Below are positions 1-42,170 of a stretch of 42,170 nt of DNA, piece by piece (positions within the stretch are counted from its first letter, which is position 1; every line of letters starts with the position of its first letter). The notes under the pieces are model-generated. The model had not been told where the DNA came from. It saw only the letters and a program-made list of their open reading frames with translations, and did no database searches. Made by a program: the position numbers and the translations under genes. Source of the DNA: a bacterium (GTDB taxonomy: Bacteria; JAHJDO01); NCBI GenBank assembly GCA_030611945.1, contig JAUWOV010000004.1, forward strand, positions 1-42,170, given 5' to 3'.

Positions 1-489
1 GATATTAAGTCAGCTAATATAACATATGAAATGTTTGAACGGATAACGGATCTGGATCCTTTATTTACCACAGCATATACATTTGGCGGATTGGAAATAT
101 CGCATCAGACTCCTGCAAAATCATTAGCGTTGTTTGATAAAGCCATTGCTCATAATCCAAATATAGATTGGCGTATACCTATGTTCGCAGGAGTTGTGAG
201 TATGCATAATATGAAAGATTATGATAGATCTGCTAAGTACTTTGCTCTTGCCTCAGAAGTAAAAGACAGTCCAATGTTTCTGAAAAGAATGCAGGCTCTA
301 GCAAAATCCAGAGCAGGGGATCTGGGCACTGCTCTGATACTGTGGGAAAGATTATACAACTCCACGGATTCTACTAGTGTGCAAATAGCGAAAAGAGAAC
401 TGGTTCGAGTTGCTGCAGAAATACTTAAGACTTCAACTGATAACAAATTAAGAAATAAAGCTGATAGAGCAATAAAAGAAATTCTGTAG
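1..489 (+). CDS. TPR-like protein, 5'-truncated by window edge
   Basis: Frame is open from base 1 to TAG at 487-489. The helical, TPR-like pattern (SAKYFALASEVKDSPMFLKRMQALAKSRAGDLGTALILWERLY) suggests a repeat protein C-terminus. Confidence 0.6.
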   Translation, partial: DIKSANITYEMFERITDLDPLFTTAYTFGGLEISHQTPAKSLALFDKAIAHNPNIDWRIPMFAGVVSMHNMKDYDRSAKYFALASEVKDSPMFLKRMQALAKSRAGDLGTALILWERLYNSTDSTSVQIAKRELVRVAAEILKTSTDNKLRNKADRAIKEIL

Positions 490-492
490 CCC

Positions 493-1233
493 CTACAGAC
501 ATCCAATAAAGTCAGATACAAACTGATTGGCAGGGCGTGAGGTGATCTCGCTGTATTTTCCTGTCTGTTCTATTTTGCCTTTGTTCATTATGATAATCTT
601 ATCACTCAGAGTCTTAGCTTCATCCAGCATATAACTGACATACGCACTCGGAACACTTAGAGTTTTTATAATCTGTCTTAACTGCCGTTGTATTTCAAGT
701 TTTGTCATTGCATCAAGCGCAGCAAGAGGATTGTCAAATAAATAGGCATGATGTTTTGTTATTAAATATCTTGCAATATCTAACTTCTGCTGCTCGCCTT
801 TAGATAATTTATGCGGCATTTTACCCAATAGTTCCTTTTTATTAATACACATAAGATTTGTAACAGTTTTTACTCTCTCAGGTATTGTGTTTTTTCTCCA
901 TTTTCTAATTGCTAGAAAATAAGGGATAGAGAATTTACGTTTTCTCCACTTTTTATAGGAAAAATAATCTTCATATACTGTGCAAATAGGCCATTTATCT
1001 TTAGGAACATGATCCACATGAATGTTATCAATAAATATGTCTCCACTGTCAAAGGATTCTAAACCGGCAAGCACTTTTAGCAGATATGTTTTTCCGGACT
1101 CAGAGGGACCCATAACACACACAATTTCTCCTTCGTTAATTTCAAGACTAACTTTATCAAGGATAACTTTCTCAACTTCGTTTCCCTCTTTTAATACTTT
1201 CGAGACATCCTTTAGTCTTATATTCATAATCAA
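493..1233 (-). CDS. ABC transporter ATP-binding protein (MalK/UgpC-like) with degenerate catalytic motifs
   Basis: Walker A GPSESGKT and signature-like LSKGEQQKLDIARYL. Walker B is YLFDNPLAALDA (E->N), the Q-loop position is TVYED and the H-loop position is YVSYMLDEA (H->Y). Confidence 0.8.
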   Translation of the reverse strand: MIMNIRLKDVSKVLKEGNEVEKVILDKVSLEINEGEIVCVMGPSESGKTYLLKVLAGLESFDSGDIFIDNIHVDHVPKDKWPICTVYEDYFSYKKWRKRKFSIPYFLAIRKWRKNTIPERVKTVTNLMCINKKELLGKMPHKLSKGEQQKLDIARYLITKHHAYLFDNPLAALDAMTKLEIQRQLRQIIKTLSVPSAYVSYMLDEAKTLSDKIIIMNKGKIEQTGKYSEITSRPANQFVSDFIGCL

Positions 1234-1283
1234 AACCTTTTTTAATTATAAGTTGAAAACGAAAAAACGCAAAGCAATTTTTA

Positions 1284-1313
1284 TTGGACACTAATGCTTA
1301 TATATACTATAAT
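1284..1313 (+). promoter_or_regulatory. Candidate sigma70-type promoter for the glmU-like gene
   Basis: TTGGAC (1284-1289), 18-bp spacer, TATAAT (1308-1313), about 35 bp upstream of the ATG at 1349, in the divergent intergenic region. Confidence 0.5.
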
Positions 1314-1348
1314 TTTTCAATATATAACAATTACTACTGAGGCTGATT

Positions 1349-2779
1349 ATGGTCAATGATAATAAAAAAGCGCAGGAATATGCGTTGGAACATTCCGATA
1401 AAATTGATTATTCAAAGAACATTGTTTCAATAATCCTTGCGGCTGGTCACGGAAAAAGACTTAAAACAGAATCACAGAAAGTATTACACAAAGTATGGGG
1501 AATTCCTTCCATAAAAAGAATATCAGAATCTGCTAAGCAAGGTCTTACATGTAAAAATCAGATTATTGTTGTGGGACATAAGGCTATTGAAGTAATTGAT
1601 ACAATAGGCAAAACTAAAAATACAGTTTTTGTTTATCAGAATGAACAAAAAGGAACAGGGCATGCTGTAAAAACAGCTCTTGATGCAATTGGAAACAAGT
1701 TTAAAGGCAGTGTGTTTATCTTCCCCGGAGATATGTGTCTTATGGACTCGGACACGATCAGAAGATTCGCCAAATGCTTTGAGTCCCTGAACTCTGATAT
1801 GATGCTTGCTACCGGCATTTATGCCGGACCTCCCGAGTTAAATTACTATGGCAGAATATTAAGCAAAAATCATAGAATAATAGATCTGATTGAACATAAA
1901 GATATACTCAAGCTTACAAACAGCCAAAAGAAAGAGGAACTCTTACAGAATAATGAATTCAACTCAGGAATGTATGCTTTTAAAGTAAATAAGCTGATTA
2001 AACATATTAATGAGATAGGAACTAATAATGTCAAGAAAGAGATATATCTCACTGATGTGGTGAAGATCTACAACGAATTAGGTCTTTCAGTAGATGGTTT
2101 TAAAATAGAGAATCAGAATTTGATTATTGCTTTCAACAATAAAACTGTTCTTAAATATATGGAATCAGTTCTAAGGAAAAAATATTACGAGCAATTAAAG
2201 AATATAATAACTATTCAGGATGAAGAAAAATTCTTCATACATGAACAAGTAATAAAAGACATTATCAAGCAGGATGAAGAATATGGACCGCTGGATATTT
2301 CAGTAGGAGAAGATGTTTATATCTCAGGCGGCGTTAAGCTGAACAAAGGGGTTGCCATAGGCAGGCACACTGTGCTTGATGGCAATATTACACTTGGAGA
2401 AAACTCGTGGATTGATAAAAATGTCAATATTTCAACATATCCGAACCAAACACTAAAAATCGGAGAAAATTCCCGGATCCTGCAGGGAGATATTATTAAA
2501 GGAAATACTGTTATTGGCAAAAATGTCAGGATTGAATCCAGTGTTAATATAACAGGAAGCGACGAATTTCCTGTACGCATAAGCGATAATTGCTTAATCA
2601 AGGGAACTAGTTATATTTTTGGTTCAATAATAGAAAAAGATAACTGGATTGAACATTCTGTTCTCATAAAACAACGCGTATGCAGAACAATAAGGAAAGA
2701 TAGCAGCATACAAAAAGTTAAATATATTCTTCCTCTTCCCCAGGGAATTGATTCTCTCAACTCATTAGAGAAGAATTAG
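1349..2779 (+). CDS. GlmU-like nucleotidyltransferase with C-terminal left-handed beta-helix
   Basis: N-terminal IILAAGHGKRLKTESQKVLHKVWG, EQKGTGHAV and FPGDMCL motifs. C-terminal hexapeptide-type repeats (VAIGRHTVLDGNITLGENSWIDKNVNI). Canonical GlmU acetyltransferase motifs not seen. Confidence 0.8.
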   Translation: MVNDNKKAQEYALEHSDKIDYSKNIVSIILAAGHGKRLKTESQKVLHKVWGIPSIKRISESAKQGLTCKNQIIVVGHKAIEVIDTIGKTKNTVFVYQNEQKGTGHAVKTALDAIGNKFKGSVFIFPGDMCLMDSDTIRRFAKCFESLNSDMMLATGIYAGPPELNYYGRILSKNHRIIDLIEHKDILKLTNSQKKEELLQNNEFNSGMYAFKVNKLIKHINEIGTNNVKKEIYLTDVVKIYNELGLSVDGFKIENQNLIIAFNNKTVLKYMESVLRKKYYEQLKNIITIQDEEKFFIHEQVIKDIIKQDEEYGPLDISVGEDVYISGGVKLNKGVAIGRHTVLDGNITLGENSWIDKNVNISTYPNQTLKIGENSRILQGDIIKGNTVIGKNVRIESSVNITGSDEFPVRISDNCLIKGTSYIFGSIIEKDNWIEHSVLIKQRVCRTIRKDSSIQKVKYILPLPQGIDSLNSLEKN

Positions 2780-4231
2780 ATGCGAGAAAATCTATCCATT
2801 CTTATAACATTAATCGTATTGATCTTGTGTCTGATTGTTATCAACAATCATCTATCAAAAAAAATTAATTTTGCTCTGCTTATAGAAACCAGCCAAAAAG
2901 AAACAGAAGGTTACTTGCGGCCATATATGTCCAAACGGGAGCAAATAAAAGAGCTGAGGGAATTCATTAAAAAGCATCCTCGCACCCCAGAAGTAATTGA
3001 TAAATACATTGAGCTTGGCAAAATCTTTGAGCAAATAAAATCAGGACGACATGCATATTGGACATATAAATCTGCTATTAAAAAAGAGAGAGACAATCCT
3101 GAAATTATAAAAATTTACCTGCTTCTTATAAACTCAGTTAAAGATAAAAAATCAGTTTTGTTCAAAGTTTATCGGGATGTGAGTAAAAGATTTCCTGATG
3201 ATAGGCGTCTGGCAGATGTATACAATAAATACGCTAAAATGCTGGAGGAGAGAAAACAAAAAGAGGAATCTCTGAAATTTTATAAAATAGCCGCAAAATA
3301 TGCCTCAAGAAAGGAACAGCTAAACATTCTAAAAAAGTCTGCAAAAGTATATCTTGGATCAGGAGACAACCAAAAAGCGCTTGAAGTCTATAATAAGATA
3401 CTTAAGGACTTTACTGATATAGTAAAAGATAAAGCGCAGATTTTAGAACAAATAGCTTTGATTGATTTCCATGTCGCCAAATCAGAAGAAAACCTAGGTA
3501 GGTCAATTGCTGCAATTAAAATATATAATGATATTATAATCAAGACTCCTGACACAATCTGGGCAAAAAACGCGATGGGAGAGCTCTGGATACGCGACCG
3601 TTCTCTCAAATGTCCTAAACGAGTATATATTGCAAAAAGAACTTCCTCGCCGCCTAAGATAGATGGATATCTATCTGATACATGCTGGAGCAAAGCGCAA
3701 AAAGCTGCTGATTTTATTGATTACAAAGACAAGACGAAAGTATCTCAGCAAACTATCGCTATGGTAAGTTATGATGATAAAAATATATACTTTGGTTTTA
3801 TTCTTTATGAAGAAAATCTATCAAAGCTACTTATTAAAGCCAAAACCAGAGACGGCAAGGTTTGGAGTGATGACTGTATGGAGTTTTTTATAGATCCTAA
3901 TAGAGATTATCACAGTTACTATCATTTTTATATGAATCCAAATGGAATTTTCACAGATCAATATGCGCCTTACGGACGCAAGTCCTGTTCTTCGGCATGG
4001 AATGGCAAATGGCATGCAAAAACCAGAATCCACAAGTTAAAATATTGTTGGACAGCTGAAGTCAGTATTGATTACGCCTCTCTGAAGATAAAATCGCCTG
4101 TTTACAATACGGTCTGGGGAATAAACTTTAATAGAGCTCGCAGAGCAGGGAGTATTGAGGTTAGCTCATGGACATACACTGGCAAAGCTTTCCATACACC
4201 CGAAAGATTTGGATATTTAGTATTCAAATAA
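2780..4231 (+). CDS. TPR protein with C-terminal CBM9/DOMON-like carbohydrate-binding domain, N-terminal membrane anchor
   Basis: ATG directly follows the TAG of the glmU-like ORF. N-terminal TM (LSILITLIVLILCLIVI), helical TPR region, then PPKIDGYLSDTCWSKAQKAADFIDYKD...DDCMEFFIDPNRD, typical of CBM9-like domains. Confidence 0.7.
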   Translation: MRENLSILITLIVLILCLIVINNHLSKKINFALLIETSQKETEGYLRPYMSKREQIKELREFIKKHPRTPEVIDKYIELGKIFEQIKSGRHAYWTYKSAIKKERDNPEIIKIYLLLINSVKDKKSVLFKVYRDVSKRFPDDRRLADVYNKYAKMLEERKQKEESLKFYKIAAKYASRKEQLNILKKSAKVYLGSGDNQKALEVYNKILKDFTDIVKDKAQILEQIALIDFHVAKSEENLGRSIAAIKIYNDIIIKTPDTIWAKNAMGELWIRDRSLKCPKRVYIAKRTSSPPKIDGYLSDTCWSKAQKAADFIDYKDKTKVSQQTIAMVSYDDKNIYFGFILYEENLSKLLIKAKTRDGKVWSDDCMEFFIDPNRDYHSYYHFYMNPNGIFTDQYAPYGRKSCSSAWNGKWHAKTRIHKLKYCWTAEVSIDYASLKIKSPVYNTVWGINFNRARRAGSIEVSSWTYTGKAFHTPERFGYLVFK

Positions 4232-4328
4232 TAGAATTCATCATCTCTACATCTAAAGAAAAAAACAAGCAGCTGGATTAATATTCTTGCTTTTCCTGCT
4301 CCCATATATTAGTATTATCCAGTATCGT

Positions 4329-4406
4329 GGTGGGTGTAGCTCAGTTGGCTAGAGCGTCAGATTGTGGTTCTGGATGTCGCGGGTTCGATTCCCGTCACTC
4401 ACCCCA
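4329..4406 (+). tRNA. tRNA-His (GTG), CCA encoded
   Basis: Cloverleaf: acceptor gtgggtg/cactcac, anticodon arm tcaga-ttGTGgt-tctgg, T arm gcggg-ttcgatt-cccgt. C73 discriminator and genomic G-1 diagnostic of tRNA-His; 3' CCA at 4404-4406. Confidence 0.95.
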
Positions 4407-4410
4407 GTCT

Positions 4411-4484
4411 GCGCCTGTAGCTCAGCTGGATAGAGCAGCAGACTTCGAATCTGAAGGTCGCCCGTTCAAATCGGGCCAGGCGTG
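4411..4484 (+). tRNA. tRNA-Arg (TCG), CCA not encoded
   Basis: Acceptor gcgcctg/caggcgt, anticodon loop ctTCGaa (4445-4447), T arm gcccg-ttcaaat-cgggc. Bases after the discriminator are CTA, not CCA. Confidence 0.92.
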
Positions 4485-4486
4485 CT

Positions 4487-5257
4487 ATGAAGCAAAGTAT
4501 ATATAGTAGAATTGCAGACGCTCTGGATTATACAGGGGAAATCTTAATATTACTGGCAAAAACTGTATATTGGTGTAAATCAGCATTTAAAAACCTGAAA
4601 CCCATTGCAAAACAAATGCTGGAAATGGGCGTTTATACGCTTCCTATTACATCTTTAATGTCTCTTTTTACAGGAATGGTGCTCGCTCTCCAGACAGGAA
4701 CTGAACTTTCAAAATATCACATAGAGCACTTGATAGGGTCAATAGTATCAGCCTCCATGTGCAGGGAAATGGGACCTGTTCTTACTGGGCTTATAGTTGC
4801 AGGAAGAGTCGGCGCATCAATGACAGCAGAACTTGGAACAATGCAGGTGTCTGAGGAGATAGACGCGCTTAAAACACTGGCAATAAACCCTATCAGATAC
4901 CTGGTAATGCCTAGATTCCTAGCATGCATAATTATGCTTCCTATTCTGGTTATATACTCAGATTGCGTAGGCATGGCAGGAGGATTTATTGTATCAAAAT
5001 TCCAAATAGGCGTTGACACCAGTACATACCTAGACAGCATTAAAAACTTCCTGACAATAAGAGACGTATATAGCGGATTGGTAAAGGCATTTGTCTTTGG
5101 CATAGTTATCTCAATAATATCATGTTATCAAGGATTTAGAACCAGAGGCGGAGCTGAAGGCGTTGGTAAATCAACTACTGCCTCTGTTGTTATTTCGTTT
5201 CTATTGATTATAGTGTTTGATTACTTCTTAACCAGAATGTTTTTTCAAAAAAGTTAA
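4487..5257 (+). CDS. mlaE: MlaE/YrbE-family ABC permease (MCE-associated lipid transport)
   Basis: SLFTGMVLALQTGTELSKY, MCREMGPVLTGLIVAGRVGASMTAELGTMQVSEEIDALKTLAINPIRYLVMPRFLA are hallmark MlaE motifs. Confidence 0.93.
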   Translation: MKQSIYSRIADALDYTGEILILLAKTVYWCKSAFKNLKPIAKQMLEMGVYTLPITSLMSLFTGMVLALQTGTELSKYHIEHLIGSIVSASMCREMGPVLTGLIVAGRVGASMTAELGTMQVSEEIDALKTLAINPIRYLVMPRFLACIIMLPILVIYSDCVGMAGGFIVSKFQIGVDTSTYLDSIKNFLTIRDVYSGLVKAFVFGIVISIISCYQGFRTRGGAEGVGKSTTASVVISFLLIIVFDYFLTRMFFQKS

Positions 5258-5260
5258 AAA

Positions 5261-6394
5261 ATGATAGGAATAGATAAGCTGGATGGAAAAATTAGTTTTC
5301 ATGAACGCAGAAGATATTCTCGTTTGCCAATTGAAATAAGTGTATTAATAAGCGCTGACCTTCCTGAACACACAGCCTTTTCACAGCAGGAAGAAAAAAA
5401 ATCAAAAGATATAAGCGGAGGAGGCATCTGTTTTAAGATGCAAAAACAGATAAAAACAGGTTCTCTAGTATACTTAAAATTACAACTTCCTGATGGTAAT
5501 AAAGAAGAAATATCTGCAAGCAGTATTATGAAATGGCAGAGAACAATAGTAACTTCAAATGGAGAAAAACATTATGAAACTGGTCTGGAATTTGCGCAAA
5601 TAGAGAAAAACGCAAGGCAAAGAATCATTGAATTTGTAAAAGTCAAAGAAATAATAATTAATATTGTTGACCTGCACAAAAGTTTTGGAGATGAAAAGAT
5701 ACTACAAGGCGTCAATCTTAAAATCAGACGCGGAGAGACCATTGTTGTTATTGGATGCAGCGGATGCGGCAAGACCGTACTCTTAAGACATATAATTGGA
5801 CTTATAAAACCGGATTCAGGTATACTGGAAATTGACGGAGTTGACATTGCGAGAATTTCAGACAATGAGCTTGATAAAATTAGAAGAAAATTCGGCATGC
5901 TTTTTCAGTCTGCTGCATTGCTTAATTCTCTTACTGTTGAGGAAAACATAAAATTGAGCTTACAAGAGCACACAAATCTGAGCGAAGAAGATATGAATAA
6001 AATAGTCAAAAATAAGCTTGGCATAGTTGGATTAGACGGTACTCAAAATTTAAAACCCGCTGATCTAAGCGGAGGTATGAAAAAACGGGTTGGGCTTGCA
6101 AGAGCAGTTAGCATGGACCCTGAAATTATGCTTTATGACGAACCAACAACCGGACTTGATCCGGTTAGAGCAGATTCCATTAATAAACTTATTTTAGAGT
6201 TTGAGAACACACTGAATACGACATCAATAGTAATAACTCATGATATGGTAAGCGCATATCAGATTGCAGATCGTATAGCAATGTTATATAATGGTAAGAT
6301 TATTCAGGCGGGAACTGTTCAGGAAATCAAGAATACAGACAGTCCCGTTGTCAAACAATTTATTACAGGAAGTAATGTGGGACCTATAACTTAA
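5261..6394 (+). CDS. PilZ domain fused to MlaF-type ABC ATPase
   Basis: N-terminal PilZ signature RRYSR ... DISGGG. C-terminal ABC ATPase: Walker A GCSGCGKT, Q-loop LFQSAALL, signature LSGGMKKRVGLARAV, Walker B IMLYDEPTTGLDP, H-loop VITHDM. Located between mlaE and mlaD. Confidence 0.9.
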   Translation: MIGIDKLDGKISFHERRRYSRLPIEISVLISADLPEHTAFSQQEEKKSKDISGGGICFKMQKQIKTGSLVYLKLQLPDGNKEEISASSIMKWQRTIVTSNGEKHYETGLEFAQIEKNARQRIIEFVKVKEIIINIVDLHKSFGDEKILQGVNLKIRRGETIVVIGCSGCGKTVLLRHIIGLIKPDSGILEIDGVDIARISDNELDKIRRKFGMLFQSAALLNSLTVEENIKLSLQEHTNLSEEDMNKIVKNKLGIVGLDGTQNLKPADLSGGMKKRVGLARAVSMDPEIMLYDEPTTGLDPVRADSINKLILEFENTLNTTSIVITHDMVSAYQIADRIAMLYNGKIIQAGTVQEIKNTDSPVVKQFITGSNVGPIT

Positions 6395-6406
6395 CGGAGG
6401 TATATT

Positions 6407-7663
6407 TTGAATACTGAAAAGAAGGTCGGGATAGCATTTTTTGTAGGCATTGTATTGCTTATGGCTCTAACATTCTGGGTTGGGAAAATCAGGTTGTTTG
6501 AAAACGGATATATAATAAAAGTCAACTTCAGCCAGATAGGCGGACTCAAAAAAGGAGATACGGTAACATTGGCTGGAATGAAAGTAGGACGCGTTGAAGA
6601 CTTTGATATAAAGAATAATAAAATACAGGTTTCTTTGTGGATAAAAAAAGAAACAATACTCAGGCAAAACTCTATATTCAGCATTAATGACGTAAGCCTT
6701 ATGGGAGGTAAATACGTTGCTATTACAATGGGAACTACAGATAGCCCTGTTCTAACATCTGGTAGTATTCTTGACGGCGCAGATTCCTATCAGCTAAATC
6801 AGCTCTTTACCAAAGCTGGAGAAATATCTGATAGCATTGGGAAACTTGTTGAGAAAATTGAAAAGGGAGAGGGAACAGCAGGAAAACTCTTAACTGACGA
6901 AGAACTTTATAAGAATACTTCTGAGTTTATGAAGTCAGCAAAGGAAACATCTGATAAAGCGCAAAAAATTATTGATGAATTTGAAGGAATTGGGACAGAA
7001 GCAAAAGAGACAATTAAAACAATTAAGAAAATCGTAAAAAAAATTGACAGAGGAGAAGGCTCTATCGGCAAACTAATTTATGACGAGGAGTTGTACGATG
7101 AAGCTAAAAAAACTATGAAATCAGCAAAAGCTGCCTCTGAAGACGCAAAAAATGTTCTTGGTAAAATGGGTAAAATAAAGACATGGTTGTGCGGCGAAAG
7201 TGTATATTCTGCCAGAGAGGGAGCTTTTAGAAACAAAGGCTATATAAGAATTGAACCTGCCGAGGATAAATATTACATTGTAGGAGCAAGCAAGCTGGGC
7301 ACAGGTAATTCAAAAGATGAGAGACGCGAAGTTGAGTATGATGTGCAGCTTGCATTAAAATTCTTTGACAATAACCTGACAGTCAGGGGCGGGCTGATAA
7401 ACTCAGGCGCAGGACTTGGAGCAGATTACACGCTTCAAGATAAAAAAACCACTATCACAGTTGAAGGACACAGCTCTGTTTACAGCTCTCCATTCTTTCT
7501 TAGAACGAATCTGAGCTACAGAATATGGGAAGATAAAAATTACTATGTAATTGCCGGAGCAGAAGATATTCTGGACAGCCCTTCATTCATAGCAGGTATA
7601 AAAATAGAATATAATGACCAGGATCTCAAATACCTTGTTGGCTTAATGGGCGCAGCAAGATAA
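6407..7663 (+). CDS. mlaD: MCE/MlaD family protein with helical linker and beta-rich C-terminal domain
   Basis: TTG start 7 nt after GGAGG. N-terminal TM plus MCE domain (VNFSQIGGLKKGDTVTLAGMKVGRVEDF). Repeated (E/R)GEG-x-x-GKL-x-x-DEELY helical segments. C-terminal about 150 aa has alternating beta-strand pattern. Confidence 0.88.
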   Translation: MNTEKKVGIAFFVGIVLLMALTFWVGKIRLFENGYIIKVNFSQIGGLKKGDTVTLAGMKVGRVEDFDIKNNKIQVSLWIKKETILRQNSIFSINDVSLMGGKYVAITMGTTDSPVLTSGSILDGADSYQLNQLFTKAGEISDSIGKLVEKIEKGEGTAGKLLTDEELYKNTSEFMKSAKETSDKAQKIIDEFEGIGTEAKETIKTIKKIVKKIDRGEGSIGKLIYDEELYDEAKKTMKSAKAASEDAKNVLGKMGKIKTWLCGESVYSAREGAFRNKGYIRIEPAEDKYYIVGASKLGTGNSKDERREVEYDVQLALKFFDNNLTVRGGLINSGAGLGADYTLQDKKTTITVEGHSSVYSSPFFLRTNLSYRIWEDKNYYVIAGAEDILDSPSFIAGIKIEYNDQDLKYLVGLMGAAR

Positions 7664-7680
7664 CACCCTTATTTTTTCCT

Positions 7681-8772
7681 ATGCGAATATTAACCCGCTA
7701 TATTCTAAGAGAATTTATAGACCCTTTCTTCTCAAGCCTGTGCGTCTTTACATTTATTCTATTTCTGGGAAACATGTTTAGACTGGCAAATATGCTGGTA
7801 AAAGAGCGAATTAGCGTGCTTAGCATATTGAAACTAGTTGTATGTCTTCTCCCCTTTATCCTGACCTACACCTTACCAATGGCAATACTGGTGGCTACTC
7901 TTACCTCTATTGGCAGACTCTCTTCCGACAACGAAATAATTGCTATGAAAGCAACCGGGATAAATCCTTATAGAATAATCATGCCGCCGATTCTTGCTGT
8001 TGGTGTAATATTGTGCCTGGTATCTTTGCCGTTAAATAATACAATTGCTCCTAATGCAAACTTTTCTTCAAAAAAATTATTCAAAGAAATTGGTATTTTG
8101 AATCCCTCAGCTCTTCTGGAAGAAAAAAAGCCGATGAAGCTATTCAAAGGATATACTTTTTATATAGACAAAATTAGAAATAATATTCTATACAATGTGA
8201 TAATTTATCAGTTAAAACCTGACTCTTCTGTAAGAACAATAACCGCAAAACAAGGACGTTTTATATCTAAGCCAAAGATTAAGAGTCTGGTGCTCAAATT
8301 AAAGAATGGATCTATTGAGGAGTTAAACTCCAAAAATTCTAACGAATATTTTAAATGCTCTTTTAGGATTTACCCTGTAGATTTTGGTTCTATTGCTTAT
8401 GATATGATCAAATTAAAAAAGAGCGCTATTGAAATGACTTCTAATGACTTGAAAAACAAAATTATAAATAAAAAGACTAATATAAATAAATTATACGTGG
8501 AATTATACAGAAAAGCTTCACTTTCCTTCACATTTATTCCATTTATCCTGATAGGCATCCCCTTGAGTATCAGATATCGCCGCAGTAGCAAATTTGCAGC
8601 TATGGGAATAGGTATGCCCGTTATTCTTATTCATTACTTATTAATGATATCAGGATCAATAATAGGCCAGAAAGGCTACATGCCACCTGCTGTGGCAATG
8701 TGGCTGCCAAATATCATAATTGGAACAACAGGTATATACTTAATTTATAAAACCAGTTATAGCCATAGATAG
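7681..8772 (+). CDS. lptF: LptF/LptG (YjgP/YjgQ) family LPS export permease, likely LptF
   Basis: MRILTRYILREFIDPF, PFILTYTLPMAILVATLTSIGRLSSDNEIIAMKATGINPYRI; C-terminal TM bundle. Confidence 0.87.
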   Translation: MRILTRYILREFIDPFFSSLCVFTFILFLGNMFRLANMLVKERISVLSILKLVVCLLPFILTYTLPMAILVATLTSIGRLSSDNEIIAMKATGINPYRIIMPPILAVGVILCLVSLPLNNTIAPNANFSSKKLFKEIGILNPSALLEEKKPMKLFKGYTFYIDKIRNNILYNVIIYQLKPDSSVRTITAKQGRFISKPKIKSLVLKLKNGSIEELNSKNSNEYFKCSFRIYPVDFGSIAYDMIKLKKSAIEMTSNDLKNKIINKKTNINKLYVELYRKASLSFTFIPFILIGIPLSIRYRRSSKFAAMGIGMPVILIHYLLMISGSIIGQKGYMPPAVAMWLPNIIIGTTGIYLIYKTSYSHR

Positions 8773-8881
8773 GAAAATAGAAAAATGATATTATATAGCA
8801 AGGTCAATCATGGCGAAAAAGCAGGTGAGAAGAACTTGAATTGCCAAGAGCTTTTTAGGAATAAAACAAAAATGCAAAAAA

Positions 8882-8908
8882 AGCTAAAAAAATTAACTTT
8901 TTTTTGCT
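8882..8908. promoter_or_regulatory. Near-perfect A/T-rich inverted repeat upstream of the carbohydrate operon
   Basis: agctaaaaaaa-ttaac-ttttttttgct: 11-nt arms with one mismatch, 40 bp before the first operon gene; operator or hairpin. Confidence 0.35.
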
Positions 8909-8946
8909 AAACTATAACCTGTTATTTACAGATAAGGAGTTTTGAA

Positions 8947-10920
8947 ATGGGGAAAAAGTTATTTGATCATTTTTGCCTTGGCGTAAATTACTGGCCGCGA
9001 CACAGGGGAATTAACGTGTGGAAAGACTGGCGGTCCGAAGAGATTGACCGGGAGTTCGGCGAGATGGAATCTATAGGCATCAATACTGTCAGGATGTTTC
9101 TTGTGTGGGATGATTTTCAGCCTGTCAAGGAATGGTATGGGGGGCATCGCAAAAGCAAAATCAGGGTATGTTTCAGGCATGACGAGAATGTTACGATAGA
9201 GAACAATCCCTCAATGATTGACCCTGTTATGATGGAGCGCTTTGAGCAGATGCTCGATATGGCGTTGAAGCACAATCTGAAGCTCATGCCTGCTTTTCTG
9301 ACTGGCTGGATGAGTGGAACGTTGATAGAGCCTTCGTTTCTGGACGGCCGCAATATGTTCACCGATCCGGGGATGTTAAGGTACCAGGCACTGTACGCCA
9401 AATTCCTGGCCGAACATTTCAGGGATCATCCGGCCATTATCTGCTGGGACCTGGGCAATGAGCAGAACTGTTTTCAGAAATGCCCCTCAATGGATGCGGC
9501 CTGGGTCTGGACGAATTATCTTGTGACCACGCTGAAACGTTATGACCCCGGTACTCCCGTGACATCGGGCATGCACGGCCTGGGAATGAGCCGTTACAAT
9601 GACGGCGATAAACTCTGGCAGATTCAGGACGTGGCCGAAAGCTGCGATTTCACCACCCCGCATCCCTACCCCGGTTTTTATCAGGACTGCGTGGATGATA
9701 TATGCTCCATAAGGCCCACGCTCCTGGCGACTTTTCTCTCTAAATTGTATTCGGGAATAAGCGGAAAACCCGCAATGTGCCAGGAATATAACAGTCTCGG
9801 AGATTCTTTTGTTTCCGAGGAAGTCGCTGCGCGTTTTACCAGGGTGAACATGCACAGCCTCCTTGCCAATGGAGACCTTGGCGCGTTATGGTGGTCTCTC
9901 TCTGATTTCACCTGCCTGGATAGGCTGCCTTACAGTAATGTCCAGATGGAAGGCGACAAGCTTGGGCTTTTTGACGGCAGCGGCAATCCCAAGCCGGCGG
10001 CGCTGGAATGCAAAAAATTCTCCAAACTGCTCAGGAAAATTGATTACGAGAAGTTCGCGCCAGAAAAACCGAAAGCTGCCATCATCGTTCCTTTCCATGA
10101 AACGCTGGACGATCAGTCAAAGATATTCATGGCGTTCATTCTGTGCAAGCAGGTAGGTATAGAGGTCAATATAATACGGCCAGAATCTGATTTTACCCAA
10201 TATGAGCTGCTGATAATCCCGTCCCTCGCCGGGTTTGGGGGCTTCCGCACCGAAGACTGGAAAAGAATCCGCGCCAGAGCGCGTGAGGACGCCGCATTAT
10301 ACCTGTCTTATGATGGCTGCGCTTTGCGGGGAATGGGCAAAACCTTCGGCTTTGAGCCGCTCCAGAGGACCAAACCTTTCGAGAATGAGCGAGCACTTGT
10401 TTTCAACAAGAACTTTTCCTCTTTTAAAAAGGATGAAATTCTTGCCTTTTCCGAAACAGCGGACTGGACACTTGATATCAAAGCGGGCGAAGGCGAGGTA
10501 ATCGCAAGAAACTCCGAAGGCCGGCCGGGATTGATCGTCAACAATTACGGCAAAGGCAAAACGGTATTCTGCGTTGAGCCGATTGAAAAGTTTTTAATAA
10601 AAAAAGCTCACATATTCGAAAAGGATATTTCTTATAAAATATATTCGGCGTTGAAGGACATTGCCTGCATTAAAAGTGGAATCGAAATAGAGCATCCCCA
10701 TATTCAGCGAATGCTCGGCACTATGGGTAAGGCAAAAATTCTGACTGTGATAAACCATTCCCCCTCTGAGGTCAAAACGGAAGCGAAACTGGAATTTCCT
10801 GCGAAGAAAATAATGGAACTTTACAGCAATAAGGAAATCGCGTTTAAAAAGATTGAAACGCAAAGCAAGTTTGACATAAAACTCGAACCCAATGAAGTTA
10901 ACGTTTATAACATCGAATAA
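8947..10920 (+). CDS. Clan GH-A glycoside hydrolase (GH5/GH42/GH164-like) with C-terminal GATase-like and beta domains
   Basis: TIM-barrel-like N-terminus (GVNYWPRH...EMESIGINTVRMFLVWDDFQP), acid/base candidate CWDLGNEQN, nucleophile candidate MCQEYNSLGD, then a GH42-type Rossmann-like region (KAAIIVPFHETLDD...YELLIIPSLAGF). Confidence 0.75.
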   Translation: MGKKLFDHFCLGVNYWPRHRGINVWKDWRSEEIDREFGEMESIGINTVRMFLVWDDFQPVKEWYGGHRKSKIRVCFRHDENVTIENNPSMIDPVMMERFEQMLDMALKHNLKLMPAFLTGWMSGTLIEPSFLDGRNMFTDPGMLRYQALYAKFLAEHFRDHPAIICWDLGNEQNCFQKCPSMDAAWVWTNYLVTTLKRYDPGTPVTSGMHGLGMSRYNDGDKLWQIQDVAESCDFTTPHPYPGFYQDCVDDICSIRPTLLATFLSKLYSGISGKPAMCQEYNSLGDSFVSEEVAARFTRVNMHSLLANGDLGALWWSLSDFTCLDRLPYSNVQMEGDKLGLFDGSGNPKPAALECKKFSKLLRKIDYEKFAPEKPKAAIIVPFHETLDDQSKIFMAFILCKQVGIEVNIIRPESDFTQYELLIIPSLAGFGGFRTEDWKRIRARAREDAALYLSYDGCALRGMGKTFGFEPLQRTKPFENERALVFNKNFSSFKKDEILAFSETADWTLDIKAGEGEVIARNSEGRPGLIVNNYGKGKTVFCVEPIEKFLIKKAHIFEKDISYKIYSALKDIACIKSGIEIEHPHIQRMLGTMGKAKILTVINHSPSEVKTEAKLEFPAKKIMELYSNKEIAFKKIETQSKFDIKLEPNEVNVYNIE

Positions 10921-10961
10921 CATGGAAACTTGTCAAAAATAACCATGAGGAATATTGAAAA

Positions 10962-11612
10962 ATGAAGATATTTTTAGATACAGCGAATATTGAAGAGATA
11001 AGGAATGGAGTGGCTACGGGCACAGTAAGCGGTGTTACTACCAACCCTAGTATTATTTCAAAAGAAAACAAAACTTTTCGCAAGTGCATAGATGATATTA
11101 TGGCTGTGGATACCGAACTGACAGTGTTGGCAGAGGTGATCGCGGAGGATAAGGATGGAATGATTGAAGAGGCGCTGAATCTTTCCAGAATATCAGATAA
11201 CATAGTTGTGAAAATTCCAATAACGGTTGAGGGACTGGCTGCGATCAAAGTGCTTTCGCGGAAAAGAATTCAAACAACAGCAACTCTTATATTCAGCTTG
11301 AATCAGGCAATTGCGGCAAGTTGCGCCGGTGCGGATTATGTGGCCCCTTTTGTGGGACGGCTGGATGACATTAATGCCGATGGATTGGGGTTGATAAAGC
11401 TGATCAAAAAAACGTTCGCCATTCAGAATATGAAAACAAGGATAATTGCTGCGTCGTTGCGCAGCCCGCAGGCAGTAGCCGAGCTTTTTTCAGAAGGCTG
11501 CGACATTGTGACAATGCCGGGTAAAATTTTATACGCTATGCTCAAGCATCCATTAACCAATGCAGGCTTGAAGAAGTTTAATGAAGACTGGCAAAAGGTG
11601 CCGAATGAATAA
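10962..11612 (+). CDS. Transaldolase / fructose-6-phosphate aldolase-like (TalC/FSA type)
   Basis: MKIFLDTANIEEIRNGVATGTVSGVTTNPSII, VVKIPITVEGLAAIKVLS, TATLIFSLNQAIAASCAGADYVAPFVGRLDD. Confidence 0.92.
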   Translation: MKIFLDTANIEEIRNGVATGTVSGVTTNPSIISKENKTFRKCIDDIMAVDTELTVLAEVIAEDKDGMIEEALNLSRISDNIVVKIPITVEGLAAIKVLSRKRIQTTATLIFSLNQAIAASCAGADYVAPFVGRLDDINADGLGLIKLIKKTFAIQNMKTRIIAASLRSPQAVAELFSEGCDIVTMPGKILYAMLKHPLTNAGLKKFNEDWQKVPNE

Positions 11613-11626
11613 AAGCGGGAAGAGAA

Positions 11627-12817
11627 ATGGCTAGTTATCAATCAAAGTGTTTTATGTATTATGGTCCAGGTGAAATCAAGACAGAGACCATGGAAATTAT
11701 TTGCGGGCCGACGGATATCATTCTTCAAATTGATGTTTGTGGCCGCTGCGGAACGGACAAACGTCTGTTTGATATGGCTCATCCGAACGTGAAAACACCA
11801 ACAGTGCTTGGACACGAACTTGTTGGACGCGTCGTAGAAGCGGGGAGCGATGTTTATAGGATTACAAAGGGCATTGGCTACAAAGACGGCAAAAACTTGA
11901 CTTGCGAACAGCTTTGCCCGTCCATTGGACAACGTGTAACTGCGCAGTCACGGATCGCCAGGCACAGCCATGGTCTTATGTTGATCAGGAATCCTATACA
12001 GAATCTTTCGTTTCAAATTCCAGGAGCTTATGCCCAATACATGAAGGTTTCGGTGGAGATGATTCAATCAGGTTCGATTTTACCGGTACCGGATAATGTG
12101 ACGGATGAAGAAGCTGCTCTGGTGGAGCCGACCGCCTGTGCTTTGGAAAGCATTTTTGCCACTCCCCATGCGGTTGGCGTGGACAGCGAAGGACGGCATA
12201 TAGTCCGCAGCGGCATCAAGCGGAAAGGACGAACACTGATTATCGGTTCCGGCACGCTGGCCTTGATCTACGGGCAATTGGCGAAAATAGAGGGAGCAAA
12301 AGATATCTGGTTTATTGTGCGCTCGCAATCCAAAGTGGAGCTGGCCAGCGAAATCCTTGGTGATTGGGCTAAGTTCAAAATTGTACCGGATTATTCGACT
12401 TGCCCGCTTTCCAAAAAAATAGAGATGGAAACGGAGTTGGTGAAGGAGTTTACCGACCTTAGCGATGGAAACTTGTTTGATGACATTATTTTGGCAGCGC
12501 CATCGAAAGACGCCCAAAGACTAATGTTTCAATTGCTTAATCCCGATGGGTACGGTGTTGTGGTCTGTTTTGCTGGTTTGCATGAAGCCAGCGACCATGC
12601 ACAGGTAGATAATCTACATTATCGCATGGCTAAGGCAATCGGTACCAGCGGCTGTTCTACGCGGACTATGGAAACCGTGCTTAACTGGCTTTCCTCAGGC
12701 AAGCTGTCGCTTAATGGTTATACATGCCCGCATCATTATACTTTAAACGATAATCCGGCTGATTTTTTTCAAACAAAAGCAGATGGACGTAAACCCATGC
12801 TATATCCATGGGAGTAG
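11627..12817 (+). CDS. Zinc-type MDR alcohol/polyol dehydrogenase-like protein, atypical (structural-zinc lobe not recognisable)
   Basis: CGRCGTDKRLF ... LGHELVGRVVEAG catalytic-site region, nucleotide-binding IGSGTLALIYGQLAK; lacks the usual CGxCxxCxxGxxxxC lobe. Confidence 0.75.
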   Translation: MASYQSKCFMYYGPGEIKTETMEIICGPTDIILQIDVCGRCGTDKRLFDMAHPNVKTPTVLGHELVGRVVEAGSDVYRITKGIGYKDGKNLTCEQLCPSIGQRVTAQSRIARHSHGLMLIRNPIQNLSFQIPGAYAQYMKVSVEMIQSGSILPVPDNVTDEEAALVEPTACALESIFATPHAVGVDSEGRHIVRSGIKRKGRTLIIGSGTLALIYGQLAKIEGAKDIWFIVRSQSKVELASEILGDWAKFKIVPDYSTCPLSKKIEMETELVKEFTDLSDGNLFDDIILAAPSKDAQRLMFQLLNPDGYGVVVCFAGLHEASDHAQVDNLHYRMAKAIGTSGCSTRTMETVLNWLSSGKLSLNGYTCPHHYTLNDNPADFFQTKADGRKPMLYPWE

Positions 12818-12823
12818 AGGAAA

Positions 12824-13837
12824 ATGGAAAAAACAATGCGGCTTGCAGTTTGTGACAGACCCGGCCATATCAAGATTAAAATAGTTCCGATACCGCGGGT
12901 TGATGGTGATATGATTCTTGTTAAGGTGAGCATCTGTGGAATATGCAACTCGGATATAGTGGCCTGGCGTAATAAAGGATACAAGACCTACCCATATTCT
13001 CCTGGACATGAGTTTTGCGGTGTAATTCAGGAGCTTGGGCCGGAAACAAGAGGTTTGCGTTTGGGGCAGCGGGTGGTTGTCAATCCGAATTTCGGATGCG
13101 GAGAATGTCGCTATTGTAAGGTCGGCAAGCCGAATCTGTGCGACTCCCTTAAAACCCGGCGCACTAAGAGCAATGGCGGATTCAGCGAATATGTGGCGCT
13201 TGACTACCGGATGGCTTACCCTCTGCCTGAATTATTCCCGGACGAATTCGCACCATTCATAGAGCCCTTATCCTGTGCGGTGCATGCCGCCCGAAGGATA
13301 AATGCTATGCCTGATGAACTGATTGGTGTTTTCGGCGCGGGCATTATGGGGCTTTTGACGGGCCTCGTCTTAAAATCTTCAGAATATGAAACGATTTTTA
13401 TTGAGCCTTCGGATATTCGCCGTCAAAAGCTTGTCGAGCTTCTCAATGCCACCTGTCTTACCCCGAGTGAATTGGAAGACTCTGAATTTTTCGGCAAAAT
13501 GGACGCAGCTGTTGATTGTAGCGGAGCCGCAATAGCCGTATCTCAAGCTGTCAGAACATTGCGTAAAGCCGGACGGCTTGTTCTGGCTGGACTAGTGACG
13601 AGCACCAAAGGAGTAGATATATCGTTAATGGATGTGACGATGAAGGAATTGGATATCAGAGGCGCTTGGCTGAATCCTAATTCCTTTGATGAGGCAATAA
13701 ATCTAGCTGTTAAGTATGAAAACATCCTGCGGCAGCTTAAAACAAGAACGTTAGTTATTGATGATATCGCCGTTGCCTTTGAACAGGCCGCACGGCAGGA
13801 ATTTGACAAAATATTTATTAAAATTAAAAATGGATGA
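12824..13837 (+). CDS. Zinc-dependent MDR alcohol/polyol dehydrogenase
   Basis: CGICNSDI, GHEFCGVI, structural zinc CGECRYCKVGKPNLC, Rossmann GVFGAGIMGLLTG. Confidence 0.88.
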   Translation: MEKTMRLAVCDRPGHIKIKIVPIPRVDGDMILVKVSICGICNSDIVAWRNKGYKTYPYSPGHEFCGVIQELGPETRGLRLGQRVVVNPNFGCGECRYCKVGKPNLCDSLKTRRTKSNGGFSEYVALDYRMAYPLPELFPDEFAPFIEPLSCAVHAARRINAMPDELIGVFGAGIMGLLTGLVLKSSEYETIFIEPSDIRRQKLVELLNATCLTPSELEDSEFFGKMDAAVDCSGAAIAVSQAVRTLRKAGRLVLAGLVTSTKGVDISLMDVTMKELDIRGAWLNPNSFDEAINLAVKYENILRQLKTRTLVIDDIAVAFEQAARQEFDKIFIKIKNG

Positions 13838-14789
13838 AAGAAAATTTGATTTGACCTGTCTGGGAAATCTGGTGTTGGATTTGTTTGCAAAGCCAATCGA
13901 TCATTTTCCGGAAAAAGGGTGTGCCGGATATTTTGACACACTTGAAATGCATCCAGGTGGATGTGCTTATAATACAGGCGTTGACGCTGCGCGTCTTGGT
14001 TTGCGGGTTGCTGTTCAGGGTATTGTTGGGATGGATCAGTTTGGCGATGTGATGATTAATTCCATGAAAAAGGAGAGCGTAGATATTTCTGGGGTATGCC
14101 GCACGGCGGAGGCAAACACTGGATTTTCATTTGTCATGGTTCCTGAGGATGGGCAGCGCCGTTATTACCACACCATAGGAGCGAATGCGGCTTTCAATAT
14201 GTCTAACGTGTCCAAAGAGCAGATCATACAGTCAAGAGCTTTTCATGTTGCAGGAGCTTCATTACTGCCTGCACTTGACGGCACGCCGACAGTAGAATTG
14301 TTGCGGTTCGCTCGAGAACATGAGGTTCTGACGTGTCTTGATCCTGTCGTTAGAGAAGACAGCGCAAATTTGATTTTAGCATGTATCCCATACCTTGACC
14401 TGTTCTTGCCAAACAACGATGAGTCGTCGCTCATCACAGGACTCAGCGATCCCGAGGATCAGCTCAAATTCTATTTGGACAAAGGCGCGGGAATCGTGGG
14501 CATTAAGATGGGTGAAAAAGGCGTTCTAATTAGCGACGGGAAAAAATATTTTAAGTTAGGAATCTATCGTGTTCCTGTAGTCGACACCTGTGGCGCCGGC
14601 GATGCTTTTGTGGCTGGATTTATTTATGGCTTTCTTGCAAAGTGGGACTTAATGAAGACGGCCATGTTTGCTACTGCTACAGCCGCTTTTTGCGTCCAGT
14701 CGATTGGAACGACGAACGCAATGCCAAAAGCAGAAAATGTCCTGGGCTTTATGGAGAAAAGAAAGACACCACTAATAATTCAAACATAA
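13830..14789 (+). CDS. PfkB-family carbohydrate kinase
   Basis: Start at ATG 13830, overlapping the preceding stop. LTCLGNLVLDLFAKP, GGCAYNTGVDAARLGLRVAVQGIVGMDQFG, VDTCGAGDAFVAGFIYGF (PfkB signature 2). Confidence 0.9.
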   Translation: MDERKFDLTCLGNLVLDLFAKPIDHFPEKGCAGYFDTLEMHPGGCAYNTGVDAARLGLRVAVQGIVGMDQFGDVMINSMKKESVDISGVCRTAEANTGFSFVMVPEDGQRRYYHTIGANAAFNMSNVSKEQIIQSRAFHVAGASLLPALDGTPTVELLRFAREHEVLTCLDPVVREDSANLILACIPYLDLFLPNNDESSLITGLSDPEDQLKFYLDKGAGIVGIKMGEKGVLISDGKKYFKLGIYRVPVVDTCGAGDAFVAGFIYGFLAKWDLMKTAMFATATAAFCVQSIGTTNAMPKAENVLGFMEKRKTPLIIQT

Positions 14790-14812
14790 ACAGTGAACCA
14801 GAGGAGTACACA

Positions 14813-15772
14813 ATGCCATTAGTAACAGAATACAATGCAGTAAAGGATATCTATCAGGAAGCGGCTGAGCTTGGGGTGGGATTGCCTGTTTTCTGCGCTG
14901 AGGACAGGGAAACACTTGAGGCGATTCTCGCCTCTGCCCTGGAAATGGGCAAAGATATTGGAGTTGAGAATTTGCCTATAATTCCGGCCTGGACGTCGCG
15001 CTATCCGCCACGCAGTCAAATGAAGCTTCTAACCGCTTGTGGGGATCCTATTCTCGGGATCAATCTTATGTTTTCAGATCTCAAAGCGTTTATGGGGGCA
15101 ACCAGCCCATATCGCAAATTACGGGTTATGCCACACCTTGACCATGCCTTTCCATGGCTTGACGGAGATATTATGGAAAGCTTTGCCGATTCCTTCGCCT
15201 CGGTCATGTGCGACGCCAGTGAGAAGCCTTTTCAGAAAAATATCGAGATTACTGCTGGGTACGTGGAAAAGATAAAAGGCAAAGTCGTGGTCGAGGGGTC
15301 CGTTGATGAGATTTATGAATCAGGCAGCAAAGGTGAGAAAAATGAGCCCACAAGTGTGGTTCATGCAAAAGAATTCATAGCCAGAACAGGTGTGGATATT
15401 ATCGTCCCGAATGTTGGCACAGAACATCGCGCCACGACTGGTCAGGTGAAATATCTATCTGATCAGGCAAAAAAAATCAGCAAGGAGGTAGGCAGGATTC
15501 TTTGCATTCATGGAACATCTTCGGTTAAGCCGGAAGATTTACCGAAGCTTCCGGCAGATGGTTTTGTTAAGATCAATATTTATACCACCCTGGCGGTAAA
15601 TGGCGGGCAAGCCGTTGCGCGAGAGGTTATGGACAATCTTGAGAATATTTTTGACAATCCTAAATTGGCAATCGTTGCTAACCCTCCGCGCCGGGATGCG
15701 TGGTTTTTCGCCGTGCGAGATCGTTGCCGCCAATTTCTGGAAGCTTTTAATTATAAATTATATTCAAAATAA
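14813..15772 (+). CDS. Class II fructose/tagatose-bisphosphate aldolase family protein
   Basis: Start chosen at ATG 14813 after GAGGAG. MPHLDHAFPW zinc motif, GVDIIVPNVGTEHRA, ILCIHGTSSV, FVKINIYTTLA. Confidence 0.8.
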   Translation: MPLVTEYNAVKDIYQEAAELGVGLPVFCAEDRETLEAILASALEMGKDIGVENLPIIPAWTSRYPPRSQMKLLTACGDPILGINLMFSDLKAFMGATSPYRKLRVMPHLDHAFPWLDGDIMESFADSFASVMCDASEKPFQKNIEITAGYVEKIKGKVVVEGSVDEIYESGSKGEKNEPTSVVHAKEFIARTGVDIIVPNVGTEHRATTGQVKYLSDQAKKISKEVGRILCIHGTSSVKPEDLPKLPADGFVKINIYTTLAVNGGQAVAREVMDNLENIFDNPKLAIVANPPRRDAWFFAVRDRCRQFLEAFNYKLYSK

Positions 15773-15785
15773 AGCGAGAGAAAAA

Positions 15786-16364
15786 ATGATTGCTAGAAAA
15801 CAATTTGAAAACGCCAAAAAACAGACGATGGAATATCTTGAAAAAGCGGGGATCGCGATAACCGGCGAGGAAAAGGCAAAAATTGAAGTCGTTGACTTTT
15901 GTCTTGGTGATCTTAAACACATGGGAGTTGAGATATTAACATACGTAAATACGGCAAAAGTTTGCGCCAAAGAGTTGGTGCTTTTTCCATGCCAGACATG
16001 CGCTGAACACATTCATCCAACAATTAACGACGTCCCGGGCAAGGAGGAAACTTTCCGATGCAGATGGGGAAAGGTCTATCTCTATGTGGACGGATCGGCT
16101 ACGGCGAATGTAAAAGCAAAAATGCATAAAAACTTAAAAGGACATGTAACCGTGTTTCATGAGATAAAGCTTAATCCGGGTGATCAGCACACATTATATC
16201 CCGATACACTCCACTGGTTCCAGGCTGGACCCGAGGGAGCCGTGATATCTGAGTTTTCCACCACGAGTACTGATGAACTTGATAGATTCACTGACCCGCG
16301 AATCGGCAGGTTTACTAAAGTTAACGATGACGAAGAAGACATGTCAGAAAAGAGAGATTTATAG
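15786..16364 (+). CDS. D-lyxose ketol-isomerase family cupin sugar isomerase
   Basis: AEHIHPTINDVPGKEETFRCRWGKVYLYVDG, LNPGDQHTLYPDTLHWFQAGPEGAVISEFSTTSTDELDRFTDPRI. Start set at ATG 15786; the longer ORF overlaps the aldolase. Confidence 0.85.
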   Translation: MIARKQFENAKKQTMEYLEKAGIAITGEEKAKIEVVDFCLGDLKHMGVEILTYVNTAKVCAKELVLFPCQTCAEHIHPTINDVPGKEETFRCRWGKVYLYVDGSATANVKAKMHKNLKGHVTVFHEIKLNPGDQHTLYPDTLHWFQAGPEGAVISEFSTTSTDELDRFTDPRIGRFTKVNDDEEDMSEKRDL

Positions 16365-16414
16365 ATGAGTATGATAAAATATATTGTTTTTGATTTGGGA
16401 GGAGAGAAGAACTT

Positions 16415-17617
16415 ATGACTTCGAAAGAAAGGATGCTTATAGCCATGAAGAATGGGAAGCCTGATATGGTACCGGTTAGCCCCGACATATCTAATATGAT
16501 TCCTTGTAGACTTACTGGTAAACCCTTCTGGGATATCTATCTTTACCAAGATCCTCCCTTATGGAAGGCTTATATTGATGCTGTGAAATATTTTGGCTTT
16601 GATGGATGGCTATCTGATGACAGAGGTGTTAATTCGATATTTGTTGAAAATGAGCAGCCTGTTTCCGAATGCAAAAGAGAAACAGTGATTATTCTAAAAT
16701 CTTCTGAAAGAATTATAACCAGAGAATATACAGAGAAGGAGAAAGGCAAAAAAGAATGGTCAGATTTTATTACTGTATATTTTGTAGCTGATCCTCCTAC
16801 ATCTTTGAAAGCCTCAAAAATAGGAATGGAATTTCCTCCTGCTAAGTTTTGGCCAATTGAAGGAGTAAAACCTCAGAAAAAAGATTTAGAGCTTTTAAAG
16901 GAAGTTAAGGAATATATGGGCGAAGATGGAGTAGTAGGCATATCCGTCGGCATCCCCTTTTTATCTCAGCCAGGCCAGCAACGAGGCTACTCGGTCTATG
17001 ACTACTATGACAAATACGACGAAGTTAAAGAGTGGAGTTTTAAAGTAGAAAAGAGGCAGCTAAATAGATTAGAGAGAATTCTTTCGTTTCCTATAAAGCC
17101 CGATTATATTCTCACTGGCGGTTCAGGTTGCTTAATTAGTCATACTCCTGCTATTCTCAAGGATATCGCTCTCACATGTTTACAGAAAATTACTAAAATG
17201 TGCAAGGATGCAGGAATCCCTTCGCAGGTACACTGTTGCGGGCCAGAGAAAGAAATGGTAAAAATGTGCGCGGAGGAAACAGATTTAGACAATATTAATC
17301 CTTTGGAAATTCCACCAATGGGAGATTGTAACTTGAAAGAGATTAAAAAAAAGTTTGGCAGGAAGATTTCCTTAATGGGGAATTTGCATACTACAGAAGT
17401 TATGCTGAGAGGTTCGGCAAAGGACGTTGAAAGGGAAAGTCTCAAAGCGATACTGGACGCGGGAGTTGGTGGTGGCTTCATCCTTTCCACTGGAGACCAG
17501 TGCGGCAGGGATACCCCCAATGAAAACATATTCGCGATGAAGGAAATGGCTGAAAAATTTGGACAATACCCTTTGGATATTGGTAAAATAAAAGAGGAAA
17601 TTCAGAAAAGAAAATAG
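16415..17617 (+). CDS. Uroporphyrinogen-decarboxylase-family protein, MtaA/CmuA-like rather than HemE
   Basis: MTSKERMLIAMKNGKPDMVPV N-terminus; HCCG and STGDQCGRDTPNENI give an HxC...C zinc-site pattern; no HemE RQAGRYLPEY motif. Confidence 0.78.
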   Translation: MTSKERMLIAMKNGKPDMVPVSPDISNMIPCRLTGKPFWDIYLYQDPPLWKAYIDAVKYFGFDGWLSDDRGVNSIFVENEQPVSECKRETVIILKSSERIITREYTEKEKGKKEWSDFITVYFVADPPTSLKASKIGMEFPPAKFWPIEGVKPQKKDLELLKEVKEYMGEDGVVGISVGIPFLSQPGQQRGYSVYDYYDKYDEVKEWSFKVEKRQLNRLERILSFPIKPDYILTGGSGCLISHTPAILKDIALTCLQKITKMCKDAGIPSQVHCCGPEKEMVKMCAEETDLDNINPLEIPPMGDCNLKEIKKKFGRKISLMGNLHTTEVMLRGSAKDVERESLKAILDAGVGGGFILSTGDQCGRDTPNENIFAMKEMAEKFGQYPLDIGKIKEEIQKRK

Positions 17618-17642
17618 GTTATTTCAAATGGAGGCATAAGGA

Positions 17643-20141
17643 GTGAAAATGTCAAAAATAAAGATACCCTTAAACGGAAATTGGAAACTGTGGTATTACA
17701 ATGAGGGAGAAGGAGAATGCAAGTCCGTAGAGAAGCCAGGATTTTATGACGAAGACTGGATAAAAGCGAAAGTGCCTGGCGATATCCATCTTGCTCTCCT
17801 TGACGCAGGAAAGATACCTGATCCTTACTATGGAATGAATTTCCGGGAATGCTATTGGGCGGAGAATGTGGATTGGTGGTATCGGCGAGAGATTGAGGTA
17901 AGCGATAATCTGAAAGGCATAAAAAACATACTGGTTTTTTATGGGCTTGATACCTTTGCCACAATCTATCTGAACGGCAGAGAAATTGGAAAAACCAACA
18001 ATATGTTTATCAAACATTCCTTTGACGTTACACAGAAACTTAATTACGGCGGTTCCAACCTGATCGTGGTTAAGTTGTCTTCCCCAATCAAAGCAGTAGA
18101 GGGACGTAATCTGGATGGGCTCAAAGGCGCCTATCACACCCCTGAAAAGCTCTATGCCCGCAAGATGCAGATGAGTTATGGATGGGACAATGTCCCGCGG
18201 CTATTGACTTGCGGGATATGGAAAGACGTGGAACTCCTCTCCTATGACCGTCTTTCCATAGAAAATGTTCACATAGTAACGAAACTGGGAAATGGAGAAG
18301 CAGCCACAGTGAACCTTAAAGTAGAAATAAACAATTATACTGACTTCTCTCTACCGGCAGACATTAGCATTAACGGGGAATGTGAAGAGAACAGATTTTC
18401 TAAGAATCTGACGGTGGAAATAAAACCAGGGGGATCGGTAGTTGAGACTGCTATTGAAGTGCAAAAAGCAAAAAAGTGGTGGCCTTGGACTATGGGAGAA
18501 TCGAACCTGTATGCCATGAAAATAAAGGTCGAAACAGTTGGCGAACTGCTGGACGGATATGAAACAAGATTTGGAATAAGAGAGATAAAGGTTCAGGAAG
18601 AACCACAGGGAGATGATACGACCTCGTTCATCTTTAGCGTTAATGGAAAGAAGCTGTTTATAAATGGAACCAACTGGCAGCCACCCGATGCTATCCCTGC
18701 TCTGACAACCGATTGTAAATATCGCGAACTGATAAAGATGGTCAAAGAAGCCAACCTGAATATGATCCGCATTTGGGGCGGAGGAATGATTGAGCCGGAT
18801 ATATTTTACGATCTCTGTGATGAGATGGGCATCCTCGTGTGGCAGGATTTCCTGTTTGCCTGCGCTCTTTATCCCCAGACAGAAGACTTTTTGAATGAGG
18901 TTGAGATAGAGGCAAGAGGGATAGTAAGAGAACTTCGGAACCATCCCTGCCTTGCCATCTGGTCAGGGGACAATGAAATTGATTATTGTTACCACTGGGA
19001 AAAATCTCTGGAGGAAAGACAGGAATTAAATAAGATAAGCCATCAGCTTCTGGCAAAGGTAGCTAAGGAAAAGGACGAAACCCGCTATTACCTTCCAACC
19101 AGTCCACACGGCAAGGATTCGCCGCGATCACACAAGGACGGAGATTCTCATAATTGGGCAATGTGGCACTCGGGAACCTCTTATAAGGTGATGGCGGAAG
19201 ATAACTGTCGTTTCATCAGCGAATTCGGCCGGCAGGGTGTGCCCTGTCTTGACACCCTGAAGCGTTTTATTCCGGAAGATAAACTCTGGCCGCCTGACAA
19301 TGAAGTATGGGCATATCATTCAGGGAGTCTGGATGGATTTGATAATAAGGCTAAAGAGAAATTAGCTTCCTGTATCATGGAATTTGGAGAACCTCATAAC
19401 CTGGAGGAATATATTTCCCTCACTCAATTAGCCCAGGCCGAATCCTTCAAATTTGCAATAGAGCATTTCCGCAGAAGAAAATATGATTGCGGCGGTTGTA
19501 TCTCCTGGAAATTTGTTGATACCTGGCCAAGTATCTGCTGCAGCCTTGTTGACTATTATCTAAACCCCAAGATGGTTTACTATTATGTAAAAAAAGCCTC
19601 CAGTCCAATTTTGATTTCTTTCAAAGAGGAAAAGGATGGTGTATCTCTCTGGCTTATCAACGATACCTATGAGTCGGTCAAAGGAAATCTCCTGTTTGCA
19701 CACCGTCGTTTTGACGGAGAAATACTAGTCACGCAGGAGGAAGAGATTGAAGTCCATGCGGATGCAAGCGTCATGATTAAGGACATTCCTTACAGTTCCC
19801 TTGTTATCCAGAATAAGCGAAGCGAGTATCTTGAAGCCCGGCTGGAGATAGAAGATAAGGAGGTTTCTCAAAGCAGGATTTTCTTTGTTGATCACAAAGA
19901 TTTAGACATTCCAGAAACCGAGCTTGATGTAAAGATCGTATGGAATAAAAACAAGCGTAAAACTGTGAGGATAAGAACTGCGAACTACGCCAGAATAGTC
20001 GAGATAAAAAGTATGAGCAAAAATGCTCGTTTCGAGGACAACTATTTCGATCTCTCTTCAAATGAAGTGAAGGAAATTAAAATAACAGATGAAAGCGGAT
20101 TGATAATAAAGGCTAGGAATTCTCCTGTGACCCCTTTGTGA
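17643..20141 (+). CDS. GH2-family glycoside hydrolase, beta-mannosidase-like
   Basis: IPLNGNWKLWYYNEGEG, VPGDIHLALLDAGKIPDPYYGMNFRECYWAENVDWWYRREIEV, NMIRIWGGGMIEPDIFYDLCDEMGILVWQDF, acid/base IWSGDNEID, nucleophile FISEFGRQGVP. ATG at 17649 is an alternative start. Confidence 0.92.
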   Translation: MKMSKIKIPLNGNWKLWYYNEGEGECKSVEKPGFYDEDWIKAKVPGDIHLALLDAGKIPDPYYGMNFRECYWAENVDWWYRREIEVSDNLKGIKNILVFYGLDTFATIYLNGREIGKTNNMFIKHSFDVTQKLNYGGSNLIVVKLSSPIKAVEGRNLDGLKGAYHTPEKLYARKMQMSYGWDNVPRLLTCGIWKDVELLSYDRLSIENVHIVTKLGNGEAATVNLKVEINNYTDFSLPADISINGECEENRFSKNLTVEIKPGGSVVETAIEVQKAKKWWPWTMGESNLYAMKIKVETVGELLDGYETRFGIREIKVQEEPQGDDTTSFIFSVNGKKLFINGTNWQPPDAIPALTTDCKYRELIKMVKEANLNMIRIWGGGMIEPDIFYDLCDEMGILVWQDFLFACALYPQTEDFLNEVEIEARGIVRELRNHPCLAIWSGDNEIDYCYHWEKSLEERQELNKISHQLLAKVAKEKDETRYYLPTSPHGKDSPRSHKDGDSHNWAMWHSGTSYKVMAEDNCRFISEFGRQGVPCLDTLKRFIPEDKLWPPDNEVWAYHSGSLDGFDNKAKEKLASCIMEFGEPHNLEEYISLTQLAQAESFKFAIEHFRRRKYDCGGCISWKFVDTWPSICCSLVDYYLNPKMVYYYVKKASSPILISFKEEKDGVSLWLINDTYESVKGNLLFAHRRFDGEILVTQEEEIEVHADASVMIKDIPYSSLVIQNKRSEYLEARLEIEDKEVSQSRIFFVDHKDLDIPETELDVKIVWNKNKRKTVRIRTANYARIVEIKSMSKNARFEDNYFDLSSNEVKEIKITDESGLIIKARNSPVTPL

Positions 20142-20171
20142 AAAATGGAAAGATTTGTATGATAGATTATA

Positions 20172-20210
20172 AGATTGCTTCACTTCGTTTGCAATGACTG
20201 ATAGCGAAGT
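20172..20210. repeat. Hairpin-forming repeat-like element of the SVIANEVKQS type
   Basis: Minus-strand read tcagtcattgcaaacgaagtgaagcaatct translates to SVIANEVKQS. Internal inverted repeats ATTGC..GCAAT and CTTCG..CGAAG. Confidence 0.6.
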
Positions 20211-20286
20211 TTGTTCACAAATGAGAAAATTATAAATAAAGAACAATGTTTAGAGTTTTAGAAATTAGGATTTAGGATTTTATAAA

Positions 20287-21372
20287 ATGAAAGTTATAGA
20301 TCGCTATCTTATAAAAAGTTTTTTGTGTTCGTTATTCTACTGCCTGACAGCATTTATATGTCTCTATCTGATAATAGATCTGATAAGCAATACAGACGAA
20401 TTTGTATCAGAGGGCGCAAAATTCATTGACATTGTAAACTATTACAGAAACCTGCTGCCGAATATATATATAAAAATCATGCCCATCTCAACTCTTATAG
20501 GCATAATAATAACCTTGAACTATCTTAATAAACATAATGAGCTAATGACATTGTGGGCTAGCGGCGTAAGCTCTATGAAAATTTTAATGCCGTTTTTACT
20601 GGTTTCTGCAATTATAAGTTTAGCGTCTATACCTGTAAGTATGAATATCGCTCCTAAATCAATGTCAAAAGCGCGCTATATATGGAAAGTCAATATTGGT
20701 AAACAATACCAGCTTAAAAAGAAAGTATGGACTGATTTCGCATTTTTAGACGTAAAAAACAGAATCGTTCATGTAGCCCTTTTTAATGCTAAAGATAAAT
20801 ATATGCATAATATTAAAATAACTCAGTATGATAAAAATTATAATATCAAAAACACAATTAATGCTAAAGAGGCAAAATGGATAGATAAGAAATGGATGCT
20901 TTTTAATGGGCTAATCCGTGTACTTAATACAGAAGGTTCTATTATTAAAACCGAAAACTTTAAACAATTAGTATCTGACATCACAGAAACGCCTCGCGAT
21001 CTTCTGATCAAACAAGCTGAATTACCGCATCTGGACGCAAAGCTTCTAAAACGCCGCATTAAAAGTCTAATAAAAATCAAATGCTACCCATATAGGGAAT
21101 TGACAGAGTTGCATTCAAGAATGTCGCTTCCGTTCTCAAATCTTGTAATGATAATTATTGCTTTTTCTATAATGCTGGTTGCTGGCAAAAATGAGAAAAA
21201 GGAAAGCATTGGAATTGCTCTGAGTATTGGATTTATCTATTATGGGATAGCGATTCCTATTATATTAGCGATTGGAAGAGACGGAGATATTAATCCATGG
21301 CTTGCTGCATGGCTGGCTAATATCATTTTTGCGATTCTTCATCTCGGAATACTAATCAAGGCAAGAAAATAA
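20287..21372 (+). CDS. lptG: LptF/LptG (YjgP/YjgQ) family LPS export permease, likely LptG
   Basis: MKVIDRYLIKSFLCSLFYCLTAFICLYLIIDLI, PISTLIGIIITLNYLNKHNELMTLWASGVSSMKI; same length and topology as the first Lpt permease. Confidence 0.87.
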   Translation: MKVIDRYLIKSFLCSLFYCLTAFICLYLIIDLISNTDEFVSEGAKFIDIVNYYRNLLPNIYIKIMPISTLIGIIITLNYLNKHNELMTLWASGVSSMKILMPFLLVSAIISLASIPVSMNIAPKSMSKARYIWKVNIGKQYQLKKKVWTDFAFLDVKNRIVHVALFNAKDKYMHNIKITQYDKNYNIKNTINAKEAKWIDKKWMLFNGLIRVLNTEGSIIKTENFKQLVSDITETPRDLLIKQAELPHLDAKLLKRRIKSLIKIKCYPYRELTELHSRMSLPFSNLVMIIIAFSIMLVAGKNEKKESIGIALSIGFIYYGIAIPIILAIGRDGDINPWLAAWLANIIFAILHLGILIKARK

Positions 21373-21375
21373 GTT

Positions 21376-22479
21376 TTATGCAGTGAAAACCTGATTTTTA
21401 CCGGATTCTTTGCCTTTGTATAGAGCATCATCCGCTTTTTTCATAAGCTCTGTTGCTGAATCTGCAGTCTCAGGATAATCTGCAAGTCCAAAAGTTATTG
21501 TAACTTTACCGCCTGGCTGACTTTCTTCATTAACAAATTTATATTCCTCAACGGTTTTTCTCAACTTTTCCGCTACGATTTTGGCGCCCTCTTTTAATGT
21601 ATTCGGAAGGATTATAACAAACTCTTCTCCGCCATAACGAGCAACGATGTCTTTTCCCTTAGTATTGTTTTTTAATATTTGTCCAATTTGTCGCAGAACT
21701 TCATCGCCGGCAGGATGACCATTAGTATCATTATAATGCTTAAAATTATCTACATCTCCCATTATAAGCGAAAGAGGCTTCTTGCCCTCTTTTGCCCTCT
21801 TTACTTCAACCATTAATTTTTCCTGAAAATGACGATGATTATATAAATTGGTTAATCCATCTGTAATTGAAAGCAACTTTGTTTTTTCTAATAGCTGAGC
21901 ATTTTCTGCCAACAACCCTGCCTGAGTTGCAACAGTTGTCAGAAGATCCAGCTCTTCTCCAGTAAAATCACGCGGCTTATCTGCTAATCCTCCTATTAAT
22001 CCTATAACCTTTTTTCTCCTTCGCAAAGGCGCAACAATCAAAGACGTTATACCCTGATCACTTAAAAACTTATATTTAGGAAAAGATGATAAATCATTTA
22101 TCAGATGTGACTGCCCTTTATTTATTACATCTTCTTTTATCTGCTCTCCAAGAGTCAATTCCTCTCTTCCTTTTATAACCCGCATAAAGAAATCCTGCTG
22201 CTCATCACTATACAGTTGTAAAATAATTACATCTACCTGTAATATCTTAGCTACAGCATCTACTATTCTTCTTAATACTTGTTCTAAATCTTGCTCCTCT
22301 CCAAATACATCTATAGCTTGCTTTATAACATTCAAGATGTATGACTGCCTACGGGTATCCATTAAAAGCAGTTCCAATTTTTCATGCTCACGACGCAATT
22401 TTGCCAGCCTCTTGTGCAAATTCGCATAAGAAACATGCCATATAAGAACAACGAATAACAATATAATCCCGAATATCAC
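21376..22479 (-). CDS. GAF-GGDEF diguanylate cyclase, single N-terminal TM
   Basis: N-terminal TM, GAF-like region (ILNVIKQAIDVFGEEQDLEQVLRRIVDAVAKILQVD), LSITDGLTNLYNHRHFQEKL, ARYGGEEFVIILPN (intact GGEEF); upstream KGKD replaces the RxxD I-site. Confidence 0.9.
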   Translation of the reverse strand: MIFGIILLFVVLIWHVSYANLHKRLAKLRREHEKLELLLMDTRRQSYILNVIKQAIDVFGEEQDLEQVLRRIVDAVAKILQVDVIILQLYSDEQQDFFMRVIKGREELTLGEQIKEDVINKGQSHLINDLSSFPKYKFLSDQGITSLIVAPLRRRKKVIGLIGGLADKPRDFTGEELDLLTTVATQAGLLAENAQLLEKTKLLSITDGLTNLYNHRHFQEKLMVEVKRAKEGKKPLSLIMGDVDNFKHYNDTNGHPAGDEVLRQIGQILKNNTKGKDIVARYGGEEFVIILPNTLKEGAKIVAEKLRKTVEEYKFVNEESQPGGKVTITFGLADYPETADSATELMKKADDALYKGKESGKNQVFTA

Positions 22480-22494
22480 GAAAATATTAATTTG

Positions 22495-23226
22495 CTACTC
22501 TCCCTCAACAGTCCCGATATTAAGGTCAAGGTCAGCGCGTCTTTCAACTCTTTCTACTTTTCCGTCACGAATCCAGAAAACCCTATCAGAAACATCCAGC
22601 ATCTTTAAATCATGCGTAGCGGAAATAATAGTAACTTCTTTCTCTTTGTTCATCTTGCGCAGAAGGTCTATGATCTCTTTGCCTGTTTTTAAATCCAAAT
22701 TCCCTGTTGGTTCATCTGCTAGAACAATAGCAGGGTCATTTGCCAATGCCCTGGCTACAGCCACTCTCTGCTGCTGTCCGCCTGATAATTCAATTGGTTT
22801 GTGCTGAATCCTATCTCCTAATCCTACCATTGTAAGAAGCCTTACTCCCTTATCTATTGACTCATCTGTTGAGATCCCAGCGAAAGTCATTGGCAAAGTA
22901 ACATTTTCCAGAGCTGTCATAACAGGAATTAAATTAAAGGTTTGAAATATATACCCTATCTTTCGACATCTAAGCCATGCTAATTCATACGCGTCTAATT
23001 GAGCAACATCCACCTCATCTATATACACCTTTCCTTCAGTTGGCTTATCAAGTCCTCCTATCATATTGAACAGGGTGGATTTGCCCGAGCCCGAAGGACC
23101 CATTATAGAGATGTATTCGCCTCTTTTTATCTCAAGATTAATACCTTTTAACGCCTCTAAAGCAACGTTACCCATTATAAAAACCTTTTTCACACCTCTT
23201 GTTCTTACAACATTTTCTTCAGCCAT
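22495..23226 (-). CDS. LolD/MacB-type ABC transporter ATP-binding protein
   Basis: Walker A GPSGSGKST, signature LSGGQQQRVAVARAL, Walker B IVLADEPTGNLD. Confidence 0.92.
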   Translation of the reverse strand: MAEENVVRTRGVKKVFIMGNVALEALKGINLEIKRGEYISIMGPSGSGKSTLFNMIGGLDKPTEGKVYIDEVDVAQLDAYELAWLRCRKIGYIFQTFNLIPVMTALENVTLPMTFAGISTDESIDKGVRLLTMVGLGDRIQHKPIELSGGQQQRVAVARALANDPAIVLADEPTGNLDLKTGKEIIDLLRKMNKEKEVTIISATHDLKMLDVSDRVFWIRDGKVERVERRADLDLNIGTVEGE

Positions 23227-23243
23227 TATAATCTCTCCTTACT

Positions 23244-23906
23244 TTATATTTCTGAGCGCATTGCGTCAGCGGGAACCATCCTGGCAGCAGTATAAGCAGG
23301 ATATATAGCTCCTACAATAGATAATACTGTGCCCAAAATTACCGCAATTACAAAATAATACAGAAAACCAACTATTGGAAACTTAGTAATAACCTCTAAT
23401 CCATAATTTATACTTGATACGATCGTTATAAGAAAACCACCTAATAGCGCGCCTGCAATTGAGCCGAATAACCCCATAAATCCTGACTCCAGCAGAAATA
23501 ATTTAATAACAAATCTATCCAGCGCTCCAAGACATTTCATTGTTCCTATTTCCTTGTATCTCTCAGTAACCGACATCAACATTGCATTTGCGATCCCAAC
23601 AACACAAACCAAGAGAGATAATACCACAAGCCATATTTGTTTAACCTGTTCTTCTCCGCCTATGTTCTGTAATTGAACCCTGACCTCCGCAGAACCTTTC
23701 TCAAGCAATGCCTTATTTATAGAACCTGACATAAAGATAGACATTAAAAACGCTATTGCCAGCACTATGCCGCTTGCTGTTATCATAGAACGTCCCAGCC
23801 TTGTTTTTATGCTCTTCACGCTTATTTCAACAGCCTTGCTCAAAGGAAGGACTACCTGTTTTCCAATCTTTTCTTTTTGATGTGTCATTAAATTTTCTCC
23901 AATCAA
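23244..23906 (-). CDS. Minimal FtsX/MacB-type ABC permease with very short extracytoplasmic region
   Basis: TM1 (SMITASGIVLAIAFLMSIFM) is followed by about 30 aa, then an FtsX-domain-like TM2-4 (NAMLMSVTERYKEIGTMKCLGALDRFVIKLFLLESGFMGLFGSIAGALLGGF). ATG overlaps the stop of the upstream gene. Confidence 0.85.
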   Translation of the reverse strand: MIGENLMTHQKEKIGKQVVLPLSKAVEISVKSIKTRLGRSMITASGIVLAIAFLMSIFMSGSINKALLEKGSAEVRVQLQNIGGEEQVKQIWLVVLSLLVCVVGIANAMLMSVTERYKEIGTMKCLGALDRFVIKLFLLESGFMGLFGSIAGALLGGFLITIVSSINYGLEVITKFPIVGFLYYFVIAVILGTVLSIVGAIYPAYTAARMVPADAMRSEI

Positions 23907-25894
23907 AATATAATTTGTGATACTGATTTAAAAATAAGCGCAATAGCCATTGATACCATAGCTATCAGTCCCATTCCGCAGCTATATCCCACAAGTAATA
24001 AAGGCGTATAAGACTTCCAATTTTTTTGACCGAATTTTTTAGCAAAATAAAACCTGCCTAAAAGTGCGCCAATGAACATTGGAATTATGTGATGAGGCCA
24101 CCATACTGAAACTCCTGCAACTATACCGTAAAACAAGCCAACCGGTATACCGGAAAGCACTGTTATTCCATAAGTAATTAGTCCTACCACTCCGCCTCCC
24201 ATTATTAACGATGGTTTAATTGCTCCCAGCATCCATTTGCTTCCTCCCTCAAGAGTGGACGTTGCCCACAACGTTTGAAACGTTGCTGTTAATGGCCACC
24301 ACTTATTTGCAAAGGCATAAGCTGGCGCTGGTATAGGACCCATCTTCCAAATAATTTGCCAGAATAGAAAACTGCAAAAACCAAAAATAAAAAAGCTTGC
24401 AATTTCCGCTTTTATAAGGCTTTTTAGTTTTGTTCTTGTCAGTTCTAATTCCTTGAATTTCTGCACATAAAAACCATGATTAAAGAAAGGCACTGGCGCA
24501 AACCAGATGGCCACTCCCTTATACCCGCTTAAAATGAAGGTACCCTCTCTAACCATTGGAAAAGAAATCCCGCCTGGAAGACCCGCAATTCCGAACATTC
24601 TGGCAGAGACATAGGAAAGCAAAGGAGTTAATATAAATCCAAACATAAATAGCAGAACCAGTGGGAATTTAGGCACTAATATATGACAAAGAACTATGTA
24701 TGCAAGTGTGGAAAACACCCATATGCTCAATGCAACAAAAATCGGGATGTCCCCCCTTTTTTTTCTATATTCAATGGAAAGACTCTCTTTCTTTTTAGCT
24801 TCCATCCCGGCTTTTGTTAAGGACTTAAAAAACAGAAATAAACCTATGATCGCAACTGCTATTACCAAGCCAAGCGCAATACTGAGCCAAAAATCTATAT
24901 TTGTAGATACATGTGTCTGTCTAACGTCCATTCCGTGTTTCCAATTTGGAATAAGTCCTAATTTATACAATATGGGATTCCCAATAAATTTAGATAGAAT
25001 ACTTCCGATAAACCCTCCTATTACAACCCAAAATGGAAGAAAAAATCCCATAAATAAATATCCCATATCTGTCCAAATGCCTAGCATCGCTCCGGGCAGG
25101 AAAGTTCCAATTTTTGTGGTAGCATCAACCCAGGGAATAGGTATCAACATCAAAGGCTTTGCTGCAATAAGTCCTGTCAGAGTTGGAATAGTAATATAAA
25201 TCAAACCGTAGATTATGCCTATCATTCCAGCAATAGTAAATACCTGCATACGCCATGTATCTTTTTTAGCGCTTATATCCTCCAGTGTTTTTGATCCCTC
25301 TGCCATAACACGCGCCATCGGAAATTCTAATTTTTCAACATCACTGGTCCTACGAAACAATGCATACGATAATCCAAACCAATTTAACCTAAAAAGAATA
25401 TGATGCCCTATTAAGATCAAAAAAGGAATCAGCCATTCTCTGTGAATAAAAATTCTTTTTACTATGGCATCAGAGGTCGCGCTTGGAACTACCCAGCTAG
25501 GAAGCAGTTTAGACAAACCGAATGCTTTAGCCTGAGAAGATTGAACTAAAAACTGCTGCCAGATTTTATCTCCAAATATGCCGCCCTGCAATACAAGGCT
25601 TGCCGCTCCCAATTGGGCTCCAAATGTTACCAATCCGGCGGCTACATATCCGATAATATAAATTTCCTGTCTTTTTAATTTAACAAACGCTCTTTTTGCT
25701 ATTTCCACAAAAAGTATCATTGTGACCCACATTGACCCATGGCCCAATACACCTCCAGTAACTAAGGCAAGGTAAATAGATCCAGGCAGCATTACAAAAC
25801 CAATAAAAATTGCCGCAATAATCGTCTTTACATTAAATCCATCCAGAAACTCTTCAGATTCCTGCTCTATTTCAGGTTCAAATTCTTTATCCAT
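23903..25894 (-). CDS. Large polytopic membrane protein, OPT-superfamily-like
   Basis: 663 aa with many hydrophobic segments; GIAGLPGGISFPMVREGTFILSGYKGVAIWFAPVPFFNHG and SATSDAIVKRIFIHREWLIPFLILIGHHILFRLNWFGLSYALFRR resemble OPT-like permeases. Family call is tentative. Confidence 0.5.
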   Translation of the reverse strand: MDKEFEPEIEQESEEFLDGFNVKTIIAAIFIGFVMLPGSIYLALVTGGVLGHGSMWVTMILFVEIAKRAFVKLKRQEIYIIGYVAAGLVTFGAQLGAASLVLQGGIFGDKIWQQFLVQSSQAKAFGLSKLLPSWVVPSATSDAIVKRIFIHREWLIPFLILIGHHILFRLNWFGLSYALFRRTSDVEKLEFPMARVMAEGSKTLEDISAKKDTWRMQVFTIAGMIGIIYGLIYITIPTLTGLIAAKPLMLIPIPWVDATTKIGTFLPGAMLGIWTDMGYLFMGFFLPFWVVIGGFIGSILSKFIGNPILYKLGLIPNWKHGMDVRQTHVSTNIDFWLSIALGLVIAVAIIGLFLFFKSLTKAGMEAKKKESLSIEYRKKRGDIPIFVALSIWVFSTLAYIVLCHILVPKFPLVLLFMFGFILTPLLSYVSARMFGIAGLPGGISFPMVREGTFILSGYKGVAIWFAPVPFFNHGFYVQKFKELELTRTKLKSLIKAEIASFFIFGFCSFLFWQIIWKMGPIPAPAYAFANKWWPLTATFQTLWATSTLEGGSKWMLGAIKPSLIMGGGVVGLITYGITVLSGIPVGLFYGIVAGVSVWWPHHIIPMFIGALLGRFYFAKKFGQKNWKSYTPLLLVGYSCGMGLIAMVSMAIALIFKSVSQIIF

Positions 25895-25897
25895 AAT

Positions 25898-28800
25898 CTA
25901 TGCCTTTCCTAGTTCCAGCTTCTCTCCTTCTTCTTTGTATTCATTCTTTATCTCCGGACTAATTGTTCTCCACACAAGAAACTGTTTTCTCAACGTGTCA
26001 AGAAAATGCCTGTTCAGTCTCTTCCACGCGCCCGTTTCTCCGCTTAGTCTCACAATTAATAATTTTATATTATACACATTGTATTCTCCTGCAGGAATTG
26101 CTTTTAACTGAAAATCCTGACTTATTCCCAGATCAAATGGAGCTAACCATGCTCTTGTCTTCAATACATACCCCGTTTCTTCTTTCTCTTTAAAGGCAGA
26201 CAGATTTGCTCCGTCTGTATAGAAATCTCCTACAGACTCCTCTTCGTAGGACGCAAAGTAATCCTTTAAGAATACAGTTAACCCAAGAACTTCTGCGCCG
26301 CTTACTGTAAATGGAAAATCAAATTCCCAATTATCTCCTGTTGGCTCGGGGAGTTCCCATTTTCTGGTTACGTCAGGAACAGCAAGCTCTGCTGCCTTTC
26401 TGGCAGGATACATAGTAGATAAAATCACTGTTGCCATTACAATTAATGTGGAAGCTACTGCTGAGGTAGAGGAATAATTCAGAGTTAATCCACCCAATAA
26501 GTCAAAAACAGTTAAAACCTTTGCTACCACCTGTCCAAGCAAATAACCTGCTACAGCTCCCAAAACTGCGTATACGCATGATTCTGCTATAAATAAGGCT
26601 GAAATATGAATAGGAGCCAGCCCAACTGAGGAATAAATCCCGATCTCTTTAAACCTCTCATATACAGATCCCATCATAGTGTTAAGAACTATCAGAGAAG
26701 CAATAAGAATCGGTATAAATAAATTCCCCATACCTGACAATGAGCTAAGCCCTAATGAACTATATATTGTAACCTTTCCGTCAATCCCAGCAAAAAGAGT
26801 GACTGCCAATCTGGATATAAAATTCTCTATGCCTTTTCTTACATCTACACCTTCATTAAACTTAATCGCGACTGACTGTATGGTGCCTCCCAGCTCTTGC
26901 ACTAATTTGTACGGAACCATAACAACATTCTCATATTCCAAATGATTAAATGACTCCAACCTGCCGCCGCCGCCAATACTCATCCTTTCAGCTTTTGGCT
27001 GTTTAAACTTTTTTATTGACTCAGGGTCAGTAATCATAAAATCAACAGGAGCCAGGTTCTCATCGTCAAGATCCTTGAGATCAACTATACTTGACGCATT
27101 AAATATTCCCTTAACTAATAGTTTATTCCCAAACATCTGGATATAACTTTCCCCTATATCCTTTGAAGATATTGATATTAACTCTGCCAACTTATCCGAA
27201 ATAATACATACATTCTTATCTCTATCATTGAACCAGTCCCCATACTTAATATACTTACTAATACCTGTGATCCTTTCCTCTTGAGGAGTTAGTCCAATTA
27301 ACCCAAGCGCATAAGCATATCTATCTCCATTCTTCACCTTAATGTAGCTCTTACCTGTAGTAAAATCCTTATTAGGAATATACCATGCCCTTGGAGATAC
27401 ATCAGCTATATCCTTGAATTCAGCCTTTATATATTCATAAGCAGGCTCTTCTATCGGATTCCACGTTCGATCTCTTATCATGGCTCCTTCGTAAAGAGGC
27501 GTATTATCTCTGGGAACTTGATTAAACTTCATAAATGACTTTACTGACGTAAATGAAAGCACTGTAAATGTGAGAAGAATGAGTGTTGCAGAGGTTAAAA
27601 AAGTTCTGATCTTGCGCTTTTTCATATTAGAAATACCCAAAGAGAATGCAGCAGCTGATGCGCTTGCTCTGCTAACATCGCTTTCATAAGACCTTGTCAT
27701 TTTCCGCTTTAAGTTCTGCATTCGCTCTTCAAATTTAGAGCTTATTATCAATAACACAATTACAGAAAGCATCATTATAATGAATGCAAGAAGAATTATT
27801 TCCGGAGCGTTTGTCAATTTGAACGCAGGATGAACAAAACGCATTACCATATATATCGCTATAAATATGCCTGCTATCCCGCCAATCTGTTTTTTGATAT
27901 CTACAAATCCAAATAGCAAGCGCTCCATAAAATAAGCAAACGGGATAAGAAGCGCAAGATAGAAGATAATGCCTTTTATCACATCATTCGCCGTAGCCTT
28001 TACATCAGGATACGCTCTGGATTCTATTCCAACCGCTCTTCTTGAATACTTTATAAATTCATCCCATTTTTTATTCTCTTTAGCCTGACAAGCTTTTTGC
28101 AGAGCTTGTTCAGCTTTTTTATGTAAATGCCAAAGCCTGTCATTGGATATTCCATATTTCTCCAGATTCTCCATTCTAAACTGGTTTAAAAATAGCATAT
28201 CATTTGCTGCCTGGAATGATGTATTTACAATTGTTCCATCCTTAGATATCAAAAACCCATCGCCTTCAGAGTGAATTTTGCTTTTTGCGTCTTTTGAATT
28301 CAGCAACAGCAGTCGCATTCCAAGAGGCCCTGCTCCAAAAGCAAGCTTTATACGTGTATTTGGAGAGGAATAAATTACCCCGTATGTTTCTATGGAAGAC
28401 GTCCAATCCCAGGGTTTGATCTTTATAAATGAATATCCATACGAAGACGGAATACTGTTCCCTTCATTAAATATATCAATATTGTCAAGCTGCGCCAAAT
28501 ATCTTGGATCTAATAACTCATAAACGTTGGTAGCTACGCATGGAAACAGAACAATAGTATGTTCAACAAATCTCCAATCCATTTTAAATTCTATTGGATA
28601 CATCTCATCTCCGTAAACACCCATATCCGGAGCATAAACTATATCCCCTGATTCAGAGTCCAAAGAGTATGCTTCTAACCGGGATTTACCCAGGGCTGGT
28701 ATTATTCTGGATATTTCAAACGACCCATCCTTATCTGTGAGTTCTATCAAATCTGGTCTTACGCCCTTAATTACCTCTGTAGTTTTACCAAGCACTTTCA

Positions 28801-30406
28801 AAACAGCCAATCCACCTGCAACAGGTTCATCAGGCACAAAGCTCTTCCTTGGATCAAAAGTTACAACTCTTCCTTTCAAAGTACGTAAAGTATCTTTGAA
28901 TTTACCCCTAACATCAGGGAAAAACTCTTTTTTATTCAATGCCATATGAAATAAACAACTGATATGTTTGATCTGTGTAAAGAGATTTTTGAAATCAACA
29001 GTTCCCTGTCTATCCAATGGTGTATCTACTAATCTTCTGCTATCATGAGCAGTTATAAAACAAAGCGCAGGAATCCCGCAGGTTCCTATTATGCCTGCGT
29101 CCGTATTAATATTCCCTGCAGTTATTGAATCTATATTCAGTCCCTTCTCAGGACTAATGCCATTAATCAACACACTGTCTCTGGATTTACTAAATATCTT
29201 TCCCATTTCATCTGCAAAAGACATAAATGTTTTGCCAAAACTGGCAAAATACCCAAGGTTTTTATCCGTATCTATATCATGATATATCACTAACTCATTG
29301 TTATGGCTTGATAAATCTATACACAGGAAAAGCTTTATATCCATCGGGTCTGTAATCTTGCTTTTAAACGGCTCTTCCAGTCTGCAGTGAGCCTGCAAAA
29401 AGGCGTCTATTCCGCGCCGCGCTAAGAAATGTCCGGATGTAGCTAAAAACAGGACCGTCCTAGAAGGAGGATTATTCCTGAGAATCTTTGCTATCTGAAT
29501 GAGAGCAGCTATACTGCATGCGCTATCCGCTCCTGGCGCTATAGAAGGCACAACAGAGATGCTGTCATAATATGCTTCTATAACTACAACTTCTTTCTTG
29601 AGCTTAGGATCACTGCCGGAAATCCATCCAAGTACATTCTTAGTAACCTTTCTTTCCCAGTCCATCCTTGCCTTAAGATGAACATCCAGCTTTCCATCAC
29701 TTTCTTTTATTGATTTTCTGAGATAAAGACCATCCTGCATGGATATCCAATATCTTGGTATATTTAACGGCAGATTCAAATATTTCTTCTCAGCTTCAAC
29801 ACGAGTTGTATCAGCAGGCTCTATAAAAATAAACGCCTTAGCTCCAAGCATTGAAATATCAAGCCATTTGTTCCCGCAGTTAAAATCAAGTAAGACAACT
29901 TTGCCTTGAATGGTTTTGCCATTAAGCTCTTCAAAGCTCCCTGTTTTCCCATCAATTATCTGGCTCGTTATACCGGCTGACGGAAGACTGGAAGTTCTGA
30001 TAAGATTCGGCCACAAACAATACAGCGGAAGTTCTTTCTTGCTACTGGAAACAACCAGAGAAGCCCCTTTATCTACAGGAACCGTGACTGAAAAATCCTC
30101 GCTTTTTACATTCTCAAGACCAATCTCTTGAAAAATATTTTCTATATATTCGGAAGCTTTCTCATTCCCTTTATAACCGGGAACCCTGGAGCCAAGATTA
30201 GACAGGTCAGAAACTATAGCCTTTATATACTGCGAGTTTACTTGTTCTGAAATTTTAGTTAGGTTTAGATTATCACCATAAACAGGGGAAAAAGATATTC
30301 CAACAAGCAATCCTATACAACATAGAAACAAGATCAAATTTCTAATTATTTTTGTTTTTTCTCTGTGCCTATGTGCCTTTGCCACTTTGCGCCTTTTTCC
30401 CATCAC
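25898..30406 (-). CDS. Giant FtsX-type permease with N-terminal M28-peptidase-like (degenerate) domain
   Basis: 1502 aa. Signal/TM, M28-like VVVIEAYYDSISVVPSIAPGADSACSIAALIQIAKILRNNPPSRTVLFLATSGHF, then TM region and MacB-like SLGISNMKKRKIRTFLTSATLILLTFTVLSF, then FtsX domain LNTMMGSVYERFKEIGIYSSVGLAPIHISALFIAESCVYAVLGAVAGYLLG. Confidence 0.85.
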   Translation of the reverse strand: MMGKRRKVAKAHRHREKTKIIRNLILFLCCIGLLVGISFSPVYGDNLNLTKISEQVNSQYIKAIVSDLSNLGSRVPGYKGNEKASEYIENIFQEIGLENVKSEDFSVTVPVDKGASLVVSSSKKELPLYCLWPNLIRTSSLPSAGITSQIIDGKTGSFEELNGKTIQGKVVLLDFNCGNKWLDISMLGAKAFIFIEPADTTRVEAEKKYLNLPLNIPRYWISMQDGLYLRKSIKESDGKLDVHLKARMDWERKVTKNVLGWISGSDPKLKKEVVVIEAYYDSISVVPSIAPGADSACSIAALIQIAKILRNNPPSRTVLFLATSGHFLARRGIDAFLQAHCRLEEPFKSKITDPMDIKLFLCIDLSSHNNELVIYHDIDTDKNLGYFASFGKTFMSFADEMGKIFSKSRDSVLINGISPEKGLNIDSITAGNINTDAGIIGTCGIPALCFITAHDSRRLVDTPLDRQGTVDFKNLFTQIKHISCLFHMALNKKEFFPDVRGKFKDTLRTLKGRVVTFDPRKSFVPDEPVAGGLAVLKVLGKTTEVIKGVRPDLIELTDKDGSFEISRIIPALGKSRLEAYSLDSESGDIVYAPDMGVYGDEMYPIEFKMDWRFVEHTIVLFPCVATNVYELLDPRYLAQLDNIDIFNEGNSIPSSYGYSFIKIKPWDWTSSIETYGVIYSSPNTRIKLAFGAGPLGMRLLLLNSKDAKSKIHSEGDGFLISKDGTIVNTSFQAANDMLFLNQFRMENLEKYGISNDRLWHLHKKAEQALQKACQAKENKKWDEFIKYSRRAVGIESRAYPDVKATANDVIKGIIFYLALLIPFAYFMERLLFGFVDIKKQIGGIAGIFIAIYMVMRFVHPAFKLTNAPEIILLAFIIMMLSVIVLLIISSKFEERMQNLKRKMTRSYESDVSRASASAAAFSLGISNMKKRKIRTFLTSATLILLTFTVLSFTSVKSFMKFNQVPRDNTPLYEGAMIRDRTWNPIEEPAYEYIKAEFKDIADVSPRAWYIPNKDFTTGKSYIKVKNGDRYAYALGLIGLTPQEERITGISKYIKYGDWFNDRDKNVCIISDKLAELISISSKDIGESYIQMFGNKLLVKGIFNASSIVDLKDLDDENLAPVDFMITDPESIKKFKQPKAERMSIGGGGRLESFNHLEYENVVMVPYKLVQELGGTIQSVAIKFNEGVDVRKGIENFISRLAVTLFAGIDGKVTIYSSLGLSSLSGMGNLFIPILIASLIVLNTMMGSVYERFKEIGIYSSVGLAPIHISALFIAESCVYAVLGAVAGYLLGQVVAKVLTVFDLLGGLTLNYSSTSAVASTLIVMATVILSTMYPARKAAELAVPDVTRKWELPEPTGDNWEFDFPFTVSGAEVLGLTVFLKDYFASYEEESVGDFYTDGANLSAFKEKEETGYVLKTRAWLAPFDLGISQDFQLKAIPAGEYNVYNIKLLIVRLSGETGAWKRLNRHFLDTLRKQFLVWRTISPEIKNEYKEEGEKLELGKA
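30357..30400. repeat. Degenerate short-period repeat (ctctgtgcctatgtgcctttgccactttgcgcc) at the 5' end of the giant permease gene
   Basis: Successive tgtgcct/tgtgcct/ttgccac/ttgcgcc units; on the coding strand gives RRKVAKAHRHREK. Confidence 0.5.
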
Positions 30407-30435
30407 GAAATACTAACATATATTTTAAATACTAG

Positions 30436-30642
30436 TCAATCGCTTTTCTTTATATACGTTCTAATTCTCTTTATTCTTTTAAAAAATATAATTGCCATAA
30501 TGATTAAAAACACATACCTGACAACTTTAAAATAAATATTATCTATCCTAAAAACAGCCGGCCACATACTAAATATTGCCAGAAATATCAATATGTTTTC
30601 AATGTAGTGGCGCGGCGCGGCGCGCCCCTTCTTCTTATTCAT
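30436..30642 (-). CDS. Small membrane protein of unknown function
   Basis: 68-aa ORF with two hydrophobic segments; start overlaps the ftsY stop. Near-start codons include a GC-rich ggcgcgccgcgccgcgcc stretch. Confidence 0.4.
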   Translation of the reverse strand: MNKKKGRAAPRHYIENILIFLAIFSMWPAVFRIDNIYFKVVRYVFLIIMAIIFFKRIKRIRTYIKKSD

Positions 30643-31573
30643 ACAATATTGCTTTTACAAAGTCAGCAGGCACAAAATCCTCCAGATCATCTATTCCCTC
30701 TCCTGTACCAACAAGTTTCACAGGTATTCCTAATTCATCCTCAATAGCAACAACTATACCACCTTTTGCTGTGCCGTCCAGCTTTGTCAACATTATTCCT
30801 GTAGCTCCCAGATTCTCCGAAAAAGCCTTTGCCTGATACACAGCGTTATGCCCTGCTGTAGAGTCTATTATTAATAGCACTTCAATATTAGACGGCTGTA
30901 TATTTTTACGTATTACCTTGTTCATCTTTTTCATTTCTTCCATTAGATTTATTTTTATATGTAACCTGCCGGCTGTATCAACCAACACAATATCCTTTTC
31001 GGTTTTTTTCGCTGATATCATTCCGTCATACAAAACAGAAGCAGGGTCAGCTCCATACTGGGATTTTATAAGCTCCAAATTCGCCCTGTCAGCCCATATC
31101 TCTATCTGCTCGTTTGCCGCCGCTCTGAATGTGTCTGTTGCGACAAGCAAAACATTTTTCCCCTGCTTTTTATATCTATGCGCAATCTTCGCGATACTGG
31201 TTGTTTTGCCAACCCCATTTACACCAACGGCTAATATAACTCTTAAAGGTATCTTGCATTCAGTCAACTGCTGTTGCGGAAGAATTTCTCTCTGATTGTT
31301 TTTCTCAAAAACCTTCAGTAAGTCGCTTTCCAGCGCATGCAAAATAGCCTGAAAATCTGTTTTATCAATATTATGTACTGAATTTTCTAAATTATTTATG
31401 ATCTTCTGTGTCGTCCTAACTCCAATATCAGCTGTTATTAAGAGCTCTTCCAGATTTTCCAGAATCTCGTGTTCCAGATGCGAACCTACTCCCAAAATAC
31501 CCTTTATTTTCTTTAATCCTGAGAGTATGCGGGATCTTGTTTTGAAAAGCGCGTTATTTAGATTATGTTTCAA
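30635..31573 (-). CDS. ftsY: Signal recognition particle receptor FtsY
   Basis: GVNGVGKTTSIAKIAHRYKKQGKNVLLVATDTFRAAANEQIEIWADR, DIVLVDTAGRLH, LTKLDGTAKGGIVVAI, PVKLVGTGEGIDDLEDF. Confidence 0.97.
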   Translation of the reverse strand: MKHNLNNALFKTRSRILSGLKKIKGILGVGSHLEHEILENLEELLITADIGVRTTQKIINNLENSVHNIDKTDFQAILHALESDLLKVFEKNNQREILPQQQLTECKIPLRVILAVGVNGVGKTTSIAKIAHRYKKQGKNVLLVATDTFRAAANEQIEIWADRANLELIKSQYGADPASVLYDGMISAKKTEKDIVLVDTAGRLHIKINLMEEMKKMNKVIRKNIQPSNIEVLLIIDSTAGHNAVYQAKAFSENLGATGIMLTKLDGTAKGGIVVAIEDELGIPVKLVGTGEGIDDLEDFVPADFVKAILYE

Positions 31574-31592
31574 GATATTCCATAGGACTATG

Positions 31593-32777
31593 TCATAAAA
31601 CTTGTTTCAGTTTCTTTGTAAGAGCCGGAACTATATCAAACAGATCTGCGATAATTCCATAAGTTGCAGCCTGGAATATGGGGGCGTCCGGGTCTTTATT
31701 AATAGCCACAATTACATCAGACGAACGCATGCCAACCAGATGTTGAACCGCTCCGGATATTCCGCATGCGATATACAGTCTGGGTTGAACCGTCTTCCCT
31801 GTCTGACCTACCTGATGATATGAAGGTATCCATCCTGCATCAACCGTTGCTCTTGACGCACCTACCGCTGCTCCAATACTGCTAGCAAGGTCTTTTATTA
31901 AACTAAAGTTCTCGGCTTTGCCCAAGCCTCGCCCGCCGGATACAATGATTTCCGCCTCCTGTAGATCAACTACCTGCGATTCCACTACTATTGTATCTAC
32001 AATCTTTGCAATCAGATCGTCAATCTTTAGTTCAAACCCTATTTTTACTATCTCTCCCTTTCTATCAGGATTTCTCTCAGGCTTTTTAAAAACTTTAGGT
32101 CTAACTGTTGCCATCTGAGGACGATGCTGAGGGCATATAATCGTTGCCATGATATTACCGCCAAAAGCAGGTCTGGTTTGTAATAGCAGTCTCTTGTCCA
32201 AGTCGATACTCAAACCTGTACAATCTGCTGTTAGACCGGTCTGAATCCTCACAGCTACTCTTGGAGCCAGGGACCTGCCTATTGTTGTTGCGCCAATAAG
32301 AAAAATCTCCGGCTTATACTTATTAACTGCATCCGTTAAAATATTCGCATACAGACTATTCTGGTAAGATTCTAATTTAGGATCACTTGCAAGGTATACC
32401 CTGTCTGCGCCAAAGAATATCAGTTCCTGCGCAATTTTATCAACTTTATTTCCAAGCAAAACTACTGATACTTCTTCCTTTAATATATCCGCTAATTTCC
32501 TTGCCTCATTTAATAGTTCCAGTGTTACAGTTTGAAGTTCGTCATGCCTTTGTTCTGCAAAGACCCATACACCTTTATGTTCTTCAGTTGATATTTTCTT
32601 CTCTTCTTTGTCCAGAACTATCGCATCAAATCTACATGCATCCACACATGCTCCGCATAATGTACAATTATCCAGAATCTTAGCTTTTTTATCCACTACT
32701 TCTATAGCAGAGAATGGACAGACAGGAATGCATTTTCTGCAGCCTGTACATTTATCAAGAATAATTTTTATTGGCAT
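31593..32777 (-). CDS. etfA: Electron transfer flavoprotein alpha subunit with N-terminal 2[4Fe-4S] ferredoxin domain
   Basis: CTGCRKCIPVCP and CTLCGACVDAC cluster motifs; EtfA FAD-binding SGGRGLGKAENFSLIKDLASSIGAAVGASRATVDAGWIP...QVGQTGKTVQPRLYIACGISGAVQH. Confidence 0.95.
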   Translation of the reverse strand: MPIKIILDKCTGCRKCIPVCPFSAIEVVDKKAKILDNCTLCGACVDACRFDAIVLDKEEKKISTEEHKGVWVFAEQRHDELQTVTLELLNEARKLADILKEEVSVVLLGNKVDKIAQELIFFGADRVYLASDPKLESYQNSLYANILTDAVNKYKPEIFLIGATTIGRSLAPRVAVRIQTGLTADCTGLSIDLDKRLLLQTRPAFGGNIMATIICPQHRPQMATVRPKVFKKPERNPDRKGEIVKIGFELKIDDLIAKIVDTIVVESQVVDLQEAEIIVSGGRGLGKAENFSLIKDLASSIGAAVGASRATVDAGWIPSYHQVGQTGKTVQPRLYIACGISGAVQHLVGMRSSDVIVAINKDPDAPIFQAATYGIIADLFDIVPALTKKLKQVL

Positions 32778-32781
32778 GATG

Positions 32782-33360
32782 TTATTCCTTATTTTTCAAC
32801 GCTTTTTGTTCTGGTTTTTTTTGCTTCCCATCCCATCCTACAAATCCAATTCTTCTTTTGGATTTCTCCGGCGCTGGTGGTAATTCTAATAACTGCTTTA
32901 TAGCTTCAAAGACTGTTTGAAATTGTTGATCGTATTTGCTTTCCATATCTTCAATTTTTCTCTTTAGTTCTTTATGTGTTCCAAGTATTCCCTTAATCCT
33001 CGTAAAAGCTCTCATAATTTGAATATTAACCATAATAGCTTGTTCGCTATTCAAGACACTGGAAAGCATAGCAACGCCTTGTTCAGAGAAAACATAAGGC
33101 AGATATCCACCCAAACTTCTTTTTGATGGTATCACATTTTGTGATACCAAAAATTCAGCTTCTTCTTGCGTAAGTTGAAACATAAAATCTTCCGGGAATC
33201 GTTTAATATTTCTCTTAACTTGCTGTCTTAAAGCTATGGACTTTACTCCATACAGCTCCGCTAAATCTTTATCAAGCATTACTTCTCTTCCTCTAAACAA
33301 AAGTATTTTGCTCTCTATTGTTTTTGCTTCTTTTAAATTTATTTGCTGATTTCTCATCAA
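32782..33360 (-). CDS. ORF6N domain-containing DNA-binding protein
   Basis: LLFRGREVMLDKDLAELYGVKSIALRQQVKRNIKRFPEDFMFQLTQEE...YVFSEQGVAMLSSVLNSEQAIMVNIQIMRAF. Confidence 0.9.
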   Translation of the reverse strand: MMRNQQINLKEAKTIESKILLFRGREVMLDKDLAELYGVKSIALRQQVKRNIKRFPEDFMFQLTQEEAEFLVSQNVIPSKRSLGGYLPYVFSEQGVAMLSSVLNSEQAIMVNIQIMRAFTRIKGILGTHKELKRKIEDMESKYDQQFQTVFEAIKQLLELPPAPEKSKRRIGFVGWDGKQKKPEQKALKNKE

Positions 33361-33383
33361 ATATCCTTCCTCAGAACCATACC

Positions 33384-33611
33384 TTAATATTTTTTATCAT
33401 AGTTGCCACTTACATCTGTTGTAGCCATATGACGACCTGCTTTTACTGTTGCACCGGATATAGCTTGATTTGTTACTAAATTTGTTACTTGTCCTTGAAT
33501 TGTAGCTGTTCCTGTTCTCCACCAGTTTGTTTTTTTTGACCGGCTATAAGCTGGTATTATGCTGCTTAAAATTATTGAGAATACGAGTAAAAATATTGAG
33601 AGTTTTTTCAT
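33384..33611 (-). CDS. Short secreted protein with truncated carboxypeptidase-regulatory-like domain
   Basis: Start chosen at ATG 33611 (SD aaggagg). Signal peptide MKKLSIFLLVFSIILSSIIPAYS, then GQVTNLVTNQAISGATVKAGRHMATTDVSGNY, which stops abruptly (DKKY*). Confidence 0.55.
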   Translation of the reverse strand: MKKLSIFLLVFSIILSSIIPAYSRSKKTNWWRTGTATIQGQVTNLVTNQAISGATVKAGRHMATTDVSGNYDKKY

Positions 33612-33692
33612 ATTAGATTGCCTCCTTGAGAATTTGGGATTGCATACTATATCTTTTTGACACCATTTGCCAACGATGAACATCATCAGCCA

Positions 33693-34046
33693 TTATTTGA
33701 CAATTTCTACAATAACCTGCGGGGCGGCGTCTCCGAGCCGTTCACCTATCTTTATCAAACGTATATATCCACTTTGTCTATCTTTAAGCTCTGGAGCGAT
33801 TTTGTTGAACAACTTTGTTAATATTTTTTTATTAATGATTGTAGCTGCTGCTATGCGTCTGGCGTGTAAATCCCCTCTTTTTGCCAAGCTGATTAATTTA
33901 TCACCTAATCTCTTAATCTCTTTACCTTTTGCTTCTGTTGTTTTTATCTTCTCATACTCAAACAGAGCACACAATAAATTCATAAACAGAGCTTTTCTAT
34001 GACTTGAAGTCCGACCTAATTTCCTGCCAGCTTTTTTATGCCGCAT
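33693..34046 (-). CDS. rplQ: 50S ribosomal protein L17
   Basis: MRHKKAGRKLGRTSSHRKALFMNLLCALFEYEKIKTTEAKGKEIKRLGDKLISLAKRGDLHARR. Confidence 0.98.
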   Translation of the reverse strand: MRHKKAGRKLGRTSSHRKALFMNLLCALFEYEKIKTTEAKGKEIKRLGDKLISLAKRGDLHARRIAAATIINKKILTKLFNKIAPELKDRQSGYIRLIKIGERLGDAAPQVIVEIVK

Positions 34047-35046
34047 TTTTTTGCTTCTTCTTTTTAGTTTGCGTTTCCTTTGATAGTTCTGCCTTGCTCT
34101 TAAAATCCAACCCCATCTTATTCAAAACATCCCTTATTTCATTCAAGGATTTTTTCCCGAAATTTCTATATTTGAGCATTTTAGCTTCTGTCTTTTGCGC
34201 AAGCTCTGCAATTGTCTTAATGTCTGCCGCTTTCAGACAGTTGGCCGCTCTAACGGATAATTCCAATTCATTTATGTTCTGTTTTAAATACCCCTTTCTT
34301 TTTTTCTCCTCTTCACTAACCTGCTCTACTTCCTCAGTTTTTATCTTTTCAGGAGCTATAAATAGCATCAAATGTTCGTTAATAATCTCCGCAGCGGAAA
34401 TAATAGCATCATATGGAGAAATAGTTCCATCTGTCCGTACTTCCAAGATTAGTCTATCATAATTTGTCTGCTGCCCAACTCTTGCATCTTCTACAGTATA
34501 ATTCACTCGTTTTACCGGGGAAAAGAACGAATCAATACTCATCAAATCGACAGGCTGCTTTTCCTCTTTGTTTTCTTCTGCAGTTACGTATCCTCTTCCT
34601 TTACCAACATGAATCTCCATATCTAAAACACCGTTTTTATTGAGTGTGGCTATATGTAAATCGAGATTAATAATTTCTATTCCGCTGCTTGCTTTAATAT
34701 TAGACGCTTTTACCTCTTTCGCGCCTTTCGCCTTAAGAGTCAGTACCTTGGGAGAATCCACCGAACTTTTTACAATTAACTGTTTTAAATTCAAAATTAT
34801 CTCAACAACATCCTCTGTCACATACTTTATTGTAGAAAATTCGTGAAAAACATTTTTTATTCTGACAGCTCTTACAGCAGTACCTTCCAACGAAGAAAGC
34901 ATAACCCTGCGAAGAGCATTGCCTATGGTTGTACCAAAACCGCGCTCAAAAGGCTCTATTGTAAATTTCCCAAATGTATCATTAGAGACTTTATCATCAC
35001 ATTCCACTTTTTGGGGCATTTCAAAATTTTTTAACTTTAAAGACAT
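34036..35046 (-). CDS. rpoA: DNA-directed RNA polymerase subunit alpha
   Basis: FTIEPFERGFGTTIGNALRRVMLSSLEGTAV; C-terminal LELSVRAANCLKAADIKTIAELAQKTEAKMLKYRNFGKKSLNEI. Confidence 0.98.
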   Translation of the reverse strand: MSLKLKNFEMPQKVECDDKVSNDTFGKFTIEPFERGFGTTIGNALRRVMLSSLEGTAVRAVRIKNVFHEFSTIKYVTEDVVEIILNLKQLIVKSSVDSPKVLTLKAKGAKEVKASNIKASSGIEIINLDLHIATLNKNGVLDMEIHVGKGRGYVTAEENKEEKQPVDLMSIDSFFSPVKRVNYTVEDARVGQQTNYDRLILEVRTDGTISPYDAIISAAEIINEHLMLFIAPEKIKTEEVEQVSEEEKKRKGYLKQNINELELSVRAANCLKAADIKTIAELAQKTEAKMLKYRNFGKKSLNEIRDVLNKMGLDFKSKAELSKETQTKKKKQKNAA

Positions 35047-35055
35047 ATTCTTCTC

Positions 35056-35670
35056 CTATTTTGAATACAATTCAACAATCAGTTGCTCTTTTAAGGACAC
35101 TCCCATTTCCTCACGAGATGGAATTTTGAGTATATTCACTGCAAATTCTTTACTATTAAATTCCAACCATGAAGGAATATCCTTTCCCTTTGTCAAATCA
35201 ATTATATCCTCAAAAAATTTAGATTTCTTATCTTTTTCTTTTATTTGTATCTTATCATCAGGACTTACTAAATATGATGGAATATTGACAATCCTTCCAT
35301 TTACAAGAAAGTGGCGATGACCTATTAATTGCCTTGACTCTCTTCTGGTTGTTGCAAAGCCGCAGCGAAAAACAACATTATCTAAACGTCTTTCCAGTAA
35401 TTCCAGCAATATCTCTCCTGTCACACCCTTACTCTTAGCAGCTATTTTATAATATCCTTTGAACTGCTTCTCTAAAATGCCGTATATTGCCTTTGCCTTT
35501 TGTTTTTCCATTAACCTTAATCCAAAATCCGACATCTTTCGTTTTCTCTGAACACGCTTACCCAGAGCAGCTTTTTTTTTCTCTAATATCTTATCGTATT
35601 TTGGATTACCAAAGATATTTTCATCAAACTTACGCACCATTTTTGCTTTTGGTCCAATATATCTACCCAA
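35056..35670 (-). CDS. rpsD: 30S ribosomal protein S4
   Basis: MGRYIGPKAKMVRKF..., S4 domain LLERRLDNVVFRCGFATTRRESRQLIGHRHFLVNGRIVNIPSYLV. Confidence 0.98.
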   Translation of the reverse strand: MGRYIGPKAKMVRKFDENIFGNPKYDKILEKKKAALGKRVQRKRKMSDFGLRLMEKQKAKAIYGILEKQFKGYYKIAAKSKGVTGEILLELLERRLDNVVFRCGFATTRRESRQLIGHRHFLVNGRIVNIPSYLVSPDDKIQIKEKDKKSKFFEDIIDLTKGKDIPSWLEFNSKEFAVNILKIPSREEMGVSLKEQLIVELYSK

Positions 35671-35689
35671 ATCTATAACCTCCTGCTAA

Positions 35690-36088
35690 TTAGACTCTTC
35701 TTCTCTTTGGCGGCCTGCACCCATTATGCGGTATAGGCGTTACATCCTTTATCAAATTTATTCCTAATCCTGCTGACTGTAGAGCCCTTATTGCTGTTTC
35801 TCTACCACTTCCTGGTCCTTTTACATAAACCTCAACCTGTCTCATTCCATGCGCAATAGCCTTCTGCGCAGCTGCCCCGGCAGTTACTTGCGCTGAAAAT
35901 GGCGTGCTTTTTCTTGAACCTGAAAAGCCGCTGCTCCCAGCGCTTGCCCATGATATAACATTACCTGAAAGATCCGTTATAGTAACTATCGTATTATTAA
36001 ATGTTGCCTGGATGTAAACAATCCCGGAAGGAACATTCTTAGTTATTTTCTTAGCCGATTTCTTTGTCTTTTTCTTCATTTTAGCCAT
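35690..36088 (-). CDS. rpsK: 30S ribosomal protein S11
   Basis: [46 protein letters not shown] ... [15 protein letters not shown]. Confidence 0.98.
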
Positions 36089-36471
36089 TATTTACTCTCT
36101 GCTTTCTGTCTAGCTCTCATTACTATTTTTTTTGGTCCTTTTCTAGTTCTTGCGTTGGTTTTCGTCCTTTGTCCTCTAACAGGTAATTTTTTGCGATGTC
36201 TTGTGCCCCTATACGAACTTATCTCAACTAATCTTCTAATATGAGAAGCCACATTGCGGCGCAAAGAACCTTCTATTTCATAACCTTCCTGCATTATAGA
36301 GGCAATTCTACTTATTTCATCTTCTGCCAAATCTTTTACCCGTTTATCAGGAGAAACATTCACAATTTTCAGTATCTTGCCGGATAACGTCCTACCTATA
36401 CCGTAAATATATGTTAATCCTATTACAACTCTCTTATCTTTCGGTAAATCTACACCATGAATTCTAGCCAT
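36088..36471 (-). CDS. rpsM: 30S ribosomal protein S13
   Basis: [34 protein letters not shown] ... [30 protein letters not shown]. Confidence 0.98.
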
Positions 36472-36491
36472 TATATTCCTACCTATGCTTT

Positions 36492-36605
36492 CTACTTCTG
36501 TCTCTGCTTATGTTTTGGATTCTTACAAATAATCCTGAGAACACGACCTCTTTTTACCACCTTACACTGATCACACATTCTCTTAACTGAAACTCTTACT
36601 TTCAT
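36492..36605 (-). CDS. rpmJ: 50S ribosomal protein L36 (zinc-ribbon form); absent from supplied ORF track
   Basis: Manual reverse translation: [37 protein letters not shown], 37 aa with CxxC...C....H zinc ligands, between infA and rpsM. Confidence 0.97.
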
Positions 36606-36607
36606 AA

Positions 36608-36826
36608 TTATTTAAACCTGTATACGATTCGCCCTCTTGTTAAATCATAAGGAGAAAGTTCAACACTTACTTCATCTCCTGAAAGGATTTTTATATACCT
36701 CATTCTCATCTTGCCGCCAAGATGAGCCAGCACTTTATGCCCATTTTCTAACTCTACTCTAAACATTGTATTGGGCAACGTATCTACCACTTTTCCTCTT
36801 ACTTCTATTGCTTCTTCTTTAGCCAC
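36608..36826 (-). CDS. infA: Translation initiation factor IF-1
   Basis: [72 protein letters not shown]. Confidence 0.98.
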
Positions 36827-37478
36827 TTTTGCAAGCTTTCCCTAAGTCTTTACAGGCTTCCACGAACATTTCGTCAACTTTTTTATTGGCATCAATTTCG
36901 CAAAACGAATCTTGTTTTTCATAATATGAGATTAATTTTTTTGTTTGTGTCTTATACACCATCAATCTCTTTTTCACAACATCTTTTTTATCATCGTCGC
37001 GCTGATACAACATATTACCGCACTTATCACACTTGCCCTCAACCTCAGAGGGAATATTTTTAATATGATAAATTGCCCCGCAATTCTTACACGTCCTTCT
37101 CCCGGAAAGCCTTTCTATAATTGTTTCCTGAGACGCTTCCAAATTAAAAATCGCATCAATCGTTATATCAAGTTCATCAAATATTAATTTCAATGCTTCT
37201 GCCTGTCTTATAGTCCTGGGGAACCCATCCAGTATAAAACCAGTTTTACAATCTTCTTCAAGAACTCTTCCTTTTACCATTTGTATCATAATATCATCAG
37301 GAACCAATTTCCCATTATCCATATACTCTTTGGCTTGATTTCCCACATAAGTTTTCTTATTAACATTATCTCTAAGAATATCCCCTGTAGATAGATGAGG
37401 CACACCAAATTTCCCCGCAATCATTTTAGCCAGTGTCCCTTTCCCTGCCCCCGGAGCCCCTAATAAGATTATATGCAT
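36819..37478 (-). CDS. adk: Adenylate kinase with zinc-type LID domain
   Basis: [62 protein letters not shown]...CDKCG. Confidence 0.98.
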
Positions 37479-37493
37479 AATTAAAATAAAATC

Positions 37494-37658
37494 CTAAATA
37501 TCTTTTATATCAACGGTTCGACCAGCTTTACTATCTTCAAGCCCAGCCTCAATAGCTTGACGAACATAGATTTCACACATCAAGTCATCCCATGTTGCAT
37601 TCTTTGGCAACTTCTCTAAAAGATAGTGAGCCTCTTGTTTGACATCAGTAGTTTGCAT
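37494..37658 (-). CDS. Small antitoxin-like protein of unknown family
   Basis: Start chosen at ATG 37658: MQTTDVKQEAHYLLEKLPKNATWDDLMCEIYVRQAIEAGLEDSKAGRTVDIKDI, a pattern typical of small orphan addiction-module-like proteins. Confidence 0.5.
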   Translation of the reverse strand: MQTTDVKQEAHYLLEKLPKNATWDDLMCEIYVRQAIEAGLEDSKAGRTVDIKDI

Positions 37659-37775
37659 TGTTAATCCCCTTTTTTTACTTCGTCTTAACTTTGAAACATG
37701 AAGGCAACAATAATCCTCTTCAAATTCTTCAAGTTTTAGTGCTAAGTTACCGTGCATCATTTAGTTTCCTTCGCT

Positions 37776-37850
37776 TAAAGGTGTCTGTCCCCTTTTGCCC
37801 TTTTGCTCTCTTTTGCTCCTTTTGCTTTTGTTCTTTTGCCTTTTTTGCCT
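37776..37850. repeat. Intergenic repeat tract: AAAGG..CCTTT inverted repeat followed by about six degenerate CTTTTGC units
   Basis: taaaggtgtctgtccccttttgcccttttgctctcttttgctccttttgcttttgttcttttgccttttttgcc. Confidence 0.6.
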
Positions 37851-37882
37851 TCATAAAATTTTGACCCCTTTTCCCTATATTG

Positions 37883-38557
37883 TTAAACTGTAATAAGCCA
37901 AGCCACCCAAATAAAATAATTTATTGTTGAGTGGAAAGCTATGGTTATAGAAAGATTTCGGTACTTGTCAAAAAGCAATGTAGCTATAATGCTAACACCA
38001 AATATAAACAGTATTTCTTTATAGGAATTCCATGACAAATGTAATAAACTAAATAAAACAGAAACAATAATAACACTTGGTAATTTGTTTAACTTCCTCA
38101 AAAGCGCTTGATAAAATAAACCTCTAAACAAAATTTCTTCTGTGAAAGGTGCAAGGAGTATAGAGCTGAAGCCCTTAGTAGTAATTAAAATACCAAACAA
38201 ACTAACGATTTTAAAGTTTCCTATTTTAGCCAATATCTCTTTTAAGTGTTCAGGAGAAAAAAGTATTTCCGCTAAAGCAAAATATAAAAAGCCCAACGTA
38301 ATTCCGGCAATAATTAAACGCCCATTATTGTTTCTTATTAACCCAAGACTACTCATTTTCTCTTTGCGACGGTGAAGGAGAAAAAAAACAATGACTACAG
38401 CGAAAATACTAGCGAAAATGGTCATTAAGTATTTGGAATTCTCATTAGTTTTTCCAAAACACAAAGTGACTAAAAGAATTAAAAAAAATATAAAACCAAG
38501 CTCAGCAAGAAAGACATAAAATACATCCTTAACTGTCCATTTAACGCAGGATTTCAT
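37883..38557 (-). CDS. CPBP-family (CAAX/Abi) intramembrane metalloprotease
   Basis: LLAPFTEEILFRGLFYQALL, VSVLFSLLHLSWN and TIAFHSTINYF motifs. ATG 38557 has SD aggagaat and lies 4 nt after the RHS stop; ORF-track start at 38581 is an alternative. Confidence 0.88.
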   Translation of the reverse strand: MKSCVKWTVKDVFYVFLAELGFIFFLILLVTLCFGKTNENSKYLMTIFASIFAVVIVFFLLHRRKEKMSSLGLIRNNNGRLIIAGITLGFLYFALAEILFSPEHLKEILAKIGNFKIVSLFGILITTKGFSSILLAPFTEEILFRGLFYQALLRKLNKLPSVIIVSVLFSLLHLSWNSYKEILFIFGVSIIATLLFDKYRNLSITIAFHSTINYFIWVAWLITV

Positions 38558-38561
38558 GGAT

Positions 38562-41500
38562 TTATTCTCCTGATATTGCATCTATCGCACTTTCAATAAG
38601 ACTTGACGCTAAACTAAGAACATTTAATGCCGTATTTACTTGGGGCCACGGTGTTGTTATTTCTTCTCCAGGTGGAATAACATCTCGTGCATGCCTTAGC
38701 AGATCAATCGCTGCTTCTGCTAATTCGGTTATATCAGGACCTGGTTCTGGTGGCAAAGGATTCAAATCTGCATCCGCATTCGCCTCATCATTCATATCCT
38801 CAATGCACAATCCCCACGGGTCAATATAATTAACAGGATTATTGCGACAGTATACATATGGATGTTGGAGCTGTGGATTTTTGGCACCAACTGCCAAGAC
38901 TACATATTTAATCAGTAGGTTAAGCGAATGTCCACTAGTCGCGAGAATCCTTGGGTCATCCGGTCTCCAAGTATAAGTATCCTCGCTGATAAATCTTCCT
39001 ACTGTAGGATCATACAGACGTTTTCCGAAATTTATCAATCCTGAACGATTGCTATACTCCTTGGTGCTGAAACCATGTGGACTTGGAACTGCTCCATTAA
39101 GAATATTCCCATAAGCATCGTAAACAAAACTCTTTGTAATATTTCCTGCATTATCAGCAATATTAACCACATTACCAATACTGTCGTAGTAGTAATAGTT
39201 TCCATTAGCAGATATGATACTGCCGATGCCACCGCCATAACCAAGTCCTCTAACATAACTAGCTGTTGTCATGCCCGAATTATCTTGTTCTATAATCACA
39301 TTGAGACCGTCATAAAGATAATTCTTAATTAAGCCATTCTCATTAGTTCGTATTCTCTTTCCAACGCCATCATAGGTATAAATATCTTGTGTTGCGTCAG
39401 GATACTCTATGCCAATCAACCTATTCTCATAATCCCAACTGTAATTCGCTGTGCCAGTGGAGTCTGTTTTGGAGATAAGATTTCCGTTGTTGTCATAGCT
39501 GTAGGTAATGCCATCAGTGGAAGAGAGAAGCTGGTTGGATTGATTGTAGCTGTAATTGGTTGTAACTCCGTCTTTGGTCATTGATAGTCTATTACCTACA
39601 TTATCAAAACCGTAATTGTAAGAATATTGTATTGTGTTTAACGGGTCTTTCTTTATTTCACTCGTCAGTTGATTCAAAGCGTCATAACCGTAGTTGATGT
39701 AGTCTCCGTTATCAAGCGTCACTTTTGTCTTCATGCCAGTTTGGTCATAGTCATAGATGTATGACGAAATTGTTTCTGTTGATGAGGAGTTAGTGAGACT
39801 TATCAGGCGATTGAGATTGTCAAAAGTATAGTCTGCTTGAGTGTTATTAGGATAGCTCGTCTTAGTCAGATTTGAAACTGTATCGTATTCGTAAGTGGTC
39901 TCTTTGCCAGATGGATCAGTTAATTTTATGAGTCCGTTTAAGGAATTGTATTCGTAGGCGGTAATTCCTCCATCCTGATTGGTCATGCTGGTTCTATTTC
40001 CTAGAGCATCATAAGTATATGAGATTGTTTCGCTGCCGCTCGCAATGACTGATGTGAGATGGTTGAGATTATCATAGGCATAAACAGTCATACCTTGGGC
40101 GTCAGTCATGCTCAGTCGTTTGCCAGCTTTATTATAAGTAAAACTGACATTGCTCGTATCAGGATAGGTTGTTTGAGTTAATCTGCTCAGAAGATCGTAA
40201 GCATAGTTAGTAGTATTACTGTTTGCGTCAGTGGTGGATATTATCCTACCCATTTCATTGTATGTGTAACTACTAACTTTGCTTAGAGGGTCGGTTAAGC
40301 GAATAAGCCGATTTACTTCGTTATAAGCATAAGTAGTAGTATTACTCCTTGCGTCAGTAATAGAGGAACGGTTGTCATTTTCATCGTAGGCGTAGGTAGT
40401 AACATTGTCTTCAGCGTCAGTAACTTTGACGAGTTGATTCATCTCATTGTATTCATAAATAGTGGCATTGCCTTTGGGGTCAGTAACTTTGGTACGGTTG
40501 CCAGCCTGATCATATTCGTAACTTGTGATGTTGCCCTGATTATCTGTGAGTTTGAGTAAGCGGTTCATCTGGTCGTATTCATAAGTAGTCATATTGTCTT
40601 TGGCATCAGTGGTAGAGACCATATTGCCTGCGTCATCATATGTAAAACTAGTCTCATTGTTCAGGGCATCTATAATCTTAGCCAAGTTACCATTACCATC
40701 ATATGTGTAAGTGGTTGTTCCCTTGGCATCCATGGTTGAAACAAGCAATCCTTTTGAGTCATATATCATTATTGTTTCGTTACCTTCAGCATCGGTTATT
40801 TTTACAGGGTTGCCGCTTGGATCATAGTTCATACTTGTAGTGTTGCCTAACGAATCTGTGATAGATGTAACTTGATTGAAGTCAGACTCGTATGTGAATG
40901 TAGTGGTTGCATCTATTGCTTCATCTCTAGAAGTCAAGAGATTCCCTTTTTCATCGTAGCTCATTTCTACAATGCTTCCGTTTGCACGAGTAATCTCTCT
41001 CGCATCTCCACTCCTATCCCTATCTGTCTTTGTAAAATTCCCAAGCGCGTCTGTTTTCTCTATAATTTTTCCATATCTATCTGTCTTGTAAATTATTTGA
41101 TTACCTTTCTGGTCCGTATAATCATCTGTTATGTCAGCTAGCACTACTGTTGGTGCTGGATTGTCTACTGTTCCCACTCCTTCAGGCAGGTCATTGGTGT
41201 TTCCTTTTACTATGGACGGATCATAGGTATGCATTGGTCTCTTTCTTGTAATGGTTACTTCTCCTGTGCCAGGATCTACTTCTGCTACATCTCTTTCAGG
41301 AAGTATAACCTGAGTTATTTTGCCCTTCTCATCATATGTGTATTCAGCGATGTTTCCTCTTTCATTTGTCTTTGTGAGAACAAGGTGATTTTCAGGATTG
41401 TAGGAGAACTGTCTTGTTGTTCCGTCAGGATTTGTAATCTGAGTGAGATTGTTTTCTCCGTCTATTGCAAACTGGGTTACTCTGTTTGCAGGGTCTGTTA

Positions 41501-42170
41501 TTGAACTGAGTTTTCCTGAAGCGTTATATATGAATGTATAATTTTGTCCTGTTGGCAAAGTGATTGCAGAAAGTTCTTCAACTTTGCCGTCTCCGTTTGC
41601 GTCTATATAAGCATAAAAGGTAGTGTTGTTATTTCTGTCTATCGTTTTAATCTGCAAGCCATCTTTGTTGAAAATGGTCTTTGCTCCATACTTATTTTTT
41701 CTTGTGTATGTCTCTTCTGCGATATTTTTTGTTAAGATTGAATAATCTGTGCTTGGTCCTATGTATCCTTTTATTTCTCCGTTTATTCCTATCTTTGATA
41801 TTACGCCGTGAGATGCATTGCCTACGATTATTTCATTTCCCTTGATTACTATTCCTGCAGGATGCATAAATCCTTTGGCTATAACTTCGTATGTCTCAGC
41901 TATTGCGTCAACACGATATATAACTCCTTTTTCAATGCCTGTTACAAGTATCTTGCCGTCAGGAGCAATTGCCAATCCTCCCGCTTTCTTTATATCTCTG
42001 AGAATAACTGTCTTCTCTCCTGCAGGTGTTATCCTGCTTATACCTGATTTCAATCCATTGGCTACGTAGAGATTTCCTGATGTATCAAACGCCATTTCCC
42101 CCGGCATTTGAAATCCTTTTGCAAAAATACTTACCTGGCCTAAAGGCGTTATCTTGTATATTCTGCCCAT
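38562..42170 (-). CDS. YD-repeat/RHS protein with N-terminal NHL-like propeller segment; 5' end beyond window
   Basis: Many YD repeats (TTYEYDQMNRLLKLTDNQGNITSYEYDQAGNRTKVTD), RHS core end GLINFGKRLYDPTVGRFISEDTYTW...HPYVYCRNNPVNYIDPWGL, then an 81-aa variable tip. The ATG coincides with the window edge, so the true start is unknown. Confidence 0.93.
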   Translation of the reverse strand: MGRIYKITPLGQVSIFAKGFQMPGEMAFDTSGNLYVANGLKSGISRITPAGEKTVILRDIKKAGGLAIAPDGKILVTGIEKGVIYRVDAIAETYEVIAKGFMHPAGIVIKGNEIIVGNASHGVISKIGINGEIKGYIGPSTDYSILTKNIAEETYTRKNKYGAKTIFNKDGLQIKTIDRNNNTTFYAYIDANGDGKVEELSAITLPTGQNYTFIYNASGKLSSITDPANRVTQFAIDGENNLTQITNPDGTTRQFSYNPENHLVLTKTNERGNIAEYTYDEKGKITQVILPERDVAEVDPGTGEVTITRKRPMHTYDPSIVKGNTNDLPEGVGTVDNPAPTVVLADITDDYTDQKGNQIIYKTDRYGKIIEKTDALGNFTKTDRDRSGDAREITRANGSIVEMSYDEKGNLLTSRDEAIDATTTFTYESDFNQVTSITDSLGNTTSMNYDPSGNPVKITDAEGNETIMIYDSKGLLVSTMDAKGTTTYTYDGNGNLAKIIDALNNETSFTYDDAGNMVSTTDAKDNMTTYEYDQMNRLLKLTDNQGNITSYEYDQAGNRTKVTDPKGNATIYEYNEMNQLVKVTDAEDNVTTYAYDENDNRSSITDARSNTTTYAYNEVNRLIRLTDPLSKVSSYTYNEMGRIISTTDANSNTTNYAYDLLSRLTQTTYPDTSNVSFTYNKAGKRLSMTDAQGMTVYAYDNLNHLTSVIASGSETISYTYDALGNRTSMTNQDGGITAYEYNSLNGLIKLTDPSGKETTYEYDTVSNLTKTSYPNNTQADYTFDNLNRLISLTNSSSTETISSYIYDYDQTGMKTKVTLDNGDYINYGYDALNQLTSEIKKDPLNTIQYSYNYGFDNVGNRLSMTKDGVTTNYSYNQSNQLLSSTDGITYSYDNNGNLISKTDSTGTANYSWDYENRLIGIEYPDATQDIYTYDGVGKRIRTNENGLIKNYLYDGLNVIIEQDNSGMTTASYVRGLGYGGGIGSIISANGNYYYYDSIGNVVNIADNAGNITKSFVYDAYGNILNGAVPSPHGFSTKEYSNRSGLINFGKRLYDPTVGRFISEDTYTWRPDDPRILATSGHSLNLLIKYVVLAVGAKNPQLQHPYVYCRNNPVNYIDPWGLCIEDMNDEANADADLNPLPPEPGPDITELAEAAIDLLRHARDVIPPGEEITTPWPQVNTALNVLSLASSLIESAIDAISGE
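39380..41060 (-). repeat. Tandem YD-repeat coding array
   Basis: Repeated about 60-66-nt units encoding TDAxxNxTTYxYDxxNRLxxx inside the RHS ORF. Confidence 0.85.

Follow-up and report, generated by a model that had tools for sequence, protein, structure and literature searches.

A PilZ domain fused to an MlaF-type ATPase in the lipid-transport operon of an uncultured bacterial genus

A PilZ domain and an ATPase of the Mla/MCE lipid-transport group are encoded as a single polypeptide within a 42,170-nucleotide stretch of bacterial DNA (the whole of which we call the window), and this PilZ–MlaF fusion is genuine and conserved. It is known from one genus of uncultured, deep-branching bacteria, where it occupies the ATPase position of a minimal MlaEFD transporter. 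We consider it probable that the PilZ domain acts in cis as a c-di-GMP-responsive allosteric regulator of the transporter; we infer binding, effect, and direction of effect from sequence.

Results

A single reading frame with two domains

The original prediction described one uninterrupted reading frame between mlaE and mlaD, in which an N-terminal PilZ domain carrying both c-di-GMP motifs runs into a complete ABC ATPase with intact motifs. Each of these elements was recovered here (Table 1); the genus-wide conservation, the cyclase gene nearby and the lack of MlaB, described below, go beyond that prediction. The frame has an ATG start and no internal stop, and begins three bases past the mlaE stop codon. 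Domain searches placed significant PF07238 and ABC_tran matches in the same chain: PilZ scored 42.8 bits (E 7e-11) over a curated cut-off of 22.5, or 45.1 bits when the whole genome was searched, and ABC_tran scored 114.4 bits at residues 148–297. Besides the motifs in Table 1, the nucleotide-binding domain (NBD) has a Q-loop (Q216) and a D-loop (GLDP, 298).

Table 1 Coordinates of the fusion gene, its domains and motifs, and neighbouring genes in the window
Feature	Position	Strand	Evidence or remark
mlaE permease, 256 aa	4487..5257	+	Pfam MlaE 284 bits; TIGR00056 271.5 over cut-off 212.2
pilZ-mlaF fusion gene, 377 aa	5261..6394	+	Single ORF; Pfam PilZ + ABC_tran
PilZ domain, residues 15-126	5303..5638	+	Pfam PF07238
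RxxxR motif R17-R21 (RRYSR)	5309..5323	+	Motif read; invariant in five genomes
DxSxxG motif D50-G55 (DISGGG)	5408..5425	+	Motif read; D50, S52, G55 invariant in five genomes
MlaF/MCE-type NBD, residues 130-377	5648..6391	+	Pfam/NCBIfam, AF2, PDB matches
Walker A GCSGCGKT, residues 165-172	5753..5776	+	Motif read
ABC signature LSGGM, residues 269-273	6065..6079	+	Motif read
Walker B LYDEP, residues 291-295	6131..6145	+	Motif read
H-loop ITHD, H327	6233..6244	+	Motif read
mlaD, long MCE protein, 418 aa	6407..7663	+	TTG start after GGAGG; Pfam MlaD 63 bits
lptF, LPS-export permease	7681..8772	+	Next after mlaD in 5/5 genomes
lptG	20287..21372	+	Directly after lptF in three congeners; here about 11.5 kb insert between
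GAF-GGDEF diguanylate cyclase gene	21376..22479	-	GGEEF intact; tail-to-tail with lptG in 5/5 genomes

The name MlaF, also part of the original prediction, holds for the Mla/MCE group of ATPases: the top NCBIfam model over residues 130–376 is MlaF PRK11831 (208 bits), the best PDB matches of the NBD are mycobacterial MceG and MlaF, and the LSGGM signature of the fusion contains the methionine typical of Mla-like NBDs (PMC7367683). It does not extend to the proteobacterial equivalog, whose NCBIfam cut-off (NF008809) is 441 bits and for which 208 bits falls short.

No linker separates PilZ from the NBD, and no in-frame ATG, GTG, or TTG was found at the junction (residues 115–140) of the window’s fusion ORF, in agreement with the earlier argument that these are not two genes. 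The in-frame starts nearest the junction are both ATGs, at codon 90 within PilZ and codon 213 within the NBD. The four other genomes have scattered GTGs only (119, 147, 173), none of them conserved at the junction. We discount an internal start at codon 90, where ATG or GTG is present in 5/5 genomes: translation would start midway through the PilZ barrel, the window shows no ribosome-binding site ahead of this codon, and V/M is an ordinary strand residue of PilZ at that position. That the fusion is an artefact, either two adjacent genes or an assembly or frameshift error, has a negligible probability. The junction lacks a start codon, and an assembly frameshift is ruled out by the presence of the same full-length ORF in five congeneric genomes that were assembled separately.

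In the AF2 model of the fusion, pLDDT is about 80–94 across most of the NBD and about 25–68 over residues 1–128, the PilZ part, with only three PilZ sequences in the alignment. A helix at residues 116–130, of low confidence, is continuous with a strand at 131–142. Searching the PDB by phmmer with the PilZ part returned no significant match, and a 13-sequence PilZ profile gave weak matches to a type IV fimbriae assembly PilZ.

Conservation, distribution, and origin

The window’s GTDB phylum is sampled by five genomes, all of one genus, and the full-length fusion is present in all five at 84–86% identity. Two of these are the cold-seep MAGs CSMAG_1431 and CSMAG_1337, whose prefix is that of a cold-seep catalogue (PMC10491686). 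Residues R17, R21, D50, S52, and G55 are invariant in the five-genome alignment; over half of the PilZ columns show no variation in this set, so the invariance of motif residues carries little weight. Nei–Gojobori dN/dS over ten pairs was 0.18–0.64 for the PilZ part and 0.07–0.20 for the ABC part. In the comparison with other PilZ domains of the genus, the fused PilZ gave 0.28–0.49 and the others mostly 0.11–0.30, with a single value of 0.61 that rests on a dS of 0.07. These ratios indicate that the fused PilZ is under purifying selection, though less strongly so than its paralogues.

When 385 genomes across the domain were searched with a profile built from the five fusions, 336 had an MlaF-like match. 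Among the best matches (about 150), only those of the five congeners started from residue 1; all others started from residue 108 or later. In 20 other genomes, the long open frames ahead of mlaF were considered as possible divergent fusions and rejected: none had a PilZ match, and they proved to be either short leaders or readings of the preceding gene in another frame. The closest MlaF proteins (55–63% identical) are stand-alone and encoded in the same order, mlaE–mlaF–mlaD, which is kept in most relatives. In the phylum with the closest MlaF (61–63% identity) the protein is stand-alone in 5/6 genomes, and a search of the relatives’ loci revealed no separate PilZ gene close to mlaF. A scan of 84,980 species, one genome each, detected the fusion only in CSMAG_1431 and CSMAG_1337 and stand-alone MlaF in Firestonebacteria and others; the scan uses exact peptide patterns that distant fusions would escape, so restriction to this genus refers to these samples. 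The five fusions form one clade in the tree (100/100), the nearest neighbour of which was not resolved. The simplest history is that PilZ was added ahead of a resident mlaF within an existing operon.

The transporter operon and its neighbours

A single MlaE scores over the cut-off in every one of the five genomes, and the window locus holds its genome’s only mlaE. The fusion is the sole MlaF-type ATPase of that genome, the remaining ABC matches being 25–39% identical. No STAS_2 (MlaB) protein was matched in any of the five genomes, and the fusion terminates, with no C-terminal extension, at GPIT, which in the alignment corresponds to residue 252 of E. coli MlaF (269 residues). The transporter is of the minimal MlaEFD kind without MlaB.

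Two described systems are close to this arrangement. MlaF of MlaFEDB (E. coli, P. aeruginosa, A. baumannii) shares the NBD fold, the motifs including LSGGM, and the partners mlaE and mlaD; the fusion differs in its added N-terminal PilZ, its score below the NCBIfam equivalog cut-off, and the lack of both MlaB and the C-terminal extension that E. coli-type MlaF uses for a handshake (PMC7367683). The minimal MlaEFD of Veillonella parvula (PMC10665443) is similar in gene order, in having no MlaB, and in MlaD length (419 aa versus 418 here), whereas the window’s ATPase bears PilZ. The V. parvula MlaD bears an outer-membrane beta-barrel (PMC10665443); for the window’s MlaD, AF2 predicted a helix-then-strand order at a model pLDDT of 35, which does not confirm a barrel.

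The order in three genomes is mlaE, pilZ.mlaF, mlaD, lptF, lptG, and then the cyclase on the opposite strand. Over the few kilobases surrounding mlaF in the relatives’ loci, neither lptFG nor the cyclase was seen. Neighbours conserved within a single genus may simply reflect shared synteny. The insert that splits lptF from lptG in the window (8773–20286) consists of sugar-metabolism genes, with GH42-like, transaldolase-like, dehydrogenase, lyxose isomerase, and GH2 mannosidase-like content; another of the five genomes (G003) has an insert of a different length, about 4.1 kb, between the same two genes (L135 3868–8013).

c-di-GMP signaling in the same genome

Judging from its domain content, the window’s own genome encodes a c-di-GMP circuit. 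It has seven GGDEF matches, three with an intact GGDEF/GGEEF, two HD-GYP domains with HHExxxGxGYP, and 12 PilZ matches; no EAL domain was found in it. Further PilZ fusions involve Ser/Thr kinases, PTS EIIA, FHA, and flavodoxin, and on the evidence of these predicted architectures the lineage employs PilZ as a general plug-in sensor.

Several of these genes are unusual in their own right. The Ser/Thr protein kinase–PilZ fusions are two paralogues with an uncommon domain pairing (L003 1492–2673, minus strand; L005 673–1848, plus strand), and the PTS EIIA–PilZ fusions (L001 and L002) are an equally unusual phosphotransferase pairing. FHA–PilZ (L010 769–1749, minus strand) and PilZ–flavodoxin (L011 1384–2337, plus strand) genes are found in the same genome. 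A PilZ remnant broken by a TAA (L012 1501–1707, minus strand), apparently a decayed copy, lies about 1.4 kb from a kinase–PilZ gene on the same contig (G000:C88). A tandem pair of GGDEF-family domains that lack the GGDEF motif (L016 and L017, G000:C115:15122–17169) probably represents degenerate paralogues.

Discussion

The reading that we favour, an MlaEFD ATPase with PilZ in cis as a putative c-di-GMP-responsive allosteric regulator, draws on several lines of evidence and agrees with the original suggestion that c-di-GMP may gate lipid trafficking. The protein is one polypeptide with complete ATPase motifs and with canonical c-di-GMP-contact residues that are invariant in five species. The genome offers no second MlaE locus, no MlaB, and no alternative MlaF-type ATPase, it encodes GGDEF and HD-GYP enzymes with intact motifs, and a GAF-GGDEF gene adjoins the cluster in 5/5 genomes. 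Purifying selection on the PilZ part points in the same direction, as does the precedent of Alg44 and BcsA (PMC12564702). Residues R17, R21, D44, and S46 of Alg44 are required for c-di-GMP binding, and the cis-PilZ of BcsA activates the enzyme and relieves autoinhibition (PMC12564702). Alg44 and BcsA resemble the fusion in that an envelope synthesis or export machine contains, or is fused to, a canonical PilZ; theirs handles exopolysaccharide, whereas here PilZ is N-terminal on a lipid-transport ABC ATPase. Several points count against this explanation: the fused PilZ evolves faster than the genus’s other PilZ domains, the low AF2 confidence over PilZ means that its fold and placement are not confirmed by modelling, motif invariance carries little weight in so conserved a set, and the conserved gene neighbourhood may be shared synteny. 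Relatives that have neither PilZ nor MlaB also suggest a transporter able to function in the absence of a regulator of this kind.

We hypothesize that c-di-GMP, which most PilZ domains bind as a dimer (PMC7288161), would bind the RxxxR/DxSxxG site, with the short N-terminal arm folding onto the PilZ barrel. Ligand binding would shift the C-terminal helix of PilZ (about residues 116–130), which leads directly into strand 1 of the NBD, and this shift could change NBD closure and ATP hydrolysis and hence lipid flux between inner and outer membranes. Since MlaF functions as a dimer, two PilZ domains would be present on each transporter. By analogy, we lean weakly toward activation rather than inhibition as the effect of c-di-GMP because cis-PilZ domains on envelope machines (BcsA, Alg44) activate on binding.

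The main rival is that PilZ is an assembly or stability module independent of c-di-GMP, standing in the place of MlaB (STAS) and holding the NBD dimer together or onto MlaE. We regard this as unlikely, albeit deserving of attention. In E. coli, both MlaB and the C-terminal extension of MlaF are needed for assembly (PMC7367683); STAS_2/MlaB is absent in 5/5 genomes here and the fusion stops at GPIT, while some PilZ proteins are known to function without c-di-GMP (PMC11800159) and the faster evolution of the fused PilZ lends mild support. Against such a role, both c-di-GMP motifs are complete and invariant, and a non-binding P. aeruginosa PilZ protein is without such residues (PMC12564702). Relatives without PilZ likewise have no long extension and keep the same operon, so no substitute seems to be required.

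A c-di-GMP-dependent recruitment domain, which would localise the transporter or couple it to a partner and leave catalysis unchanged, appears less likely still. PilZ is a common module in this genus, being joined to kinases, PTS EIIA, FHA, and flavodoxin, and the conserved cyclase and lptFG genes next to the transporter would supply candidate partners (the neighbouring cyclase, a PilZ-kinase, or the LptFG machinery). However, no partner was identified, and a PilZ–NBD junction without a linker suits direct mechanical coupling better than tethering. It is more improbable again that the PilZ part is a neutral passenger of a chance fusion, slowly decaying: its dN/dS lies above that of the genus’s other PilZ domains, but is clearly below 1 in most pairs, and the frame has stayed open in five species with the motif residues invariant.

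Should cis-regulation by PilZ be correct, a broader and more tentative possibility is that c-di-GMP directly switches an inter-membrane lipid transporter with a cyclase encoded at the end of the same conserved cluster (mlaE-pilZ.mlaF-mlaD-lptF-lptG / GAF-GGDEF), by which the supply of phospholipid, and perhaps of LPS, to the outer membrane might be tied to lifestyle.

Both parts of the protein belong to known families. To our knowledge, their combination in a single chain is new, and it is retained throughout a phylum-level lineage. Within the library searched, queries for PilZ with MlaF, for c-di-GMP with MlaFEDB or an MCE transporter, and for PilZ with ABC NBDs found no description, and no c-di-GMP receptor on a lipid-transport ATPase was found reported. 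NBD-fused regulatory domains that answer a ligand or partner protein are present in MetNI, ModBC, and MalFGK (PMC7367683), where it sits at the C-terminus and detects a small molecule or regulatory protein; the domain of the fusion is N-terminal and presumably a second-messenger sensor.

c-di-GMP acts on polysaccharide synthesis, motility, pili, and transcription. If our reading is true, this lifestyle signal may also directly control membrane lipid traffic. The fusion bears on post-translational regulation of Mla-type lipid transporters, which is an open question; what controls MlaB activity was not settled by the structural study of E. coli MlaFB (PMC7367683). A natural single-chain PilZ–MlaF makes the question of regulation testable with one purified protein.

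Other genes in the window

Further along the window, a gene on the minus strand (25898–30406) encodes a protein of 1502 aa that has an FtsX-type permease domain and matches peptidase M28 weakly; this gene belongs to a same-strand run that also includes the GAF-GGDEF gene and an ABC ATPase/FtsX pair. An ORF6N-domain protein, of a kind common in phages, is encoded at 32782–33360 (minus strand) between an ETF-alpha gene and the rpsD/rpoA genes. At the contig edge, a 1202-aa RHS-repeat protein (38562–42170, minus strand) is adjoined by a gene for a CAAX-protease-like membrane protein.
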